This document shows, one piece after another, positions 1 to 64,000 of a stretch of 64,000 nucleotides of DNA. The translations under genes and the position numbers were made by a program. The first letter of the stretch is position 1; each line of letters opens with the position of its first letter. The stretch comes from Sphingomonas cremea. GTDB lineage: Bacteria > Pseudomonadota > Alphaproteobacteria > Sphingomonadales > Sphingomonadaceae. Under the pieces are notes generated by a model. It did not search any database and was not told the DNA's origin. It worked only from the letters and a program-made list of their open reading frames with translations. The stretch lies in contig NZ_JAKFGM010000001.1 of the NCBI RefSeq assembly GCF_021502585.1, positions 248,001 through 312,000 on the forward strand, in the 5' to 3' direction.

Positions 1-1536
1 TGCGGCGATCATGGTTGGAGACGACTGGATCGCGGTGCGCTGCATATAATGTTTGACGCCGCGTACACCGCCCATCTCCTCGCTGCCGCCGGCGCGGCCC
101 GGACCGCCATGAACTAGCACCGGCAGGGGAGAGCCATGACCGGTAGATTCGGCGGCGTTGGTGCGGTCGATAACGAGCATCCGGCCATGATAGGCCGCAG
201 CGCCCTGGACGAATTCGCGCGCAACGTCGGGTGAAAGAGTAAACAGCGATAGTGCCAGGCTGCCCATTCCCCGATTGGCGAGGCTGATGGCGTCAGCGAT
301 GTTTCGATACGGCATGACGGTTGAAACCGGCCCGAATGCCTCGACATCATGGACGGCAGCGGTGCCCCACGGGTCGTCGGTCCTGAGCAGGATGGGCTCC
401 ATGAAGGCGCCTCCCGCGATACCCGGGCTGGCGTCGGGGTTGCCGGCGACGATCCGCGCGCCCGCGGCAGTCAGCTTGGCGATCTGGCCGCGGACATCGT
501 CGCGTTGATCGGTCGAGACCAGCGCACCCATGCGGCTTTCCTTTTCGCGCGGATCGCCGACGCGCGTAGCGGAAAGACGTTCGCGGATCGCGGCTTCGAC
601 CGCATCGAGATGCTCCGCGGGGGCCATGGCGCGGCGGATGGCGGTGCACTTCTGCCCCGCCTTGACCGTCATCTCATTGACCACTTCCTTGACGAAAAGG
701 TCGAACTCAGGCGTGCCCGGCGCGGCGTCGGGGCCCAGAAGCGAGGCATTCAAACTATCCTGCTCGGCAACGAACTTGACGCTTTCGCGCTGGACGACAG
801 GGTGGGAGCGGAGCTTGAGCGCGGTCGAAGCCGAGCCGGTGAAGCTGACTACGTCCTGGCCGGTAAGGTGATCGAAAAGATCACCGACCCCGCCAACGAT
901 CAATTGTACCGCACCCGGTGGCAGCAGGCCCGTGTCAATCATCACCCGGACTGCGGCTTCGCAGAGGTAAGCAGTCGAACTCGCCGGTTTGACGATCGCC
1001 GGCATGCCCGCGAGCAAGGTAGGCGCGAGTTTTTCGAGCATGCCCCAGACCGGGAAGTTGAAGGCGTTGATGTGGACCGCCGCGCCCTGCATCGACGTGT
1101 AAATATGCTGGCCGATGAAGCTGCCGCTTTTCGAAAGCGGCTCGACCGCACCATCAAGCAGGACATGGGCGTCTGGGAGCTCGCGGCGAGCCTTGGACGA
1201 GAAGCTGAAGAGGGTGCCGGCGCCGCCCTCAATATCGATCCAGCCATCCTTGCGGGTGGCGCCTGTCAGATAGTTAAGTTCATACAGCTCTTCCTTGCGA
1301 GACATAATCGCCAGGCCGAGCCCTTTGATCATCCGCGCCCGATCGTGGAATGTCATTGCGCGAAGTGCCGGTCCGCCAACCTCTCGGGCGTGACGCAGCA
1401 TGTCACCGAAATCCAGCCCACCCGAACCGATCGTGGCGACCAAACTTCCATCGATTGCAGATGTAAGTTCGGCAAGCACTCCATGGCCCGGAATCCAGGC
1501 GTCTCGAGCGTAATTGAGCAGCTGCACGGTTTTCAC
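1..1536 (-). CDS. paaZ: PaaZ, oxepin-CoA hydrolase / semialdehyde dehydrogenase (partial, C-terminus off window)
   Basis: Bifunctional ring-cleavage enzyme of the phenylacetyl-CoA pathway. The visible 512 codons cover the N-terminal aldehyde dehydrogenase domain, which oxidises the semialdehyde made after oxepin-CoA hydrolysis. The C-terminal MaoC-type hydratase domain should lie beyond the left edge. Recognisable blocks are ALRAMTFHDRARM near residue 60, the INAFNFPVWGMLEKLAPT block, and KAGQKCTAIRR with the catalytic Cys at about residue 297. The frame is open to base 1, where HYMQRTAIQSSPTM corresponds to the domain junction of E. coli PaaZ. The start is GTG at 1536, with GAGGAG six bases upstream. 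It is on the opposite strand to paaABCE and separated from paaG by ppk2 and sulP. Confidence 0.93.
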   Translation of the reverse strand, partial: MKTVQLLNYARDAWIPGHGVLAELTSAIDGSLVATIGSGGLDFGDMLRHAREVGGPALRAMTFHDRARMIKGLGLAIMSRKEELYELNYLTGATRKDGWIDIEGGAGTLFSFSSKARRELPDAHVLLDGAVEPLSKSGSFIGQHIYTSMQGAAVHINAFNFPVWGMLEKLAPTLLAGMPAIVKPASSTAYLCEAAVRVMIDTGLLPPGAVQLIVGGVGDLFDHLTGQDVVSFTGSASTALKLRSHPVVQRESVKFVAEQDSLNASLLGPDAAPGTPEFDLFVKEVVNEMTVKAGQKCTAIRRAMAPAEHLDAVEAAIRERLSATRVGDPREKESRMGALVSTDQRDDVRGQIAKLTAAGARIVAGNPDASPGIAGGAFMEPILLRTDDPWGTAAVHDVEAFGPVSTVMPYRNIADAISLANRGMGSLALSLFTLSPDVAREFVQGAAAYHGRMLVIDRTNAAESTGHGSPLPVLVHGGPGRAGGSEEMGGVRGVKHYMQRTAIQSSPTMIAA

Positions 1537-1646
1537 TCGGGTCTCCTCGGTGGCGCCAAGGTCCCTTAGAGTTTCAACAGTCGCGGAGAAAGGCGCGATT
1601 TCGCAGTCTGTCGCTCGCAGGGGTCAGGTGCAGCGTCGCAAACGCC

Positions 1647-2099
1647 TCACTTAGGCGCCCAGCCAAGTGTCATGGCCACGTCGCCGGGCTTGCCGCCGGG
1701 AAAATCGACAATTTCCACCCGCAGCTTATAGCCCTTGTCGCGAAAATATTTTTCCCAGAGTTGGTAAATTTCCTTCGGAACACCCGTCAGAGTTTGTTCC
1801 CAGCCTTCTTCCATCTGATTGATCGCGCGGCCGCCGTCAGTGCAGAGCTGGTTCGGGAATCGGTGGACCTGTACCTCCGTCCGGAGGTTTCGAACCGCGC
1901 CTTCGATCATCGTAATCGCTCGCTTGATCGCTTCCTCATCGGAAACCCCGGACGGCTTGGTCAATTGATCGAGCAACGCCTTCTTCTCAGCTTCGGCCTG
2001 TTGCTGGATCCTCGATTCCTTCGCGGCTTCTTCGGCTTCGGCAATTGCTATCTTTTTGGCGAAATCACCTGCCGAGGGCACTTGCAAGTCTTGCATCAT
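1647..2099 (-). CDS. Hypothetical protein, charged coiled-coil N-terminus
   Basis: 150 residues that I do not recognise. Residues 15-50 are Ala/Glu/Lys/Gln-rich and look helical or coiled-coil. The C-terminal half contains a compact mixed region rich in Trp, Tyr and Lys. No signal peptide or membrane segment is visible. It lies 21 bases downstream of ppk2 on the same strand, so it is probably cotranscribed. Two ATG codons stand in tandem at 2099 and 2096, and a GAGGAG motif precedes them; the second has the better spacing. A link to polyphosphate metabolism is only suggested by position. Confidence 0.75.
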   Translation of the reverse strand: MMQDLQVPSAGDFAKKIAIAEAEEAAKESRIQQQAEAEKKALLDQLTKPSGVSDEEAIKRAITMIEGAVRNLRTEVQVHRFPNQLCTDGGRAINQMEEGWEQTLTGVPKEIYQLWEKYFRDKGYKLRVEIVDFPGGKPGDVAMTLGWAPK

Positions 2100-2120
2100 A
2101 CACTCCTCGCATAGGAAATC

Positions 2121-2939
2121 TTAGAATAGTTCAGGTACCATCTTGCGATAATAATTCGGTGCTGATTCGCGACGAATCTTCCTTCGTGGAAATTTTACCT
2201 TGGGACGATCTACTTCCTCATAAGGTACGAGGCTCAGGAAATGCTTGATGATATTCAAGCGGGCGCGTTTCTTGTCGTCGGAATTTGCAACATACCAAGG
2301 CGCCCATTCCGTGTCTGTCGCCTTAAACATGTCGTCACGCGCATCCGTATAATCATCCCACCGGTCATATGATTTGATATCCATCGGCGAGAGCTTCCAG
2401 ATCTTCCGACCATCATTGACACGGCTCTTTAGCCTCTTTTGCTGTTCCTTCGGACTCACCTCGAGCCAATATTTTACTAAGATTACGCCGGAATCGACGA
2501 TGGCCTTTTCGACCAAGGGCGCAGCGCTCAAGAATTTCTTGGCCTCGCGCTTGGTGCAAAAACCCAGAACCCGTTCAACGCCCGCGCGATTGTACCAACT
2601 TCGATCGAAGATCACGATTTCACCAGCTGCCGGCAAATGCGGCAAGTAGCGCTGGACGTACATTTGGGACTTCTCCCGCTCGGTGGGAGCGGTCAGAGCC
2701 ATGACACGGAAGACCCGCGGACTGACTCTCTCCGTAATCGCCTTGATTACGCCACCCTTGCCGGCGCCGTCTCGTCCTTCAAAGCAAATGCATATCTTCG
2801 CTCCGGTCGCCTTGGCCCATTCCTGAAGATTCACGAGTTCAACATGAAGCTTGGCCAGCTCCTTGAGATAAACCTTATCCTTCAATTTCTTCCCACGGTC
2901 GGCGTCATCGAGAGCTTCAGCCGGATCTTCCCTTGCCAT
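2121..2939 (-). CDS. ppk2: Polyphosphate kinase 2
   Basis: PPK2-family kinase moving phosphate between polyphosphate and nucleotides, in the cytoplasm. The 272-residue single-domain form shows Walker A EGRDGAGKGG at about 54-63 and the Walker B-like FDRSWYNRAG at about 111-120, followed by an arginine-rich lid. The reading frame is open up to 3026, but ATG at 2939 is preferred because GGAGG lies five bases before it and the family fold begins shortly after. The gene is divergent from sulP across a 259-base gap in which I see no gene, only a weak CCCC/GGGG hairpin near 3115. Whether it prefers NDP or NMP substrates cannot be read from sequence alone. Confidence 0.92.
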   Translation of the reverse strand: MAREDPAEALDDADRGKKLKDKVYLKELAKLHVELVNLQEWAKATGAKICICFEGRDGAGKGGVIKAITERVSPRVFRVMALTAPTEREKSQMYVQRYLPHLPAAGEIVIFDRSWYNRAGVERVLGFCTKREAKKFLSAAPLVEKAIVDSGVILVKYWLEVSPKEQQKRLKSRVNDGRKIWKLSPMDIKSYDRWDDYTDARDDMFKATDTEWAPWYVANSDDKKRARLNIIKHFLSLVPYEEVDRPKVKFPRRKIRRESAPNYYRKMVPELF

Positions 2940-3198
2940 GACTACCTCCAGGCTTGATGCGGCCTGCCGCGAGCCGAAATGAAATGTCGACGGTCCAACA
3001 AGCAGACAGCTATTGCCATCAGTCACTATCGGCCATCGCGCGGCGCCGTTGGTATCGGGTTAAATACGTAGCGGGCGGCGGCCATGCAGCTGTCGTTCAA
3101 CCGCACTTTTCCACCCCGATTAGGGGTTTGACCTTATTGGCTAAGCTTCCGGTCGCCGCGATGCTGTTCGAAGACGCTGACACGCAAGGATGCTTTGA

Positions 3199-4887
3199 TT
3201 GGGATTGAACCTTCCCTTTTTTGCAAGCCTGTCCGGCTATCAAGCGAGCTGGGTCCGCTATGACGTCGCTGCGGGATTGGCCGTCGCCGCCGTGGGCCTG
3301 CCGAGCGCCATCGCCTATCCCGCGATTGCCGGGCTGCCTCCTGAAACCGGCATCTATGCCAGCATCGCGCCGCTGATCGCCTACGCCTTCTTCGGCCCTT
3401 CTCGGAAGCTTATCGTCGGGCCTGACGCGGCCATCATGACGATCCTAGCGGCCGCCCTTGTATCGATCATGGCGAGCGCGCCAGCGGGAATTGACCGTAC
3501 CGCAGTTGCTGCAATTCTGGCGCTTGGGGTCGGTCTATTTTACCTTGCGGCGTGGGTGCTTCGGCTCGGTGTACTTGCCAGTTTTCTTTCCCGCCCAATC
3601 CTGATCGGGTTCTTCACCGGAATCTCGCTTTCGATCCTCGTTGGTCAGATCAAACGCGTCACCGGCGTCGACATTGAATCAGACGGTTTGATCAGGCCAG
3701 TAATTGAGCTGTTGCAAAAGACCTCATCGATCCATTGGCCGTCACTCGTGCTGGCCTTGGGGATGTTCGGTTTGCTGCAAATCGTTAGGATTGTGCGCTT
3801 TCCTGTGCCTGGGCCGGTTGTCGTTTTGGTGCTCTCGGTAGTGCTATCCGCGCTCTTCAATTTCGAAGGCCAAGGAATCGCTATTGTCGGCGACATTCCG
3901 ACGAATTTGCCTTCGCTGACCTTGCCGCAGCTTGCCGGCCTGCCCCTGCAAACATTGGCGCTCGGCTCCGCAGCGATATTCCTTGTCAGCTTCGGCTCCG
4001 GAATCATTACGGCTCGAAGTTTTGGGGCATTAGGTGGCTACCAGGTCGATCCGAACCGCGAGCTGGTCGGATTTGGCGCCGCCAATATTGCCGCTGGTCT
4101 CATCGGCGCCATCCCGGTTGGCGCCTCCGATTCGCGCACCGCGGTGAATTTGAGCGTAGGCGGCCGATCGCAAATGGTCAGCGTTGTTGCCGCCGCAACC
4201 TTGCTCGCGGCCCTGGTCTTTCTGGCGCCTGCTCTCAGGATTATCCCGATTCCCACGCTTGGCGCGATCCTGATGGCGACGGCCCTGGGCCTGATCGATT
4301 TCACCGCACTCAGGCAGATCTGGCGCATAAGCCGGATGGAATTCGTCTTTGCATTCATTGCTCTGCTGGGCCCGATCAGCCTGGGCGTCCTCAACGGTGT
4401 CCTGCTCGCGATTGCCGCGACGCTGGTCTATATCCTTCGCAAGACCATGTTTCCCCGCGATGCCATGTTGGGCCGCATTCCGGGACGAGATGCATTTTAC
4501 AAATTGCACCGCACGCCCGAGGCCAGGCAGGTACCCGGCCTCGCCATTTGCCTGATCCAGGGAGCCCTGCTGTTTTTCAATACCGACTATATCGAGTCGC
4601 GCCTTCGTTCGATTGCCGACAATCTTTCCGCCGACACCCGGTGGTTATTATTGGACGCCAGCTCCATTCCCCAGATCGATAGTTCTGCGGCCGAGATGCT
4701 CACTCAGCTGTGTATCGAATTTCGCGAGCGCGGGATAAAATTCGGCCTAGCAGAGCTTCATGCCGAGGCGCGTGAAATGCTCGATCGGGCAGGGGTCATC
4801 GAGTGCATTGGATCCGATATGGTGTTCGACGTACTCGAAGACGCCTATAGGTTTTTCGAGGCCAGCAATGACCGCCCGAAACAATAA
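3199..4887 (+). CDS. SulP/SLC26-family anion permease with STAS domain
   Basis: 562-residue inner-membrane transporter. Residues 1-430 contain roughly a dozen hydrophobic segments, with the family blocks GLPSAIAYPAIAGLPPETGIY near residue 35 and GPDAAIMTILAA near 75. Residues about 450-555 form a cytoplasmic STAS domain, with LLLDASSIPQIDSSAAEML as its core. The family carries sulfate, bicarbonate, molybdate and other anions; substrate is not determinable here. The start is TTG at 3199 with AAGGA eight bases upstream; no in-frame ATG fits better. It converges on paaG. Confidence 0.88.
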   Translation: MGLNLPFFASLSGYQASWVRYDVAAGLAVAAVGLPSAIAYPAIAGLPPETGIYASIAPLIAYAFFGPSRKLIVGPDAAIMTILAAALVSIMASAPAGIDRTAVAAILALGVGLFYLAAWVLRLGVLASFLSRPILIGFFTGISLSILVGQIKRVTGVDIESDGLIRPVIELLQKTSSIHWPSLVLALGMFGLLQIVRIVRFPVPGPVVVLVLSVVLSALFNFEGQGIAIVGDIPTNLPSLTLPQLAGLPLQTLALGSAAIFLVSFGSGIITARSFGALGGYQVDPNRELVGFGAANIAAGLIGAIPVGASDSRTAVNLSVGGRSQMVSVVAAATLLAALVFLAPALRIIPIPTLGAILMATALGLIDFTALRQIWRISRMEFVFAFIALLGPISLGVLNGVLLAIAATLVYILRKTMFPRDAMLGRIPGRDAFYKLHRTPEARQVPGLAICLIQGALLFFNTDYIESRLRSIADNLSADTRWLLLDASSIPQIDSSAAEMLTQLCIEFRERGIKFGLAELHAEAREMLDRAGVIECIGSDMVFDVLEDAYRFFEASNDRPKQ

Positions 4888-4907
4888 GGCGTAACCGTCA
4901 GCTGCAA

Positions 4908-5687
4908 TCAGCGGCCGGTGAACTTCGCCGGCCGCTTCTCGAGGAATGCTGCAACCCCCTCGCGATAATCGTCAGTGAAACCCAGGCGGCGCATCTCGTC
5001 GCGCTGCAGGTCAAGCTCCTCGTCAAGGCTACGCGACCAGCTGGTCCGGACGATCTGCTTGATCGCCGCAAGTCCGAGTGGGGGGAGCGCGGCGAGCTTC
5101 TCCGCCAGTGAATCGACTTCGCTGTCGAGCCATTCGCCGCCCACGCATTTCCAGATGAGCCCCCAATCGGCGGCCCGTTGCGCCTCCAGCGGTTCTCCAG
5201 TGAGCGCGAGGCCAAGTGCCCGCGCCTGGCCGACGAGGCGGGGGAGGTGCCAGCTGCCGCCGCTGTCAGGGATCAGGCCAAGGGCGGAAAAGCTCTGGAT
5301 AAACTTGGCGGTGCTGGCGGCGACAACGATGTCGCATGCCAGAGCGATGTTGGCACCTGCGCCCGCGGCGACGCCGTTCACCTTGGCGATCACTGGCTGG
5401 GGCAGGGCAGCAAGGGTTCGGATCAGCGGATTCCAGCTTTCCTCGACCGTCTCGCCAAGGTCGACTGCCTCCCCGGGCGCAACCGCGCGGTCGTTGAGAT
5501 CCTGTCCGGCGCAGAAGGCGCGGCCCGCGCCGGTCAGGATGACAACTCGGGCATCTCCGAGATTGGCCAAGGCCTCGCGCAGCTCGGCGTGCATTGCACG
5601 AGTGAAGCTGTTGAGACGGTCGGGGCGGTTTAGCGTAATGCGGGCGATGCCGTCGGAGATCGCCACTTCGATGGTTTCATAATCCAT
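4908..5687 (-). CDS. paaG: PaaG, 1,2-epoxyphenylacetyl-CoA isomerase
   Basis: Crotonase-fold enzyme that isomerises the ring epoxide to oxepin-CoA, the step between PaaABCE and PaaZ. The match to PaaG is close along its length: LNRPDRLNSFTRAMH near residue 20, GAGRAFCAGQDLND at 53-66, the oxyanion-hole block GVAAGAGAN at 105-113, and catalytic Asp141 in IPDSGG. The 259-residue length is normal. The frame continues upstream to 5927, but that part antisenses paaA, so ATG at 5687 is the start. It is divergent from paaA with a 57-base shared promoter region, in which I could not recognise a PaaR or PaaX operator. Confidence 0.93.
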   Translation of the reverse strand: MDYETIEVAISDGIARITLNRPDRLNSFTRAMHAELREALANLGDARVVILTGAGRAFCAGQDLNDRAVAPGEAVDLGETVEESWNPLIRTLAALPQPVIAKVNGVAAGAGANIALACDIVVAASTAKFIQSFSALGLIPDSGGSWHLPRLVGQARALGLALTGEPLEAQRAADWGLIWKCVGGEWLDSEVDSLAEKLAALPPLGLAAIKQIVRTSWSRSLDEELDLQRDEMRRLGFTDDYREGVAAFLEKRPAKFTGR

Positions 5688-5744
5688 GGGAACGGGTCTA
5701 GCCGCGTGGCTCGCGCGTTTGAAGTGCACAGGCGAAATGGTTAG

Positions 5745-6737
5745 ATGAGGACAATGTACACCACCGAACTCAACAAGAACGTCAAGCCGATCGAGGTTGC
5801 GGAGGACCCGGAGCTGGTTGCCGCCTTCGAAGCGCGGGTCGCAGCGGACGAATTCATCGAGCCCAAGGACTGGATGCCCGATGCCTACCGAAAGACGTTG
5901 GTTCGGCAAATTTCGCAGCATGCCCATAGCGAGATCGTCGGCATGTTGCCTGAGGGCAATTGGATCACGCGGGCCCCATCACTACGCCGAAAGGCGATCC
6001 TGCTGGCAAAGGTCCAGGACGAAGCGGGGCATGGCCTATATCTCTATTGCGCTGCCGAGACGCTTGGGACGAGCCGAGAGGAGATGATCGAGGCACTCCA
6101 CTCGGGGAAGGCCAAATATTCGACGATCTTCAACTATCCGACACTGACCTGGGCCGACATTGGTGCGATCGGCTGGCTCGTCGACGGTGCGGCGATCATG
6201 AACCAGGTGCCGCTACAACGCACCAGCTATGGCCCCTATGCCCGTGCCATGGTCCGGGTATGCAAGGAGGAAAGCTTCCACCAGCGCCAGGGCTATGAAA
6301 TCATGATCGCGCTGGCCAATGGCACGGCGGAGCAGAAGCGGATGGCGCAGGACGCTTTGAACCGCTGGTGGTGGCCGAGCCTGATGATGTTTGGCCCGCC
6401 GGACGACAATAGTCCTAACACCGAGCGATCGATGCGCTGGCGTATCAAGCGTGAGACCAATGACGAACTTCGCCAGAAATTCGTCGACATCACCGTACCG
6501 CAGGCCGACTTCCTCGGCCTTTCCGTTCCCGATCCGGAAGTGCAATGGAACGAAGCGAAGGGCGGTTATGATTTCGGCGAGATCGATTGGGAAGAATTTT
6601 ACGCAGTGGTCCGCGGTGAAGGCCCGGTCGCCAGGGAGCGGATGAAGGCCCGGATCGAGGCGTGGGAAGATGGCGCGTGGGTGCGCGATGCTGCCGCCGC
6701 GCACGAATTCAAACGGCGCCAGCGGGCTGCGGCCTGA
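5745..6737 (+). CDS. paaA: PaaA, phenylacetyl-CoA epoxidase catalytic subunit
   Basis: Catalytic diiron subunit of the multicomponent ring 1,2-epoxidase acting on phenylacetyl-CoA. The carboxylate-bridged iron ligands are seen in the four-helix core: an upstream Glu region, DEAGHG at about 92-97, and a second Glu/His set in [10 protein letters not shown] about 80 residues later. The length of 330 residues is typical. It is the first gene of an operon continuing through paaB, paaC, paaE, tyrB, E1 and E2. ATG at 5745 and ATG at 5754 are both possible starts; neither has ideal Shine-Dalgarno spacing. Confidence 0.95.
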
Positions 6738-6763
6738 GGCGACGGCATTTAGGGGAGACGCTA

Positions 6764-7051
6764 ATGTCCGGTCACGATTGGCCGCTCTGGGAAGTGTTTG
6801 TGCGCGCGAAGGGCGGGCTCAACCACCGTCATGTCGGAAGCGTTCATGCACCCGACGCCGAGCTGGCACTTCGCCATGCCCGCGACACTTACACTCGGCG
6901 GTTGGAGGGGGTGTCGCTTTGGGTCGTGCCGTCATCGTCGATCGTCGCGTCCGATCCGGCCGACGCCGGGCCCTTGTTCGAGCCGGCAGAGGATAAGATC
7001 TACCGTCACCCGACTTTCTACGACATTCCCGATGTCGTGAAGCACATCTGA
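6764..7051 (+). CDS. paaB: PaaB, phenylacetyl-CoA epoxidase structural subunit
   Basis: Small (95 residues) subunit that bridges PaaAC pairs in the epoxidase. The start is fixed by MSGHDWPLWEVFVR, typical of PaaB, with GGGGAG upstream of ATG 6764. The core AELALRHARDTYTRR is conserved in the family. Its stop overlaps the paaC start by one base, indicating translational coupling. Confidence 0.93.
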   Translation: MSGHDWPLWEVFVRAKGGLNHRHVGSVHAPDAELALRHARDTYTRRLEGVSLWVVPSSSIVASDPADAGPLFEPAEDKIYRHPTFYDIPDVVKHI

Positions 7052-7824
7052 TGCCAACGCTTCCTGCAAGTGAAGTGGATGTCGAGGAAAAAGTCGAACT
7101 GGCTTTTGTCGATTATTGCCAGCGCCTGGGAGACGATGCGCTGATCCTTGGCCAGCGGATTAGCGAATGGTGCGGCCATGCGCCGGTACTGGAAGTCGAC
7201 CTAAGTCTTGCCAATCTGGCGCTCGACCTGATCGGGCAGGGGACGAATTTCCTCGGTCTCGCCGGGGACGCCAACAAGCTGGCGTTTCATCGCGACGTTC
7301 TCGACTGGAAAAATTGCCTGCTGGTCGAGCAGCCAAATGGCGATTTCGCGCAAACGATCGCGCGGCAGATGCTGTTCTCGACCTGGCAGCACATGCTGTA
7401 CCAGCGACTGGCCAATTCGAGCGATGCGCGGATCGCGGGCGTCGCTGCCAAGGGCGTCAAGGAAGTGGCATACCACCGGGAACTGGCCGCCGATTGGGTA
7501 ATACGCCTGGGCGACGGTACCGAGGAGAGCGCTCGACGGATGGCGCAAGGCCTCGACTGGTGCTGGCGCTTCATTCCCGAGTTGTTCGAGGTCGATGAGG
7601 TGCTGGCCGGGCTCATCGAGCGCGGCATCGCCACCGATCCGCGCGAGTTTGAGGCCGAGTATCGCGCCGAGATCGATCGGGTACTGACCGAAGCAAAGCT
7701 GGATGCGCCGGCGGAGCAGCGGCCGATCCTTGGCGGTCGGCGCGGCCACCACAGCGAGCATCTCGGCCATCTGCTGGCGGTGATGCAATTCCTGCCCCGC
7801 ACCTATCCTGACGCGACCTGGTAA
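7051..7824 (+). CDS. paaC: PaaC, phenylacetyl-CoA epoxidase scaffold subunit
   Basis: 257-residue ferritin-like partner of PaaA. It folds like the catalytic subunit but does not carry the active diiron site. Characteristic blocks are LGQRISEWCGHAPVLE near residue 30, DLIGQGTNFLGLAG near 60 and EVAYHRELAADWV near 140. TGATG coupling with paaB at its start and TAATG coupling with paaE at its end leave no space for paaD, which normally lies between paaC and paaE. Confidence 0.93.
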   Translation: MPTLPASEVDVEEKVELAFVDYCQRLGDDALILGQRISEWCGHAPVLEVDLSLANLALDLIGQGTNFLGLAGDANKLAFHRDVLDWKNCLLVEQPNGDFAQTIARQMLFSTWQHMLYQRLANSSDARIAGVAAKGVKEVAYHRELAADWVIRLGDGTEESARRMAQGLDWCWRFIPELFEVDEVLAGLIERGIATDPREFEAEYRAEIDRVLTEAKLDAPAEQRPILGGRRGHHSEHLGHLLAVMQFLPRTYPDATW

Positions 7825-8897
7825 TGGCTGAGCATTTCTACCCGCTCAGGGTCGCGGAGATCGTGCCTGAGACCGAAGAAGCCTATTCGATCCGGTTCGA
7901 AGTGCCGGAAGAGCTGAAAGACGCCTTTCAGTTCAAGGCGGGGCAGCATCTGACGCTTCGGACGGAGCTTGGCGGCGAAGAGGTGCGGCGCAACTATTCG
8001 CTTTGCACCGCCCCGGCCGACGAGGAGCTAATGGTTACCGTCAAGCGGATCGCGGGCGGTGTATTTTCGAACTGGGTCGGCGAGCAGTTGAAAGCCGGCG
8101 ATACGCTGGACGTCATGACGCCTCACGGGTCGTTTACGACCGAATTCGATCCGAGCGCGAAGCGGCATTATGTGGGCTTCGCCGGCGGTTCCGGCATTAC
8201 GCCGGTAATCTCCTTGGTCCGAACGGCACTGAGCGTCGAGCCGGGCAGTCGCTTCACCCTATTCTACGGTAACCGCGACTCCAATTCGGTCATCTTCCTG
8301 GAGGCGCTGGCGGCGCTGAAGGACAGCTATCTCGGCCGGTTCGAGCTCTATCATTTCCTCAGCGATGAAGAGGGTGATGTCGAGCTGTTCAACGGTATGC
8401 TCGACCGTGAGACGTGTGACGAGGCGATCGAGCATCTGATTGACCAGCCCGAGGAGGTGGACGCCTGGTTTATCTGCGGCCCCGGACCGATGATGGACGC
8501 CGCCGAGGCAGCGTTGCTTGATCGGGGCGTAGCGAAAGAGCGGATTCACATCGAGCGTTTCACCGCTGGCCGGCCTTCTGCAGCGCTCGCAGCGCAAATG
8601 GCGGCGTTGCAGGAGGAAGCGGCTGGGCTAACGCTCAGCGTCACGCTCGACGGACGAACGCGCAAGGTCGAATTTTCAGCCGCCAACATCCTCGATAGTG
8701 CGCGAGAGGCCGGGATGCCCGCGCCGTTCGCGTGCAAAGCGGGAGTTTGCGCGACCTGCCGAGCCAAGGTTACCAAGGGAAAGGTCGAGATGGCCGCGCG
8801 CTATGGACTGACCGACGAGGAAATTGCGGCGGGATATGTGCTGACGTGCCAGTCGGTGCCTGTCGGAGAGGGGGTGGCGGTGGACTATGACGCGTGA
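7824..8897 (+). CDS. paaE: PaaE, phenylacetyl-CoA epoxidase reductase
   Basis: NADPH-dependent flavo-iron-sulfur reductase (also called PaaK) passing electrons to the PaaA diiron centre. Domains in order are an FAD-binding ferredoxin-reductase barrel with RRNYSLCT near residue 55, an NAD(P)-binding domain with GFAGGSGITPVISL near 120, and a C-terminal plant-type [2Fe-2S] ferredoxin domain. The ferredoxin ligands are CKAGVCATC around residues 303-311 plus a later Cys in LTCQS. The length of 357 residues matches the family. It starts inside the paaC stop codon and its own stop overlaps the GTG proposed for tyrB. Confidence 0.94.
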   Translation: MAEHFYPLRVAEIVPETEEAYSIRFEVPEELKDAFQFKAGQHLTLRTELGGEEVRRNYSLCTAPADEELMVTVKRIAGGVFSNWVGEQLKAGDTLDVMTPHGSFTTEFDPSAKRHYVGFAGGSGITPVISLVRTALSVEPGSRFTLFYGNRDSNSVIFLEALAALKDSYLGRFELYHFLSDEEGDVELFNGMLDRETCDEAIEHLIDQPEEVDAWFICGPGPMMDAAEAALLDRGVAKERIHIERFTAGRPSAALAAQMAALQEEAAGLTLSVTLDGRTRKVEFSAANILDSAREAGMPAPFACKAGVCATCRAKVTKGKVEMAARYGLTDEEIAAGYVLTCQSVPVGEGVAVDYDA

Positions 8898-10144
8898 CTG
8901 TCGCATCCCGATCCGCTAGTTCCCAAACCATGCTGGACCAGCCGACCATGACCGGGCCAAACGGGGGCGCCCAATTTTTCGATGCTCTTGGCGATGTGCA
9001 GAGCGACTCGCTGCTCGCGCTGATCGCCATGGCCAATGCCGATCCTCGGCCGGACAAGATCGACGTCGGTGTCGGTGTTTATCGTGATGGCGTCGGCAAT
9101 ACGCCGATCCTCCGAGCGGTGAAAACTGCCGAAAAACGGTTGTGGGAGACCCAGAAAAGCAAAAGCTACATCGGCGGGTTCGGCGACAAGCGCTACACCG
9201 AGCTACTGAGACCGATCGTTCTTGGCCGCCATGCGAATGACGACCGCATCGCCGGACTTCATACTCCGGGCGGCTGCGGTGCACTTAGCCTTGGCTTTAA
9301 ACTGATCGCTACGGCGCATCCCAACGCCAAGGTCATGGTCGGAACCCCGACCTGGCCCAACCATATTCCGGTCGTTCAGGCCGCTGATCTGAATATCGCC
9401 GAATATGGCTACTACGACCGGCTTGAGAGGCGAATCCGCTTCGACGAGATGATGGCCGCGTTGAATGGTGCCAACAAAGGCGACGTGGTGTTGCTCCACG
9501 GATGTTGCCACAATCCAACCGGCGCCGACCTCAGCGACAGCCACTGGTCCGACGTAGTCGAAGCGGTCTCGAGGCGCGGTCTGATCCCATTCGTCGACAT
9601 TGCCTATCAGGGATTGGGCCGCGGTTTCGCCGAGGATGCTGCGGGGCTGCACTTGTTACTCGACGCGTGCGACGAAGTGATCATCTCCCAAAGCTGCGAC
9701 AAGAATTTCGGCGTCTATCGCGACCGGGTCGGCTCGCTGTTCATCAAGACGGCGGCCGCGGACCAGAGCAAGCGGGCAATGGGTCATGTCGTCCAAATCG
9801 CGCGCGAGATGTGGTCGATGCCGCCCGATCATGGAGCGGCAGCGGTACGAATTGTTCTCGAGGACGAGGCGCTTCGGGCTGATTGGAATGCGGAGGTCGG
9901 TGAGATGCGCGACCGGATCAACAGGATCCGCAGCCAGATCGCCGGAGCCGACCCGCGACTGGCCTATATCGGCGGGCAGTTTGGAATGTTTTCGATGCTT
10001 CCAGTGACCGTCGAGCAGGTACGCGAACTGCGCGAGCGTCACGCCATCTACATGGCCGACAGCGGCCGTTTTAACGTAATCGGCATGGCCGATGCCGCGG
10101 TCGACCGGTTCATTACCGCCATTGTCGAGGCGATGAATGGCTGA
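8894..10144 (+). CDS. tyrB: Aromatic amino acid aminotransferase (TyrB/AspC family)
   Basis: PLP-dependent fold-type I aminotransferase of the aspartate/aromatic group, expected to convert phenylalanine or tyrosine to the arylpyruvate. PLP lysine is in SCDKNFGVYRDRVG near residue 270, and the block HGCCHNPTGAD lies near 205. The GTG at 8894 overlaps the paaE stop by four bases, giving 416 residues. ATG at 8930 or 8948 would give a more usual 399-404 residues, and no strong Shine-Dalgarno decides between them. Its place between the epoxidase reductase and a 2-oxo-acid dehydrogenase argues for a catabolic role in aromatic amino acid breakdown. Confidence 0.87.
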   Translation: MTVASRSASSQTMLDQPTMTGPNGGAQFFDALGDVQSDSLLALIAMANADPRPDKIDVGVGVYRDGVGNTPILRAVKTAEKRLWETQKSKSYIGGFGDKRYTELLRPIVLGRHANDDRIAGLHTPGGCGALSLGFKLIATAHPNAKVMVGTPTWPNHIPVVQAADLNIAEYGYYDRLERRIRFDEMMAALNGANKGDVVLLHGCCHNPTGADLSDSHWSDVVEAVSRRGLIPFVDIAYQGLGRGFAEDAAGLHLLLDACDEVIISQSCDKNFGVYRDRVGSLFIKTAAADQSKRAMGHVVQIAREMWSMPPDHGAAAVRIVLEDEALRADWNAEVGEMRDRINRIRSQIAGADPRLAYIGGQFGMFSMLPVTVEQVRELRERHAIYMADSGRFNVIGMADAAVDRFITAIVEAMNG

Positions 10145-12182
10145 CGCTGCCGCAGAGGTAGACTTTAGGCCCAAGGCAGGAATTGATTGGGCGGAGGTCG
10201 CGCGACTGGTGACGACCAGCCGGGCCATGGACGAGCTGGAGGAAACCCGGCTCGTTCCCGAAAAAAAGGTACTCTACCAGTTTTCGGCGCGCGGTCACGA
10301 TATGGCGCAGGTCATACTTGGCATGCACTTGCGGGACGGCGATGCGGCGTGCGGCTATTATCGTTCGCGGCCGATGCTCCTGGCACTGGGTGTCCCGTTG
10401 GCTGACGCCCTGGGGTCGGGAATGGGTCGCGCGGGCGGTTATTCGGACGGACGCGATATCGGTGTCGTGTTCAATTACCCCAATCCGGGCGGCGCCCATG
10501 CGCTTCCCATGTGCGGAGGCGTGGGTGCGCAATATGCCCCGGCTGCGGGCTGGGCTCAGGCCATCACCTACAAGGCGCAGGTCCTGGGCGATCGGGATGA
10601 TGGCGCCCTCGCTGTGGTGCTGGGAGGCGATGCAAGCTGCGCCACCGGCGGATTTTGGTCCGCGCTAACAATTGCGACTACACAATCTTTGCCATTGCTG
10701 TTTTACATCGAAGACAATGGCTACGGCATCTCGGTCCCGTCCGATTACCAGACACCGGGCCGTGACATCGCCGCGAACCTCGCCAGCTTCAAGAACCTCA
10801 CCATCTGGAATGGCGATGGCACCGACCCGGCCGAGGCAGAGCGGCTGATCGGGGAAGCCGTCGCCCATGTCCGCGGACGCAAGAGTCCGGCGCTGATCCG
10901 CCTTACCGTGCCGAGGCTTGAGGGACATAGTTTCCAGGATACCCAGACCTACAAGTCTGAAGAGACCGTCAAGGCCGAATGGGCCCGCGACCCCCTACCC
11001 AAATTGAAGGCGTTCGCGGCGGAGCTCGACTGGGGGCTGATCGAAGCTTCAGTTGAGCAGGAGGTCGAGGCCGCGCGAGCCGAGGCCGAGGCGCGGGGCA
11101 TTTCGTCGCCCGACCGAGTGACGGAGCACATCTTCTTCGAAGGTGAGGCGAGCAGGATCGGTGGCGGTGCCGGCCTCAGTCTTGATGGCACGACCGACCA
11201 GCCTCAGCCCGAGGGCCAGCGGATCAATATGGTCACTGCCATCCGCCGTGTGCTCGACCAGGAGTTGGAAGCTAATCCGAAGGTGCTGGTGTTTGGCGAG
11301 GATGTGGGCCCCAAGGGCGGCGTCCATGCGGTGACTCTTGGCCTTCAGGAGAAATACGGCGTGGAGCGAGTGTTTGATACTTCGCTCAACGAGGAAGGCA
11401 TTGTCGGCCGCGCTGTTGGCATGGCGTTGGCGGGCCTGATGCCAGTGCCGGAAATCCAGTTCCGAAAATATGCCGAACCTGCGACTGAGCAGATCAACGA
11501 TTGCGGAACCATGCGGTGGCGCACCGCCAATCGCTTCTCGGCACCGATGGTGCTTCGCATCCCTGGCGGCTTCTTCAAATGCGGCGATCCCTGGCACAGC
11601 CAGACGAACGAGGTGCAGTTCGTCCACAACCCGGGCTGGAAGGTGGCAGTGCCTTCAAACGCCGAAGATGCGGTTGGGTTGTTGCGTGCCAGCTTGCGAG
11701 GCAGCGATCCGGTGATCTTTTTCGAGCATCGCGCCATGCTCGACGATGCCTGGGCGCGGCGGCCCTGGCCGGGCGACAAGTTTGTGCTGCCATTCGGCGA
11801 GGCGAGGAAGACCCGCGAAGGCGATAGGATCACCATCGTCACCTGGGGCGCGATGGTGCCGCGCTGCGAGGCGGCGGCGGAAGGCATCAGCGCCGATGTC
11901 ATCGACCTGCGGACGCTGATGCCGTGGGATCGCGAAGCAGTGCTCGAAAGTGTACGCCGGACTCGTCGCTGCCTGATCGTTCATGAGGACCTTCGCACTG
12001 GCGGCTTCGGCGCGGAGATCGCCGCTGTGGTTGCCGATGAGGCCTTCCTCGATCTCGACGCGCCCGTAGCTCGCGTTACCATGCCGGACGTGCCGAGCCC
12101 GCATCATCCGAAATTGCTCGAATGGGCGGTGCCTAGCGTGGAAAAGATCCGCGCTGAAATCGACCGGCTGGTGGGGTTCTAG
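10137..12182 (+). CDS. 2-oxo-acid dehydrogenase E1, alpha and beta fused (candidate arylpyruvate dehydrogenase)
   Basis: Thiamine-diphosphate enzyme that decarboxylates a 2-oxo acid and acylates the E2 lipoyl group. At 681 residues it joins two chains normally encoded by separate genes. Residues about 15-330 are E1-alpha-like, with the ThDP/Mg block GGDASCATGGFW near 161 and IEDNGYGISVP. Residues about 360-681 are E1-beta-like, starting at NMVTAIRRVL, with FGEDVGPKGG and FDTSLNEEGIVGRAVG. The usual beta-chain GHGG-x-YHSQ block reads FKCGDPWHSQ, which may reflect an unusual substrate. It overlaps tyrB by eight bases, and E2 follows with no gap. A branched-chain substrate is the default family call; the operon favours phenylpyruvate. 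Confidence 0.88.
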   Translation: MADAAAEVDFRPKAGIDWAEVARLVTTSRAMDELEETRLVPEKKVLYQFSARGHDMAQVILGMHLRDGDAACGYYRSRPMLLALGVPLADALGSGMGRAGGYSDGRDIGVVFNYPNPGGAHALPMCGGVGAQYAPAAGWAQAITYKAQVLGDRDDGALAVVLGGDASCATGGFWSALTIATTQSLPLLFYIEDNGYGISVPSDYQTPGRDIAANLASFKNLTIWNGDGTDPAEAERLIGEAVAHVRGRKSPALIRLTVPRLEGHSFQDTQTYKSEETVKAEWARDPLPKLKAFAAELDWGLIEASVEQEVEAARAEAEARGISSPDRVTEHIFFEGEASRIGGGAGLSLDGTTDQPQPEGQRINMVTAIRRVLDQELEANPKVLVFGEDVGPKGGVHAVTLGLQEKYGVERVFDTSLNEEGIVGRAVGMALAGLMPVPEIQFRKYAEPATEQINDCGTMRWRTANRFSAPMVLRIPGGFFKCGDPWHSQTNEVQFVHNPGWKVAVPSNAEDAVGLLRASLRGSDPVIFFEHRAMLDDAWARRPWPGDKFVLPFGEARKTREGDRITIVTWGAMVPRCEAAAEGISADVIDLRTLMPWDREAVLESVRRTRRCLIVHEDLRTGGFGAEIAAVVADEAFLDLDAPVARVTMPDVPSPHHPKLLEWAVPSVEKIRAEIDRLVGF

Positions 12183-13385
12183 ATGATCGAGGTTCGTGTT
12201 CCCGACGAGCAGGAGGGCACCAAGGCGGTCGTCCGCGCCTGGCTCAAGCAGATCGGCGACGCGGTGGCGGAGAATGATCCGCTGGTCGAGCTCGAGACCG
12301 ACAAGGTGACGCAGGAGGTGCCCTCGCCTGCGGCGGGGGTGTTGGTGGAGATTTTGCTCGACACGGACGATGAAGCCGAGCCCGGGGCGCTGTTGGCGCG
12401 AATTTCGTCAGACGCCAGCCACGTTCGTCCTGAGCGGAGGCCGGAGGCCGAAGTCGAAGGGCGCGCGGCACAGGCCTCAGAGGAGCGCGCTTCGACTTCG
12501 CTCAGGACGAACGAGGTTAGCGAATTACGGCTTTCGCCGTCGGTGAAGCGCGCGCTCTCGCAGCACAACATCGATCCTTCGCGCATCCAGGGCACCGGCC
12601 GCGCCGGCCGCATTACTCGCGATGATGTTGACCGGGCGGTAGCCACATCGTCCGCGATCAGCGTTAGAGAGCCCACAACAGCGCAACCGCGCCACTTCGC
12701 GGGCGGCGATATCCCGCATGACCGGATGCGGCTCAAGATCGCAGAGAATATGGTTCGGGCGGTCGCCGAAGCACCACATGTCACTGCGTTGTTCGAGGCC
12801 GATTTCTTGGCGATCACGGCGCACAAAGCGGCCATGGCGGCCAAGGGCGTCAAGCTCAGCTACACTGCTTACTTGGTCAAGGCCGCCGCCGAGGCGATGG
12901 CTATCGCTCCAGCGATAAACGGGCGCTGGGAAAAGGATCGGATCGCGGTTTCGTCGACGATCAACGTCGGCATCGGGACCGCGTTGGGCGAAAAGGGCCT
13001 GGTCGTGCCGGTGGTCAAGGACGCCGGGTCGCTTAGCCTGGAGGAAGTCGGCCGCAAACTTGATGACCTGACCAGCCGCGCCCGCTCGGGAAATCTTTCT
13101 GCTGCCGACGTGTCGGGCGGAAGCTTCACAATCTCCAATCACGGCGTGTCGGGCAGCTTGCTCGCCGCGCCGATTATCCTCCACGCCGGCCAGGCAGCCA
13201 TCCTCGGTGTCGGCAAGCTGGAGAAGCGGGTCGTGGTGCGGGAAGTGAACGGTCAGGACGCGATCCTCATCCGACCAATGGCCTACGTCACGCTGACCAT
13301 CGACCATCGCGTGGTCGACGGGCATCAAACCAACGCCTGGCTGACCCGCTTCGTCGAAGCGCTCGAAAGCTGGCCTTCCGCTTGA
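12183..13385 (+). CDS. 2-oxo-acid dehydrogenase E2, dihydrolipoyl acyltransferase
   Basis: Core component transferring the acyl group from lipoamide to CoA; with the preceding E1 it would release an acyl-CoA such as phenylacetyl-CoA. It has a single lipoyl domain at residues 1-78 with lipoylated Lys41 in ETDKVTQEV, and a linker at 79-116. The E3-binding domain spans about 117-153, with LSPSVKRAL and GRITRDDV. The catalytic domain follows, ending in the active-site motif DHRVVDG near residue 370. The linker is partly made of an inverted-repeat DNA element described separately. No E3 gene is in the window, so E3 is probably shared with other complexes. It ends back to back with the next gene, leaving no intergenic base. 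Confidence 0.92.
   Translation: MIEVRVPDEQEGTKAVVRAWLKQIGDAVAENDPLVELETDKVTQEVPSPAAGVLVEILLDTDDEAEPGALLARISSDASHVRPERRPEAEVEGRAAQASEERASTSLRTNEVSELRLSPSVKRALSQHNIDPSRIQGTGRAGRITRDDVDRAVATSSAISVREPTTAQPRHFAGGDIPHDRMRLKIAENMVRAVAEAPHVTALFEADFLAITAHKAAMAAKGVKLSYTAYLVKAAAEAMAIAPAINGRWEKDRIAVSSTINVGIGTALGEKGLVVPVVKDAGSLSLEEVGRKLDDLTSRARSGNLSAADVSGGSFTISNHGVSGSLLAAPIILHAGQAAILGVGKLEKRVVVREVNGQDAILIRPMAYVTLTIDHRVVDGHQTNAWLTRFVEALESWPSA
12423..12512. repeat. In-frame palindromic element inside the E2 linker
   Basis: A 90-bp imperfect inverted repeat, exactly 30 codons, encoding residues 81-110 of E2. The left arm is GTTCGTCCTGAGC, a 13-base interruption, then CGAAGTCGAAGGGCGCGC. The right arm is GCGCGCTTCGACTTCG followed by CTCAGGACGAAC. 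The arms are complementary apart from the interruption and a few bases. It lies between the lipoyl and E3-binding domains, where extra residues are tolerated. The arm sequences resemble dispersed palindromes I recall from sphingomonad genomes; that family link is from memory and untested. Confidence 0.8.
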
Positions 13386-14516
13386 TCAGGCAGCCAGTTC
13401 GGCGCTGAGCGCTCTCATCAGTGCCTCTACATCGTTCGAGCTGTTGTAGAGGTGGAGCGAGGCACGCAACCCAAGAAATCCTGACAGCTCGACCACGCGA
13501 ATATAGACCTTATGCCGCATCAGCAGGTTGCGGCGCAGGGCATGTACGTCGACCGAGTCCGGCAAGCAGAAGGCGAGATTGGCCGAAGTGAATGTGCCAT
13601 CGCGCGGCGATGGAATGCTTACCTGATTGAGCCCCGACAATGCGTCGTAAAGTTCGGCGCGCAGTTTCCGGTTGTGCGCTTCAATGCATTCCAATCCGAC
13701 GGCCTGGACATAATCGATTGCCGCCCCAAGCCCTATCATCCCGGCTATGTTGGCGATGCCAGTCGAATCGGAGTTCGGGCGGCGGCCAGCGGATAGGGGC
13801 AATGCATCGAGTGCGCCGGCCAAGTCTTCGCTGAGATAAAGCAGGCCCGTGCCTTTGGGTCCGAGGAGCCATTTATGGCCACTTGCGGCATAGGCGTGAC
13901 AGCCGATCGCCTTGACATCGACTGGCATCGCGCCCGGCCCCTGGGCACCGTCGACGATCGTCCAGCAGCCATGCTCGCGGGCACGGCGGCATAGTTCCGC
14001 TGCTGGAAGCCTGACTCCGGTCGTGAACAATATGTGTGAGAAAGACACGACGCGGGTGCGGGGGCCTATCGCGTCGGCGAAGCGCTCGACGACCGCGACC
14101 GGATCGCTTTCATCCGGTGCGATTGGCACCACATCTACCTGCACCCCAAACCGCCGCGCTACCCAGTCCCAGCAGAGCCGGCCGCCGGGATGCTCATGGT
14201 CGGTTGTCAGGATTCGGTCGCCGTGTGACAGCTTGAGCCCCTGGGCAATCAGGAACATTCCCTGAGTGGTGCTGGTCGTGAGGATGATATCATCGGTAAT
14301 GCAGCCCAACAGGCCGGACGCCTTGGCGCGTACCTTTTCGAGTTCGCCTAAGCCCGCGCCATAGGTCTCTCGAACCGGATTGGCTTCCACCTGCACCATG
14401 GCGGCAACTGTCGCATCGAACACCGGGCGAGGTGTGGCACCGACGCCGCCGGTTTGCAGGTGGACGATACCGGGCGCGAGCATAATGTCGTCCGAGGGGA
14501 TGAGGCCGACAGTCAT
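13386..14516 (-). CDS. Class V aminotransferase (isopenicillin-N-epimerase / cysteine-desulfurase-like)
   Basis: PLP-dependent fold-type I enzyme of 376 residues. The PLP lysine is in SGHKWLLGPKG, and the cofactor-binding block TTSTTQGMFLIAQGL lies near residue 80. DGAQGPGAMPVDV matches the class V Asp/Gln pair. No catalytic-loop Cys typical of IscS or SufS is obvious, so it is more likely an aminotransferase, lyase or epimerase than a desulfurase; substrate is unknown. It lies 32 bases downstream of the formate dehydrogenase gene on the same strand. ATG at 14516 has only a weak ribosome-binding site. Confidence 0.83.
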   Translation of the reverse strand: MTVGLIPSDDIMLAPGIVHLQTGGVGATPRPVFDATVAAMVQVEANPVRETYGAGLGELEKVRAKASGLLGCITDDIILTTSTTQGMFLIAQGLKLSHGDRILTTDHEHPGGRLCWDWVARRFGVQVDVVPIAPDESDPVAVVERFADAIGPRTRVVSFSHILFTTGVRLPAAELCRRAREHGCWTIVDGAQGPGAMPVDVKAIGCHAYAASGHKWLLGPKGTGLLYLSEDLAGALDALPLSAGRRPNSDSTGIANIAGMIGLGAAIDYVQAVGLECIEAHNRKLRAELYDALSGLNQVSIPSPRDGTFTSANLAFCLPDSVDVHALRRNLLMRHKVYIRVVELSGFLGLRASLHLYNSSNDVEALMRALSAELAA

Positions 14517-14548
14517 GCGACTATGAACGCTTTGCGTAATTCCAAGGT

Positions 14549-15751
14549 TCAGTGCGTCTTGAAGAGCGCGGCTTCCTCTGATCCGCCTGTAGCATCGCCC
14601 GCACTGTAGCTATGCGCGCCGGTGCCGGCGAGGTGGCCTCCCTGGACAATCAGATACTCGTCGCGGATCGGCCGACCTTCGAAGAAACATTCGAGGATTT
14701 CGCGCGTGCCCGCCGCATAGCGCGCTTGTGCCGACAGGCTGGTGCCCGAGATATGGGGAGTCATGCCTTCATGCGGCATGGTTCGCCATGGATGGTCGCG
14801 CGAAGCGGGCTGGGGGAACCAAACGTCCCCCGCATAACCTGCCAGCTGCCCGCTTTCGAGCGCGGCGACGACTGCGTCGCGGTCGACGATCTTTCCGCGC
14901 GCGGTATTCACCAGATAGGCGCCGCGTTTCATCCTGGCGATCATTGACGCGTCGAACAGATTCTCGGTTTCGGGGTGAAGCGGGCAATTGATGGTGACCA
15001 CGTCGCACATGCCGATCATGTCCTCGACGCTGTCGTGCCAGGTCACGCCCAGCTCCCGCTCGACATCTTCGGGCAGGCGATAGCGGTCGAAATAATGGAG
15101 GTGCATGTCGAACGGCTTGAGGCGCCGAAGCACGGCGCTACCGATCCGTCCCGCAGCAACGGTTCCAACATGCATCCCCTCGACATCGTATGATCGTGCG
15201 GCGCAGTCGGCGATGTTCCAACCGCCTTTGCGAACCCAGTCGTGGGATGGAAGATAATTGCGCACCAAACTGAGGATCATCATCACCACATGCTCGGAGA
15301 CGCTGATCGAATTGCAGTAGGTGACTTCGGCGACAGTTATGCCGCGGTCGATTGCCGCCTGAAGGTCGACGTGATCAGAGCCGATGCCGGCCGTGAGTGC
15401 TAGCTTCAGATTCTTCGCCTTGGCGATGCGCTCGGCGGTCAGGTAGGCCGGCCAGAAGGGCTGTGAGATGACCACGTCCGCATCGACCAGCTCGCGTTCG
15501 AACTGGCTATCCGGACCATCCTTGTCTGACGTCACGACCAACGTATGGCCATTGCTTTCCAAATATTTGCGCAGGCCAAGTTCGCCCGATACGCAGCCAA
15601 GTAGGTCGCCTGGACGGAAGTCGATCGCGCTCGGGGTCGGCAGGGTGGTACCATCCGGGTAGCGGTCCAGTTTGGGCAGATCGTCGCGGGGATAGGATCG
15701 CGGCATGCCGTCGATCGGATCGTCGTAAAGGACACAAAGGATCTTCGCCAT
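14549..15751 (-). CDS. fdh: NAD-dependent formate dehydrogenase
   Basis: Soluble metal-free D-2-hydroxyacid dehydrogenase-family enzyme oxidising formate to CO2 with reduction of NAD. Close resemblance to Pseudomonas sp. 101 FDH: substrate-binding Asn147 in TYCNSIS, Arg285 in TARGKIVD and catalytic His333 in TPHISG. The nucleotide motif is GTVAAGRIG, followed by Asp222 in FDRYR, which sets NAD rather than NADP preference. The 400-residue length is typical. ATG at 15751 has AAAGGA about eight bases upstream; the longer open frame to 15871 lacks such support. It could supply NADH from formate during nitrate respiration, although it also precedes an aminotransferase gene. Confidence 0.94.
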   Translation of the reverse strand: MAKILCVLYDDPIDGMPRSYPRDDLPKLDRYPDGTTLPTPSAIDFRPGDLLGCVSGELGLRKYLESNGHTLVVTSDKDGPDSQFERELVDADVVISQPFWPAYLTAERIAKAKNLKLALTAGIGSDHVDLQAAIDRGITVAEVTYCNSISVSEHVVMMILSLVRNYLPSHDWVRKGGWNIADCAARSYDVEGMHVGTVAAGRIGSAVLRRLKPFDMHLHYFDRYRLPEDVERELGVTWHDSVEDMIGMCDVVTINCPLHPETENLFDASMIARMKRGAYLVNTARGKIVDRDAVVAALESGQLAGYAGDVWFPQPASRDHPWRTMPHEGMTPHISGTSLSAQARYAAGTREILECFFEGRPIRDEYLIVQGGHLAGTGAHSYSAGDATGGSEEAALFKTH

Positions 15752-15905
15752 TGTCGATTCCTTTCGCCAAGAGGAGCCGCTTCTTGGCCAATTTCCGACA
15801 AGAGTCGAGGAGATGCCGCACCCAACATCAGATTGATCGGCACTTGGATCATTGGGAAATTTCGGGCGCAATGCTCAGATGATTGTCGGGTTTGCGCCCA
15901 AAGCT

Positions 15906-15922
15906 GCCGTTAGCCTAACGGC
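15906..15922. promoter_or_regulatory. Perfect 8-1-8 palindrome between fdh and nnrS
   Basis: GCCGTTAG-C-CTAACGGC, a perfect inverted repeat, in the 263-base gap between the divergent fdh and nnrS genes. There is no T-run on either side, so it looks more like an operator than a terminator. It is 43 bases upstream of the nnrS FNR-like box and about 155 bases upstream of the fdh start. Confidence 0.55.
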
Positions 15923-15965
15923 CGATTACATCGCATTGTCCATCGATGTGCGGAATCCCAGCGAA

Positions 15966-15979
15966 TTGAGATGAATCAA
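15966..15979. promoter_or_regulatory. FNR-like box upstream of nnrS
   Basis: TTGAG-ATGA-ATCAA matches the FNR/ANR consensus TTGAT-N4-ATCAA at nine of ten positions. It sits 35 bases before the proposed nnrS start. If it acts at -41.5, transcription would begin at about the ATG, so either the start is slightly downstream or the geometry differs. Confidence 0.65.
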
Positions 15980-16014
15980 AATCAGCGCCGCGCGACTGTG
16001 TGAGGGTGCGAGCC

Positions 16015-17241
16015 ATGGAGAACATGATACCGACCCGCGGTGAGCAAATGGCGGCCCTGCGACGCGCTAGTATGGCCGCCGCGCCACCCATCCTCAGGGG
16101 AGGCTTCAGGCCATTCTTTCTCGGCGGTGCGGTGTGGGCGGTCGTCGCACTGGCGCTTTGGTTGTGCGTCCTCGCTGGGCAAATCACGATCCCTACTGCT
16201 TTTGATGCCTTGGCCTGGCACCGCCATGAAATGCTGTTCGGCTTCGTGGGTGCGGTGATTGCTGGGTTCCTTTTGACAGCCATTCCCAACTGGACGGGGC
16301 GGCTGCCGATTGCAGGCGCTCCTTTGGCAAGCCTGTTCGGCCTGTGGCTTGCCGGGCGCCAGGCCGTTCTATTTTCTGCCGCGCTTGGGCCAGCAGTGGC
16401 CGGTCTGATTGACGTTGGCTTCTATCTGGTGCTGGCAGGAGTGGCGGCGCGCGAAGTCATCGAGGCCAACAACCGCAATGTGCCGATCGTCGGGATGGTC
16501 CTGCTGTTTGGGATAGCCAACGGGCTCGATCATTTCGCGGCGGCCGGCATTCTCATCGACCCGGCGCTTCCCTGGCAGATGGCAGTGGCGCTTGTCACGC
16601 TGCTGATCTCGTTGATCGGCGGAAGGATCGTTCCGTCCTTCACCAGGAACTGGCTCGCCAAACGCGGTGACACGCAGGGGCTGCCGGGCCAGCCGAGCAA
16701 GTTAGATCTCGCGGCAATCGGTCTGACCGCGCTTGCGCTTCTCGCGTGGATTGCGGCTCCGTCCGGCTGGCTTCCGGCTGCGCTCCTAACCATCGCATCA
16801 GCCGCGCAGTTGACGAGGCTAGCTAGGTGGAAGGGTTGGAAGACGGTTCGAAATCCGCTCGTCCTGATCTTGCACATCGGCTACGCATGGGTGCCGATTG
16901 GACTCGCCCTGTTGGCCGCAGCCCAGCTTGGAGCGCACTTGCCTCAATCCGCGGCGGTACATGCGCTGACGGCCGGTGCCATGGGCACGATGATTCTGGC
17001 AGTGATGACCCGGGCCAGCCTAGGCCATACGGGGCACGAGCTGCGAGCCGGGCCAGCCACCTCCGTTATCTACTTGCTCGTTACGGTTGGCGCGGTGCTG
17101 CGCGTTGCGGCCCCGCTGAGTGCAGTTGATTATCGGACGGGTATGGAAATCGCCGCTCTGTGCTGGCTCGGCAGCTTCCTGCTATTCATTTTCACCTATG
17201 GGCCAATCCTGTTCGCGCCTAGACTTGGCGAAAGGTCATAG
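16015..17241 (+). CDS. nnrS: NnrS family heme-copper membrane protein
   Basis: Polytopic inner-membrane protein of the NnrS family, associated with nitric oxide and denitrification stress. It has 408 residues with about twelve hydrophobic segments. Family blocks are GGFRPFFLGG near residue 25, the His-containing WHRHEMLFGF near 70 and MTRASLGHTGHEL near 335; these histidines are candidate metal ligands. ATG at 16015 has GAGG nine bases upstream; GTG at 16000 and ATG at 16024 are alternatives. It heads the anaerobic gene group and has an FNR-like box before it. Molecular function of the family is protective and not fully defined. Confidence 0.9.
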   Translation: MENMIPTRGEQMAALRRASMAAAPPILRGGFRPFFLGGAVWAVVALALWLCVLAGQITIPTAFDALAWHRHEMLFGFVGAVIAGFLLTAIPNWTGRLPIAGAPLASLFGLWLAGRQAVLFSAALGPAVAGLIDVGFYLVLAGVAAREVIEANNRNVPIVGMVLLFGIANGLDHFAAAGILIDPALPWQMAVALVTLLISLIGGRIVPSFTRNWLAKRGDTQGLPGQPSKLDLAAIGLTALALLAWIAAPSGWLPAALLTIASAAQLTRLARWKGWKTVRNPLVLILHIGYAWVPIGLALLAAAQLGAHLPQSAAVHALTAGAMGTMILAVMTRASLGHTGHELRAGPATSVIYLLVTVGAVLRVAAPLSAVDYRTGMEIAALCWLGSFLLFIFTYGPILFAPRLGERS

Positions 17242-17327
17242 GCCGACCGGGTAGCGCGATGCGCTAGATCAATTCGTCGTGGCGCCGACTCGCTAATTTG
17301 CCTCTCGTTTTCACGGGGGAGGGATCG

Positions 17328-19547
17328 ATGGGCTTTGAAGTCGCGCTGGCCGAGGAAATCTGGACCGCCAAATATCGCTTTGCTCCGACCGATGGCGTGG
17401 TCGACCAAGACTTCCCCGCGACGGTTACTCGCGTTGCCGGCGCTATCGCCGAAGCCGAGGCGCTTGAAGCTCGCTCGACTTGGTTTGAACGCTTCCGAGA
17501 ATCGATGCTTGATTTCCGGTTCCTGCCTGCAGGGAGAGTGATAGCGGGGGCAGGCACTGCTCGATCGGTGACTTTGTTCAATTGCTTCGTGATGGGCACC
17601 GTCCCCGATAGCCTCGGCGGTATCTTCGATCACCTTCGCGAAGCCGCCCTGACCATGCAGCAAGGTGGTGGCGTCGGGATCGACTTTTCAACGATCCGAC
17701 CGAATGGCGCACCGGTCGAAGGAGTAGGCGCGGACGCCTCCGGCCCGCTGTCATTCATGGATTGCTGGGATTCGATGTGCCGGACTGTCCATTCCGCCGG
17801 CCAACGGCGCGGGGCCATGATGGGATGCCTGACGATCGATCATCCCGATATCGAGGCGTTCATCGACGCCAAGCGGGATTCGCAGCGTCTCAGGAACTTC
17901 AACCTGTCTGTCCTGGTCAGCGATGCATTCATGGGCGCCTTGGGCACGGACGCTGATTGGCCGCTCCAATTCCAGGGTAAAGTTTATCGAACTGTAAGAG
18001 CACGCGATCTTTGGGAACGGCTCATGCGCTCAACCTATGATTGTGCAGAGCCCGGCGTGATCTTCATCGATCGGGTCAATGCCGCGAACAACCTTCGGCA
18101 TTGCGAGACGATCAGTGCCAGCAATCCTTGCGGGGAGCAGATGCTTCCTCCCTATGGCGCCTGCCTCTTGGGTTCGATCAATCTTGCCCGACTGGTTGAT
18201 CGGCCGTTCGAGGAAGGGGCCGAAATCAACGAGGAGGAACTGGCTGAGCTCACTGCCACCGCTGTGAGGATGCTCGACAATGTCATCGACATCTCACGCT
18301 ACCCCCTGCCGCAGCAGGAGGCAGAAGCGAAAGCCAAGCGTCGCATTGGCCTGGGCGTGACCGGCCTGGCCGATGCGTTGTTATTTTGCGGCAAGATCTA
18401 TGGCAGCAGCGAGGCGGTCGAGCAGACCCGGCGGTGGTTGGCTGTCATCAAGCGCGAAGCTTACCGGACGTCGGCCCGGTTGGCGGCCGAGAAGGGGCCA
18501 TTCCCGCTATACGATGAAATCATGATGGAGACGCCAAACCTACAGTGCCTTGACGACCAAACGCGGGCGCTGATCGCTGAGCACGGGCTCCGCAACGGCT
18601 GCCTGACCTCGATTGCGCCGACCGGCACGACGTCGCTGCTCGCGGGGAACGTCTCGTCCGGAATCGAGCCGGTGTTTGCTTACTCCTATGAGCGCCGTCG
18701 CCTCCAGCCGGACGGCAGCGCTCGGTTCGAGCCGGTCGAGGATTATGCGATGCATGTCTGGCGGCAGGTTAAGGGAGATGAGCCGCCACCGGCGGAGCTG
18801 TTCGTTAGCGCTCAGACCCTGAAACCATCCGATCACCTGGCGATGCAGGCCGCTGCTCAGGCCTTGGTCGACAGTTCGATTTCGAAGACCGTCAACTGCC
18901 CCGAAGACATTGCCTTCGACGAGTTCGCCGACATTTACGTCGAAGGATATCATCTGGGCTGCAAGGGGCTGACGACCTATCGCCCTAACGCGGTGACCGG
19001 ATCGGTGCTCAAGCTGTCGGCGACCGACGAGTCGACCAGGGAGGATATGGCCGAAGTCGAATTGGCCCCTCGAAGCGAAGCGCTGCACGGCACGACCTAC
19101 AAGCTAAAGTGGCCTGAAAGCGCGCATGCTGTTTACGTGACGATCAACGACATCGAATTCGAGGGTGATAGCCGGCCGTTTGAGATTTTCGTGAACTCCA
19201 AGAACATGGAGCACTATGCCTGGACGCTCGGCCTGACTCGCATGATTTCGGCGGTTTTCCGACGGGGCGGCGATGTCTCGTTCGTGCCTGAAGAGCTAAA
19301 GGCGGTGTTCGACCCAAGGGGCGGCGCATGGATGAAGGGTCGATATGTCCCGTCGCTGCTCGCGGCCATCGGCGAGGTGATCGAGCGCCATATCGGCGAA
19401 GCGGCAGTGGAAACCGGTCCCAGGGCGGACGCGCCGGTCGCCGCAGTTGGCGCGAAACCTTGCTGCCCCCGTTGCGGTGCGGCGGCCCTGATCCGGGTCG
19501 AGGGGTGCGACAAATGCCTTGAATGCGGCCATTCGAAGTGCGGCTGA
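17328..19547 (+). CDS. nrdJ: Class II (adenosylcobalamin-dependent) ribonucleotide reductase
   Basis: Reduces ribonucleotides without oxygen, using a cobalamin-derived radical. It has 739 residues; active-site features are the LFNCFVMG Cys near residue 90 and the NPCGEQMLPPYGACLLGS loop near 270. A C-terminal cysteine-rich tail (CCPRCG, CDKCLECGHSKCG) probably carries out disulfide exchange. GGAGG five bases before ATG 17328 fixes the start. It sits in the anaerobic block between nnrS and moaA. The 86-base leader is too short for a cobalamin riboswitch. An ATCAA half-site at 17268-17272 resembles half an FNR box but is unconvincing. Confidence 0.92.
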   Translation: MGFEVALAEEIWTAKYRFAPTDGVVDQDFPATVTRVAGAIAEAEALEARSTWFERFRESMLDFRFLPAGRVIAGAGTARSVTLFNCFVMGTVPDSLGGIFDHLREAALTMQQGGGVGIDFSTIRPNGAPVEGVGADASGPLSFMDCWDSMCRTVHSAGQRRGAMMGCLTIDHPDIEAFIDAKRDSQRLRNFNLSVLVSDAFMGALGTDADWPLQFQGKVYRTVRARDLWERLMRSTYDCAEPGVIFIDRVNAANNLRHCETISASNPCGEQMLPPYGACLLGSINLARLVDRPFEEGAEINEEELAELTATAVRMLDNVIDISRYPLPQQEAEAKAKRRIGLGVTGLADALLFCGKIYGSSEAVEQTRRWLAVIKREAYRTSARLAAEKGPFPLYDEIMMETPNLQCLDDQTRALIAEHGLRNGCLTSIAPTGTTSLLAGNVSSGIEPVFAYSYERRRLQPDGSARFEPVEDYAMHVWRQVKGDEPPPAELFVSAQTLKPSDHLAMQAAAQALVDSSISKTVNCPEDIAFDEFADIYVEGYHLGCKGLTTYRPNAVTGSVLKLSATDESTREDMAEVELAPRSEALHGTTYKLKWPESAHAVYVTINDIEFEGDSRPFEIFVNSKNMEHYAWTLGLTRMISAVFRRGGDVSFVPEELKAVFDPRGGAWMKGRYVPSLLAAIGEVIERHIGEAAVETGPRADAPVAAVGAKPCCPRCGAAALIRVEGCDKCLECGHSKCG

Positions 19548-19548
19548 C

Positions 19549-19562
19549 TTGATTCAGATCAC
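19549..19562. promoter_or_regulatory. FNR-like box upstream of moaA
   Basis: TTGAT-TCAG-ATCAC, nine of ten matches to TTGAT-N4-ATCAA, immediately after the nrdJ stop. Placing it at -41.5 predicts a transcript start near 19597, about 25 bases before the moaA ATG, a normal activating geometry. Confidence 0.72.
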
Positions 19563-19621
19563 GCGCAGGTCTTCAAGAGTGGCCTAGCCGAATCCTCGTT
19601 TGACGTCGGAGTCGAAGCGGG

Positions 19622-20632
19622 ATGGATGCAGTGACGGCCACCGTGCCTGGATCAATGGTCGACAGCTTCGGCCGCAGGATCGACTATGTCCGCATTTCGG
19701 TGACCGATCGGTGCAACCTGCGCTGCCGCTACTGCATGGCGGAGCATATGCAGTTCCTGCCCAAGCGCGACATCCTCACATTGGAGGAGATCGTCGAGCT
19801 AGGCGACATCTTCATCGCCCGCGGCGTCAGGCGGATCCGGCTGACCGGCGGCGAGCCGCTGGTCCGGCGCGGTGTAGGCGAGCTGTTCCGAGCGCTCGGC
19901 AGTCGCATCGGCCATGGCCTGGAAGAAGTGACGCTGACTACCAACGGCGTGCTGCTATCTCAGTTCGCCCCTCTTTTGGCTGATTCCGGCGTGCGCCGGG
20001 TCAACGTCAGCCTCGACAGCCGCCGCCCCGACCGCTTTGCCCACATCACCCGCGGCGGGGAGTTGGGCAGCGTGCTGAGGGGCGTCGCCGCGGCGCGGGA
20101 AGCTGGCCTTAAGGTCAAGATCAACATGGTCGCGCTGGCCGGGCTCAACGACGATGAGTTCGAGGACATGCTGCTATGGTGCAATGGCGAGGGGTTCGAT
20201 CTCACGCTGATCGAAACCATGCCGCTGGGCGAGGTCGAGGAAGACCGAACCTGCCACTACTTGGCGCTCGACACCGTCAGGCACGAGCTCGAGCAACGCT
20301 TCACCTTGGTTCCGTCGCTAAGCCGCACCGGCGGTCCGGCGCGCTATTATGAAGTATCGGGCTTGTCCGTGCGGCTCGGCATGATCACGCCGTTGAGCGC
20401 CAATTTCTGCGCAGGCTGCAATCGGATCCGGGTCGCCGCCACCGGTACGGTTTATGGGTGCCTGGGCCATGACCAGAAGGTCGAGCTTCGCGACGCCTTG
20501 CGCTCGGGTGGGGCGGGGCAGGTTGACGCCATGCTCGACCGGCTGCTGGCCGGCAAGCCGAAAGGGCATGACTTCCACATTGCGGCGCCACGGCCGGCGG
20601 TCGCACGTCACATGAGTGTCACCGGCGGTTAG
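19622..20632 (+). CDS. moaA: MoaA, GTP 3',8-cyclase
   Basis: Radical-SAM enzyme catalysing the first step of molybdenum cofactor synthesis together with MoaC. The N-terminal SAM cluster motif CNLRCRYCM is near residue 35. The second [4Fe-4S] set, CAGCNRIRV plus a Cys 14 residues later, is near 262-280. The terminal GG dipeptide needed for activity is present. The 336-residue length is normal. Its position directly before narK, away from the other moa genes, and its own FNR-like box tie it to nitrate reductase production. Confidence 0.94.
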   Translation: MDAVTATVPGSMVDSFGRRIDYVRISVTDRCNLRCRYCMAEHMQFLPKRDILTLEEIVELGDIFIARGVRRIRLTGGEPLVRRGVGELFRALGSRIGHGLEEVTLTTNGVLLSQFAPLLADSGVRRVNVSLDSRRPDRFAHITRGGELGSVLRGVAAAREAGLKVKINMVALAGLNDDEFEDMLLWCNGEGFDLTLIETMPLGEVEEDRTCHYLALDTVRHELEQRFTLVPSLSRTGGPARYYEVSGLSVRLGMITPLSANFCAGCNRIRVAATGTVYGCLGHDQKVELRDALRSGGAGQVDAMLDRLLAGKPKGHDFHIAAPRPAVARHMSVTGG

Positions 20633-20646
20633 GGGGGAGGGCGGAA

Positions 20647-20660
20647 ATGATCTTGATCAA
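20647..20660. promoter_or_regulatory. FNR-like box upstream of narK
   Basis: ATGAT-CTTG-ATCAA, nine of ten matches to the consensus. With the site at -41.5, transcription would begin near 20695, leaving a 28-base leader with AAGGA before the narK ATG. It is the most convincing control site for the whole nar operon. Confidence 0.78.
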
Positions 20661-20722
20661 AGCCCTGGTCGAACAGGTCGGCCAGATAGACCCAGCGAAA
20701 TGCATTTCGAAGGATCCATCCG

Positions 20723-23455
20723 ATGACCGCGACCGTGGCTGAAGCCCCTGCACCCGGCGCCAATCGCGCCCTGTGGACCAGCACCGTAGCTTTCACGACC
20801 TGCTTCGCCGTGTGGACGATATTCTCGATCATCGGCATCGGGGTGAAGGATCAGCTCGGCCTTAGCGAGACCCAGTTCGGCCTCCTCATCGGCACGCCGA
20901 TCCTCACTGGCTCGCTGATCCGGGTCGTCCTCGGTGTCTGGGCGGACCAGATCGGCGGGCGGCGGGTGTTCGCCGGCGTCATGATACTGGCCGCGATCGC
21001 CACCTACCTGACATCCTATGCGGATACTTACGGCGAACTGCTGGTCGCCGCGCTGGGCGTTGGCATTGCCGGCGGTTCTTTTTCCGTTGGCGTTACCTAT
21101 GTTTCGAAATTCTTCCCGCCCGCAAAACAGGGCACCGCGCTCGGAATCTTCGGGGCGGGCAACGTCGGCGCGGCGGTCACCAAATTCCTTGCCCCCTTCG
21201 TCATGGTCGCCTCCGGATGGCAGGCTGTCGCTGTCGCGTGGGCCGCGGGGCTCGTGGTCATGGCGGTCCTGTTCCTGGTGCTTACCAAGGAGGACCCCGA
21301 ACAGCAGGCCCGCGCCCGCGAAAACCGCAAGGCTGCGCCCATGGCGAGCCAGCTGTCGGTACTGAAGAATATCCAGGTGTGGCGCTTCGCGCTCTATTAT
21401 TTCTTCGTGTTCGGCGCGTTCGTAGCGCTGGCGCTATGGCTGCCGCGCTACCTGATCGGCGTCTATCACCTTGATGTGAAGTCCGCGGGCATGCTCGCCG
21501 CTTTCTATTCGGTGCCGGCCAGCTTGTTCCGAATCTACGGCGGCACCCTGTCGGATCGCTACGGTGCCCGATCAGTGATGTATGTCACCTTTGCCGTGTC
21601 GGTGTTGTGCACCTTCATGCTGTCCTATCCGCCGACCACCTACATCATCGAGGGGGTCACGGGACCCATCACCTTCCGCACCGAAATGGGTCTGATCCCC
21701 TTCCTGGTAGTGATCTTCATCCTCGGCTTCTTCATGAGCCTTGGGAAAGCCGCGGTGTTCAAGCACATCCCGGTTTATTACCCCAACCATGTCGGCGCCG
21801 TCGGCGGGCTGGTCGGCATGGTCGGCGGTCTTGGCGGGTTCGTCCTGCCGCTTGCTTTCGGCGCGCTCAACGATCTGACCGGTGTGTGGACCAGCTGTTT
21901 TGTGCTGCTGTTCGCACTGGTGTCCGTTGCGCTGGCCTGGATGCACTTTGCCATCCGCCATATGGAGGCGACGGCAGCCCGCAAAGGCGTCAGCGAAAAG
22001 ATGCCCGAGTTCCCAGAGATGCGGGGCTTTGGCGAGCCCGGCGTCGTTGTTCCGCCGCGCGCCGGTCCGATCGCCGACTGGCGGCCGGAAGACCCTGAAT
22101 TCTGGCGCAGCGGAGGCCGAGCGGTCGCACGCCGGAACCTGTGGGTTTCGACCTATTGCCTGCTGCTGTCGTTCGCTGTGTGGATGGTGTGGTCGGTTGT
22201 GGTCGCGCGGCTTCCGGCGATCGGCTTCGAATTCACGACTGGCCAGCTCTTCTGGCTCGCCGCTCTACCCGGCCTGTCGGGTGCAACCTTGCGCATTTTC
22301 TACGCCTTCCTTGTTCCGATTTTCGGCGGGCGCCTGTGGACCACCTTGTCGACCGCATCGCTGCTGATCCCGGCTTTCGGCATCGGCTATGCGGTGCAGA
22401 ATCCGGAAACGCCCTATCTGATTTTCCTGGTGCTGGCCCTGCTGTGCGGCTTCGGCGGCGGCAACTTTGCGTCGTCGATGGCCAACATCAGCTACTTCTT
22501 CCCCAAGGCTGAGAAGGGCAATGCCCTGGCCATCAACGCCGGCCTCGGCAACCTCGGCGTCAGCGTCATGCAGTTCCTGGTGCCGGTGGTGGTGACCATG
22601 AGCTTGTTCGGAGCGCTTGGCGGCCAGGCACAGGTCGCAACCGACGGAACTCAATATTGGATGCAGAATGCGGGCTTTGTCTGGGTGCCGCTGATCATGA
22701 TCGGCAGCGTCGCGGCCTGGTTTGGGATGAACGACATCCTTTCGGCCAAGGCTTCCTTCGCGGAGCAGGCTGCGATTTTTGGCCGGCTTCACACCTGGCT
22801 GATGTGCTGGCTCTACACCGGTACGTTCGGAACCTTCATCGGCATGTCGGCGGGCTTCCCGCTGCTCGCCAAGTTGGTGTTCCCCGAAGTCAATGCGCTC
22901 AAATATGCATTTGTCGGTCCTCTGCTCGGCGCGATTTCCCGTGCCGGGACGGGCTGGGTCTCAGATCGCTATGGCGGCGCGCGAGTCAGTTTGCTCGTTT
23001 TCCTGGTCCAGATCGCGGCAATCCTGGGGATGATCTTCTTCCTCGATGCCCAGAGCTTCTGGGGATTCTTCTCGATGGTCCTGCTGCTGTTCCTTGCCAG
23101 CGGCGTCGGCAATGCGTCGACCTTCCAGATGATCCCCGGCATCTTGCGCCAGGAAGTCGACCGGACCGAACCCGGATTGCCGGAGGTCGAGAGGAGGCTG
23201 CAGGCGGAGCGTGAATCGGCCGCGGTTATCGGCTTTACCTCTGCCATCGCCGCCTATGGCGCCTTCTACATTCCCAAGGCCTACGGCTCGTCGATCGAGC
23301 TGACCGGTACAGCCAATGCGGCGCTGTGGGGCTTCCTTATTTTCTACGTGAGTTGCGCTGTCCTGACATGGATTGCCTACAGTGGGCCGCGCGGAATCTT
23401 GCACGATGTCGAGCGCCGCCTGGCGCCCGCCAAGACGGCGGCAATGCCCGCCTAG
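20723..23455 (+). CDS. narK: Fused NarK1-NarK2 nitrate/nitrite transporter
   Basis: Inner-membrane transporter of 910 residues formed by two complete MFS units in one chain. The first unit spans about residues 1-430; the second, about 455-910, starts after a soluble linker at ARRNLWVSTY. Each unit has about twelve membrane segments, and both carry glycine-rich nitrate-signature helices (GNVGAAVTKFLAP in the first, NAGLGNLGVSVMQF in the second). Such fusions, known from Paracoccus, combine a proton-coupled nitrate importer and a nitrate/nitrite exchanger. ATG 20723 has AAGGA about nine bases before it. narG follows after 13 bases, so narKGHJI is one operon. Confidence 0.93.
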   Translation: MTATVAEAPAPGANRALWTSTVAFTTCFAVWTIFSIIGIGVKDQLGLSETQFGLLIGTPILTGSLIRVVLGVWADQIGGRRVFAGVMILAAIATYLTSYADTYGELLVAALGVGIAGGSFSVGVTYVSKFFPPAKQGTALGIFGAGNVGAAVTKFLAPFVMVASGWQAVAVAWAAGLVVMAVLFLVLTKEDPEQQARARENRKAAPMASQLSVLKNIQVWRFALYYFFVFGAFVALALWLPRYLIGVYHLDVKSAGMLAAFYSVPASLFRIYGGTLSDRYGARSVMYVTFAVSVLCTFMLSYPPTTYIIEGVTGPITFRTEMGLIPFLVVIFILGFFMSLGKAAVFKHIPVYYPNHVGAVGGLVGMVGGLGGFVLPLAFGALNDLTGVWTSCFVLLFALVSVALAWMHFAIRHMEATAARKGVSEKMPEFPEMRGFGEPGVVVPPRAGPIADWRPEDPEFWRSGGRAVARRNLWVSTYCLLLSFAVWMVWSVVVARLPAIGFEFTTGQLFWLAALPGLSGATLRIFYAFLVPIFGGRLWTTLSTASLLIPAFGIGYAVQNPETPYLIFLVLALLCGFGGGNFASSMANISYFFPKAEKGNALAINAGLGNLGVSVMQFLVPVVVTMSLFGALGGQAQVATDGTQYWMQNAGFVWVPLIMIGSVAAWFGMNDILSAKASFAEQAAIFGRLHTWLMCWLYTGTFGTFIGMSAGFPLLAKLVFPEVNALKYAFVGPLLGAISRAGTGWVSDRYGGARVSLLVFLVQIAAILGMIFFLDAQSFWGFFSMVLLLFLASGVGNASTFQMIPGILRQEVDRTEPGLPEVERRLQAERESAAVIGFTSAIAAYGAFYIPKAYGSSIELTGTANAALWGFLIFYVSCAVLTWIAYSGPRGILHDVERRLAPAKTAAMPA

Positions 23456-23468
23456 AAGGACCGAGCGG

Positions 23469-26400
23469 ATGAGTCATTTTCTCGATCGGCTGAACTATTT
23501 TCGCAGGACGCGGGAAAAGTTTTCGGACGGGCACGGCATTACTACCGACGAGGCGCGCGACTGGGAGGACGCCTATCGGAAGCGGTGGGCCGCCGATAAG
23601 ATCGTTCGCTCAACACACGGCGTGAATTGCACCGGTTCCTGTTCGTGGAAAATTTACGTGAAGGGCGGGATAGTCACCTGGGAAACCCAGCAAACCGATT
23701 ACCCCCGCACCCGACCCGACCTGCCCAACCATGAGCCGCGCGGCTGTCCGCGTGGGGCCAGCTACAGCTGGTATCTATATTCGGGGACGCGCATCAAATA
23801 TCCGTTGGTTCGCTCGCGGCTGATCAAGCATTGGCGCGAGGCGCGCAAATCGATGAGCCCGGTGGCGGCCTGGAAGTCGATCGTGCAGGACACGGATAAG
23901 CGGCGTGACTGGGTGGCGAAGCGCGGCCGCGGCGGCTTTGTCCGCGTGGGCTGGGACGAGGTGACCGAAATCATCGCTGCCGCCAATGCCTATACGATCA
24001 AGGAATATGGACCGGACCGTATCGCCGGTTTCTCGCCGATCCCGGCGATGTCGATGATCTCCTACGCGGCCGGCAGCCGATACCTGTCGCTGATCGGCGG
24101 CAACCTGCTCAGCTTCTACGACTGGTATTGCGACCTTCCGCCATCCTCACCGCAAACCTGGGGCGAACAGACTGACGTTCCTGAGAGCGCGGACTGGTAC
24201 AATGCCGGTTTCCTGCTGGTGTGGGGATCGAACATCCCGATGACCCGCGCGCCCGACGCGCACTTCTATTCCGAAGTGCGCTACCGCGGCGCTAAGAGCG
24301 TGGTGATTGCGCCCGACTACAATGAGGCAGCCAAATTCTCCGACATGTGGCTGCATCCCAAGCAGGGTACGGATGCGGCGCTGGCGCTTGCGCTCGGTCA
24401 TGTCGTGCTGCGGGAATTTTACGTCGATAGGCAGGCGGAATATTTTGCGGACTACACGCGCAAATATTCCGACTTTCCGTTGCTGGTTAAGCTGGTCGAC
24501 CGTGCGGGAACGCTCGTTCCCGACCGCCTGATCCGTGCAGCGGACATCAAGGGCGCGCTTGGTGAAAAGTCCAACCCAGATTGGAAAGCCGTCGCCTTTG
24601 ACGAGTCGAGCGGCAAGCTGGTCGCGCCAGCAGGCTCGGCTGGCTTCCGCTGGGACGAGAGCGGGAAATGGAACCTTGAGGAGAAGGACGGTCGCGGAAA
24701 GGACGTGCGGCTGCGCACTACGCTTGCCGAGAATCATGACTCGATAGAGCCCGTCGCATTCCCTTATTTCGGTGCGGAAGCGCCCCACGATTTCGTTGCG
24801 ACCGACCATAGCGAGGTCCTGGTTCGCAACATTCCGGTGAAGCAGATCAAACTGGCCGATGGCAGCAGTTGCGCGGTGGCGACGGTGTTCGACCTGTTCT
24901 GCGCCAACTACGGCGTCGACCGCGGGTTTGGCGGAAGCAATGTCGCCAAAAGCTACGACGACGATACTCCCTTCTCCCCAGCCTGGGCCGAGAAGGTCAC
25001 GGGCGTTCCACGCCAGGCAATCATCCAGGTTGCGCGAGAGTTCGCCGCCAATGCGGAGATGACCAAGGGACGCTCGATGGTCATCCTCGGGGCCGGCCTC
25101 AACCACTGGTACCACATGGACATGAGCTACCGCGGGATCATCTCGCTGCTCGTGATGTGCGGCTGTGTCGGCCAATCGGGTGGTGGTTGGTCGCATTATG
25201 TCGGCCAGGAAAAACTGCGTCCGCAGACCGGCTGGCTACCGCTGGCGTTCGGACTCGATTGGAACCGGCCGCCAAGGCAGATGAACGGTACCAGCTTCTT
25301 CTACGCCCATACCGATCAGTGGCGTTACGAATCCCTGCGGATGTCGGAAATCCTGTCGCCGCTCGCCCCCGACGGCGACTGGTCGGGCAGCATGATAGAT
25401 TATAATGTCCGGGCGGAGCGGATGGGCTGGCTGCCGTCGGCCCCGCAGTTGCAGACCAATCCGATCGAGCTTGGCCGGAAAATTCATGCGGCCGGCGGCG
25501 ATGCGACTGCGACGGTGGTCGAAGGGCTGAAATCGGGCGAACTGAAGCCGGCGTGCCATGACCCCGACAACCCGATCAACTGGCCGCGCAACATGTTCTT
25601 CTGGCGATCCAATGTGCTCGGCGCGAGCGGCAAGGGCCACGAATATTTCCTGAAGCACCTGGTGGGCTCCATGCACGGCGTGATCGGCACCGACGAGGAA
25701 GCTGCCGGGCACGACCGGCCCAAGGACGTGGTATGGCATGACGAAGCGCCGGTCGGGAAGTTGGATCTGATGGTCAACATCGACTTTCGCATGTCGACCA
25801 CCAGCATCTATTCCGACATCGTCTTGCCAACCGCGACCTGGTACGAAAAGCACGACCTCAACACGTCGGACATGCATCCCTTCATCCACCCACTGTCGGC
25901 GGCGGTGGACCCGGCATGGGAGACCAAGAGCGACTGGATTATCTTCCGCGCGATCGCCAAGAAATTCTCGGACGTCGCACCGGAAGTACTGGGGATAGAA
26001 CATGACGTCGTCCTGACGCCGATCCAGCACGATACGCCGGCCGAGCTTGCCCAGCCCTATGAGCCGAAGGATTGGACGAAGGGCGAATGCGATCCCGTCC
26101 CCGGCAAGACCATGTCGACCATCTCGCTGGTCGAGCGCAACTATCCCGAGACCTACGCCCGCTTCACTTCATTGGGTCCCTTGCTCGAGAAGCTTGGAAA
26201 TGGCGGCAAGGGGATCGGCTGGGATACCAAGCACGAAGTCGAACTGCTCGGCGATCTCAACGGCCGGGTGCTCGACGGACCAACCGCCGGACGTCCCAAG
26301 GTCGAAAGCGACATCGACGCTTGCGAGACGATCCTGATGCTCGCGCCGGAGACCAACGGCGAAGTCGCGGTCAAGGCGTGGGGCGCCTTGAGCAAGATTA

Positions 26401-27266
26401 CCGGCCGCGAGCATGGCCACCTTGCCCATGGCAAGGAAGAGGAGAAGATCCGCTTTCGCGATGTCGCCGCCCAGCCGCGCAAGATCATCTCCTCGCCGAC
26501 CTGGTCGGGGCTGGAAAGCGAGCATGTCTGCTACAACGCCGGCTACACCAACGTCCATGAGCTGATCCCGTGGCGCACGCTGACCGGGCGTCAGCAACTC
26601 TACCAGGACCATCAGTGGATGCGGGCGTTCGGCGAGGGCTTTGTTACCTGGCGACCACCCATCGACACCAAGACGGTGCGGCAGGTGCTCGGCAAGCTGC
26701 CCAATGGCAACAATGAGATATTGCTCAACATCCTCACTCCCCACCAGAAATGGGGGATCCATTCGACCTATACCGAGAACCTCATCATGCTCAGCCTCAA
26801 CCGGGGCGGGCCGACGGTTTGGATCAGTGAGGATGACGCGCGCGCCGCGGGCATCGTCGACAATGACTGGATCGAGGTGTTCAACATCAACGGCGCGCTG
26901 ACCGCGCGGGCGATCGTGTCGCAGCGGATCATGCCCGGCTCGGCGATCATGTATCACGCGCAGGAAAAGCTGGTGAACACGGTCGGATCGGAAATCACCG
27001 GCCAGCGCGGCGGCATCCACAACAGCGTCACTCGGATCAACATGAAGCCGACCCATATGATCGGCGGCTATGTCCAGCTTGCCTACGGTTTCAACTATTA
27101 CGGGACGGTCGGCGCCAACCGTGATGAGTTCGTAATCGTTCGGAAAATGAGCGAGGTGAACTGGTTCGACAAGGCGGCCGATGATGCCGCCAATGTCGAG
27201 GGCGGCACGGCCGACTGGGGGACCGGCGTCAAAGACGCCCAGGCCACCGGAAAGGAGGTGGCGTGA
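23469..27266 (+). CDS. narG: NarG, respiratory nitrate reductase alpha subunit
   Basis: Molybdenum bis-MGD catalytic subunit of the membrane-bound, cytoplasm-facing nitrate reductase. It has 1265 residues. The N-terminal FS0 cluster is seen in THGVNCTGSCSWK near residues 50-60, with the His and Cys ligands typical of NarG. The block YCDLPPSSPQTWGEQTDVPE near residue 220 is nearly identical to enterobacterial NarG around the Mo ligand Asp. MSHFLDRLNYFRR is the vestigial twin-arginine-like start. The frame is open further upstream, but that overlaps narK; ATG 23469 with AAGGA about ten bases before is preferred. Confidence 0.97.
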   Translation: MSHFLDRLNYFRRTREKFSDGHGITTDEARDWEDAYRKRWAADKIVRSTHGVNCTGSCSWKIYVKGGIVTWETQQTDYPRTRPDLPNHEPRGCPRGASYSWYLYSGTRIKYPLVRSRLIKHWREARKSMSPVAAWKSIVQDTDKRRDWVAKRGRGGFVRVGWDEVTEIIAAANAYTIKEYGPDRIAGFSPIPAMSMISYAAGSRYLSLIGGNLLSFYDWYCDLPPSSPQTWGEQTDVPESADWYNAGFLLVWGSNIPMTRAPDAHFYSEVRYRGAKSVVIAPDYNEAAKFSDMWLHPKQGTDAALALALGHVVLREFYVDRQAEYFADYTRKYSDFPLLVKLVDRAGTLVPDRLIRAADIKGALGEKSNPDWKAVAFDESSGKLVAPAGSAGFRWDESGKWNLEEKDGRGKDVRLRTTLAENHDSIEPVAFPYFGAEAPHDFVATDHSEVLVRNIPVKQIKLADGSSCAVATVFDLFCANYGVDRGFGGSNVAKSYDDDTPFSPAWAEKVTGVPRQAIIQVAREFAANAEMTKGRSMVILGAGLNHWYHMDMSYRGIISLLVMCGCVGQSGGGWSHYVGQEKLRPQTGWLPLAFGLDWNRPPRQMNGTSFFYAHTDQWRYESLRMSEILSPLAPDGDWSGSMIDYNVRAERMGWLPSAPQLQTNPIELGRKIHAAGGDATATVVEGLKSGELKPACHDPDNPINWPRNMFFWRSNVLGASGKGHEYFLKHLVGSMHGVIGTDEEAAGHDRPKDVVWHDEAPVGKLDLMVNIDFRMSTTSIYSDIVLPTATWYEKHDLNTSDMHPFIHPLSAAVDPAWETKSDWIIFRAIAKKFSDVAPEVLGIEHDVVLTPIQHDTPAELAQPYEPKDWTKGECDPVPGKTMSTISLVERNYPETYARFTSLGPLLEKLGNGGKGIGWDTKHEVELLGDLNGRVLDGPTAGRPKVESDIDACETILMLAPETNGEVAVKAWGALSKITGREHGHLAHGKEEEKIRFRDVAAQPRKIISSPTWSGLESEHVCYNAGYTNVHELIPWRTLTGRQQLYQDHQWMRAFGEGFVTWRPPIDTKTVRQVLGKLPNGNNEILLNILTPHQKWGIHSTYTENLIMLSLNRGGPTVWISEDDARAAGIVDNDWIEVFNINGALTARAIVSQRIMPGSAIMYHAQEKLVNTVGSEITGQRGGIHNSVTRINMKPTHMIGGYVQLAYGFNYYGTVGANRDEFVIVRKMSEVNWFDKAADDAANVEGGTADWGTGVKDAQATGKEVA

Positions 27267-28792
27267 TGAAGGTCCGTGCCCAGATCGCGATGGTACTGAA
27301 CCTCGACAAGTGCATCGGTTGTCACACCTGCTCGATCACCTGCAAGAACGTCTGGACCAACCGCGAAGGCGTCGAATACGCCTGGTTCAACAATGTCGAG
27401 ACGAAGCCTGGCATCGGCTACCCGAAGGACTGGGAGAACCAGGAGCGGTGGAAGGGCGGCTGGATCCGCAAGAAAAACGGGAAAATCCAGCCGAGGCAAG
27501 GCGCCAAGTGGCGCATCCTGTCGAAGATATTCGCCAACCCGCACCTTCCCGAGATCGACGACTTCTACGAGCCTTACACATTTGATTACGAGTGGTTGCA
27601 GGCTGCTCCGGAACTGCAAGCGCAGCCGACGGCCAGGCCGCGCTCACTCGTCACCGGCGAGACGATGAACAAGATCGAGTGGAGCGGAAACTGGGAGGAC
27701 ATGCTCGGCGGCGAGTTCGAGAAGCGCAGCCATGACAGCAACTTCAACGGCGTCGAGAAGGAAATTTACGGGCAGTTCGAAAAGACGTTCATGATGTACC
27801 TGCCGAGGCTGTGCGAGCACTGCCTCAACCCGACCTGTCTCGCGTCCTGCCCCTCTGGCGCAATCTATAAGCGGGCCGAGGACGGAATCGTCCTGATCGA
27901 CCAGGAGAAGTGCCGCGGCTGGCGGATGTGCGTGTCCGGATGCCCGTACAAGAAAATCTATTATAACTGGTCGACCGGCAAATCGGAGAAGTGCATTTTT
28001 TGCTACCCGCGTATCGAGGTGGGCCAACCGACGGTCTGTTCGGAGACTTGCGTCGGCCGCATCCGCTACCTGGGTGTCGTGCTGTATGACGCGGACAAGA
28101 TAGAGGCGGCGGCGTCGGTCGAAGATCCGAAGGACCTCTATCCGGCCCAGCTTGGGGTGTTCCTAGATCCCAATGATGTCGCCGTGCAGGAGGCGGCGCG
28201 CGCCGAGGGCATTACCGACCAGTGGCTTGAGGCCGCGACCCGCTCGCCGGTCTACAAGATGGCGGTGGAGTGGAAGATCGCCTTTCCGCTCCACCCGGAA
28301 TATCGCACGCTGCCGATGGTTTGGTATGTGCCACCGCTATCGCCGATCCAGTCGGCGGCGGAGGCCGGCAAGATTTCCGCCCAGGACGGAATGCCCGACG
28401 TCCGCAGCTTGCGCATCCCGCTCAAATATCTCGCCAACCTGCTGACCGCCGGTGACGAGGAGCCGATCGCAGCAGCTCTAGAACGCATGCTGGCAATGCG
28501 TTCCTACATGCGGGCCAAGAGCGTCGAAGGGCGTATTGACGAAAGTATCCCCGAACGTGTCGGCCTTACCCGCGCCCGGATCGAGGAGATGTACAAGGTC
28601 ATGGCGCTGGCGGCCTATGAGGACCGCTACGTCATCCCCACCGCCCGCCGCGAGTTCGACGAGGACGCCTACGTCCTGCGCGGCTCGTCGGGCTTCGGCT
28701 TCGGAGATCCGACCCAGGGCGCGAACAAGGTCAATTTGTTCGGCGGGGCCAAGCGCTCGCCCAACAAGCCGAACATGAAGGTGTCGACATGA
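27266..28792 (+). CDS. narH: NarH, respiratory nitrate reductase beta subunit
   Basis: Iron-sulfur subunit carrying electrons from NarI hemes to NarG. The 508 residues contain four cysteine groups: CIGCHTCSITC near residue 16, CEHCLNPTCLASC near 185, CRGWRMCVSGC near 215 and CIFCYPRIEVGQPTVC near 245. Trp replacing one Cys in CRGW marks the [3Fe-4S] cluster. ATG 27266 overlaps the narG stop by one base and has GGAGG seven bases upstream, which is better than the preceding GTG. Confidence 0.97.
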   Translation: MKVRAQIAMVLNLDKCIGCHTCSITCKNVWTNREGVEYAWFNNVETKPGIGYPKDWENQERWKGGWIRKKNGKIQPRQGAKWRILSKIFANPHLPEIDDFYEPYTFDYEWLQAAPELQAQPTARPRSLVTGETMNKIEWSGNWEDMLGGEFEKRSHDSNFNGVEKEIYGQFEKTFMMYLPRLCEHCLNPTCLASCPSGAIYKRAEDGIVLIDQEKCRGWRMCVSGCPYKKIYYNWSTGKSEKCIFCYPRIEVGQPTVCSETCVGRIRYLGVVLYDADKIEAAASVEDPKDLYPAQLGVFLDPNDVAVQEAARAEGITDQWLEAATRSPVYKMAVEWKIAFPLHPEYRTLPMVWYVPPLSPIQSAAEAGKISAQDGMPDVRSLRIPLKYLANLLTAGDEEPIAAALERMLAMRSYMRAKSVEGRIDESIPERVGLTRARIEEMYKVMALAAYEDRYVIPTARREFDEDAYVLRGSSGFGFGDPTQGANKVNLFGGAKRSPNKPNMKVST

Positions 28793-29487
28793 AGATGACG
28801 CTGAGAACGCTTGCTGCCTTGCTCGGCTATCCGTCGGAAGAGCTCAAGGCGCATGTCGGAGAGCTGCGGATGGCGATCGAGAACGAAAGACTGCTGTCCA
28901 GCGCAGAGCGCGATCGGCTGGAGCCGTTGCTTCGCGCGCTGGAGACGGACGAACTGCTCGACTTGCAGGCTGCCTACAGCGAGCTGTTCGACCGTTCGCG
29001 GTCACTGTCGCTGCACCTGTTCGAGCATGTCCACGGCGACAATCGCGAGCGCGGCCAGGCGATGATCGACCTCGGCCAGCAATATCTGGCGAGCGGCTTC
29101 TTCTTGGAGGCCAATGAGCTGCCGGACTTCGTACCCGTCTTTCTTGAATTTGCGTCCTGCCTGCCGCCCTCCGAGGCGCGTGAGACGCTGGGGCAGCCGG
29201 CTCATGTGTTCGCCGCACTGGCGGAGCGGCTCGACAAGAGGCAGTCGCTATATGCCTCGATCTTCCATTGCCTGGTGGCGTTGACCGGGGTCCGGCCCGA
29301 CATCGAGGCGCTGGCGGAGATCGACCAGAACACGCCGGCTGAGGACCCAAAGGAGATCGACGAGGAATGGGAGGAGGCGCCAGTTTCCTTCAACAATAGC
29401 GGGGCGCACGAGATGGGCGGTCCGACCGGAGTCGTCGCCAAGATCAGGGCATCGAACCGCAGCATCAGCAGGGAGGTTGGGGCATGA
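28789..29487 (+). CDS. narJ: NarJ, nitrate reductase assembly chaperone
   Basis: Cytoplasmic TorD-like chaperone required for insertion of the Mo cofactor and membrane docking of NarGH. 232 residues, all-helical composition, with the family block SLSLHLFEHVHGDNRERGQAM near residue 65 (shown in full because it is diagnostic). The acidic C-terminal third is typical. The ATG overlaps the narH stop by four bases and its own stop overlaps narI, showing strict translational coupling. Confidence 0.94.
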   Translation: MKMTLRTLAALLGYPSEELKAHVGELRMAIENERLLSSAERDRLEPLLRALETDELLDLQAAYSELFDRSRSLSLHLFEHVHGDNRERGQAMIDLGQQYLASGFFLEANELPDFVPVFLEFASCLPPSEARETLGQPAHVFAALAERLDKRQSLYASIFHCLVALTGVRPDIEALAEIDQNTPAEDPKEIDEEWEEAPVSFNNSGAHEMGGPTGVVAKIRASNRSISREVGA

Positions 29488-30272
29488 ACGACTTTATCAA
29501 CCAGCTTGCGTTTGGCTGGTACCCCTACCTTGCGGTCACCGTATTGGTCGTCGGAAGCATCTTCCGGTTCGACGCAAACCAATTTGGCTGGCGGTCGCAG
29601 TCGAGCCAGTTCCTGCGCAAGCGCCAAATGGTGATCGGCTCAAACATGTTTCACATGGGCATATTGGTGCTGCTGATGGGCCACTTCGTTGGCCTGTTAA
29701 CTCCGATCAACGTGTTTGACGCACTCGGAGTCAGTCATTCGTTCAAGCAGACGACTGCCCTTGTGGTTGGCGGCATCGCAGGAGTGGTAGCTTACATTGG
29801 CTGCACGCTGTTGCTTCACCGCCGGTTGTTTGACTCCCGAATCCGCAAGAGCTCCTCCTGGGGCGATATCCTGGTTCTTGTCCTGCTCTGGACTCAGCTG
29901 ACGCTCGGCATCCTCACCACTTTCTGGACGATCGAGCACCTTGATGGCAGCGAAATGGTCAAGTTCATGAGCTGGGCCAACGGCATCCTCACCCTCGACC
30001 CGGCGGCGCCTCAGCGGCTCTCCGAGGTCGCCCTGGTCTATAAGCTCCATATCATCCTTGGGCTGACCTTGTTTTTGATCACGCCCTTCACTCGACTGGT
30101 TCACATCTGGAGCGCGCCGATCGGCTTCCTGATTAGGCCTGGATACCAAATTGTCCGGTCTCGCCGGGTAGGCAGGGAGCGTTCGCCGACCCATGGCCCA
30201 GCCGGTATCGCCCCAAGCTATGGGGGCGATACGGTGATGCGAACGGCGCTGGACGAAGGCCGCGCCACATGA
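29484..30272 (+). CDS. narI: NarI, nitrate reductase gamma subunit (cytochrome b)
   Basis: Membrane subunit that oxidises quinol at the periplasmic side and passes electrons through two b hemes. It has five hydrophobic helices; heme ligand histidines are in NMFHMGILVLLMGH near residue 55 and in VYKLHIILGL and RLVHIWSAP near 190-205. The 262-residue length is slightly over the usual 225-240 because of a hydrophilic C-terminal tail. It overlaps narJ and the following parvulin gene by four bases each. Confidence 0.95.
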   Translation: MNDFINQLAFGWYPYLAVTVLVVGSIFRFDANQFGWRSQSSQFLRKRQMVIGSNMFHMGILVLLMGHFVGLLTPINVFDALGVSHSFKQTTALVVGGIAGVVAYIGCTLLLHRRLFDSRIRKSSSWGDILVLVLLWTQLTLGILTTFWTIEHLDGSEMVKFMSWANGILTLDPAAPQRLSEVALVYKLHIILGLTLFLITPFTRLVHIWSAPIGFLIRPGYQIVRSRRVGRERSPTHGPAGIAPSYGGDTVMRTALDEGRAT

Positions 30273-31180
30273 CTCGTCGCCTCGACGTCATCAACCTCGA
30301 AGATCCGGCCCAGCGGCCCGCACCAGGGATGATGAGCTCATGTGAGACTGGCGGCTGCGGAGGCGGTCCAGAGCCGATGATCCCGCCGCCACCTACCTTT
30401 GGCGAAGTGCGGGTCAATGGCGTCGAGATCGCACCCGAGGCGATCGCTCAGGAAATCCAGCATCACCCCGCCCCGGATGCCGAAACGGCATGGACCGAAG
30501 CCGCCAGGGCGCTCGCGGTGCGCGAGTTGCTGCTGCAGGAAGCGCGCAGGCTGGGCGTCCATGCGGAGCCGGAGCGCGACGAAGCTGGGCGATGCGAGGC
30601 GGACGACGACGCACTTGTCCGGTCGCTGCTCGAGAAAGCGGTGACGCCTGCGCAGGCGGGTGAGGAAGAGTGCCGGCGCTACTACGAGGCCTATCATGAG
30701 AGGTTTCGTACGCCGGACCTGTTCGAGGCGGCGCACATTCTTATCGAGCCCGAATCCGACGACGAGGCAGCTTGGGAAGCAGCAGAGCAACGCGCCCGCG
30801 AAATCGCCCGACAAGTGGGCGACGATCCCAATGCTTTTGCCGCCGCCGCCCGCAACTGTTCGGGATGTGCTTCGGCGCAACAGGATGGCTCGCTTGGCCA
30901 GATTCGCCGCGGCGAGTTGGTGGAGTCGATCCAGCGAGGACTTGAATCGCTTGGCGACGGTGAGACGGGCCGTGAGCCGGTGCGGTCTCGCTTCGGGTGG
31001 CATGTCCTTCGGCATCAACGACGCATTCCTGGCCGCACAATTCCATTCGACATGGCAAGGAGCAAGATCGCCGATACTCTCGAGGCCCGCAGCTGGTCTT
31101 GCGAAGCGGCTCGCTACGTCGCGGGCCTTGCGGCCCGCGGAACGTTTGAGGGCATATTGATCGAAGGCGCCGGTCGCTGA
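30269..31180 (+). CDS. Parvulin-type peptidyl-prolyl isomerase of the nar operon
   Basis: 303-residue protein with a PpiC/rotamase domain at about residues 140-250: AAHILIEPES, DGSLGQIRRGELV and RFGWHVLRHQRR are parvulin-like strands. The N-terminal region resembles the helical NifM/SurA-like part. Unusual is a Gly/Cys-rich segment SSCETGGCGGG near residue 23 and further Cys in NCSGCAS. No signal peptide is evident, so it probably acts in the cytoplasm during NarGHI assembly. It is coupled to narI by a four-base overlap; PPIases at this position are known from other proteobacterial nar operons. Confidence 0.85.
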   Translation: MTRRLDVINLEDPAQRPAPGMMSSCETGGCGGGPEPMIPPPPTFGEVRVNGVEIAPEAIAQEIQHHPAPDAETAWTEAARALAVRELLLQEARRLGVHAEPERDEAGRCEADDDALVRSLLEKAVTPAQAGEEECRRYYEAYHERFRTPDLFEAAHILIEPESDDEAAWEAAEQRAREIARQVGDDPNAFAAAARNCSGCASAQQDGSLGQIRRGELVESIQRGLESLGDGETGREPVRSRFGWHVLRHQRRIPGRTIPFDMARSKIADTLEARSWSCEAARYVAGLAARGTFEGILIEGAGR

Positions 31181-31524
31181 TGGCAATGCTCGGCGATCTG
31201 CTCGCCGCGGCGCGAGACGGGGCTGGCAATTTCCAGCCTTGGCTGAAGGTCGCCAATCCTGAACTCGCCGCAGCCGTTGAAACGGCTGCGAGTGACGAGG
31301 CTTTGACACCGACGTCCTACGTGCGAGCTGCGATCTCCGATTTTTCCCGCTTCGCAAGCGAAGAGGACTGGGCAACTTTGACCTCGACGCTCAAGCGCAG
31401 CGAGGATCCGGGTACTGCCTGCCTGATCGCGATGGTCGATTGGCGCTTGACCGCCAAGGCTTGTCCGCAACATTCCCACCAGCACAATCAGGACGGAGGA
31501 GCGGCCGATGAGCGATCCGACTAG
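31180..31524 (+). CDS. Hypothetical protein of the nar operon
   Basis: 114 residues, helix-rich, no membrane segment. The C-terminus carries a short Cys/His cluster (CPQHSHQH) that could bind metal. The start overlaps the parvulin stop by one base (TGATG), so it is translated from the nar transcript. I do not recognise a family. The position suggests an accessory role in nitrate reductase assembly or maturation; nothing in the sequence proves it. Confidence 0.7.
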   Translation: MAMLGDLLAAARDGAGNFQPWLKVANPELAAAVETAASDEALTPTSYVRAAISDFSRFASEEDWATLTSTLKRSEDPGTACLIAMVDWRLTAKACPQHSHQHNQDGGAADERSD

Positions 31525-31717
31525 AGATCAGCCTAAGGAAGGCCCGCTCAATCCGGCGCTGAAAAGCACCACCGAGACGGTTTATGACACGAAGCATCCG
31601 TCGCCGCCCCCGATCGACACGACATCAGCGCGCGAAGGCGAAGGGGAAGGTTGGCCGATTGCGTGGCTGATCGTTACCGTGGCTGGTGTTGCGCTGGCGA
31701 TCTACCTCATGTCCTGA
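31508..31717 (+). CDS. Small single-pass membrane protein of the nar operon
   Basis: 69 residues: a hydrophilic Pro/Thr-rich N-terminus of about 48 residues and one C-terminal membrane helix (WPIAWLIVTVAGVALAIYL). It overlaps the preceding gene by 17 bases and has a GGAGG-like site (GGACGGAGG) upstream of ATG 31508. Function unknown; being last in the operon it may associate with the membrane nitrate reductase or NarK. It converges with the next gene, and the 3' ends overlap by 16 bases. Confidence 0.68.
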   Translation: MSDPTRDQPKEGPLNPALKSTTETVYDTKHPSPPPIDTTSAREGEGEGWPIAWLIVTVAGVALAIYLMS

Positions 31718-32205
31718 CCGACTTCGTCGGCAATGTGAGCGCCTTGGTTCGAATTTGCGACGCCATCGAGGCACCGCACGAATTCGACGATTTCCGCTGT
31801 CAGCCCGAGAGATTCCCAACTGCAGCGCCTCCTGGAATGCGGGCTCAACATACCCTTGCTATCAAGGCTCACCACGACCGCCGAGCATCCCTCGCTTCTG
31901 GCAAGTTCATCGAGCGCGGCCGATAGGAGATTTCGGACCGGCGAAGCATGGCCAAGTTCGAAGGCAGCTATTGCCTCCACACGGAGCGCCTTGCCATGCC
32001 TGAGGCTGGTTACGGGCAGATAGGTCGCGACGCCATGAATATGCCCATCTTCGGCTTCGACGGCCAATACTCCGCCACCCTTGTCGGCAAGTTGCCTCGC
32101 GAACATTTCCCATTGGGCATTCCCAACCCAAGCCAAATGGCGGATCAACGGGTAAGCATCCGCCATGCGGTCGGGCTCGAGCTTCCTCACCAAGAGTCTG
32201 GGCAT
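31702..32205 (-). CDS. Putative GNAT-like acetyltransferase
   Basis: 167 residues with a layout suggestive of the GNAT fold: AYPLIRHLAWVG early, strand AVEAEDGHIHGVATYLP in the middle, a possible acetyl-CoA-binding region near HASPVRNLLSAALDELA, then strand SAVVVSL. The Q/R-x-x-G-x-G/A signature is not clean, so the assignment is tentative. ATG 32205 has GAGGGG four bases upstream. It is divergent from fnr; the FNR-like box at 32261 lies about 62 bases upstream of its start, compatible with activation of this gene. Confidence 0.55.
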   Translation of the reverse strand: MPRLLVRKLEPDRMADAYPLIRHLAWVGNAQWEMFARQLADKGGGVLAVEAEDGHIHGVATYLPVTSLRHGKALRVEAIAAFELGHASPVRNLLSAALDELARSEGCSAVVVSLDSKGMLSPHSRRRCSWESLGLTAEIVEFVRCLDGVANSNQGAHIADEVGQDMR

Positions 32206-32260
32206 GCGCCCCTCGCGTAATATGGGAGTTTGAAGGCTAGGCGAGGAACGCTATGGCGCA

Positions 32261-32274
32261 TTGAGCCAAATCAA
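32261..32274. promoter_or_regulatory. FNR-like box at the fnr / GNAT divergent region
   Basis: TTGAG-CCAA-ATCAA, nine of ten matches to the consensus. It lies between the two divergent genes if fnr starts at 32311. It would place a transcript start about 20 bases before the GNAT ATG in one direction, and could mediate fnr autoregulation in the other. Confidence 0.65.
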
Positions 32275-32310
32275 TGGCCACTGCGAATATTCGAGGCCGG
32301 AAACAGCCAA

Positions 32311-33048
32311 TTGCCGTATCAAGCCAAGGGGCCCTTATCTGATCTACCTGTCGGCCATCCCTGCGAGGATTGCCAGATTCGGCCCATTACCATTTGCCGG
32401 CGGCTGGATGCCGTGACTCTCGCCAATTTGCGGGCGCTTGGCTCCATGCAACGCCTACAGGCGGGTCGGCCGATCTTCCACGAAGGAGACGCCGTCAGGA
32501 GGGTCTTCATGCTCGCCAGCGGGTCGTTGAAGATTTATTCGCTGCTTGCCGATGGGCGGCGGCAAATCACCGGTTTCATGTTTCCCGGCGACTTCCTTGG
32601 CGTGTCGGTCGATGAGGAATATGCCTTTACCGCCGAAGCGTTGGTCCACAGTGAATTGTGGTGGTTCACGCGTGAGGCCTTTGACCGTTTTGTCGAAGCA
32701 AACCCAAAGGTCGAGCGGGAATTATATCGCCTTGCCGCGCATGAATTGGCGGCCGCCCATTCTCAAATGGTTTTGCTGGGCCGAAAGACCGCCGCCGAGC
32801 GCCTGGCAAGTTTCTTCCTTTCGTTGGTCGAGCGTCAGGAACTTGTGGCAGGTCGCAGTCTAGCCCAGTTTGATTTGCCTATGAGCCGTCTGGATATTGC
32901 CGACTATCTGGGCCTGACCAAGGAAACCGTGAGCAGGATGCTGGCCCAACTCAGGGACAGGAAGCTCGTTCGCCTGGTGAGCCAGGATCGGATCGAGATA
33001 CTCGACCGGGACGGACTTCACGAAATGGCGGCTGGGTTCGGCGGCTGA
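32311..33048 (+). CDS. fnr: Fnr/FnrL-type CRP-family regulator
   Basis: Oxygen-responsive transcription factor. An N-terminal C-x2-C-x7-C group (CEDCQIRPITIC) matches FnrN/FnrL spacing, then a cyclic-nucleotide-like beta-roll, dimer helix and a C-terminal helix-turn-helix. The recognition helix TKETVSRML has the E-x2-SR pattern that reads TTGAT half-sites. No other Cys exists in the protein, so the fourth cluster ligand found in FNR is missing. The frame is open from a TTG at 32230, but an FNR-like box would then lie inside the coding region. TTG 32311 gives 245 residues with the first Cys at position 18, matching the family. It is the likely regulator of the surrounding boxes. Confidence 0.9.
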   Translation: MPYQAKGPLSDLPVGHPCEDCQIRPITICRRLDAVTLANLRALGSMQRLQAGRPIFHEGDAVRRVFMLASGSLKIYSLLADGRRQITGFMFPGDFLGVSVDEEYAFTAEALVHSELWWFTREAFDRFVEANPKVERELYRLAAHELAAAHSQMVLLGRKTAAERLASFFLSLVERQELVAGRSLAQFDLPMSRLDIADYLGLTKETVSRMLAQLRDRKLVRLVSQDRIEILDRDGLHEMAAGFGG

Positions 33049-33051
33049 ATA

Positions 33052-34296
33052 TCAAAACGCCCATTCGGCCTGGAGCCAGAATTTGCGGGTATCGACCCCG
33101 AAGCCCTTGGCCCCGTAATCGGCATATTTGGCGAGAATCGCGACGCGGCTGATCTTGAAGCCCAGCGAGGCATCCCATTCAGTCCCATATTCGATGTTGC
33201 CGACATCGCTGTCGAATTGATGGAAAACCACGGTCGCATTCAGCCCGGGTAAGAACTTTACCCCATCGAATTTGCGACTGACCGAAACATAGGCGTCTTC
33301 GAGCCCGTTGGTCGGAGTCGTCAGGAACAGGTCGGCCCAGCCGTTGAACTTATGCAATGTCGCCATCGGGGTCTGGAGTCCGCGCCCTTTGTCGCTACCC
33401 AGCTTTTCCCAACCCCCGGCGACGGCGAAACCGGCCAATGCCGTTCCCGCCTCCAGCGACCAGTAATCCGTCGCATAGTCGAACGGATTTTGGGCATAGT
33501 CGGACTGGCGGGCGTAGCTTGCCCGCAGCGAAAGCTTGGTCTTGCCGGTTATCGGGACGGCCGTGCTCAGGGTTAGCCCATAGCTCTGGCTGCTATTGGC
33601 AAGGAAGAAATCCTCATCATAGTCGAGCAGGTAGGCGAACAGCTTGCCCTGGATCGGCCCGACTTTCGATGAAAGTCCGGCGAATATGAAATGGCCGTCG
33701 AAGGCAGTGCGTGGACCGGCGTCGGCGCCGAAGATGGTGCGTTGTTTGATTGCATAAGTAAGATCGGCGGCGACCGGTCCCAGCTTGGCTTCGCCGCGAA
33801 CCGCGTCGAACGTTTGCTCATTCTGACGCCAGCCAACCGAGCCAACCCATCGCTGGTCATCGAGGTTGATCCGCTGGCGGCCTAAGGTCACGCTATTGCT
33901 GCCAGTCTTGTATTGAAGCTGCAGTCGGTTGAGCTCGGCATTTTCAGGATCGGCGATCACAGAATATTGCGGGCGCCACTGGTCTTCCCCTGGAAGCGGG
34001 AAGGGAAAGGCGTTGTAATTGTTGACCAGGGCGGCTGTGCCTTCGACCTCTGCGAGAAACGAAAAATGGCCCAGCTTCGCTTCGGCGCCAGCGCGAAGCC
34101 GAAGCGTCAATCCATTTGCATCCAGCGTCGGTTGATCGACATTTTCATAGCGAAGCCTGAGATCGAGCAGAGGCTGGACCTGAAGCTTGTCTTCGGACGG
34201 CTGATCCGCCGCCAGCGCATTACCGCTCCACCCCGCCACAAGGAATGCGCCAAGAACGGCTTTTGTCAGTTTGAGAGCCACTGCTTCGTCTTTCAC
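33052..34296 (-). CDS. Outer-membrane beta-barrel porin (alginate-export-like)
   Basis: 414-residue exported protein. The signal peptide ends at NALAAD near residue 30. The mature part is rich in alternating hydrophobic strands and ends in WAF, with the terminal Phe typical of barrel insertion. LQVQPLLDLRLRYENVDQ and VTLGRQRINLDDQRWVG resemble the alginate-export/porin group. The start is GTG 34296; GTG 34281 would give a cleaner signal peptide. It converges with fnr (three bases apart) and is divergent from the TauE gene, sharing an FNR-like box with it, so a role in nitrate or nitrite passage under anaerobiosis is a reasonable inference. Confidence 0.78.
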   Translation of the reverse strand: MKDEAVALKLTKAVLGAFLVAGWSGNALAADQPSEDKLQVQPLLDLRLRYENVDQPTLDANGLTLRLRAGAEAKLGHFSFLAEVEGTAALVNNYNAFPFPLPGEDQWRPQYSVIADPENAELNRLQLQYKTGSNSVTLGRQRINLDDQRWVGSVGWRQNEQTFDAVRGEAKLGPVAADLTYAIKQRTIFGADAGPRTAFDGHFIFAGLSSKVGPIQGKLFAYLLDYDEDFFLANSSQSYGLTLSTAVPITGKTKLSLRASYARQSDYAQNPFDYATDYWSLEAGTALAGFAVAGGWEKLGSDKGRGLQTPMATLHKFNGWADLFLTTPTNGLEDAYVSVSRKFDGVKFLPGLNATVVFHQFDSDVGNIEYGTEWDASLGFKISRVAILAKYADYGAKGFGVDTRKFWLQAEWAF

Positions 34297-34355
34297 TGTG
34301 TCGACATCGCTGCATCGCGCGAAGCAAAAACTAGCAGGCCTTTCAGGTCAAACAG

Positions 34356-34369
34356 ATGATTTGCGTCAA
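34356..34369. promoter_or_regulatory. FNR-like box / palindrome between porin and TauE genes
   Basis: ATGAT-TTGC-GTCAA, eight of ten matches to the FNR consensus. It overlaps a perfect 6-3-6 inverted repeat GATTTG-CGT-CAAATC at 34358-34372. It is 60 bases from the porin start and 54 from the TauE start, so it could serve both divergent genes. Confidence 0.55.
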
Positions 34370-34422
34370 ATCTCTTCGCCGTTACCAATGCCAATCCGGC
34401 GAAAATCGCGGAAGCGGGGAGT

Positions 34423-35163
34423 ATGGACGCAACAACCATCGTGACGATCGCCGTGCTGATGGGCCTCGCCGCCGCCTTATATTCGACCGTGGGGCATGGC
34501 GGCGCTTCGGCCTATCTTGCGATCATGGCGATCTTCGCCGTGGCGCCGGAAACAATGCGCCCGACCGCGTTGGCACTTAATTTGATCGTCGCGGGACTAG
34601 GCAGCTGGCGTTACTGGCGGGCCGGGCAAACCAATATGAAGCTACTCCTGCTGTTCGCCGCGACGGCGGTTCCGGCCGCTTTCATCGGCGGCGGGATCAT
34701 GATTGCGCCGGAAATCTACAGGCCGCTCGTAGGTGCGCTGCTTTGGGCGGCAGCGCTACGCTTGTTCTGGCAGCCTTCGGAGCTTGCGCAGCGGGAGATA
34801 CGGCCGGTTTCCGCGACAGTCGCATTGCCAGTCGGGGCGCTCCTTGGCCTGCTTGCGGGATTGACCGGGACAGGGGGTGGAATTTTTCTCAGCCCGCTAA
34901 TCATCCTGTTTGGATGGGAAGATGCCCGGCGAACTTCTGGCGTCGTGGCAGGTTTCATTTTCGTCAATTCGATCGCAGGGCTCGCTGGAAATGTCGCGTC
35001 GGTGCGCTCACTGCCGGCGGAACTGCCATTCTTCGCGGGTGCAGTCGTGCTGGGCGCGCTCGCCGGAACCTGGCTTGGAATTGGTCGGTTGCCAAAGCCA
35101 CGCCTTTTGCAGGGTCTTGGGCTGGTGTTGGTAATTGCCGGCGCCAAGCTCATCTTCACATGA
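34423..35163 (+). CDS. TauE/SafE-family membrane permease
   Basis: 246-residue inner-membrane protein with about seven to eight hydrophobic helices. It has the two glycine-rich repeats of the family: STVGHGGASAYLAIM near residue 22 and GLTGTGGGIFLSPLII near 147. Members export sulfite, sulfoacetate or related anions; the substrate is unknown here. It is translationally coupled to mobA (ATGA overlap), an unusual partnership that hints at an oxyanion linked to the molybdenum cofactor, such as molybdate, or at nitrite or sulfite handling. Confidence 0.85.
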   Translation: MDATTIVTIAVLMGLAAALYSTVGHGGASAYLAIMAIFAVAPETMRPTALALNLIVAGLGSWRYWRAGQTNMKLLLLFAATAVPAAFIGGGIMIAPEIYRPLVGALLWAAALRLFWQPSELAQREIRPVSATVALPVGALLGLLAGLTGTGGGIFLSPLIILFGWEDARRTSGVVAGFIFVNSIAGLAGNVASVRSLPAELPFFAGAVVLGALAGTWLGIGRLPKPRLLQGLGLVLVIAGAKLIFT

Positions 35164-35753
35164 CAGTTTCGTCCAAAGCCGCGGTTGCCGTTCTTGCAGG
35201 AGGCGAGGGGAGCCGTATCGGCGGCGGCAAGCCGTTGATCAGGCTGGGTGGCACCACGCTCGTCGAACAGGCGTTCGAGCTCGCCAACAGTTGGTCGAAT
35301 TTGGCTGTCGTCGTGTTGCGATCGAAAGATCAGATTGGAAGTCATCAACTCCCGTGGATCGCCGACGCGCCAGGCATCGCCGGACCGTTGGCCGGGCTCT
35401 ACGCGGGTCTAGCCTGGGCTCGAGAACAGGACATGGACCTCCTGATGACCATTCCATGCGACATGCCCTTCTTGCCCAAGGATCTTCCCGATCGGTTGCA
35501 AGAGCAGATTGGCGGTTTCGGCGCCGCAATTGCATCGAGCAGCGGCAACCTGCACCCGGTTTGCGGGCTCTGGCGAACAGCGGCCGTGGACTCGATTCCA
35601 GACTATTGCGCTTCGGGGCGGCGTTCACTTAGAGGCTTCGCCCAAAAGCTAGGCTTCGTCCATGTAGAGTGGCCCGCCAGTTCTCGCGACCCCTTCTTTA
35701 ACATCAATAGTCCGGCGGACCTTGTTGTCGCAGAGGAGATGCTCGGTCGCTAA
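35160..35753 (+). CDS. mobA: MobA, molybdenum cofactor guanylyltransferase
   Basis: Attaches GMP to molybdopterin to make the MGD form needed by NarG. 197 residues, with the nucleotide-binding signature LAGGEGSRIGGGKPL near residue 11 (the usual GxDK appears as GGGK) and the metal-binding block IPCDMPFLP near 98. The start is the ATG overlapping the TauE stop by four bases. It converges with moeA, with a four-base overlap of the stops. Confidence 0.92.
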   Translation: MTVSSKAAVAVLAGGEGSRIGGGKPLIRLGGTTLVEQAFELANSWSNLAVVVLRSKDQIGSHQLPWIADAPGIAGPLAGLYAGLAWAREQDMDLLMTIPCDMPFLPKDLPDRLQEQIGGFGAAIASSSGNLHPVCGLWRTAAVDSIPDYCASGRRSLRGFAQKLGFVHVEWPASSRDPFFNINSPADLVVAEEMLGR

Positions 35754-36937
35754 AAGTCGAGCACCCATACCGCCTCCCCAGTCTCGGCAGAGGGGGCGCC
35801 GGGCCGGCGTCTCACCAGCAAGTTCGCTTCAACCAATGTCTTCTGTGCGCTTGAATCCTGGCTCGCCGTCGGCTCGACGCTTTCGTGAACTGCTCGTGCG
35901 CGCACAAAGGTCTCGCGGTCTCCGCATGCGGGCAACGATGCCAGCAGGGGGGCCTTGCGCCAGCGGAGCGCCGATTGAGGGTCGAGTCCCGACAGGCCTG
36001 CAACCAACGGCGCTAGCAACAGCCTGGCAGTCACAAGTGCCGAAGTCGGGTTACCTGGCAGGCCCATCACCAGCTTGCCCTTGACCCGCCCAAGCCAGAC
36101 CGGCTTGCCCGGTTTGATCGCTACCTTGGAAAACAAGAGTTCGAGCCCCTGGTTTTCGAACATTGCCTTGGCGAAATCCTTTTCGCCGACCGATGCACCA
36201 CCCGTCACGACGATCAGGTCGGCCAGTTTAAGTGCGCGCGCCGCGGCCAATTCCATTGCCTTGAGATCATCGGGCAGGTGAATCCGTTCGTTGACCAAGG
36301 CTCCCCAGTCTTCCGCCAAGGCAGCCACTCCGAAGGACACGCTTTCGGGAATGGCGCCCGGCTTTCCCGCGGCGCTGCCCGGCGCCGCGAGTTCGTCGCC
36401 CGTGCCGAGGATCAATGCGGTGGGACGCCGCCGGACGACAACATCGGAGAGATCGGCGCCCGCAGCCGCAACAAGCTGGCGGTAGCCCAGGCGCGTTCCT
36501 GCTTCGACGAGTGAGTCGCCCTTCTGGAAGTCGGAACCGCGGACGCGGATGTGTTTCGCCGCGCCGGGATGCTCACCAATGATTGCCACGTCATCTTCGC
36601 GCCGCACAACCTCCTGGATGACAACACGATCGGCGCCCTTGGGAACAGGAGCGCCGGTAAAAATTCGGGCACAGGATCCAGGCGAAACACCGCCGCCGAA
36701 GCCTGAACCCGCAAAGGATTCGCCGATTACCCGCAGCCGTGCGGGCAACTGTCGGAGATCCTCCTCCCGCACCGCATAACCGTCCATCGCCGATACGTCT
36801 GAGGGCGGCGAATTGACGCGGGCGATGACTGGCTCGGCAAGCACGCGGCGATGTACTTCGCCGATGGGCACGCGCTCATTACCCAATGGCCGTGCTGCGT
36901 TACTGACGATTGCCGCGGCTTGGTCGAAGGAGATCAC
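35750..36937 (-). CDS. moeA: MoeA, molybdopterin molybdenumtransferase
   Basis: Inserts molybdate into adenylated molybdopterin. 395 residues with conserved MDGYAV near residue 51, [11 protein letters not shown] near 93, [13 protein letters not shown] near 177 and [10 protein letters not shown] near 250. The start is GTG 36937, overlapping the moaC stop by four bases. It is the last gene of the moaD-moaE-moaB-moaC-moeA operon, so its supply should follow the FNR-like box upstream of moaD. Confidence 0.94.
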
Positions 36938-37410
36938 GCCGCAGACCAGCTTCCCGAGCGGCCACCCGACTTTTCGGTGACCCGTATGCGCTCGATCACC
37001 ATTGTCCGGTCGACCGCCTTCAGCATGTCGAAAAGGGTCAGGCAGGCGACGGACACGGCGGTCAGCGCTTCCATTTCAACGCCCGTCTGGGCGACAGTGC
37101 GGGCCTCAGCGGTCACCCGGAAGCCGGGCAGGGCATCATCGAGCTCGATCGTTACGTCGATTTTGGTGAGTGCAAGGGGATGACATAAAGGCACGAGGTC
37201 AGCAGTCTTCTTCGCTGCCATGACGCCCGCAAGCTCGGCCGTCTGCACCACCGAACCTTTGGGTGTCTGCCCTTTCCGCACCAACTCGAGAGTGGTGCCG
37301 TCGCAGCGCAGCTGCCCTTCCGCTCTCGCGATCCTCGCGGTCGATTCCTTTGAGCTGACGTCGACCATTCGGGCACGCCCAGCTTCGTCAAGATGCGTTA
37401 GGTCGCTCAT
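36934..37410 (-). CDS. moaC: MoaC, cyclic pyranopterin monophosphate synthase
   Basis: Works directly after MoaA to form cPMP. 158 residues; conserved [14 protein letters not shown] near residue 15, [14 protein letters not shown] near 74 and [20 protein letters not shown] near 110. It overlaps moaB by four bases at its start and moeA at its end. Family length is 155-165, so it is complete. Confidence 0.95.
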
Positions 37411-37943
37411 GCGCAGACTTGCCTCAGGCGGGGAACCTGGCCGGCAAGCGAGCAGGGCCGGTACCGGCTATCGAGTTCGAGCGCGAGCACGAGATCCCAA
37501 CCGTCGCGGCAAGCACCGGTCGAGCCTGGCAGGCAGAAAATGAAGGTATCGTCGACCTGGCCCGCAAATGCGCGTGATTGAAGCGTGGAAACGCCGACGG
37601 TTCCGAGGCTTGCCTGATGAAAAACGACGGAAAACCCATCCATTTCGCGGCGGAAGAGCGGTTTCACTGCTTCTGGTGTCACATCCCGCGGAGTAAAACC
37701 CGTACCGCCGGTCGAGATGATCAGGTCGATGCCTTCGTCGTCCACCCAGTTTCGGACCTTTGTGCGAATTGCCTCAATGTCGTCCGGCACAATCGCCTTG
37801 GCTGAAAGATCATGGCCGGCTGCCTGCAGCCGGCTCACCAGCAGGGCCCCGGACGTGTCGGTTTCCTCCGTGCGCGTGTCGGAAATGGTCAGAATGGCAA
37901 TCCGCAAGGGGTGGAATGCCAGGCTCTTGTCAATTCCCGCCAT
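37407..37943 (-). CDS. moaB: MoaB/Mog-type molybdopterin adenylyltransferase
   Basis: Adenylates molybdopterin before molybdenum insertion. 178 residues with [16 protein letters not shown] near residue 16 and the signature [17 protein letters not shown] near 75, matching MoaB. No separate mog is in the window, so this protein probably performs the activating step in this organism. It is coupled to moaC, and moaE lies directly upstream without any gap. Confidence 0.92.
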
Positions 37944-38405
37944 TCACTTGCTCCAGCGCGCCCGGTCAACCTGGTCGGTGATGGTTGGCTCAATCCAGCG
38001 CGAACCGTCAACCGCATCCTCCCTCTTCCAGAGGACAGCCTCGGTTTTCAGTCGATCCATGGCATATTCCGCGGCTTCGAATGCAGCGCGGCGATGAAGG
38101 GCCGCCGTGGCGACGAAAACGATCGCTTCGCCCGGCGACACATTGCCGCAGCGATGAACAACGCTGATTGCGGAAACGTCGAACCGTCGCCCGGCATCCA
38201 CGGCAATCTCGTTAAGAGACGCTTCCGTTAGTCGCGGATGATGGTCGAGAAAGAGGCCCGTGACCTTTCCGCCGGCAGCAGATTGTGGCCGTGCGACCCC
38301 GACAAAAGTTACAATGGCACCCTCATCGACAAGGGTCGATTGAAATGTCGCATATTCGCCATTCGGGTCGAAGCGTTCAGTTGCGAGGCGCGTCTTGCAC
38401 TGCAT
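37944..38405 (-). CDS. moaE: MoaE, molybdopterin synthase large subunit
   Basis: Transfers two sulfurs from MoaD thiocarboxylate onto cPMP. 153 residues; GAIVTFVGVARPQ near residue 29, LFLDHHPRLTEASLNEI near 51, the catalytic-side block VVHRCGNVSPGEAIV near 80 and LKTEAVLWKRE near 118 are family features. ATG 38405 begins one base after the moaD stop; the open frame upstream overlaps moaD and is not used. Confidence 0.93.
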   Translation of the reverse strand: MQCKTRLATERFDPNGEYATFQSTLVDEGAIVTFVGVARPQSAAGGKVTGLFLDHHPRLTEASLNEIAVDAGRRFDVSAISVVHRCGNVSPGEAIVFVATAALHRRAAFEAAEYAMDRLKTEAVLWKREDAVDGSRWIEPTITDQVDRARWSK

Positions 38406-38406
38406 T

Positions 38407-38649
38407 CTAGCCCCCCGACAGCGGCGGGAAAAATTCGATCGTCTCTGTACCGAGCAGCTTATGGTCTTCACTGACCATCGTGTCCGCGATGCAAGCTCGC
38501 GAACGTTGGCGAAGATCGGTCGACGCATCCGGATACGTCTGGACGAGGACTTCCCGAAGCTTCAGCACAGTGTCCGTCCCCGCGGGGGGATCCACGTCGA
38601 TCTCCGCTCCCAGCATCTCGCCGAGCCTTCCGTAGAACCTGACCTTCAA
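38407..38649 (-). CDS. moaD: MoaD, molybdopterin synthase sulfur carrier
   Basis: Ubiquitin-like sulfur carrier of 80 residues ending in the essential GG (FFPPLSGG). It starts at TTG 38649; AAGGAGG eight bases upstream supports this, whereas a nearby ATG in another frame meets a stop after three codons. First gene of the moaD-E-B-C-moeA operon, with an FNR-like box about 50 bases upstream. No sulfurylase gene (moeB-like) is nearby. Confidence 0.92.
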   Translation of the reverse strand: MKVRFYGRLGEMLGAEIDVDPPAGTDTVLKLREVLVQTYPDASTDLRQRSRACIADTMVSEDHKLLGTETIEFFPPLSGG

Positions 38650-38699
38650 GCAACCATCCTCCTTGAGGTCACAGCTACCGAGCCGCCGTATGGGTTCCG

Positions 38700-38713
38700 A
38701 TGATCCACATCAA
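38700..38713. promoter_or_regulatory. FNR-like box upstream of moaD operon
   Basis: ATGAT-CCAC-ATCAA, nine of ten matches to the consensus. At -41.5 it predicts a transcript start near 38665 on the minus strand, about 16 bases before the moaD TTG and just upstream of its Shine-Dalgarno. Confidence 0.72.
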
Positions 38714-38788
38714 TGAATGACCAGGGACATGCGCAATAGGCTTCAACGGTCGAACTGCTTCCAGTGCAGGTGCATATTCAGCTTGCTG

Positions 38789-38813
38789 ATTTTGGGTCCA
38801 ATGTGGACCAAAT
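38789..38813. promoter_or_regulatory. Imperfect palindrome upstream of moaD
   Basis: ATTTTGGGTCCA-ATG-TGGACCAAAT, arms complementary except for one extra base pair on the left. No T-run follows on either strand, so it is more operator-like than terminator-like. It lies in the 278-base gap between moaD and the end of the molybdoenzyme gene, about 140 bases upstream of moaD. The rest of that gap shows no gene. Confidence 0.4.
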
Positions 38814-38927
38814 GTCATGAGAAGTCATTCGCCTCGAACTTGCCTGCAGCTTCGAATTTTCTCGGGATTCATTCAGTCGGTCCGGGTGAGTCGACGTCGC
38901 AAATCTCACCGGCTCAGAGATCGTCAC

Positions 38928-39695
38928 CTAGATGCCCGCATACCATTGGTAGCCGGAGCGATCTTCCCACATTCCCCCCTTGCCGCCGAACAGATCGTCG
39001 AGACGCGCGCGCGCTTCGATCCGCATCACGAACTTGGCGTGCTTGTAGCCGAGCTGTCGCTCGACTCGCAGGCGTACGGGAGCTCCGTTCATCACCGGCA
39101 GCGGCCGGCCATTGAGGCGATGGGCAAGAATGGTTTGCGGATGATACGCATCATTGAGGTCAATCGATTCGTAATAAGGCCGTCCGCCTTCTTCATCGGC
39201 ACAATAGAAGACGATGTACCGCGCCTGGTCGCTTAGTTGGGCCGCGCGCAGCAGATGGCTGAGCTGCGGGCCCGTCCACTGGCCAATCGCGCTCCATCCT
39301 TCGACGCAATCGTGGCGCGTGATCTGGGTCCGCTGGGGGAGCGAACGTATCGCATCGAGCGACAGGTCGAGCGTCCTTCGAACAAGCCCATCGACCCGCA
39401 ACCGCCATTTGGCGAAGCCGCTAGCCAGGTGCCGCTGATACTGCGGTGATTGCGGCATTGTCGCTCCGTTAGGGCGAAAGAGCGGTGATACCTGACTGGC
39501 GTCGAATTCGGTCGCCAGCGCCTTGCCCCCGATCAAGCGGTGCGCCCGGTAACTGGCATCCTCGCCCAGTGACAGGAACGACCGCATTGTCGGCGACGCG
39601 TTGACCCGATCGCAACCGGCCAAAAGTCCAGCGCCGCTTGCCCCGATGGTGGCGATTAAGCGACGGCGCGTGTGATCAGGCGGCAGGTCCGGCAT
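38928..39695 (-). CDS. Molybdopterin-dependent oxidoreductase (sulfite-oxidase/MsrP fold), Tat-exported
   Basis: 255-residue periplasmic molybdoenzyme of the sulfite oxidase superfamily. The Tat signal TRRRLIATIGASG spans residues 9-21 and is followed by LLAGC at 24-28, so it may become a lipoprotein. The molybdenum-ligating Cys is in RHDCVEGWS near residue 131. C-terminal blocks YESIDLNDAYHPQTILAH and GAPVRLRVERQLGYKHAKFV fit MsrP/YedY-like enzymes. ATG 39695 has GAGGAG seven bases upstream. It overlaps the cytochrome b gene by 20 bases; that cytochrome is the probable electron donor. The substrate (methionine sulfoxide, other S- or N-oxides) is not shown. Confidence 0.87.
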   Translation of the reverse strand: MPDLPPDHTRRRLIATIGASGAGLLAGCDRVNASPTMRSFLSLGEDASYRAHRLIGGKALATEFDASQVSPLFRPNGATMPQSPQYQRHLASGFAKWRLRVDGLVRRTLDLSLDAIRSLPQRTQITRHDCVEGWSAIGQWTGPQLSHLLRAAQLSDQARYIVFYCADEEGGRPYYESIDLNDAYHPQTILAHRLNGRPLPVMNGAPVRLRVERQLGYKHAKFVMRIEARARLDDLFGGKGGMWEDRSGYQWYAGI

Positions 39696-40581
39696 CGTCG
39701 CTCTCCTCAATCACGGGCCGGTCGGGCTTGATTGCATAGCGGCCAGTGATCATCGATCGTACCTCGTTGATCGGGCCGGCGAGAATGACCATCACAACAT
39801 GGACGAGGAAGAATCCCAATAGCGCCCACATGACAATGAAGTGGATCGATCGCGCCGACGCCCGCCCACCGAATAACTCGACGAGGCCGCCTGCAAATGC
39901 GTCGATCCCCGGCGACATCGACAATCCTGTCAGCACCATCACCGGCAATAGGATTAGAAGGACCAGCCCGTACGACATCTTCTGCAAGATATTGTAGCGG
40001 GTGGCGGCCTCCCCGGTAGGAAAGCGTAGTCGGGCATGGTCCTTGATGTCGCGCCAAAGGTGCGACGTCTTCAACTCATTCGATGTTGGTGCGATCTCAT
40101 CCTGGATGTGACGATTCCACAAGCTTGTCAGCAAATAGGCGAATAGCCCGATCGCAAGCACCCAGGCGAAGAACAAGTGCCATAACCGAGCGTCCGCGAG
40201 ACTGTAGTTCGACGGAATCGTCGCCCAGCCAGGAAAAGCCCGGGAGTTGATGGCACCGTTGCTGTCACGCCAGTTGCCAAGCACCCCGGTCGTCTCGACA
40301 GTCACCGATCCGATCCGCAGATGGCCTTTGTGGTCCTTTCCGCTAATCTCAAGCCAGGAATGATCGAAATTGGCCCCATATTGCCCCCAATAGAGCCGCG
40401 GATGGGCGTTGAAAATCATCAGTCCGCTCATCACCATGATGAAAAAGGCGACGACATTTACCCAGTGCCAGAGTCGAGTGGAGATCCGATGACGGAAAAC
40501 GACATGACTCTTGGCGGAAAGGTGTTCAGGTCCACCAATCGTCGCAGTCAAGTTCGATTCCTCGCCATCAAGCGCGGCCAT
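39676..40581 (-). CDS. Membrane cytochrome b (b561/hydrogenase-type) partner of the molybdoenzyme
   Basis: 301-residue membrane protein with four main hydrophobic helices. Candidate heme ligands are His in STRLWHWVN near residue 38, ARLWHLFFAW near 130, SIHFIVMWALL near 242 and LVHVVMV near 254. A long periplasmic loop separates the first two helices. ATG 40581 has AAGGA upstream. It is cotranscribed with and overlaps the downstream molybdoenzyme, which fits quinol oxidation feeding a periplasmic reductase. It may replace MsrQ. Confidence 0.85.
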   Translation of the reverse strand: MAALDGEESNLTATIGGPEHLSAKSHVVFRHRISTRLWHWVNVVAFFIMVMSGLMIFNAHPRLYWGQYGANFDHSWLEISGKDHKGHLRIGSVTVETTGVLGNWRDSNGAINSRAFPGWATIPSNYSLADARLWHLFFAWVLAIGLFAYLLTSLWNRHIQDEIAPTSNELKTSHLWRDIKDHARLRFPTGEAATRYNILQKMSYGLVLLILLPVMVLTGLSMSPGIDAFAGGLVELFGGRASARSIHFIVMWALLGFFLVHVVMVILAGPINEVRSMITGRYAIKPDRPVIEESDDAGPAA

Positions 40582-40595
40582 CGTCGATTCCTTCT

Positions 40596-40614
40596 GCCCG
40601 CGATTACTGCGGGC
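40596..40614. promoter_or_regulatory. Hairpin just upstream of the cytochrome b ribosome-binding site
   Basis: GCCCGC-GATTACT-GCGGGC, a six-pair GC-rich stem 15 bases upstream of the start codon and directly before AAGGA on the transcript. It could modulate translation or stabilise the mRNA 5' end. The rest of the 221-base gap 40582-40802 shows no gene. Confidence 0.35.
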
Positions 40615-40802
40615 GGACGCGCGATAGGGTTATCTCGGCTTTTACCGTTGTGGAAGCATTGATTGCCGACCAACGTAATCGAAACGATCACGCCGCCTAC
40701 ACCGTACCCACCACACTTCTGCCAATCCGAGCGCATCTCAGGAGCGTCATATTCGTCGAGGCTGCGCTCGGGGGATCTCGGGCTGCGTAATCATGTCGGA
40801 TC

Positions 40803-41420
40803 CTACTGGCTCAGCGTCGCGCGAAGCCTTTTATTTTCGGCTTCAAGCTCTGCCAAGCGTTCAGTGAGCCTCGCACTCGCCGCGGCGATTTCCGCTTCCG
40901 TTAAGCGTGGCGTGATGTGTTGTGGGCAGTTCCAGTCAAACGCCTCGAGACGAAGCACAAAGGCCCGCTCGACCAATCCCCGATAATCTGGAAGTGCGAT
41001 CTGCGCTGCGAGAATGGGGTCGGCAACAAGGTCGCGCGCTTCAATCCGGGCGTAGAGCTTCAGTCGCCGGCGCCGTGGATAGTCCATAAGAATCAGCGCG
41101 ACGCGATTCTCGACGGAGACGTTGCCCAGGCTGATATATTGGCGATTGCCGCGGAAATCGGGGAAGGCGAGCGTTGTCTCGTCGATCAACTTGAGGAATC
41201 CCGGCGGGCCGCCACGATGCTGGACATATGGCCAGCCACTCTCGGACACGCTCGCCATATAAAAGCTATCGCGCGCCGCGATGAACGCGGCCTCGGTTTC
41301 GCTGAAGCGGTTCGAAGATCGCTTGGCCACAACCTTGTCGTAGAGCCCAGCACTTCCGTTCGCAGCCTGCGCGGCGAGAACGCTCGGTGTCGTCGCGATG
41401 TCGAGAAAGCCGTTGGACAT
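40803..41420 (-). CDS. Pyridoxamine 5'-phosphate oxidase-family protein
   Basis: 205-residue split-barrel flavoprotein-like protein. Conserved stretches are FIAARDSFYMASVSESGWPYVQHRGG near residue 45 (part only cited here as AARDSFYMASV), FPDFRGNRQYISLGN and RVALILMDYPRRRRLKLYA. The C-terminal 35 residues form a likely coiled coil (LTERLAELEAENKRL). The start is ATG 41420 with GGGGA eight bases upstream rather than ATG 41426. It follows the AhpD-like gene by 54 bases on the same strand, so the pair is probably controlled together by the divergent LysR protein. Substrate unknown. Confidence 0.82.
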   Translation of the reverse strand: MSNGFLDIATTPSVLAAQAANGSAGLYDKVVAKRSSNRFSETEAAFIAARDSFYMASVSESGWPYVQHRGGPPGFLKLIDETTLAFPDFRGNRQYISLGNVSVENRVALILMDYPRRRRLKLYARIEARDLVADPILAAQIALPDYRGLVERAFVLRLEAFDWNCPQHITPRLTEAEIAAASARLTERLAELEAENKRLRATLSQ

Positions 41421-41474
41421 AGTCATCTTCCCCAAAGGATGGGGCCGTCGGCGGGGGCGCCGACGGCAGGAGCA

Positions 41475-42020
41475 TCATGCGGCTTGCGAGGCCAAGACAA
41501 CCGGAAAGTCGATGTCGGTTTCAGCGACATTGTTGATGTAGTTGGTGAGCACGTTCAGCGCAACATTCGCAACGATCTCAATCACCTGGGCTTCGCTGTA
41601 GCCGGCCAGCCGGACTTCGGCGATGTCGGCGCCGCCGACGTGGCCGCGGGCATCAAGCACTTTCCGAGCGAAGGTTACCGCGGCATCAGCCTTGGCGTCG
41701 CCCGAATGGCCGCCGCGATTGAGCGCGATCTCGGCTTCATCGATCTTGGCGAGGTTGAGGCCCAGATATGTGTGAGCCGACAGGCAATAATCACATCCGT
41801 TGGCCTGAGCGATCGCCAGCGCGATCCGCTCTCGAGTCTTGGCATCGAGCGTGCGGCCGAGCGCGCTATTGAGGCCGAGATACCCTTCGAGCGCGGCGGG
41901 GCTGGTCCCCACGAGGCGGAAGAGATTGGGAACGATGCCGAGCTGCTTTTCTACTGCATCGAGCAAAGGCTGTGACTTGGCGGGAGCATTTTCACGAGTG
42001 GGGATGGCGATGCGGGACAT
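41475..42020 (-). CDS. AhpD-like carboxymuconolactone decarboxylase-family peroxidase-related protein
   Basis: 181-residue all-helical protein with the redox-active C-x2-C-x3-H motif CDYCLSAH near residue 78, typical of AhpD-like alkylhydroperoxidases. LFRLVGTSPAALEGYLGLN precedes it and NVALNVLTNYINNVAETDIDFP follows; the family block matches peroxidase-related enzymes. ATG 42020 has GGAGAG upstream. It is divergent from the LysR gene at 42137, across a 116-base AT-richer gap that should contain the regulator's operator. Confidence 0.88.
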   Translation of the reverse strand: MSRIAIPTRENAPAKSQPLLDAVEKQLGIVPNLFRLVGTSPAALEGYLGLNSALGRTLDAKTRERIALAIAQANGCDYCLSAHTYLGLNLAKIDEAEIALNRGGHSGDAKADAAVTFARKVLDARGHVGGADIAEVRLAGYSEAQVIEIVANVALNVLTNYINNVAETDIDFPVVLASQAA

Positions 42021-42136
42021 AGGGTCTCTCCTGCGCAGGCCGCTGGATGCTGCCCGCTCCATCAGAGATGCCACTTGTCCATTTCTGTGATAATCCAGTA
42101 ACTATACACTTCACTATTGCGGAAATCGGGATAATC

Positions 42137-43054
42137 GTGGACCGACTGGATATGCTTCGGACCTTCGTGGCGGTTGCGGACCACGCAAGCTTCGCTGAGG
42201 CAGCTCGGCGGTTGCGGATCTCGCCGACCGCTACAAGTCGTGCGGTCGCCGCGCTGGAAGCCTCGCTGGGCACCATGCTGGTTCGTAGAACAACTCGTTC
42301 AGTCCGGATGACCGCCGAGGGAGCAGCCTATCTAGAACGTTGCCGCGCGGCGCTCGCCGATCTCGACGAAGCAGCGCTTACCTTACGCGGCGAAGCCGCG
42401 ACGCCGGGCGGAACCCTGGTCGTCACCGCGCCGGTTACGTTCGGGCGGCTCCATATCGTCCCGATCGTGACGGCCTTGTTGCGTGCTCACAGCACACTCA
42501 GGGTCGAGCTGACTTTGGTCGATCGGGTGGTCCGGCTGGTTGATGAAGGGATCGACGTCGCGGTTCGCATTGGCGACTTATCGGATAGTGCCCTGTACGC
42601 GCTCAAAGTTGCTGAGGTACGCCGTGTCCTGGTCGCCAGCCCGGTCTATCTCAAATTGCACCCAGGGCCTGCCAATGTTGCAGGACTGCATGACCATTCG
42701 CTTATCTCGTTCAACGAGCTCGATCGCGCTCGGGAATGGCGGTTCGGTCCAAGCGGCAAGCCGGCGATACGGGTCGAGCCGCGGCTTACCGTAAATGCCG
42801 CCGATGCGGCCATTTCGGCGGCCGTCGACGGCCTTGGGATAGCGCATGTGCTTTCGTACCAGGCTCTCGACGCGATTTCCTCAGGGCAACTCGTGACGTT
42901 GCTCGACGACTTCGCGCCCCCTGCAATTCCTGTCCACCTGGTCTATCAGGCCAATCGTCGAACCTCGGTTAACGTCCGCGCCTTTAATGACGCTGCGCGC
43001 CTTCATTTTGGCCGGCTGGACCTAACCGGAGGGTCAGTTGTCGCTTCGGGCTAG
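42137..43054 (+). CDS. LysR-family transcriptional regulator
   Basis: 305 residues: N-terminal winged helix with the turn-helix region FAEAARRLRISPTATSRAVAAL near residue 20 (partly quoted), and a periplasmic-binding-like effector domain. The start is GTG 42137, with GGGA five bases upstream; the frame is open further to 42047 but would overlap the divergent promoter. It likely controls the AhpD-like/PNPOx-like pair on the other strand in response to an oxidised or electrophilic effector; this is a positional inference. Confidence 0.88.
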   Translation: MDRLDMLRTFVAVADHASFAEAARRLRISPTATSRAVAALEASLGTMLVRRTTRSVRMTAEGAAYLERCRAALADLDEAALTLRGEAATPGGTLVVTAPVTFGRLHIVPIVTALLRAHSTLRVELTLVDRVVRLVDEGIDVAVRIGDLSDSALYALKVAEVRRVLVASPVYLKLHPGPANVAGLHDHSLISFNELDRAREWRFGPSGKPAIRVEPRLTVNAADAAISAAVDGLGIAHVLSYQALDAISSGQLVTLLDDFAPPAIPVHLVYQANRRTSVNVRAFNDAARLHFGRLDLTGGSVVASG

Positions 43055-43139
43055 TCTGCGGAACACGCAAAGCATTGTAGCGCGCCGTGATCGCGGCGGC
43101 AGCGAGCCAGAAATGAAGTGCCCAGTTTTTGCGGGAGAA

Positions 43140-43216
43140 TGGCGCACCCAAGAGGATTCGAACCTCTGGCCTCTGCCTTCGGAGGGCAGCGCTCTATCCA
43201 GCTGAGCTATGGGTGC
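43140..43216 (-). tRNA. tRNA-Arg(CCG)
   Basis: Full cloverleaf on the minus strand. The acceptor stem is GCACCCA/TGGGTGC with discriminator G and encoded CCA at 43142-43140. The D arm is AGCTCAGCTGGATAGAGC, the anticodon stem is CTGCC/GGCAG around loop CTCCGAA giving anticodon CCG, and the T arm is AGAGGTTCGAATCCTCT. It occupies the gap between the LysR gene and the AlgI-like gene. Upstream of it, 43251-43278 holds an inverted repeat GCAAGCGG-12-CCGCTTGC; the rest of 43217-43412 shows no gene. Confidence 0.97.
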
Positions 43217-43412
43217 GTTGCCGTCCGTCTAGCGGCGAGCGGCGGCTCGGGCAAGCGGGGCTGCGGCTGGCCGCTTGCACCATCGGCTTAAGGAGGGCAG
43301 TCAGGCGCTGGGGCGTTAATTTGGCATTATCCGATTCGCCCCTTGTGCGTGCACCGTTGCGGGGGAGCAGGGGCATGGCCAGAGACAGGCGCGCGGCAGG
43401 GCGCGGCGGCGC

Positions 43413-44831
43413 ATGATCTTCAATTCGCTGACCTTTATCGTCTTCTTTGTCATTGTGCTCGCCTTGCACAACGGCCCGTTTTCGTGGCGCCAGAAGAAGA
43501 TCAACCTGCTGGTTGCGTCCTACCTGTTCTACGCCGCCTGGAACCCGCCGTTCGTCATCCTGCTGTGGGTTTCGACGGTGGTCGATTGGTGGGCAGCCCA
43601 ATGGATGGTGCGATCGAAACGGGAGCGTACCCGAAAGGCGTGGATGCTTATCTCCGTGGTCGTGAACCTCGGGATGCTCGGCTATTTCAAATATGGCGAT
43701 TTCCTGATGCAGAACTTCGTCACTGTGATGGGGTCGATCGGGGTCATTTATCAACCGCCGCCATGGGATATCGTGCTTCCCGTCGGGATCAGTTTCTACA
43801 CATTCGCCACCCTGTCCTACACGCTTGACGTCTATCTCCGCCGATCGAAACCAGCGGGGAGCTTCCTCAATTACGCGCTGTTCGTGACATTCTTCCCGCA
43901 TTTGGTCGCGGGTCCAATCATGCGGCCGACCGAGCTTGTGCCGCAGTTCGACGAGCCGCGCCGGGCAACTGCCCATCAGCTCTTCTTTGGCCTCGCCCTG
44001 CTGACACTCGGCCTTTTCCAGAAGGTGGTGATCGCCGACGGCTTCCTCGCTCCAGTGGTCGAGGCGGTCTACGACGCGCAAGGCAAGGTCCCAGGAATGC
44101 TCGACAGCTGGACCGCGACGCTTGCATTCGCCGGACAGATATTCTGCGATTTTGCCGGCTACTCGACGTCAGCGATCGGGGTCGCGCTTTGCCTGGGTTT
44201 CGCCATGCCCGACAATTTCCGCTTTCCCTATGGCGCGGTCGGCTTCTCCGACTTCTGGAGGCGCTGGCACATCACCTTGTCGAGCTGGCTGCGCGACTAT
44301 CTCTACATCCCGTTGGGGGGCAATCGGCATGGGACTGCGCGAACCTATGCCGCGCTGATGGGGACGATGCTGCTTGGCGGCTTATGGCACGGCGCCAATT
44401 GGACGTTCGTGGTCTGGGGCGGCCTTCACGGGCTCTACCTGTCGGCCGAGCGATGGCTGAGGTCTCGCTTCGCCGGCTTCAAGCCCGGAGCCATCACCCT
44501 ATTCTCGCTCGCCATCCTCACGTTCGTACTGATCAACGTCACCTGGGTTTTCTTCCGGGCGAAGACGTTTGGCGAAGCGGGTACGATCCTGACCGGCATG
44601 GCCGGCTTGGCAGCCAAGCCGGACCCGCTGATCGCCGCTGGTCCGATGATCATCGCGCTGACCATCGTCGCGGCAATCTTCGGCACGCACTGGGCGATGC
44701 GCGAAACAACGCTTGAGGCAGTGATCGAGCGGACTCCGTCCGTGGTCCTGGGCAGCATCTGGACGCTGATGCTGTTCGCGGTCGTCATCGAACAGGGACA
44801 AGGCAGTGCGTTTATCTATTTCGCCTTCTGA
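43413..44831 (+). CDS. MBOAT-family O-acetyltransferase (AlgI-like)
   Basis: 472-residue polytopic inner-membrane O-acyltransferase, which passes acetyl groups across the membrane to an extracellular polysaccharide. Family features are NSLTFIVFFVIV at the start, ASYLFYAAWNP near residue 35, FFPHLVAGPIMRP near 160, SDFWRRWHITLSSWLRDYLY near 283 and the catalytic-His region LLGGLWHGANWTFVVWGG near 320. ATG 43413 directly precedes this. The downstream SGNH-like gene overlaps it by 26 bases, the usual AlgI/AlgJ-type pairing. No alginate operon is visible, so the polymer is unknown. Confidence 0.9.
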   Translation: MIFNSLTFIVFFVIVLALHNGPFSWRQKKINLLVASYLFYAAWNPPFVILLWVSTVVDWWAAQWMVRSKRERTRKAWMLISVVVNLGMLGYFKYGDFLMQNFVTVMGSIGVIYQPPPWDIVLPVGISFYTFATLSYTLDVYLRRSKPAGSFLNYALFVTFFPHLVAGPIMRPTELVPQFDEPRRATAHQLFFGLALLTLGLFQKVVIADGFLAPVVEAVYDAQGKVPGMLDSWTATLAFAGQIFCDFAGYSTSAIGVALCLGFAMPDNFRFPYGAVGFSDFWRRWHITLSSWLRDYLYIPLGGNRHGTARTYAALMGTMLLGGLWHGANWTFVVWGGLHGLYLSAERWLRSRFAGFKPGAITLFSLAILTFVLINVTWVFFRAKTFGEAGTILTGMAGLAAKPDPLIAAGPMIIALTIVAAIFGTHWAMRETTLEAVIERTPSVVLGSIWTLMLFAVVIEQGQGSAFIYFAF

Positions 44832-46008
44832 CCCGGCCGCAACGCGGCACGAGGGTGCGCTGGCCAAGGGGCTGCGGCTCACGGCGTCCGACCGGCCTGG
44901 CGTCGCGCAGCCGGTACCGGTGCGCGACATCCCCGCGCGGCCTTGGGTGCGGATGGGTGCGATCGCCTTTTGCATCGTTACGCTGTTGCTTTGCGCCTGG
45001 GAATGGAATGCCCGCACCAATATCGGCCTGCGCGCCGGCGACCTCGACGACAGTCCGCAGTCCTGGGCCGAGCAACGCCGGATCGCCAGCACCGCGCCGA
45101 TCGCGATTGTCGGAGACAGTCGAATTCTGTTCGACACCGACCTTGATCGGTTCGAACAGCTCACCGGGATCCGTCCGGTTCAGGTTTCACACGTCGGCAC
45201 GAACGCCCGGCCGCTCCTCGAGCATTTCGCCAATGACCCCAAGTTCAAAGGTCTGCTGATCGTCGGCCTGGCCGACACAATGTATTTCGGGATGCCGGTA
45301 ATCGGGCTTGGCGGCGAAGCGGTGCACAACTTCCACAAGAATGGGAAGCCGTCGCAATTGACCGGTTTGTGGATCGATCGCTTCCTGCAGCGCCACATCG
45401 CCTTCCTCGATTCCGAATATCGGCTGAGTACCCAGGTGAAGCAGGTCGACACCGGCTGGCGCCACGGCGCCGACAGTCCATATGAAGACGTCTGGAAATT
45501 GGCCGAGGTGTCCGACGGGCGGCAATATTTCATGTGGGATCGAATCGAGACCGATCCCTATTTGCGCGGACATGCACGGCACGCCTGGGACGGTTTCAAA
45601 GGCCCGCCGGTGCCGCCGCGGCTCAGCGAATGGGTGATTGCACGAAGCGCAGAGGCAGTCCGCCGAATTCGGGCCCGTGGCGGCGACGTCGTATTTGTCC
45701 GCCCACCGTCATCGTCGCAGCTGCGCGTAAACGAAGAACAGCGCATTCCACGAGTGAGAGGATGGGACAGGCTGCTGAAAGGAACTTCCGCGGTGGGAGT
45801 CCACATCGACGACCTAGCCCAGGCACAGCACCTCATCCTGCCCGAATGGTCGCACCTGACACGCCGGTGTGCGACCGTGTTCACGGATGCTTATGTGCGC
45901 CGGCTGGCGGAACAGACGTCACGGATCAAATTGCGACCGGATGCGCCGCCGCCGCTCAACAGCAAAGACTGCGTTGCGCCTCCATCGCGCCAGGTTGCGG
46001 CACGCTAG
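44806..46008 (+). CDS. SGNH-hydrolase-like partner of the O-acetyltransferase
   Basis: 400 residues: hydrophilic N-terminus, one membrane helix at about residues 50-66 (GAIAFCIVTLLLCAW), then a periplasmic domain. IVGDSRILFDTDL near residue 100 carries the GDS nucleophile block, and LILPEWSHLTRRC near 345 carries a candidate catalytic His. It is probably the AlgJ/AlgX-type acetyl-transfer enzyme that receives acetyl groups from the MBOAT protein. The start is GTG 44806 inside the end of the upstream gene; a later internal start near Met50 would delete the cytoplasmic tail. Confidence 0.75.
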   Translation: MRLSISPSDPAATRHEGALAKGLRLTASDRPGVAQPVPVRDIPARPWVRMGAIAFCIVTLLLCAWEWNARTNIGLRAGDLDDSPQSWAEQRRIASTAPIAIVGDSRILFDTDLDRFEQLTGIRPVQVSHVGTNARPLLEHFANDPKFKGLLIVGLADTMYFGMPVIGLGGEAVHNFHKNGKPSQLTGLWIDRFLQRHIAFLDSEYRLSTQVKQVDTGWRHGADSPYEDVWKLAEVSDGRQYFMWDRIETDPYLRGHARHAWDGFKGPPVPPRLSEWVIARSAEAVRRIRARGGDVVFVRPPSSSQLRVNEEQRIPRVRGWDRLLKGTSAVGVHIDDLAQAQHLILPEWSHLTRRCATVFTDAYVRRLAEQTSRIKLRPDAPPPLNSKDCVAPPSRQVAAR

Positions 46009-46111
46009 GTTTCGACCCCGCTCCGGCATCGCCTTCGCACCTGCAGAAGACATGTTTGTTGCGGCGCGCAAGAGGCAGGACTAGGCTTTGGCAAAATTCA
46101 GGAGCGGATGC

Positions 46112-46642
46112 ATGGCCAAGCCGGCGGACAAGGTAACTATCAAGAAATATGCGAACCGGCGCCTCTACGACACGGAAAGCAGCAGCTACATCACCCTCGA
46201 CCGGCTGGCGGCAATGATCCGCGAAGGCCGCGACTTTGAAGTTGTCGATGCGAAGTCCGGCGAGGACATTACCCACCAGGTTTTGACCCAGATTATCGTC
46301 GACGAAGAGTCGAGGGGCGCGACGATGCTGCCGGTCAATTTCCTGCGCCAACTGATCGGCCTCTATGGGGGACAGATGCAGGGCGCGGTGCCACCATATC
46401 TGGAAGCGGCTATGGAGGCGTTCGACAAGAATCAGAAGGCGATGGCTGGCGCCTTCGGCCCGAACATGTTTGCCGACCTTGCCAAGCGCAACATGGCAAT
46501 GTTCGAGGAAGCCGCCCAAGCTATGACTGGCAAAAAGGCCAAGTCCTCTGCAGCCAGTGACGACGGATCGGCCGAAGAACTGGCCAAGCTGAAAGAGGAG
46601 CTGGCTGCACTCCAGGCCAAGGTCGATAAGCTCGGCAAATGA
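46112..46642 (+). CDS. phaR: PhaR, polyhydroxyalkanoate synthesis repressor
   Basis: Repressor of phasin and PHB-related genes that also binds PHB granules. 176 residues: N-terminal DNA-binding domain with IKKYANRRLYDTESSSYITL near residue 10 and two PHB-accumulation regulatory repeats through residue 110. A Lys/Glu-rich coiled coil ends the protein. ATG 46112 has AGGAG eight bases upstream, so the TTG at 46088 is not needed. It overlaps the next gene by four bases. No pha synthase genes are in the window. Confidence 0.93.
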   Translation: MAKPADKVTIKKYANRRLYDTESSSYITLDRLAAMIREGRDFEVVDAKSGEDITHQVLTQIIVDEESRGATMLPVNFLRQLIGLYGGQMQGAVPPYLEAAMEAFDKNQKAMAGAFGPNMFADLAKRNMAMFEEAAQAMTGKKAKSSAASDDGSAEELAKLKEELAALQAKVDKLGK

Positions 46643-47061
46643 TTCGACTTGCTGTCGTTCTGCTGGCCGCGGCTTCACCGGCGGCCACCCAAGTTGCTCC
46701 ACTATCATTCGAACCCGGTAAGGCGCTTCCGCTAGCTCCCGGCCAATGGTCATATATTCCCACGGCGGGCGGATCGCTGGCGTCATTCGGTTCGGCCGTC
46801 ACTCTACGGTGCGATCGGACGACCCGAACGGTAACGATTACCCGGCCTAGTTCCGGCGTGGCAACCGGTCCGCTGACGTTTGCGACGAGCTCGCTCATCC
46901 GCACGCTGCCCCTCGGCGGGCGTTTGCTGGCCAATGATCCGCTGCTCGACGCAATTGCGTTCAGCCGCGGGAGGTTTCTGATGTCGGATGGCGCGGGGCC
47001 AATTCTGGCAATTCCGGCCTGGCCGGAAGCGGCGCGAAGCATTGAAGATTGCCGAAACTGA
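46639..47061 (+). CDS. Hypothetical exported protein
   Basis: 140 residues with a short signal peptide (MIRLAVVLLAAASPAATQ) and a mature part rich in beta-prone Gly/Ser/Thr segments. Two Cys (about 58 and 138) could form a disulfide. The start overlaps the phaR stop (ATGA). No family recognised; export to the periplasm is inferred from the leader. Confidence 0.72.
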   Translation: MIRLAVVLLAAASPAATQVAPLSFEPGKALPLAPGQWSYIPTAGGSLASFGSAVTLRCDRTTRTVTITRPSSGVATGPLTFATSSLIRTLPLGGRLLANDPLLDAIAFSRGRFLMSDGAGPILAIPAWPEAARSIEDCRN

Positions 47062-47126
47062 CTACTAATACAAGTCTTGTTTATTACCACGAACCACAAC
47101 ATGCTGTGTCCAGCTTCAACGCAGCG

Positions 47127-47140
47127 AAAGGAGGTGATCC
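47127..47140 (+). promoter_or_regulatory. 14-nt perfect Shine-Dalgarno, complement of the 16S rRNA 3' tail
   Basis: AAAGGAGGTGATCC is the exact complement of GGATCACCTCCTTT, the conserved 3' end of bacterial 16S rRNA. GGAGG lies seven bases before ATG 47142. Ordinary sites here pair over four to seven bases. Confidence 0.8.
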
Positions 47141-47141
47141 G

Positions 47142-47198
47142 ATGTCTCATGGTTCAGCAGGGAGGTCGGTTCTGTTCGCTTGGAAGGTGGTGGCTTAA
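47142..47198 (+). CDS. 18-residue peptide with extreme ribosome-binding site
   Basis: Short gene encoding MSHGSAGRSVLFAWKVVA, preceded by the 14-nt perfect anti-16S pairing and followed, 54 bases after the stop, by a strong intrinsic terminator. The peptide is basic and amphipathic, with no runs of one amino acid, so classical attenuation by a leader peptide is unlikely. It sits in a 305-base gap between an exported-protein gene and the histone-like gene. It could be a real microprotein, or the coding look could belong to a small RNA that titrates ribosomes or base-pairs with mRNAs. Confidence 0.55.
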   Translation: MSHGSAGRSVLFAWKVVA

Positions 47199-47251
47199 CC
47201 AGCCAACCTTGGCCTTCCGGGCTTGAACGTCCGGTCGCTGACCATGTTGAA

Positions 47252-47284
47252 GGGGGCTGTCGTGTGGTGCGACAGCTCCCTTTT
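47252..47284 (+). terminator. Rho-independent terminator
   Basis: GGGGGCTGTCG-TGTGGTG-CGACAGCTCCC followed by TTTT: an 11-pair stem with one G-T wobble. It ends the short-peptide transcript 82 bases before the histone-like gene, so that gene needs its own promoter or read-through. Confidence 0.85.
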
Positions 47285-47366
47285 ACTTGTGGCATTTCTG
47301 CACTATTTCGGAACCGTTTCGGCGATGAACCGCTTTGTGCGGTAACGATCGAAAAGGGAGGCACAG

Positions 47367-47882
47367 ATGGCCAAAGCTTCGAAGACCGGCGGTTCCAGCA
47401 AAACGACAATGGACAAGATCGCAAAGGCGGCGATGAGTCGCGAAATGCTTGCGGCGGGATTGACCGCTGCGGCGGCCGCGATCGCGGCCAGCCCAAAGGC
47501 GCGAAAAGCGATCCGTGAGGCCGGCCTCGATGCGGCCGATAGTGCCAGCGCCGCGGCGACACAGATGATGAGCAATGCATCGAAACTGGGCTCGCTGATC
47601 GCCGAAGCAGTTGCCGACGCCGCCCAGCGCGTGCTGTCGGGCAAGTGGGCCGATGAGGATTCGGGATCGTCGGGCACCGCCTCTTCGAAGCCGGTCGCCA
47701 AGCGCGCTGCACCGCGTAAGACTGGAGCGACCCGCAAGGCTCCTTCCACTCGGGCAGCCGCCGCCAAATCGGCGACCCGCAAGGCACCGGCGCGCAAGGC
47801 CGCGCCTAAGCGGCGCTCGAGCGCATCGGCTCGCAAGCGGGCACCTGCCAAATCCAAGGCGACCCCGCCGGCAAAGGGCTAA
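47367..47882 (+). CDS. Histone H1-like/AlgP-like nucleoid protein
   Basis: 171 residues in two halves. Residues 1-95 are Ala-rich helices (AAGLTAAAAAIAASPKARKAI) and may dimerise. Residues 105-171 are a Lys/Arg/Ala/Pro repeat tail (RKAPSTRAAAAK, TRKAPARKAAPK) like eukaryotic H1 and bacterial AlgP/HctB tails. This suggests sequence-independent DNA binding. ATG 47367 has AAGGGAGG just upstream. Own terminator downstream. Specific role unknown. Confidence 0.78.
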   Translation: MAKASKTGGSSKTTMDKIAKAAMSREMLAAGLTAAAAAIAASPKARKAIREAGLDAADSASAAATQMMSNASKLGSLIAEAVADAAQRVLSGKWADEDSGSSGTASSKPVAKRAAPRKTGATRKAPSTRAAAAKSATRKAPARKAAPKRRSSASARKRAPAKSKATPPAKG

Positions 47883-47902
47883 GCATGCTCATCAGGATCG
47901 AG

Positions 47903-47928
47903 GGGCTCCGGGTTTGAAACCGGGGCCC
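47903..47928 (+). terminator. Terminator-like hairpin after the histone-like gene
   Basis: GGGCTCCGG-GTTTGAAA-CCGGGGCCC followed by TTCTCC: nine pairs including one wobble, with a weak T tail. It would separate the histone-like gene from glmU, which starts 44 bases further on. Confidence 0.6.
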
Positions 47929-47971
47929 TTCTCCTATGGCAAAGGCGTGAAGGGCGTGTAATGGCGACGCC

Positions 47972-49327
47972 ATGAATCAGTCGAAATTTTCGGTCGTCAT
48001 CCTTGCCGCTGGGCAGGGCACGCGCATGCGTTCCGACACCCATAAGGTGCTACACCCGATCGCGGGCAAGCCGATGCTGCTCCATTTGCTTTCAACCGTG
48101 GAAGCGATGGGTTCGGATCGACGTGTCGTCGTCGTCGGCAAGGGCCGCGAACAGCTTGAGGCAGCGCTCCACGGCCATGGCGTAGCGACCGCCCTGCAAG
48201 CCGAGCAGAAGGGCACCGGTCATGCGGTGCAAATGGCTGAAGAGGCGCTTGCCGGTTTCGATGGGCCCGTCTTAGTTCTTTATGGCGATACGCCATTCGT
48301 TACCGCGGAGACATTGGGGCGAATGCTCGATCGGCTCGCCCAGCCAGACGACCCCGGCGTGGTAGTGCTGGCTAGCTCGCCAGACGACGGCAAGACCTAT
48401 GGCCGAGTGATCCTGAGCGATGCCGACCACATCGCGAAGATGGTCGAATATAAGGACGCCGACGAGGCCGAGCGCGCGGTCAGGCTGTGCAATAGCGGCA
48501 TGATGGCGGTGGGCTCGAAAAACCTGTTCCGCTGGCTGGCGAAGGTCGGCAACGATAATGTAGCGGGCGAATACTACCTTCCCGACATCGTCATGATCGC
48601 AAAGGAAGAGGGTCGGGCGCCCGTGGCGATCGAGGGCGAGCCGTTCGAAACCGCGGGGGTCAACAGTCGCGCAGAGTTGGCGCATCTGGAGCTCGACTGG
48701 CAGCGGCGGCGGCGCGAGGAAGCGCTCGAGCAAGGTGCGACTTTGATCGATCCCGAAAGCGTTTGGTTCTCGGCCGACACGGAACTCGGCCGCGACTGCA
48801 CGATCGAGCCTCACGTCGTGTTCGGTCCAGGCGTGAAGATCGCGGATGGCGCTACCATCCGCGCCTTTTCGCACATTGAGGGCGCGATCATTTCGACCGG
48901 CTGCGAGGTTGGTCCGTTCGCCCGACTCCGTCCTGGCGCTTTGTTGGGCGAGGGGGCCAAGGTCGGTAATTTCGTCGAGGTGAAAAAGGCCAATCTTGGC
49001 AAGGGAGCCAAGGCCAACCACCTATCCTACATCGGTGATGCCGAGGTGGGCGAAAAGGCCAACATCGGCGCCGGTACGATCACCTGCAACTACGACGGGT
49101 TCGGCAAGTACAAGACCGAGATTGGCGCAGGAGCCTTCATCGGTTCGAACAGCGCACTGGTCGCGCCGGTCAGCATAGGGGCGGGTGCAATCGTTGGAGC
49201 GGGTTCGGTTGTGACCAAGAATGTAGCCGCCGACGAACTCGTCATCGCGCGGGGCGAGCAGAAGGGATTTGCCGGCTGGGCAGCTCGCTTTCGCAAAAGC
49301 CAGCAGGCGAAGAAGGACAAGAAATAA
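47972..49327 (+). CDS. glmU: GlmU, bifunctional GlcN-1-P acetyltransferase / UDP-GlcNAc pyrophosphorylase
   Basis: Makes UDP-GlcNAc for peptidoglycan and lipopolysaccharide. N-terminal uridylyltransferase with LAAGQGTRMRSDTHKVL near residue 11 and LYGDTPF near 103. The C-terminal left-handed beta-helix acetyltransferase begins near residue 250, with hexapeptide repeats and FVEVKKANLGKGAKANHLSY near 332. 451 residues, complete. One base separates it from glmS, giving a two-step amino-sugar operon. Confidence 0.96.
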   Translation: MNQSKFSVVILAAGQGTRMRSDTHKVLHPIAGKPMLLHLLSTVEAMGSDRRVVVVGKGREQLEAALHGHGVATALQAEQKGTGHAVQMAEEALAGFDGPVLVLYGDTPFVTAETLGRMLDRLAQPDDPGVVVLASSPDDGKTYGRVILSDADHIAKMVEYKDADEAERAVRLCNSGMMAVGSKNLFRWLAKVGNDNVAGEYYLPDIVMIAKEEGRAPVAIEGEPFETAGVNSRAELAHLELDWQRRRREEALEQGATLIDPESVWFSADTELGRDCTIEPHVVFGPGVKIADGATIRAFSHIEGAIISTGCEVGPFARLRPGALLGEGAKVGNFVEVKKANLGKGAKANHLSYIGDAEVGEKANIGAGTITCNYDGFGKYKTEIGAGAFIGSNSALVAPVSIGAGAIVGAGSVVTKNVAADELVIARGEQKGFAGWAARFRKSQQAKKDKK

Positions 49328-49328
49328 T

Positions 49329-51152
49329 ATGTGCGGCATTGTCGGGATCGTTGGTCGCGAAGCGGTAGCGCAGCGCCTATTCGACGGTCTCAAGCGCCTC
49401 GAATATCGCGGTTATGACTCGGCCGGTATCTGTACTGTGCAAAATGGCGAGTTCGAGCGTCGCCGTGCCGAAGGCAAGCTTGAGAATCTCGCTCGTGAGT
49501 TGACCGTCGAACCGCTGTACGGGGACGTTGGCATTGCCCACACGCGCTGGGCGACGCATGGCGCGCCGACCGTCGACAATGCGCACCCGCACATCGCAGG
49601 ACCGGTGGCGCTGGTACACAATGGCATCATCGAGAATTTCAAGCCGTTGCGCGACGAGTTGTTGGCCGATGGCCGGAAATTCCTGAGCGAAACCGACAGC
49701 GAAGTGGTCGCGCATCTGGTCGCGCGTGAAATCGAGCGAGGCGCATCGCCGACCGATGCCGTCGCGACCGTCTTGCCGCGCCTACATGGCGCATTCGCCA
49801 TCGCCTTCCTGTTCAAGGACTATCCCGACCAGATCATCGGCGCGCGCATGGGTGCGCCACTGACCGTCGGTTATGGCCAGGGTGAGAATTACCTCGGTTC
49901 CGATGCGCTGGCGCTGGCGCCTCTGACCCAGAAGATTGCCTACTTGGAGGAAGGCGACTGGGCGGTCGTCGAGCGGGACAGGATCCAGATCTACGACCGA
50001 GCGAACCAGCCTGTGACCCGCGTGATCGTCGAGTCCGGGGCATCGTCGGCGCGGATCGAGAAGGGTAATTATCGCCACTATATGCAGAAGGAGATTTTCG
50101 AGCAGCCGATCGTGGTTGCCCAGACTCTCCAAAGCTATGTCCGCCCGTTCGAGGGCAAGGTCGCGCTACCCGATTTCGATTTCGACCTGAGCACGGTCAA
50201 CCGCGTTACGATCGTCGCCTGCGGGACCAGTTTCTACGCCGGCATGGTCGCCAAATATTGGTTCGAGCAATTCGCCCGTGTGCCGGTCGACATCGATGTG
50301 GCGAGCGAATTTCGGTACCGCCAGCCGGTACTGGAGCCGGGCGGGCTTGCGCTGTTTATTTCGCAGTCGGGCGAGACGGCGGACACACTGGCTGCGCTGC
50401 GTCACGCCCGGGAGGAAGGCCAGGTCATCGCTGTTGTGGTCAATGTCCCGACCAGTTCTATGGCGCGCGAGGCGGACCTGCTGCTGCCGACTCATGCGGG
50501 GCCGGAAATCGGTGTCGCCTCAACCAAGGCCTTCACCTGCCAGCTGGCAGTGCTTGCCGCGCTTGCCGCCAACCTGGCCCGCGCCAAAGGTCGAATGAGC
50601 GAGGAGGAAGAGCGGGAGATCGTCGCTCATCTGCAGGAAGCGCCGGAAGCGATGAACCTGGCGCTCGGCCATGACGATGACATTGCCCAGCACGCCCACC
50701 TCGTCGCGCCGGCGCGTGACGTGCTCTATCTCGGCCGCGGGCCGGACTATCCGATGGCGCTGGAAGGCGCGCTGAAGCTCAAGGAAATCAGTTATATCCA
50801 TGCCGAGGGCTATGCCGCCGGAGAAATGAAGCATGGACCGATCGCGCTGATCGACGACCTGGTGCCGGTGATCGTGCTGGCGCCGTCGGGTCCGCTGTTC
50901 GAGAAGACCGTCAGCAATATGCAGGAGGTCCGCGCCCGCGGCGGCAAGATCATCCTCATTTCGGATGCCAAGGGACTGGCCGAGGCAGGCGACGGGTGCG
51001 TCGCGACAATCGAGATGCCTGAGGTTCACCCGCTGATCGCGCCGCTGGTTTACGCGGTGCCTGTGCAGCTGCTCGCCTACCACGTCGCCGTGGCCAAGGG
51101 CACCGACGTCGACCAGCCGCGCAACCTTGCCAAGAGCGTCACAGTGGAATGA
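49329..51152 (+). CDS. glmS: GlmS, glutamine-fructose-6-phosphate aminotransferase
   Basis: First committed step of hexosamine synthesis. After removal of Met1, Cys2 in MCGIVGIVG is the glutaminase nucleophile, and HTRWATHGAP near residue 75 binds glutamine. Two SIS sugar-binding domains follow, with CGTSFYAGMVAKYWFE near 298 and the C-terminal DQPRNLAKSVTVE. The start is ATG 49329 because Cys must follow Met; upstream in-frame codons lie in glmU. 607 residues. No glmS ribozyme is expected or seen. Confidence 0.96.
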   Translation: MCGIVGIVGREAVAQRLFDGLKRLEYRGYDSAGICTVQNGEFERRRAEGKLENLARELTVEPLYGDVGIAHTRWATHGAPTVDNAHPHIAGPVALVHNGIIENFKPLRDELLADGRKFLSETDSEVVAHLVAREIERGASPTDAVATVLPRLHGAFAIAFLFKDYPDQIIGARMGAPLTVGYGQGENYLGSDALALAPLTQKIAYLEEGDWAVVERDRIQIYDRANQPVTRVIVESGASSARIEKGNYRHYMQKEIFEQPIVVAQTLQSYVRPFEGKVALPDFDFDLSTVNRVTIVACGTSFYAGMVAKYWFEQFARVPVDIDVASEFRYRQPVLEPGGLALFISQSGETADTLAALRHAREEGQVIAVVVNVPTSSMAREADLLLPTHAGPEIGVASTKAFTCQLAVLAALAANLARAKGRMSEEEEREIVAHLQEAPEAMNLALGHDDDIAQHAHLVAPARDVLYLGRGPDYPMALEGALKLKEISYIHAEGYAAGEMKHGPIALIDDLVPVIVLAPSGPLFEKTVSNMQEVRARGGKIILISDAKGLAEAGDGCVATIEMPEVHPLIAPLVYAVPVQLLAYHVAVAKGTDVDQPRNLAKSVTVE

Positions 51153-51874
51153 AACACATCGGCATCCTGGCGCACAGCTTCGAGGGTGCGACACTTTGTT
51201 TTCGGACGGCATGTCTCGAAGGCGTGAAGCGGCTCGGCGCGCATATGCACCCGGAAATCACCATGACCTGCAGCCCAATGGCACTGATGGTTGAAGCATG
51301 GGAACGGGGCGACAATGCGCAGTTGCGTGGCTCATTTATGGAAGACGCAAGAAGGCTTGAGGCCGCGGGCTGCGATTTCTTCGTGCTGCCCGACAACACG
51401 GCCCATATCGCGCTGGAATCGCCGGGCGACCCGTTTCCAATCCCGGCCCTACACATCGGCGAAGTCGTGGCCGAGCAAGCAAGGCGCGACGAGAGGACCA
51501 AGGTCGGCATCCTCGGTACCAACTGGACAATGACCGGTCCGGTCTATCCGGGCGCGCTTGGCCGCCGGGGGATTGGCTGGGCCGTTCCGGACGAGGCGGA
51601 TCGGCGGCAGGTTCACGACATCATCATGGATGAGCTTTGCCTCGGCATGTTCACCGATGTTGCGCGCACCAAATATGTTCGGATCATCGAAAAACTGAAG
51701 GCCGAGGGCTGCGACGCGGTGGCGCTGGTCTGCACCGAAATACCGCTGCTTATCACCCGGGATGTGTCGCCGTTGCCGATCCTCGATTCCACCCGTCTAC
51801 TATCGGCAGCGGCAGTTGAGGTGGCGCTTGGCGAGCGGCCAATGCCTGAGTGGCGTGGCGGCCGAGTGGCCTAG
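51149..51874 (+). CDS. Aspartate/glutamate racemase-family protein with Cys-to-Asp change
   Basis: 241-residue member of the Asp/Glu/hydantoin racemase superfamily. These enzymes use two Cys, one in a (P)CNTAH block and one in a C-T-E block. Here the first reads LPDNTAH with Asp82 replacing Cys, while the second is intact as VCTEIP with Cys195. One-base racemisation or a different reaction (lyase, isomerase or a one-sided racemase) is possible. It is coupled to glmS by an ATGA overlap, so a cell-wall link such as D-amino acid supply is plausible but unproven. Confidence 0.82.
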   Translation: MKHIGILAHSFEGATLCFRTACLEGVKRLGAHMHPEITMTCSPMALMVEAWERGDNAQLRGSFMEDARRLEAAGCDFFVLPDNTAHIALESPGDPFPIPALHIGEVVAEQARRDERTKVGILGTNWTMTGPVYPGALGRRGIGWAVPDEADRRQVHDIIMDELCLGMFTDVARTKYVRIIEKLKAEGCDAVALVCTEIPLLITRDVSPLPILDSTRLLSAAAVEVALGERPMPEWRGGRVA

Positions 51875-52779
51875 GCGGCGTCGCGTTGCGCCTCTAAAGC
51901 GCGCACGTGCCTCGCCAGTCGCTCGTAGAGGAAATCGATTACAAGCCTGACCCTTGGGGTGTGGCGCACGCGCTCATGGGTTAGCAACCACATGTTCCTG
52001 CCGTGGTCGTCGCGAGGCGGCAAGCAGCGGATGAGATCCGGTTCGGCGTCAGCGACAACGCATGGTAACACCGCCAGCCCGAAGCCCGAGCGCACCCCGG
52101 ACAGCAAGCCCGTCGATGACGAATGATGCATCGCAACCTGATTTTCCAACCCCAGGGAACGCAGCCAGGCCTCGTAGTGGAGCCACAGCTTGCCGCCGCC
52201 GCCGCCAATAATGGCATGCTTCTTCAGCTGGGACCGGTTGCGCGGAACGCCATGGGCTGCCGCATATTCGCGGCTGCAGTAAAGCGTCCAGTCGTCGACG
52301 CAGAGGCGCCGCCCCACGACTCCGGCCGGCGATTCCTGTGAAGTGCTCCTGAGCGCAATGTCTGCCTGGCCTTCGCCGAGGTCGAGCAATTCCTGCTCGG
52401 TGTCGAGCTCGATCACAATCTCGGGATGTTGGTCGTGCAGTTCCTTGAGCATCGGTGCCAGCAGCGTGACAGCAAATATTTCCTGGGTAGTCAGCCGGAC
52501 CACGCCGCTAAGATCGCGCCCGCGCGATGCCGCTATCGTCTGGAATTGCTCTGCAGCAGCAGCGACCTGGCGAGCATGCCGGAGAAGTGCTTCGCCGTCG
52601 GGAGTCATTGCATAGCCGGCAGCCCGTCGATCGAACAGAATCAGGCCGACCGATTCTTCCAACGCGGAGATGCGGCGCGCTACCGTCGTCTGGCTCACAC
52701 GAAGCGCGCGGCCGGCCTTGAGCGTGCTGCCCTGCTCAGCCACGGCGACGAAATAGCGAAGGTCATTCCAATCGAGCAT
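51871..52779 (-). CDS. LysR-family transcriptional regulator
   Basis: 302 residues: N-terminal helix-turn-helix (LKAGRALRVSQTTVARRISAL near residue 20, partly typical) and an effector-binding domain containing VRLTTQEIFAVTLLAP near 95. It converges on the racemase gene with overlapping stops and faces the UrcA gene across a 145-base gap containing two strong palindromes. Target genes cannot be named from sequence. Confidence 0.9.
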   Translation of the reverse strand: MLDWNDLRYFVAVAEQGSTLKAGRALRVSQTTVARRISALEESVGLILFDRRAAGYAMTPDGEALLRHARQVAAAAEQFQTIAASRGRDLSGVVRLTTQEIFAVTLLAPMLKELHDQHPEIVIELDTEQELLDLGEGQADIALRSTSQESPAGVVGRRLCVDDWTLYCSREYAAAHGVPRNRSQLKKHAIIGGGGGKLWLHYEAWLRSLGLENQVAMHHSSSTGLLSGVRSGFGLAVLPCVVADAEPDLIRCLPPRDDHGRNMWLLTHERVRHTPRVRLVIDFLYERLARHVRALEAQRDAA

Positions 52780-52813
52780 CGGCGCCTCATGCGGCCAAGC
52801 TGGTCAATTTGCA

Positions 52814-52843
52814 TTCTGCATTATTGCAGAACGGTTGCGCAAC
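52814..52843. promoter_or_regulatory. Tandem palindromes, candidate LysR operator
   Basis: TTCTGCA-TTAT-TGCAGAA (52814-52831) is a perfect 7-4-7 inverted repeat, followed two bases later by the perfect palindrome GTTGCGCAAC (52834-52843). They lie 35-64 bases upstream of the LysR start and 82 bases upstream of the UrcA gene, a typical autoregulatory spot; the first contains T-N11-A pairs. Confidence 0.6.
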
Positions 52844-52924
52844 ATCGTTTCTAACATTGGTTGCGAATCGGGACTAATAGAAGGGTCGCGCCGGACATTC
52901 CGGCCCCAGAAAAGGGAATGCGAC

Positions 52925-53236
52925 ATGACCAAGATCTTCATCGCCACTCTGTTGGCCTTCACTGCTTCTCCAGCGCTTGCCGAGCCGCCTGTAACCGTCA
53001 CCAGCACCGTCCACATCGCCGACCTCGACCTGTCGAGCAAGGCCGGGCAGCGCGCACTCGACCATCGCCTGTCGGTCGCTGCCAAGGAGGTTTGCGGGAC
53101 GGCGTATGACGTCGACGTCGCGGGAAAGAATGATGTTCGCCGCTGCCGCGCAGAGACGTTGGCAAGTGTTGCCAGCGACCGCGACCAGCGCATTGCCGCC
53201 GCTTCAAGCCAGCCAATCGAGGTTGCCTCCCGCTAA
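52925..53236 (+). CDS. UrcA-family exported protein
   Basis: 103-residue small secreted protein. The signal peptide MTKIFIATLLAFTASPALA is cleaved before EPPVTV. The mature part has the UrcA layout: VHIADLDLSSKAGQRALDHRLS then EVCGTA and RRCRAETL, with two Cys that probably pair. The family is common in sphingomonads and caulobacters and has unknown function. ATG 52925 has AAAGGGA upstream; the frame open from 52835 has no leader and is discarded. Confidence 0.85.
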   Translation: MTKIFIATLLAFTASPALAEPPVTVTSTVHIADLDLSSKAGQRALDHRLSVAAKEVCGTAYDVDVAGKNDVRRCRAETLASVASDRDQRIAAASSQPIEVASR

Positions 53237-53255
53237 AGCCTAGGTTGTCGCCGGC

Positions 53256-53317
53256 ACCGCGCCGCAATAGGTATCCGCCATGATCACCGTATCAGGCGGA
53301 TGCCATTGCGGCGCGGT
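53256..53317 (+). promoter_or_regulatory. Long nested hairpin enclosing the start codon of the GFA gene
   Basis: Left arm ACCGCGCCGCAAT, then AGGT, then ATCCGCC; loop 53280-53294 begins with the ATG; right arm GGCGGAT, GCC, ATTGCGGCGCGGT. This is 20 perfectly paired positions in two helices of 7 and 13, with an internal loop where GG and CC may pair. The Shine-Dalgarno-like AGG is in the internal loop. The right arm is coding (codons for GGCHCGAV). Confidence 0.75.
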
Positions 53318-53657
53318 TCGATTCCGGGCGTCGCTACCCGACCCCCCCGTTCCCGCGCTCGACTGCAATTGCTCGGTCTGCTCTATGACCGGCTTCCTGC
53401 ACGTCATGGTGCCGCATGAGGAATTTCGGCTCGAGCAGGGTGCGGACGAGCTCACCAGCTACCGCTTCGGCACCGGCGCGGCCGAGCATCTGTTTTGCTT
53501 AGTGTGCGGGGTCAAGAGTTTCTATCAGCCGCGCAGTCATCCCAATGCCTGGAGCGTTAACGCAAACTGCCTCGACCAGCCGGTTGAACTGGCGGTCGAG
53601 AAATTTGACGGGCACAATTGGGATCAGGCTATCGGAGCTTCGGAGCGGACTGACTGA
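53280..53657 (+). CDS. GFA-family (glutathione-dependent formaldehyde-activating-like) zinc protein
   Basis: 125-residue Mss4-like zinc protein with the family cysteines GGCHCGAVRF near residue 7, CNCSVCSMTG near 29 and CLVCGVKSFY near 74. Despite the family name many members have unknown activity. ATG 53280 begins in the loop of a long mRNA hairpin. The stop overlaps the csaA start by one base, forming a two-gene operon. Confidence 0.88.
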   Translation: MITVSGGCHCGAVRFRASLPDPPVPALDCNCSVCSMTGFLHVMVPHEEFRLEQGADELTSYRFGTGAAEHLFCLVCGVKSFYQPRSHPNAWSVNANCLDQPVELAVEKFDGHNWDQAIGASERTD

Positions 53658-53998
53658 TGACTTCACCGATCAATTTTGAAGATTTCCTGAAAGTCGATGT
53701 CCGGATTGGCACGGTCATCGAGGCTGTGCGATTTCCGGAGGCCCGCAAGCCTGCATATAAGCTGAAAATCGATTTCGGCGACGAAATCGGGATCAAGCGC
53801 TCGTCCGCACAGATCACCGTTCATTATGGACCCGATGAGTTGGTGGGTCGGCAGGTAGCTGGCGTGGTCAATTTCCCGCCGAGGCAGATTGGCCCTTTCA
53901 TGTCGGAAGTGCTGACCCTTGGGTTCGCTGATGACAATGACGACATCGTCCTGCTGATGCCGGAACGGCCCGTACCCAACGGGTCGCGCATGTTTTGA
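53657..53998 (+). CDS. csaA: CsaA, tRNA-binding/secretion chaperone-like protein
   Basis: 113-residue OB-fold protein. FEDFLKVDVRIGTVIEA near residue 7 and RQIGPFMSEVLTLGF near 80 are the tRNA-binding-domain signature of CsaA, which has reported chaperone activity in Bacillus and resembles the C-terminal domain of MetRS. Translationally coupled to the GFA gene. Confidence 0.9.
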   Translation: MTSPINFEDFLKVDVRIGTVIEAVRFPEARKPAYKLKIDFGDEIGIKRSSAQITVHYGPDELVGRQVAGVVNFPPRQIGPFMSEVLTLGFADDNDDIVLLMPERPVPNGSRMF

Positions 53999-54025
53999 TC
54001 GTCTGGCTCGACGACATCGAGAGCT

Positions 54026-55075
54026 GTGGCTAGGGCAGGGCGCGTGACCCACCACGCCCTTCGCCTCCGTCTCGACTCGCTCGCGCTCCAGAACAATTGG
54101 CGTTGGCTGCAACGCACCGCCGGTGTCACCGCCGGCGCGGCGATAAAGGCCGACGGCTATGGCCTTGGTGCGGTCGAAGTCACGAGATTGCTTGCGGAGG
54201 TCGGCTGTCGCGATTTCTTCGTGTCGACCTGGGCGGAAGCACATGCGCTCGGGCCGCTGCCGGAAGGCGCCGAACTCTGCGTACTGCACGGCGTGGGCCC
54301 GGACGATATCGGCGCCGCGATCGGCAGCAGGGCCCGACCAGTGCTTAACACGCCCGAACAGGTCGCTCGGTGGAAAAGTGAGGCCTCGGATCGCCCCTGC
54401 GATGTGATGATCGACACCGGCATGAATCGGCTGGGGCTCCGTACCGACGAGATCGACTTGCTCGACGGACTGGACATCCACACCCTGCACAGTCATCTGG
54501 CCCGCGCCGACGAGGACAATGCGATGAATGCAGTCCAGCGGGACCGCTTCGCCGCAGTCGCGGCGACCGTGAAGGCGCGCCGTTACAGCTTCGCTAACAG
54601 CGCCGGAATCTGCCTTGGCACCGACTATGCGTTCAACCTCGTGCGCCCCGGTCTTGCGCTCTACGGCGGCGTGCCCCGCATCGAGGCGGCAGGCCATATT
54701 TCGCAGGTTGCATTCCCAGAGGCAGAGATCATGCAGCGGCGCATTGTTCGCGCGGGCGAGACCATCGGCTATGGCGCGACCTGGAGGGCTGACGCCCACA
54801 CCGAGGCGGCGATCGTCAATATTGGTTATGCCGACGGCTATTTGCGTTGCTTTGCCGGAAAGGGCTCGGCAAGTTTCGACGGCAGGACGCTGCCGCTGAT
54901 CGGGCGCGTTTCGATGGACCTCGTCGCTCTGGATGTCACCGCCGCGCCAGAGCTTGCCGAAGGTGATTGGGTGACGATGGACTACGAACTGCCCACTGCG
55001 GCCGAGGCGTCGGGCCTATCGCAATATGAACTGCTGACCGGGCTCAGCGAGCGGCTGGAGCGTTACTGGATTTAG
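54026..55075 (+). CDS. alr: Alanine racemase
   Basis: PLP enzyme supplying D-alanine for peptidoglycan. 349 residues; PLP lysine 41 in AAIKADGYGLG, barrel domain through about residue 230, catalytic Tyr in GETIGYGATW near 251, and C-terminal beta domain with PLIGRVSMDL near 290. The start is GTG 54026, 27 bases after csaA. The 3' end overlaps nth on the other strand by 32 bases. Confidence 0.93.
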   Translation: MARAGRVTHHALRLRLDSLALQNNWRWLQRTAGVTAGAAIKADGYGLGAVEVTRLLAEVGCRDFFVSTWAEAHALGPLPEGAELCVLHGVGPDDIGAAIGSRARPVLNTPEQVARWKSEASDRPCDVMIDTGMNRLGLRTDEIDLLDGLDIHTLHSHLARADEDNAMNAVQRDRFAAVAATVKARRYSFANSAGICLGTDYAFNLVRPGLALYGGVPRIEAAGHISQVAFPEAEIMQRRIVRAGETIGYGATWRADAHTEAAIVNIGYADGYLRCFAGKGSASFDGRTLPLIGRVSMDLVALDVTAAPELAEGDWVTMDYELPTAAEASGLSQYELLTGLSERLERYWI

Positions 55076-55715
55076 CCTTGGGCGCAGATGTCTTGGGCTT
55101 ATAGGCGCATAGGTCCGCGACCGGACATCGCCAGCATTCGGGCAGCCGCGCCTTGCAGATGTAGCGGCCATGCAGGATCAGCCAGTGGTGTGCATGGGTG
55201 ACGAACGGATCGGGCGTTACCTTGGCCAACGTTAGTTCGACCTCGAGCGGGTTCTTGCCGGGCGCCAGGCCGGTGCGATTGGCGACGCGAAAGATATGGG
55301 TGTCCACGGCGATGGTCGGCTGGCCATAGGCAACGTTCAGGACGACGTTGGCGGTCTTGCGGCCAACCCCCGGGAGCGTTTCCAGCTTCTCCCGCTCCTC
55401 AGGCACTTCGCCGCCAAAATCATCGACCAGGATTTGCGCCGCGGCAATGATGTTTTTGGCCTTGGTGTTGAACAGGCCAATCGTCTTGATGTGTTGCTTC
55501 AGCCCATCCTCACCCAGGTCGAGCATTTGTTGCGGCGTCGTGACCTTGGCGAACAGGGAACGCGTTGCCTTGTTGACACCGACGTCTGTCGCCTGTGCCG
55601 AAAGCGCGACGGCAACCAGAAGCGTATAGGGATTTACATATTCGAGCTCGGTCTCCGGTGCCGGATTGGCCTCGGCGAGGCGCCGGTAAAATTCGAAAAC
55701 GTCGGCTTTCTTCAT
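55044..55715 (-). CDS. nth: Endonuclease III
   Basis: DNA glycosylase/AP lyase for oxidised pyrimidines. 223 residues; helix-hairpin-helix LPGVGRKTANVVL near residue 115 with catalytic Lys in the motif, catalytic Asp in VDTHIFRV near 140, and the C-terminal [4Fe-4S] loop C-x6-C-x2-C-x5-C near 189-205. A short Lys/Ala tail is extra. Coupled to dapB by a four-base overlap. Confidence 0.96.
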   Translation of the reverse strand: MKKADVFEFYRRLAEANPAPETELEYVNPYTLLVAVALSAQATDVGVNKATRSLFAKVTTPQQMLDLGEDGLKQHIKTIGLFNTKAKNIIAAAQILVDDFGGEVPEEREKLETLPGVGRKTANVVLNVAYGQPTIAVDTHIFRVANRTGLAPGKNPLEVELTLAKVTPDPFVTHAHHWLILHGRYICKARLPECWRCPVADLCAYKPKTSAPKAKSSNAPAAR

Positions 55716-56425
55716 GCGGCGTCAATTACATCGCGCATTGAGTAGAGGCCTGCCGGCTTGCCGCGCAGGAATCGGGCTGCAGCCAGCGCGCCGCGGGCAA
55801 AGATCGCGCGGCTTTCGGCCCGGTGCGACAGAATCAAACGCTCGTCCGGACCGAGGAACATCACGTCATGATCGCCGGCGACCGTGCCGCCCCGGATCGC
55901 GGCGTAGCCGATCGCGCCCTGGTGGCGCTTCAGGCCGGTTCCATCTCGGCCGCGCTCTTCCGTCGAATTACCGCCACGGCCTCGATCCGCTGCGGAGCCC
56001 AGATAGAGCGCCGTACCAGATGGGGCATCTGCCTTGCGATTGTGGTGCGCTTCGACGATCTCAATGTCCCACTTATCCGGCCCAAGCACGCGTGCAGCGC
56101 GTTCGGTGAGGTCGGCGAGCAAAGCAACTCCCAGCGACGTATTGGGAGCGCGAAGAATTGGAATGGTTCGAGCCGCATCGGCGATAAGCTGTTCATGCTC
56201 GTCGATCAGGCCGGTCGTTCCAACCAATAGGGGAACCCCTGCCGAAACTGCACGGTCGAGACTTGCTCGCAATGCATCCGGGGCAGAGAAATCGACCAGG
56301 ACTTCGCCATTGTCATTGGCCAACTCGAAGTCCGCATCCTCCGCGATTGCCGCCTGGATCGCGCGCCCCATGCGGCCCTCCGGTGCGAACAGGGCGATGC
56401 GGACGGGTTGCTGGTCGGTGCGCAT
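55712..56425 (-). CDS. dapB: 4-hydroxy-tetrahydrodipicolinate reductase
   Basis: Lysine/diaminopimelate pathway reductase. 237 residues; N-terminal Rossmann turn reads FAPEGRMGRAI, with the first Gly of the usual GAxGRMG replaced, then LLVGTTGL near residue 65 and APNTSLGVALL near 90. The catalytic EAHHNRKADAPSGTAL block lies near 125. ATG 56425 is the conserved start; the open frame to 56506 has no added homology. The relaxed nucleotide motif may slightly change cofactor preference. Confidence 0.93.
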   Translation of the reverse strand: MRTDQQPVRIALFAPEGRMGRAIQAAIAEDADFELANDNGEVLVDFSAPDALRASLDRAVSAGVPLLVGTTGLIDEHEQLIADAARTIPILRAPNTSLGVALLADLTERAARVLGPDKWDIEIVEAHHNRKADAPSGTALYLGSAADRGRGGNSTEERGRDGTGLKRHQGAIGYAAIRGGTVAGDHDVMFLGPDERLILSHRAESRAIFARGALAAARFLRGKPAGLYSMRDVIDAA

Positions 56426-56582
56426 GGCTGGGTGATGGCGGAAGGCTAAAGCGGGCGCAATGCCCAGTCGTTCCTGCAATGCCAGCGCCGCAGCGCCACG
56501 GATCATCGGTCCAACCGCCGATGCCGATGCGGATTGCTGGTTCGGTCATTCCCGCATCAACACCTAACGGCCGGACCGGATG

Positions 56583-57080
56583 CTATTGGGCTGCTGCCGG
56601 TCCGGGCGTGACGAAGTCCTCGACCGCTTTCCAGCTGCCGTCCGCCTGCTTTTCCCAGACGGTGAGGTAGCTTCCCGTTTCCTTCTTGACCTTCTTCGTC
56701 GCGGGATCGGTCGTCTCAGCCGTAAAATGGCCTCGGGTAGAGGCCAAGTCGCCGGACTGCGCTACTTGTACCCTGTCACTGGCGAAATCGAGCTTGAGGC
56801 TCGGATCGGCTATGAATTTGCCGATTTCCGCTCGCCGCATCATGTCGTCCGTTGCCAATGCCGATCCGGGATTCGCGATAGCGGCGTCGTCAGAATAGTG
56901 ACCGGCAAGCTTGTCGATGTCGCGCGCGCTATAGTCGGCGACCCACGCCGTCTCGATCGACTTCAGTTCCTGCTCGATGGCCTTTGTGTCGACGGCGGCA
57001 GCCTTTTCGGCCTTTTTCCCAGTATCGCAGCCGGAAAGTGCTACTGAAATCAACACGAGCGTCAGATAGGTGCCTTTCAT
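56583..57080 (-). CDS. Lipoprotein with NTF2-like (DUF4440/SnoaL) domain
   Basis: 165 residues. The lipoprotein signal ends in LSGC (Cys about 18). The mature domain from residue 35 has the NTF2-like cone pattern: EQELKSIETAWVADYSARDIDKLAGHYSDDA (partly quoted as ARDIDKLAGHYSDDA), then GDLASTRGHFTAE and GSYLTVWEKQADGSWKAVEDF. Members act as small-ligand binding or isomerase-like domains; the substrate is unknown. Confidence 0.83.
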   Translation of the reverse strand: MKGTYLTLVLISVALSGCDTGKKAEKAAAVDTKAIEQELKSIETAWVADYSARDIDKLAGHYSDDAAIANPGSALATDDMMRRAEIGKFIADPSLKLDFASDRVQVAQSGDLASTRGHFTAETTDPATKKVKKETGSYLTVWEKQADGSWKAVEDFVTPGPAAAQ

Positions 57081-57136
57081 GATCTCTTCCTCTCATGAGT
57101 GAATGAGGCCGATGCGCAGGGCACCGGCCCCGGCGT

Positions 57137-57574
57137 TCAGCGCTTCAGCATCTCGCGATAAAGGGCGCTTCCCATCAGTTCGCGCATAGAGTTGCGAGCA
57201 CCGCTAGACGCCGCTGCGCTATGCGCGTCCTGGTTCATCCGCTTGTTCATGATATCGTTTCGCCGTTCGGATTCCTCCGCCGACGGGAAGTCGTTGTAGC
57301 GCGTAATAAGGATGATATTGGGTTCGCCGTCGCGCGGATTGACGCTCTGCAGGACGTGATATTCGAGCAGCCAGCCCTGAGATTTGGCGAAGTCCTGGTT
57401 CGCCATCCAAGTCTTGGTCAGATAATCCATGTAGTTCTGCATCTGCCCCTCGAGGACGTTAATGCGGGCCGCAGTCCACAATGGACCAGCCTTCATCGAA
57501 CTTTGCTGGGCAATTGTCGGCGTCGAGGTCATGGAGATGGCCAGCGCCGCGGCGCCGATCAGAAGTTTGCGCAT
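57137..57574 (-). CDS. Hypothetical exported protein
   Basis: 145 residues with signal peptide MRKLLIGAAALAISMTSTPTIAQ. The mature part contains ARINVLEGQMQNYMDYLTKTW and LEYHVLQSVNPRDGEPNIILI; it looks like an alpha/beta dimeric ferredoxin-like fold but I recognise no family. Same strand as the upstream thioesterase and the downstream NTF2-like gene. ATG 57574 has a GGAG/GGGA region upstream; the earlier in-frame start at 57598 would spoil the signal peptide. Confidence 0.75.
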   Translation of the reverse strand: MRKLLIGAAALAISMTSTPTIAQQSSMKAGPLWTAARINVLEGQMQNYMDYLTKTWMANQDFAKSQGWLLEYHVLQSVNPRDGEPNIILITRYNDFPSAEESERRNDIMNKRMNQDAHSAAASSGARNSMRELMGSALYREMLKR

Positions 57575-57694
57575 GTTATATTCCCGCTCCTGCCGCACTT
57601 AGACGGCTTACCGGCCATAAGGACCGGCGCTCACTCTCGGTGACAGAGAACTCCCTGACGAAACCCGTCGTTCCGGAGGCGCACCAACCACAGT

Positions 57695-57709
57695 GGAGCG
57701 AGTCGCTCC
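57695..57709. promoter_or_regulatory. 15-bp palindrome upstream of the exported-protein gene
   Basis: GGAGCGA-G-TCGCTCC, perfect 7-1-7 inverted repeat without a T-run, in the 167-base gap 57575-57741. It may be an operator or the core of a factor-dependent terminator; the surroundings show no gene. Confidence 0.35.
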
Positions 57710-57741
57710 TAACGGAAATTTAACAGGAATTAAGCTTGGTC

Positions 57742-58152
57742 TCAGTCCACCAGAAACCGCTGAGCTATGTCGTGAGCCAGTCTCGCGGGCCTGCGCGAAA
57801 CCGCGTCAAGGCAGCACCATGTGCTTTTAACCTCGGCCAGCACCTCTTCGCCACGCTTGATTATGGTGGTGAAGAAGGCTCGGGCGCCCTCCACCTTTTC
57901 CGCAATCACATCCGCCACGACCAGGTCGTCGAGGAAGGTTGGGCGCCGATATTTGATTTCATGGCTGAGCGCGATCCACAGGTGCTGCGCCACAGCCTCC
58001 GGCGGCGCCACCTTTTCCCAGAAATCAACGACCGCTTCCTGCACCCATTTGAGGTAAACGCTGTTGTTCACATGGCCCATGTGATCAATGTCGGACGGAC
58101 ATATCCCGATCGGGTGCTGATAGGCTTGGTTCACAATGGCAGGATCATCCAA
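57742..58152 (-). CDS. 4HBT-family acyl-CoA thioesterase
   Basis: 136-residue hotdog-fold protein with the active-site region CPSDIDHMGHVNNSVYLKWVQEA near residue 18 (Asp and HMGHVNN visible) and a conserved EIKYRRPTFLDD. Cleaves acyl- or aroyl-CoA; substrate not known. The frame starts at TTG 58152, and GTG at 58134 is also possible; neither has a strong Shine-Dalgarno. Divergent from cobB with 29 bases between. Confidence 0.85.
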   Translation of the reverse strand: MDDPAIVNQAYQHPIGICPSDIDHMGHVNNSVYLKWVQEAVVDFWEKVAPPEAVAQHLWIALSHEIKYRRPTFLDDLVVADVIAEKVEGARAFFTTIIKRGEEVLAEVKSTWCCLDAVSRRPARLAHDIAQRFLVD

Positions 58153-58181
58153 CTTACTTACAGAAGTGTCAACGAGGTGAA

Positions 58182-58892
58182 ATGGCGGATGTTCCCAATA
58201 TCGTCGTCCTGACTGGAGCGGGGATCAGCGCGGAGAGCGGGCTAGCGACATTCCGCGGACCTGACGGACTTTGGGAGGGGCATCGCGTCGAGGAAGTGGC
58301 GACTCCGGAGGCTTTCGTACGGGATTCGGCGCTGGTTTACGCATTCTATGACGCTCGGCGGGCGCGGGCGGATGAGGTCGAGCCAAATGCCGCGCATAAT
58401 GCGCTAGCACGGCTCGATGCCGAATGGCCCGGCGGACTGCTGATCGTCACCCAAAATGTCGACAATTTGCACGAGCGAGCCGGGACAAATCGGCTTCTGC
58501 ACATGCATGGCGAACTGAACAGCGGCTGGTGCCAGGCCTGCGACGAACGGTTCGGCTGGCACGGGCCGATGGGAGAAGAGTCGGCTTGCCCGGTCTGCCA
58601 GGTTGCGGGACGGGTGCGGCCCGACATCGTCTGGTTCGGTGAGATGCCATATGAAATGGAACGGATCGACGAGGCATTGATGAACGCCGACCTTTTCGTG
58701 TCGATCGGGACGTCGGGGGCGGTCTACCCGGCTGCAGGCTTCGTGCAGACAGCGCGCTACTGCGGGGCGAGGACGATCGAGATCAACCTTGAACCAAGTC
58801 AGGGCAGCATTTTCTTCGACGAACGGCGATACGGGCCAGCAGCGACGCTGGTGCCGGAATGGGTCGAGCAGTTATTGCAGGGCGTCAAGTGA
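58182..58892 (+). CDS. cobB: CobB, NAD-dependent protein deacylase (sirtuin)
   Basis: Class III sirtuin removing acyl groups from lysines. 236 residues; NAD motif GAGISAESGLATFRGPDGLW near residue 11, QNVDNLHERAG near 91 and catalytic His in HMHGEL near 107. Two Cys pairs bind zinc (CQACDERF, CPVCQ). Tyr and Arg in FYDARRARADE are the pair that recognises succinyl/malonyl lysine, so desuccinylase activity is expected. GAGGTGAA precedes ATG. Confidence 0.94.
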   Translation: MADVPNIVVLTGAGISAESGLATFRGPDGLWEGHRVEEVATPEAFVRDSALVYAFYDARRARADEVEPNAAHNALARLDAEWPGGLLIVTQNVDNLHERAGTNRLLHMHGELNSGWCQACDERFGWHGPMGEESACPVCQVAGRVRPDIVWFGEMPYEMERIDEALMNADLFVSIGTSGAVYPAAGFVQTARYCGARTIEINLEPSQGSIFFDERRYGPAATLVPEWVEQLLQGVK

Positions 58893-58929
58893 AGGGTGTG
58901 GCGCGTTTCGATCGGTTGGCGCGCATGCG

Positions 58930-59949
58930 TTACCCGCGAATTCTATACGCCAATTCCGGCCGAATAACTTGACGGTTGCCAATAGCGGAAGTGTCCATTC
59001 CCTGGATGGTTGCCTTGATGTCCGCTGAAACCGGCGGGCAATTGATGAAAAACGTATGGTGGGAGAGTGCATCCGCGGCCTTGGCCACCTTGCCGCAATC
59101 CACAGTAACCACTTTCTTTGGCAGCAGGTCGAGCATTCGCGGTCCTTCGGCACCGAGCCGGTCGGGGTTGGCCTTCGTGTGATCGGAGATGAAAAGCGCC
59201 CGATCGCTTTCATTGTGATAGACGGTTACCCGCATGCCAAGCTTCGGCAGGAGCCTGAGCTTGGCCTCGGTCTCAAACGCGTCGTCGTCTTCGTCGGGTG
59301 CCGCTAGGATAATTTCATTGAAAACTCGCAAGAGCTGCCTTGGATCTTTTGCAATCAGGGCTTGAAGCCCTTGCCTGAGCACATAGGCGCCCATGCTGTG
59401 CGCCAACAGGTGAAGCGAGCGGCCGCAGCGCTCGTCGTCCTTGAGGGACAAAAGGAAGTCCAGCAATTTGAGGAACGTCCGCGCCACAGCGGCGCCCGAC
59501 GATCGGGCATCCTCGCGATCGCTATAATATGACATCCACGGGTAAGCTTTGCCGTCGGAAGGCCAACTGAATAACACGACGTTGATTGGCTTGCCGCCGA
59601 CGATGAGCTGAGACGAGAAAAGCGCCGCAGCCATCAGTGCATCTCTGAAGCTAACGTTGAAACCGTGGATGAATACGACGGTGTCGGCGCAGCCATTTTG
59701 CATCTGCTGTCGCAAATCTTCAAAAAAGCTTGCGCTCCCAGCTCTTTGGAAGCCTTCATCCGGAGTTTCGCCTCGCACTTCCGGATAAACATTGACGGGC
59801 CCGGGCTGTAACTTTCCGGAACCTGTTCCGAACTGCGCGTGACCGAATCGAATTGCCCCCACACCATCCGGATTGAAATGCGATCCGAACAGGGATTGAT
59901 TGGCAGGCTTGTAGTCACGATTGGTTATAAAGAAGACCCGAATGTCCAT
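58930..59949 (-). CDS. DUF900 alpha/beta hydrolase
   Basis: 339-residue alpha/beta hydrolase-fold protein. The oxyanion strand VVFIHGFNVSFRDAL is near residue 92, the nucleophile elbow LAHSMGAYVL near 185, and the typical block VVLFSWPSDGKAYPWMSYYSD near 125 is nearby (longer motif at about 124-145). No signal peptide seen. It stands alone between cobB and era. Confidence 0.86.
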   Translation of the reverse strand: MDIRVFFITNRDYKPANQSLFGSHFNPDGVGAIRFGHAQFGTGSGKLQPGPVNVYPEVRGETPDEGFQRAGSASFFEDLRQQMQNGCADTVVFIHGFNVSFRDALMAAALFSSQLIVGGKPINVVLFSWPSDGKAYPWMSYYSDREDARSSGAAVARTFLKLLDFLLSLKDDERCGRSLHLLAHSMGAYVLRQGLQALIAKDPRQLLRVFNEIILAAPDEDDDAFETEAKLRLLPKLGMRVTVYHNESDRALFISDHTKANPDRLGAEGPRMLDLLPKKVVTVDCGKVAKAADALSHHTFFINCPPVSADIKATIQGMDTSAIGNRQVIRPELAYRIRG

Positions 59950-60024
59950 CGTTCCGCCCCCAAGGCATCCGACGAATGGTCCGAGCCTTGGAAGTATAGG
60001 GCAAAAGCGACGGACTGGCCAATT

Positions 60025-60918
60025 TCAGTCCGCCCAGTCCAGCCCGATGTCCTGATAGAGTGAGCGATCCTCGTCCCATCGGGGATTTACCTTCACGTGC
60101 AGGAACAGATGGACCTTGCGGCCGAGATGTTCCGCGATCTCGGCGCGTGCCGCCTGTCCAATCGACTTCAATCGCGTTCCCCCCTTGCCGAGCACGATCG
60201 CCTTCTGGCTGTCGCGCTCGACCAGGATTTGCTGGTGGATGACGGTCGAGCCGTCCTTGCGATCCTCCCATTTCTCGGTCGTTACGGCGCTCGAATAAGG
60301 GAGTTCGGCGTGGAGTTGGTGATAGAGTTGCTCTCGGGTTAGCTCGGCCGCGACCATTCGGTCGGTGACGTCACTCAGCTGATCCTCGGGAAAGTGCCAT
60401 GGGCCCTCGGGCATCGCTGTAGCCAAGTGGCGCTTAAGGTCGGCAACGCCATCGCCGGCTGTGGCGGAGATCATGAACACCATCTCAGGCTTCAGCCGCT
60501 CGGCGAGCTTCGCGGCAACAACGAGCAAGTCTTCCTTCTTCGCAATGTCGACCTTGTTCAGGACGAGAATTTTGGGTTCTGGTCGGTTTTCGACACCCTG
60601 GAGCATGTCTTCGACGCGCGAGCCGACCTTCGCCGCGGCGTCGACCACCAGCACAATCCGATCTGCGTCCTCGGCGCCTTCCCAGGCTGCCTTGACCATC
60701 GCCCGGTCGAGCCGTCGGTTGGGACTGAAGATGCCGGGCGTGTCGACCAGCAACATCTGGCATTCACCCTCGATCGCGATACCCATCAGGCGAGCGCGGG
60801 TGGTCTGCGCCTTGGGGCTGACGATCGCGACCTTCTGCCCGACCAGCGCATTTACCAGCGTCGACTTGCCCGCATTGGGGGCGCCAAGCACCGCGACCAG
60901 GCCGCAACGAGAGGTCAT
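60025..60918 (-). CDS. era: Era GTPase
   Basis: Essential GTPase binding the 16S rRNA 3' end in 30S maturation. 297 residues; G1 GAPNAGKSTLVNAL near residue 12, G3 VDTPGIFSP near 58, G4 NKVDIAKK near 120, then the C-terminal KH domain with IVLGKGGTRLKSIGQAAR near 240. Coupled to rnc by a four-base overlap; end of the lepB-rnc-era operon. Confidence 0.97.
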   Translation of the reverse strand: MTSRCGLVAVLGAPNAGKSTLVNALVGQKVAIVSPKAQTTRARLMGIAIEGECQMLLVDTPGIFSPNRRLDRAMVKAAWEGAEDADRIVLVVDAAAKVGSRVEDMLQGVENRPEPKILVLNKVDIAKKEDLLVVAAKLAERLKPEMVFMISATAGDGVADLKRHLATAMPEGPWHFPEDQLSDVTDRMVAAELTREQLYHQLHAELPYSSAVTTEKWEDRKDGSTVIHQQILVERDSQKAIVLGKGGTRLKSIGQAARAEIAEHLGRKVHLFLHVKVNPRWDEDRSLYQDIGLDWAD

Positions 60919-61577
60919 TTGATTTTCTCCAGAAGCGCGGCTGCGGCGGCGGTTTCGGCTTCCTGCTTTGAGTCACCTTCGGCTTCAGCCTCGCCGTGCT
61001 TGCCAAGGCTTACCTTTACCCGGAACCGCGGCGAGTGATGCGGTCCGAAGCGCGAAACCAGCTCATATAGAGGAACGCCGAGCTTTCGCTCCGCTGCGCG
61101 CTCCTGGAGGCCTGATTTTGGATGTACAGGAGCGCGCTGCTGGCCGTCGAGGAACGGTGACCATTGTGACCGGACAAAGGCTTCGGCAGGTTCGAGTCCA
61201 CCATCAAGGAAAATCGCGCCGATAATCGCCTCGACGACATCGCCGATGACATTATCGCTCAGGCCGGCATTGTCCTCCCGCGCTTGTTTGCCGAGGCGGA
61301 TGTGGCGCGGCAAGCCAAGCGACCGGCCGACTTCGGCGCAGGTCTCTCGCGCTACGAGCGCATTATAACGGCGGCTCATCTTGCCCTCGGGCTCCGTTGG
61401 AAAGCGCTCGTAGAGCCATCTTGCCACCACCAGGCCAAGCACCCGGTCGCCGAGGAATTCGAGCCGCTCATAGGTCTCGCGGCCATGACTGCCATGCGTT
61501 ACCGCACGCTCGAACAGGCTGGCCTCGCGAGGCGCGCGGCCCAACGCTTCCGCGATGAAGGGAGGAAGCTCACTCAT
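60915..61577 (-). CDS. rnc: Ribonuclease III
   Basis: Double-strand RNA endonuclease for rRNA and mRNA processing. 220 residues; catalytic signature ERLEFLGDRVLGLVVA near residue 38 with the metal-binding acidic residues and VIGDVVEAIIGAIFLDGG near 110, then a C-terminal dsRNA-binding domain from about 150. Overlaps lepB and era by four bases each. Confidence 0.96.
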   Translation of the reverse strand: MSELPPFIAEALGRAPREASLFERAVTHGSHGRETYERLEFLGDRVLGLVVARWLYERFPTEPEGKMSRRYNALVARETCAEVGRSLGLPRHIRLGKQAREDNAGLSDNVIGDVVEAIIGAIFLDGGLEPAEAFVRSQWSPFLDGQQRAPVHPKSGLQERAAERKLGVPLYELVSRFGPHHSPRFRVKVSLGKHGEAEAEGDSKQEAETAAAAALLEKIK

Positions 61578-62422
61578 GGGTGATAGTCGGTAGCGATCCG
61601 GTCGGTTCTCAATGCGCTGAACCAGCTCAGTGGGTTGAACCAGGACGCGCCGCCGTCGGTTGACCAGAAGGCCCGTTCCGCCCGGCCTACGACGCGGTCG
61701 ATCGGCACGAAGCCCATGCCGCCTGCTTCGACACGGTAGCGGCTGTCGAGACTGTCATCGCGATTGTCTCCCATTACGAACAATGCGCCCTGCGGCACTG
61801 TCACCGGTTCGAAATTATCGGCCGGGCCGGCATCGGTTTGATCGAGCACCACATAGCTCCGCCCGCCCGGCAGAGTTTCGCGGTATGCCGGGTAGACACA
61901 ACCCTGGCTTCCATCCTCCATGGGCCGCGTCATCGCGACTGCCGGCGGCACGACGCGGCACGGGCTGTTGGGAGAAACCGGCATCAAATAATCTTCGATT
62001 CGCACCCGCTGTACGAGTTTGCCATTGAGGGCAAGTTGGCCGCCCGAAACCGCGACGGTGTCGCCTGGCAGGCCAATGACCCGTTTGACCACATCGGCGC
62101 CTTCAGGCCCTTCGAAGACGACAATATCGCCGCGCTCGGGTGTGGAGCCGAATACTCGCCCCTTGAATGATGGGAATTCGAACGGAAAGCTCGCGCTGGA
62201 GTAGCCGTACGGCCATTTCGACACGAACAGATAGTCGCCGATCATCATCGTCGGCAGCATCGATCCGGACGGTATGCTGAACGGAGCGACGATCAGGCTT
62301 CTCAGCAGCCAGGCGAGAATCGCGAGGATCGCCAACGATTTGATGAAACCGCCCGGCGTTTCCTTCGCGGCTTCGGAAGAAGGGTCGGCATAATGGGGGC
62401 GACGGGAGAAGGGAAAGACCAT
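61574..62422 (-). CDS. lepB: Signal peptidase I
   Basis: Membrane protease removing Sec/Tat leaders. 282 residues; one N-terminal membrane helix (SLAILAILAWLLRSLIVAPF near residue 30), catalytic Ser in IPSGSMLPTMMIGD near 53, catalytic Lys in DVVKRVIGLPGD near 113 and the GDNRDDSLDSR block near 220. ATG 62422 begins the homology; upstream in-frame start 62473 adds an unconvincing leader. First gene of lepB-rnc-era and divergent from pgi. Confidence 0.95.
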   Translation of the reverse strand: MVFPFSRRPHYADPSSEAAKETPGGFIKSLAILAILAWLLRSLIVAPFSIPSGSMLPTMMIGDYLFVSKWPYGYSSASFPFEFPSFKGRVFGSTPERGDIVVFEGPEGADVVKRVIGLPGDTVAVSGGQLALNGKLVQRVRIEDYLMPVSPNSPCRVVPPAVAMTRPMEDGSQGCVYPAYRETLPGGRSYVVLDQTDAGPADNFEPVTVPQGALFVMGDNRDDSLDSRYRVEAGGMGFVPIDRVVGRAERAFWSTDGGASWFNPLSWFSALRTDRIATDYHP

Positions 62423-62503
62423 GGTCGGGCCGCTTTTGAGGCAAGGGCGGCCAAGGTCAAGCGGGGATGGCAAATGGCGGCTGCCCGACTATGAGGTTCC
62501 GCA

Positions 62504-64000
62504 ATGGCGATTCTGGACTGCAAGGCCGCCTGGAAGGCGATCGAAACCTATCGGCCCAAGCGGCTGACGGAGTTGTTCGAAGGTGACGGGGGGCGGGTGA
62601 ACCGGTTCAGCCGGGACGTCGCCGCGATTCATTTCGACTGGTCGAAGACTCATTTGGACGATGATCTGCTCGGCTCATTCGCGGGGCTGGCCTACATGGC
62701 CGACTATCATGGCGCCCGCGACTGCCTGTTCGCGGGAGACATTGTAAACTTTAGCGAGAATCGCCCTGCTACTCATGTTGCCGAGCGAGGACAGGGCAAG
62801 CCGGAGGACAATCGTCTTGCCGCCGAGCGCCATGCGCGGATGCGGAGCCTGGTCGATGCGATTGAGGGCGGGGCGTTTGGCGAGATCGATTCGATCCTGC
62901 ACATCGGGATTGGCGGTTCCGCACTGGGACCCGACCTGGTGATCGATGCGCTTGGCCGTGACGCCGACCGGTTCGAGGTTCGGGTGCTCGCCAATATCGA
63001 CGGCGAGGCTTTCGACGAGGCAACCTGGGGGCTTGATCCCGCCTCGACGCTGGTTGTCGCGGTGAGCAAGACATTCACCACTACTGAGACTCTCTCAAAT
63101 CTCGACGCAGCGCTGGAGTGGCTGCGTGAGGCGGGCGTGGCCGATCCCCATGGGCAGGTCATCGCGGTCACGGCCGCGCCGGACAAAGCGGTCGCTTACG
63201 GTATCGACGAAACGAGGGTGCTTCCGTTCGGCGAAGGCGTCGGCGGACGCTATTCGCTGTGGTCTTCAGTCGGTCTGTCGATCGCGCTGGCTCTCGGCTG
63301 GGGCGCGTTCGAGGAGTTGCTCGAGGGTGCTGCGGAAATGGACCGCCACGTGAAGCTGACCGATGGCGCGGCCAATGTCGCGCTGCTCGCCGCCTTCGCC
63401 GACCTATTCTATACGCAAAACCGCCGCTCCCAGAGCCGCGGCGTATTCGCCTATGATGAGCGGCTGCGACTTTTGCCCGATTATCTCCAGCAGCTGGAGA
63501 TGGAATCAAATGGCAAGTCAGTGACGGGTGAGGGAAAGCCGCTCCGCCGGCCATCGGCTCCGGTTACCTGGGGTGGGGTCGGGACGGATGCGCAGCATGC
63601 GGTTTTCCAGTTGCTCCACCAAGGCACCACTGCGATTCCCGTCGAATTCGTCGCGGTGATCGAAAACGAGGACAGTCTCGATCCACGCCATCACCAGCTT
63701 CTGCTGGCCAATTGCTTCGCGCAGGGCGCGGCGTTGATGGCGGGGCGCGAGCAGCAGGATTTGGCACGCGCCTATCCAGGTGACAGGGCTTCGACGACGG
63801 TCCTGCTTCAGCGCCTGGACCCGCGGTCGCTAGGTGCATTGATTGCTTTTTACGAGCATCGAACCTTCGCCAATGCGGTATTGCTGGGGATCAACCCATT
63901 CGACCAGTTCGGAGTCGAGTTGGGGAAAGAAATGGCCCGCGCGCTCGACGACCCGAAAGGGCGAGAGAAGCTCGATCCGTCGACGCGCAACCTCATCGAA
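62504..64000 (+). CDS. pgi: Glucose-6-phosphate isomerase (partial, 3' end off window)
   Basis: Interconverts glucose-6-phosphate and fructose-6-phosphate. 499 codons are visible, reaching STRNLIE, so only a few residues of the C-terminus should be missing. PGI signatures are IGIGGSALGPDLV near residue 132, the phosphate-binding SKTFTTTETLSN near 189, EMESNGKSV near 330 and GVELGKEMA near 472. ATG 62504 is the only well-placed start. The 81-base divergent region to lepB shows no clear box. Confidence 0.96.
   Translation, partial: MAILDCKAAWKAIETYRPKRLTELFEGDGGRVNRFSRDVAAIHFDWSKTHLDDDLLGSFAGLAYMADYHGARDCLFAGDIVNFSENRPATHVAERGQGKPEDNRLAAERHARMRSLVDAIEGGAFGEIDSILHIGIGGSALGPDLVIDALGRDADRFEVRVLANIDGEAFDEATWGLDPASTLVVAVSKTFTTTETLSNLDAALEWLREAGVADPHGQVIAVTAAPDKAVAYGIDETRVLPFGEGVGGRYSLWSSVGLSIALALGWGAFEELLEGAAEMDRHVKLTDGAANVALLAAFADLFYTQNRRSQSRGVFAYDERLRLLPDYLQQLEMESNGKSVTGEGKPLRRPSAPVTWGGVGTDAQHAVFQLLHQGTTAIPVEFVAVIENEDSLDPRHHQLLLANCFAQGAALMAGREQQDLARAYPGDRASTTVLLQRLDPRSLGALIAFYEHRTFANAVLLGINPFDQFGVELGKEMARALDDPKGREKLDPSTRNLIE

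Follow-up and report, generated by a model that had tools for sequence, protein, structure and literature searches.

A fused 2-oxo acid dehydrogenase in a phenylacetyl-CoA epoxidase operon of Sphingomonas cremea, a proposed entry for phenylalanine

Introduction

The accounts of the paa pathway consulted here take PaaK, the phenylacetate-CoA ligase, as the first enzyme, as do the excerpts of a 2026 survey that centres on the genes around PaaK (PMC13186573), and we infer that genomes lacking PaaK would escape a survey built in the way that these excerpts describe. Phenylacetyl-CoA can also be reached from phenylpyruvate: excerpts of two papers on Streptomyces pristinaespiralis say that PglB/PglC, a pyruvate dehydrogenase-like E1, turns phenylpyruvate into phenylacetyl-CoA (PMC7089894; PMC10685826), and according to an excerpt of a third, Phaeobacter inhibens converts phenylalanine through phenylpyruvate to phenylacetyl-CoA, skipping phenylacetate, by an enzyme that the excerpt leaves unnamed (PMC7497051). 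The chemistry has precedents in PglB/PglC and Phaeobacter, and for a fused phenylpyruvate dehydrogenase family we found no description among the titles and abstracts of the literature matches listed; a search by Sinorhizobium meliloti gene numbers also gave no match. For the direct route of Phaeobacter, an enzyme of the indolepyruvate:ferredoxin oxidoreductase type has reportedly been proposed.

Here we analyse a 64,000-nucleotide stretch of the Sphingomonas cremea genome (the window, positions 248001-312000 of its contig), in which the phenylacetyl-CoA epoxidase genes are followed by those for an aminotransferase, an E1 with its alpha and beta parts in one chain, and an E2. We propose, with a probability of about 0.8, that the fused E1 and the E2 form a phenylpyruvate dehydrogenase, through which the gene set would channel phenylalanine into the phenylacetyl-CoA pathway. 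This activity would match that of PglB/PglC, to which we liken the fusion by the published descriptions; these give PglB/PglC as separate alpha and beta subunits encoded in an antibiotic operon for phenylglycine biosynthesis, whereas the fusion is one-piece and would be catabolic. The overall route would equal the direct one described in the Phaeobacter excerpt. Compared with the PaaK-dependent paa catabolon, the genome holds the same PaaABCE, PaaG and PaaZ, but the proposed entry is oxidative decarboxylation of phenylpyruvate and not ATP-dependent ligation of phenylacetate.

If this is true, bacteria without a phenylacetate-activating enzyme could still run the paa pathway, paa clusters without PaaK would be explained by a one-step oxidative decarboxylation, and predictions of which bacteria use phenylacetate and which use phenylalanine would shift. 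A function and a means of testing it are thereby proposed for a protein that public records annotate generically, as 'transketolase C-terminal domain-containing protein' or 'pyruvate dehydrogenase'.

Operon organization and proposed pathway

Open reading frames and family checks placed paaA-B-C-E, an aromatic aminotransferase gene, the one-piece E1 gene and the E2 gene in one contiguous run, all on the + strand (5745-13385). The first gene, paaA, encodes a phenylacetyl-CoA epoxidase subunit (5745..6737; TIGR02156, 527.5 bits, cut-off 280) and is followed by paaB (6758..7051, with the start picked by us from the family match; TIGR02157, 139.2 bits, cut-off 85.45), paaC (7051..7824; TIGR02158, 265.1 bits, cut-off 133.35) and the reductase gene paaE (7824..8897; TIGR02160, 424.9 bits, cut-off 420.8), with no PaaD-like gene between paaC and paaE. 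Behind them lie a tyrB-like aromatic amino acid aminotransferase gene (8894..10144; NF006719, 468.7 bits, cut-off 377), the fused E1 alpha-beta gene (10137..12182; E1_dh, Transket_pyr and Transketolase_C) and the E2 dihydrolipoamide acyltransferase gene (12183..13385), whose lipoyl (PF00364), E3-binding (PF02817) and catalytic (PF00198) domains all score over cut-off. Adjacent genes overlap by 1 (paaB/paaC), 1 (paaC/paaE), 4 (paaE/tyrB) and 8 (tyrB/E1) bases, and E1 and E2 abut with neither gap nor overlap, which bears out the original reading of a single operon; the exception is a 20-base gap between paaA and paaB. The tyrB start that produces the 4-base overlap is a GTG codon; since the protein matches its family only from residue 29 onward, translation may in fact begin further inside the frame.

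Divergent from paaA on the - strand is paaG (4908..5687; TIGR02280 equivalog, 369.4 bits, cut-off 345.15), its start inferred at residue 37 of a 295-residue reading. Also on the - strand, paaZ (1..1515; TIGR02278, 992.8 bits) has its 3' end outside the left edge of the window, the match covering contig positions 247530-249515. PaaA, B, C, E, G and Z of the pathway are thus all present in the genome.

In the proposed pathway, TyrB would transaminate phenylalanine to phenylpyruvate, a substrate assignment taken from its protein family; its best relative among solved structures, 1ay4 (E 2.8e-97), is an aromatic amino acid aminotransferase. The fused E1 with thiamine diphosphate would then decarboxylate phenylpyruvate and load the phenylacetyl group onto the lipoyl arm of its dedicated E2; E2 would in turn transfer the group to CoA, giving phenylacetyl-CoA. 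The arm would presumably be reoxidised with NAD+ by a shared E3; none of the ten neighbouring genes that were scanned encodes an E3. Phenylacetyl-CoA would enter the known sequence of epoxidation by PaaABCE, isomerisation by PaaG and ring opening by PaaZ. Relative to the route from phenylpyruvate through phenylacetaldehyde and phenylacetate to PaaK, the proposed one would give the same NADH yield at no cost in ATP and without release of an aldehyde.

Co-occurrence of the fused E1 with paa genes

Among 298 genomes of the family, the fused E1 (orthologues counted at 69% identity or more) occurs in 29 and paaA in 32, and paaA is present in 28/29 genomes with the fusion versus 4/269 others (Fisher p 6e-34). 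Counted by genus, with the fusion genera tallied by hand, all 12 fusion genera fall among the 16 genera of 96 that have paaA (p 3e-12). As a control, hmgA, a gene of aromatic amino acid catabolism, was found by hand tally in 19/32 genomes with paaA and 98/266 without it, a much weaker link than that between the fusion and paaA. A sample of 385 genomes of the class gave the fusion (E<=1e-150) in four, the window's own genome included, and all four are among the 48 with paaA; the other 44 of the 48 lack the fusion, which makes it one entry among others.

A wider scan found paaA in 39 of 41 fusion genomes picked from 80 loci, often with the fusion at a distance. No paa gene lies in the DNA fetched around 29 of 70 fusion loci (up to 10 kb on each side or to the contig end); of the 29 genomes concerned, paaA is present in 27, and the link therefore holds in the absence of adjacency. 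Most of the 41 wider loci have no tyrB near E1. The fusion also occurs in rhizobia, including a copy on pSymB of the standard laboratory strain Sinorhizobium meliloti 2011 (NC_020560.1, 27348-29423), and in Pseudomonas; other S. meliloti strains were found to carry paaA on this replicon. Thus, the association of homologues with paa genes, on which the original prediction could be judged, is strong (28/29, 39/41 and 4/4 fusion genomes with paaA) and supports it; the family is not a sphingomonad speciality.

What tracks paaA could be an arylpyruvate dehydrogenase that acts mainly on indolepyruvate or 4-hydroxyphenylpyruvate, giving indoleacetyl-CoA or 4-hydroxyphenylacetyl-CoA and tied to paa through common amino acid catabolism. 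The aminotransferase family of tyrB acts on several aromatic amino acids, which would suit this reading, as would the regulators of the Lrp/AsnC type, often amino acid sensors, that many loci encode divergently from the module. We nevertheless consider it very unlikely: the fusion associates with paaABCE, the genes of an enzyme that consumes phenylacetyl-CoA, and in the genome studied here tyrosine is served by hmgA, which is present.

The fused E1 and its relation to branched-chain enzymes

The E1 is a single frame of 681 residues in which PF00676, PF02779 and PF02780 all score over cut-off, and it belongs to a single conserved family (69-91% identity). Residues G164-D165...N194, H264, E419 and H487 align with those of the genome's own branched-chain 2-oxo acid dehydrogenase (BCKDH) and pyruvate dehydrogenase (PDH); we take them to be the alpha G-D/E...N cofactor motif, the alpha histidine and the beta glutamate and histidine. 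In an alignment of 45 E1 sequences G164, N194, H264, E419 and H487 are invariant and position 165 is D or E. The block FKCGDPWHSQ (residues 480-489) is invariant from K481 to S488 in the same alignment, with conservation of at least 90% at F480 and Q489, and this altered E1-beta block could reflect an aromatic substrate. H397 and R443-A446 are invariant as well and may, with K481-W486, line the pocket. A structure model (pLDDT 77.7, pTM 0.79) matched the fold of the E1-beta chains 1ols_B and 1um9_B; its pLDDT falls below 50 at 441-466 and 479-492, so we base no claim about the pocket on it.

The fusion shares with the branched-chain complex the E1 alpha/beta fold, a lipoyl E2 and thiamine diphosphate chemistry, and it could be a second branched-chain, or a broad, 2-oxo acid dehydrogenase that sits in the paa operon by chance. 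Its alpha half has as closest solved relative, at a distance, the branched-chain E1 of Thermus thermophilus (E 9e-26; P. putida 1qs0 gives only E 4.6e-7), and its beta half is nearest to 1ik6, an archaeal E1-beta called pyruvate dehydrogenase, and then to 1um9 and 2bp7, the branched-chain E1-betas of Thermus and Pseudomonas; these similarities would favour a branched-chain enzyme, and E1s with a broad substrate range exist. The beta half is about equally similar to PDH and BCKDH betas. The fused protein reached the cut-off of none of the NCBIfam PDH E1 models (229.8/321, 221.3/454, 117/411 and 104.7/394 bits, score/cut-off). Against this reading, the genome keeps a separate branched-chain E1 pair, whose presence had been left for checking by the original prediction (E1-alpha with 1qs0 as best solved relative, E 4e-120, and the beta gene adjoining); the fusion is one-piece, and near the active-site histidine its family-invariant residues differ from those of the own BCKDH and PDH. 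A branched-chain enzyme would moreover have no reason to track paaA. We therefore rate it as about as improbable as the indolepyruvate reading.

PaaK and gene arrangement

No real PaaK match was found in 15 of the 29 family genomes with the fusion, the own genome (best match 27.4 bits, cut-off 646) and 14 more; PaaK is present in 13 and fragmented in a 14th, and 30 of 44 other fusion genomes have it. The predicted dispensability of the ligase fits the PaaK-less genomes, and the frequency of PaaK elsewhere means that the fusion is neither a general replacement of PaaK nor the sole entry in those genomes. Conversely, 14 of the 15 family genomes that have paaA and lack PaaK carry the fusion. The remaining one, G189, has neither fusion nor PaaK, and none of five ORFs examined near its paa genes (a luciferase-like monooxygenase, a Tad-like protein, an AraC-type regulator, a Rieske oxygenase and a 3-hydroxyacyl-CoA dehydrogenase) explains entry. 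The fusion adjoins paa in 25/28 PaaK-less versus 16/42 PaaK-bearing genomes (14/15 versus 5/14, p 0.0017, and 11/13 versus 11/28, p 0.009, in the two sets).

Phenylpyruvate decarboxylase was likewise sought: the indole/phenylpyruvate decarboxylase model TIGR03394 had no match at 1e-30 in the own genome and scored over cut-off in 0/23 genomes, with weak sub-cut-off matches in 13/23; the same search was also positive in 13/14 control genomes. An unrecognised phenylacetate ligase is a possible alternative entry.

The least probable explanation is that two catabolic modules with no metabolic link were gained together, as the patchy occurrence of both sets and their position on large plasmids in rhizobia might suggest, but the co-occurrence survives when the modules lie apart, their arrangement varies with PaaK status, the palindrome found before paaA also precedes E1 in some genomes (see below) and the modules have an obvious common intermediate.

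Returning to the phenylpyruvate dehydrogenase, in PaaK-less genomes, the own one included, the paa genes would serve phenylalanine and not external phenylacetate. We consider it likely, if somewhat less so than the function itself, that a widespread but unnamed aerobic arylpyruvate dehydrogenase complex, made up of the fused E1 and its dedicated E2, is a second, ATP-free gate to paa in Alphaproteobacteria and some Pseudomonas, with PaaK-less paa being a phenylalanine rather than a phenylacetate pathway.

Regulatory sites

A scan for sigma-70 sites and terminators gave sites no more frequent than in shuffled sequence. A site common to a separate E1 operon and paaA/paaG of the same genome was not found in seven of eight genomes; the eighth, G027, gave a 14-base palindrome. 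Scanned with up to two mismatches across 120 loci and the window, which itself has no copy, the palindrome had 81 matches in 2.32 Mb versus 10 in pair-shuffled loci, the matches being partly non-independent because the locus sets share genomes. Of these sites, 26 lie before paaA, seven before paaG, six before E1, four before E2, four before a TetR gene and 34 near no labelled gene. Seven three-mismatch matches before tyrB were discounted as one common sequence, apparently a conserved part of the paaE end. In six loci, from five genomes, the palindrome lies within 55 bases of E1, and the same palindrome also stands before paaA. It precedes the module in 5/78 named loci versus 2/712 control starts.

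The operon in the window

The original prediction that paaA-B-C-E, tyrB, the fused E1 and E2 are contiguous agrees with family models and coordinates. On the forward strand of the window, these models placed paaA (5745–6737), paaB (6758–7051), paaC (7051–7824), paaE (7824–8897), tyrB (8894–10144), the gene for the 681-aa E1 alpha-beta protein (10137–12182) and E2, a dihydrolipoamide acyltransferase (12183–13385); the window covers C1:248001–312000 of a host genome of 2.55 Mb listed as 100% complete. A gap of 20 bases separates paaA and paaB, and the remaining ends abut or overlap by 1–8 bases; tyrB opens with a GTG, and since its true start could be deeper in the frame, the overlap with paaE is uncertain. 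paaG (4908–5687, start inferred) is divergent from the operon, a paaZ match overlaps the window's left end and the next gene after E2 (13386–14516) is convergent.

Between paaC and paaE (window 7824), the window's clade lacks a PaaD-like gene; many relatives have a 155–192-aa gene there, named PaaD by place only. Within 13386–15871, convergent with the paa operon, are an NAD-dependent formate dehydrogenase (NF005750, 711.8 bits) and a class V aminotransferase-like protein. Translations from 16000–23455 read as an NnrS-like membrane protein, a B12-type ribonucleotide reductase, a MoaA-like radical SAM protein and a 910-aa protein of two nitrate/nitrite transporter-like halves; judged from sequence, this region may be a nitrate respiration island.

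The fused E1 co-occurs with paaA

At E ≤ 1e-80, the fused E1 matched 42 of 298 Sphingomonadaceae genomes. One group comprises 29 of these, with 69–90% identity to the window's protein (self apart); one member, in genome G124, is truncated where its contig stops. The remaining 13 are distant: seven span most of the length at 35–37% identity, five of them with an internal stop, as for two adjacent genes, and six match the beta half only (46–49% identity). paaA was found in 32 of the 298 genomes and together with the fusion in 28 (Fisher p 6e-34; kinship was not taken out of this or the other co-occurrence and PaaK tests, which overstates their strength). The fusion without paaA occurred in G124 alone, an assembly in 180 contigs, and paaA without the fusion in G020, G071, G164 and G189. 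At genus level, all 12 fusion genera fall among the 16 paaA genera (of 96; p 3e-12). The control gene hmgA, of aromatic amino acid catabolism, was present in 117 of the 298 genomes (19 of 32 with paaA versus 98 of 266 without).

The association with paa genes also holds among homologues elsewhere. In 385 Alphaproteobacteria, at E ≤ 1e-150, the fusion occurred in four genomes, the window's own included, and all four have paaA; the converse fails, as the fusion is missing from 44 of the 48 genomes with paaA. A wider scan of genome contigs returned at least 580 relatives, of which 80 were kept; among those listed were Sphingomonas, Sphingomicrobium, Rhizobium, Sinorhizobium/Ensifer, Shinella, Bosea, Pseudomonas, Hyphomonadaceae, Acetobacteraceae and others. 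paaA was checked in 41 of the 80 (the remaining 39 being mostly sphingomonads or short contigs) and was present in 39; one of the 41, G299, duplicates G081 of the family set, as its identical coordinates show. Both genomes lacking paaA are MAGs: one is an Oleiphilaceae bin with paaK reaching the contig end, the other a bin whose contig stops soon after paaZ and paaG adjoining the fusion.

Other routes to phenylacetyl-CoA

An E1_dh search found six places in the host genome, the fusion among them. The others were a pyruvate dehydrogenase-type E1 (467 bits to TIGR03182, cut-off 394); a branched-chain-type E1 alpha nearest to P. putida 1qs0 (E 4e-120), adjoined by an E1-beta and then, by reading, by a lipoyl-domain protein cut at the locus end; a 952-aa frame taken, from its length, for 2-oxoglutarate dehydrogenase; and two weak matches (24 and 21 bits). 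The ordinary second branched-chain E1 pair that we had proposed to look for is thus present, and branched-chain oxidation therefore seems provided for elsewhere in the host genome.

hmgA is present in the host genome. Its best match to phenylacetate-CoA ligase (PaaK) was 27.4 bits (cut-off 646), and the indole/phenylpyruvate decarboxylase model TIGR03394 gave no match at 1e-30. None of 23 genomes exceeded the TIGR03394 cut-off; weaker matches occurred in 13 of the 23 and, of the same kind, in 13 of 14 control genomes. Among the genes tested, the fused E1/E2 is the sole candidate source of phenylacetyl-CoA, although an unrecognised ligase is conceivable in this genome.

Among the 29 family fusion genomes, PaaK exceeded 600 bits in 13, was missing from 15 and lay in pieces at contig ends in G277. 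Three of the four paaA-bearing genomes without the fusion have PaaK; G189 (locus L113) has neither fused E1 nor PaaK. In 15 control genomes with neither paaA nor the fusion, no PaaK match exceeded 164 bits. Across 44 further fusion genomes (the 41 plus three from the class sample, with G655 and G337 representing a single genome), PaaK was found at 1e-100 in 30 and was absent from 14. Among PaaK-less genomes, the fusion adjoins paa genes in 14 of 15 from the family and 11 of 13 of the others, versus 5 of 14 and 11 of 28 with PaaK present or in pieces (p 0.0017 and 0.009, respectively).

Proposed pathway and enzyme anatomy

Judged by its family, TyrB would catalyse the transamination. The fused E1 would decarboxylate phenylpyruvate, as suggested by context, co-occurrence and the absence of alternatives; E2, by its family, would pass the acyl group to CoA, and a shared lipoamide dehydrogenase (E3) would reoxidise the complex. 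The Paa proteins, whose genes the host genome holds, would epoxidise and ring-open the product, both steps of a known pathway.

The nearest relative of TyrB with a solved structure is the aromatic amino acid aminotransferase 1ay4, from Paracoccus. The fused E1 retains a cofactor motif (G164, N194 and either D or E at 165), and its H264, E419 and H487 align with the catalytic residues. Relative to the host branched-chain dehydrogenase, H397 replaces F in GGVF, RKYAEPA replaces ADYIYPG and KCGDPW replaces IFGGQT; these features are invariant in 45 sequences, E447 excepted, and are compatible with another substrate without indicating which. The predicted structure has an E1 fold but is poor in these loops.

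Streptomyces PglB/PglC are reported to turn phenylpyruvate into phenylacetyl-CoA on the way to phenylglycine (PMC7089894, PMC10685826), and a review describes Phaeobacter as taking phenylalanine through phenylpyruvate to phenylacetyl-CoA, skipping phenylacetate (PMC7497051). A 2026 pathway survey examines the PaaK gene neighbourhood (PMC13186573); its main text uses 'dehydrogenase' twice and 'aminotransferase' not at all, and the main text of a paa pathway review (PMC9493321) lacks 'phenylpyruvate'. Searches of an open-access collection returned no paper on the fused E1 family. The chemistry has precedent; the architecture, place and breadth of the fused E1 appear to be new.

Regulation and gene arrangement

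An Lrp/AsnC regulator (Pfam, blast labels, annotation) is divergent to the E1/E2 module in many loci; in others, a TetR_C_24-domain TetR protein, taken for PaaR, adjoins E1/E2. The window has no copy of a palindrome that in genome G027 precedes E1, paaA and paaG, and in seven of the eight genomes whose module lies apart from the paa genes, no site common to it and paaA/paaG was seen. Across loci, the palindrome stands before paaA in 26 locus matches and no more than 55 bases from E1 in six loci (five genomes); at up to two mismatches, it stands ahead of the module in 5 of 78 named loci versus 2 of 712 control starts. This points to joint control of module and paa genes in the genomes where the palindrome is found before the module.

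Locus maps revealed three arrangements: a single run with paaABCE (the window clade); a separation of a few kilobases, as in Hyphomonadaceae loci L182 and L184 (E1, E2, tyrB, paaZ, paaG, paaABCDE); and a place elsewhere in the genome (Pseudomonas and many Rhizobium loci). The fusion occurs in 92 plasmid records, 76 of them from Sinorhizobium, including pSymB of S. meliloti 2011; it lies 42 kb from paaA in S. meliloti SM11 (NC_017326.1) and 2 kb in Rhizobium tropici CIAT 899 (NC_020062.1). The 68-kb Sphingopyxis sp. MG plasmid NZ_CP026382.1 carries an alpha-half piece only (41462–42523; residues 1–345, 65.5% identity). On plasmid pAK1 of Paracoccus sp. AK26 (L203), fused E1 and E2 adjoin an aminotransferase, an aldehyde dehydrogenase and an FAD-binding oxidoreductase, with paaA about 167 kb away on the same plasmid.
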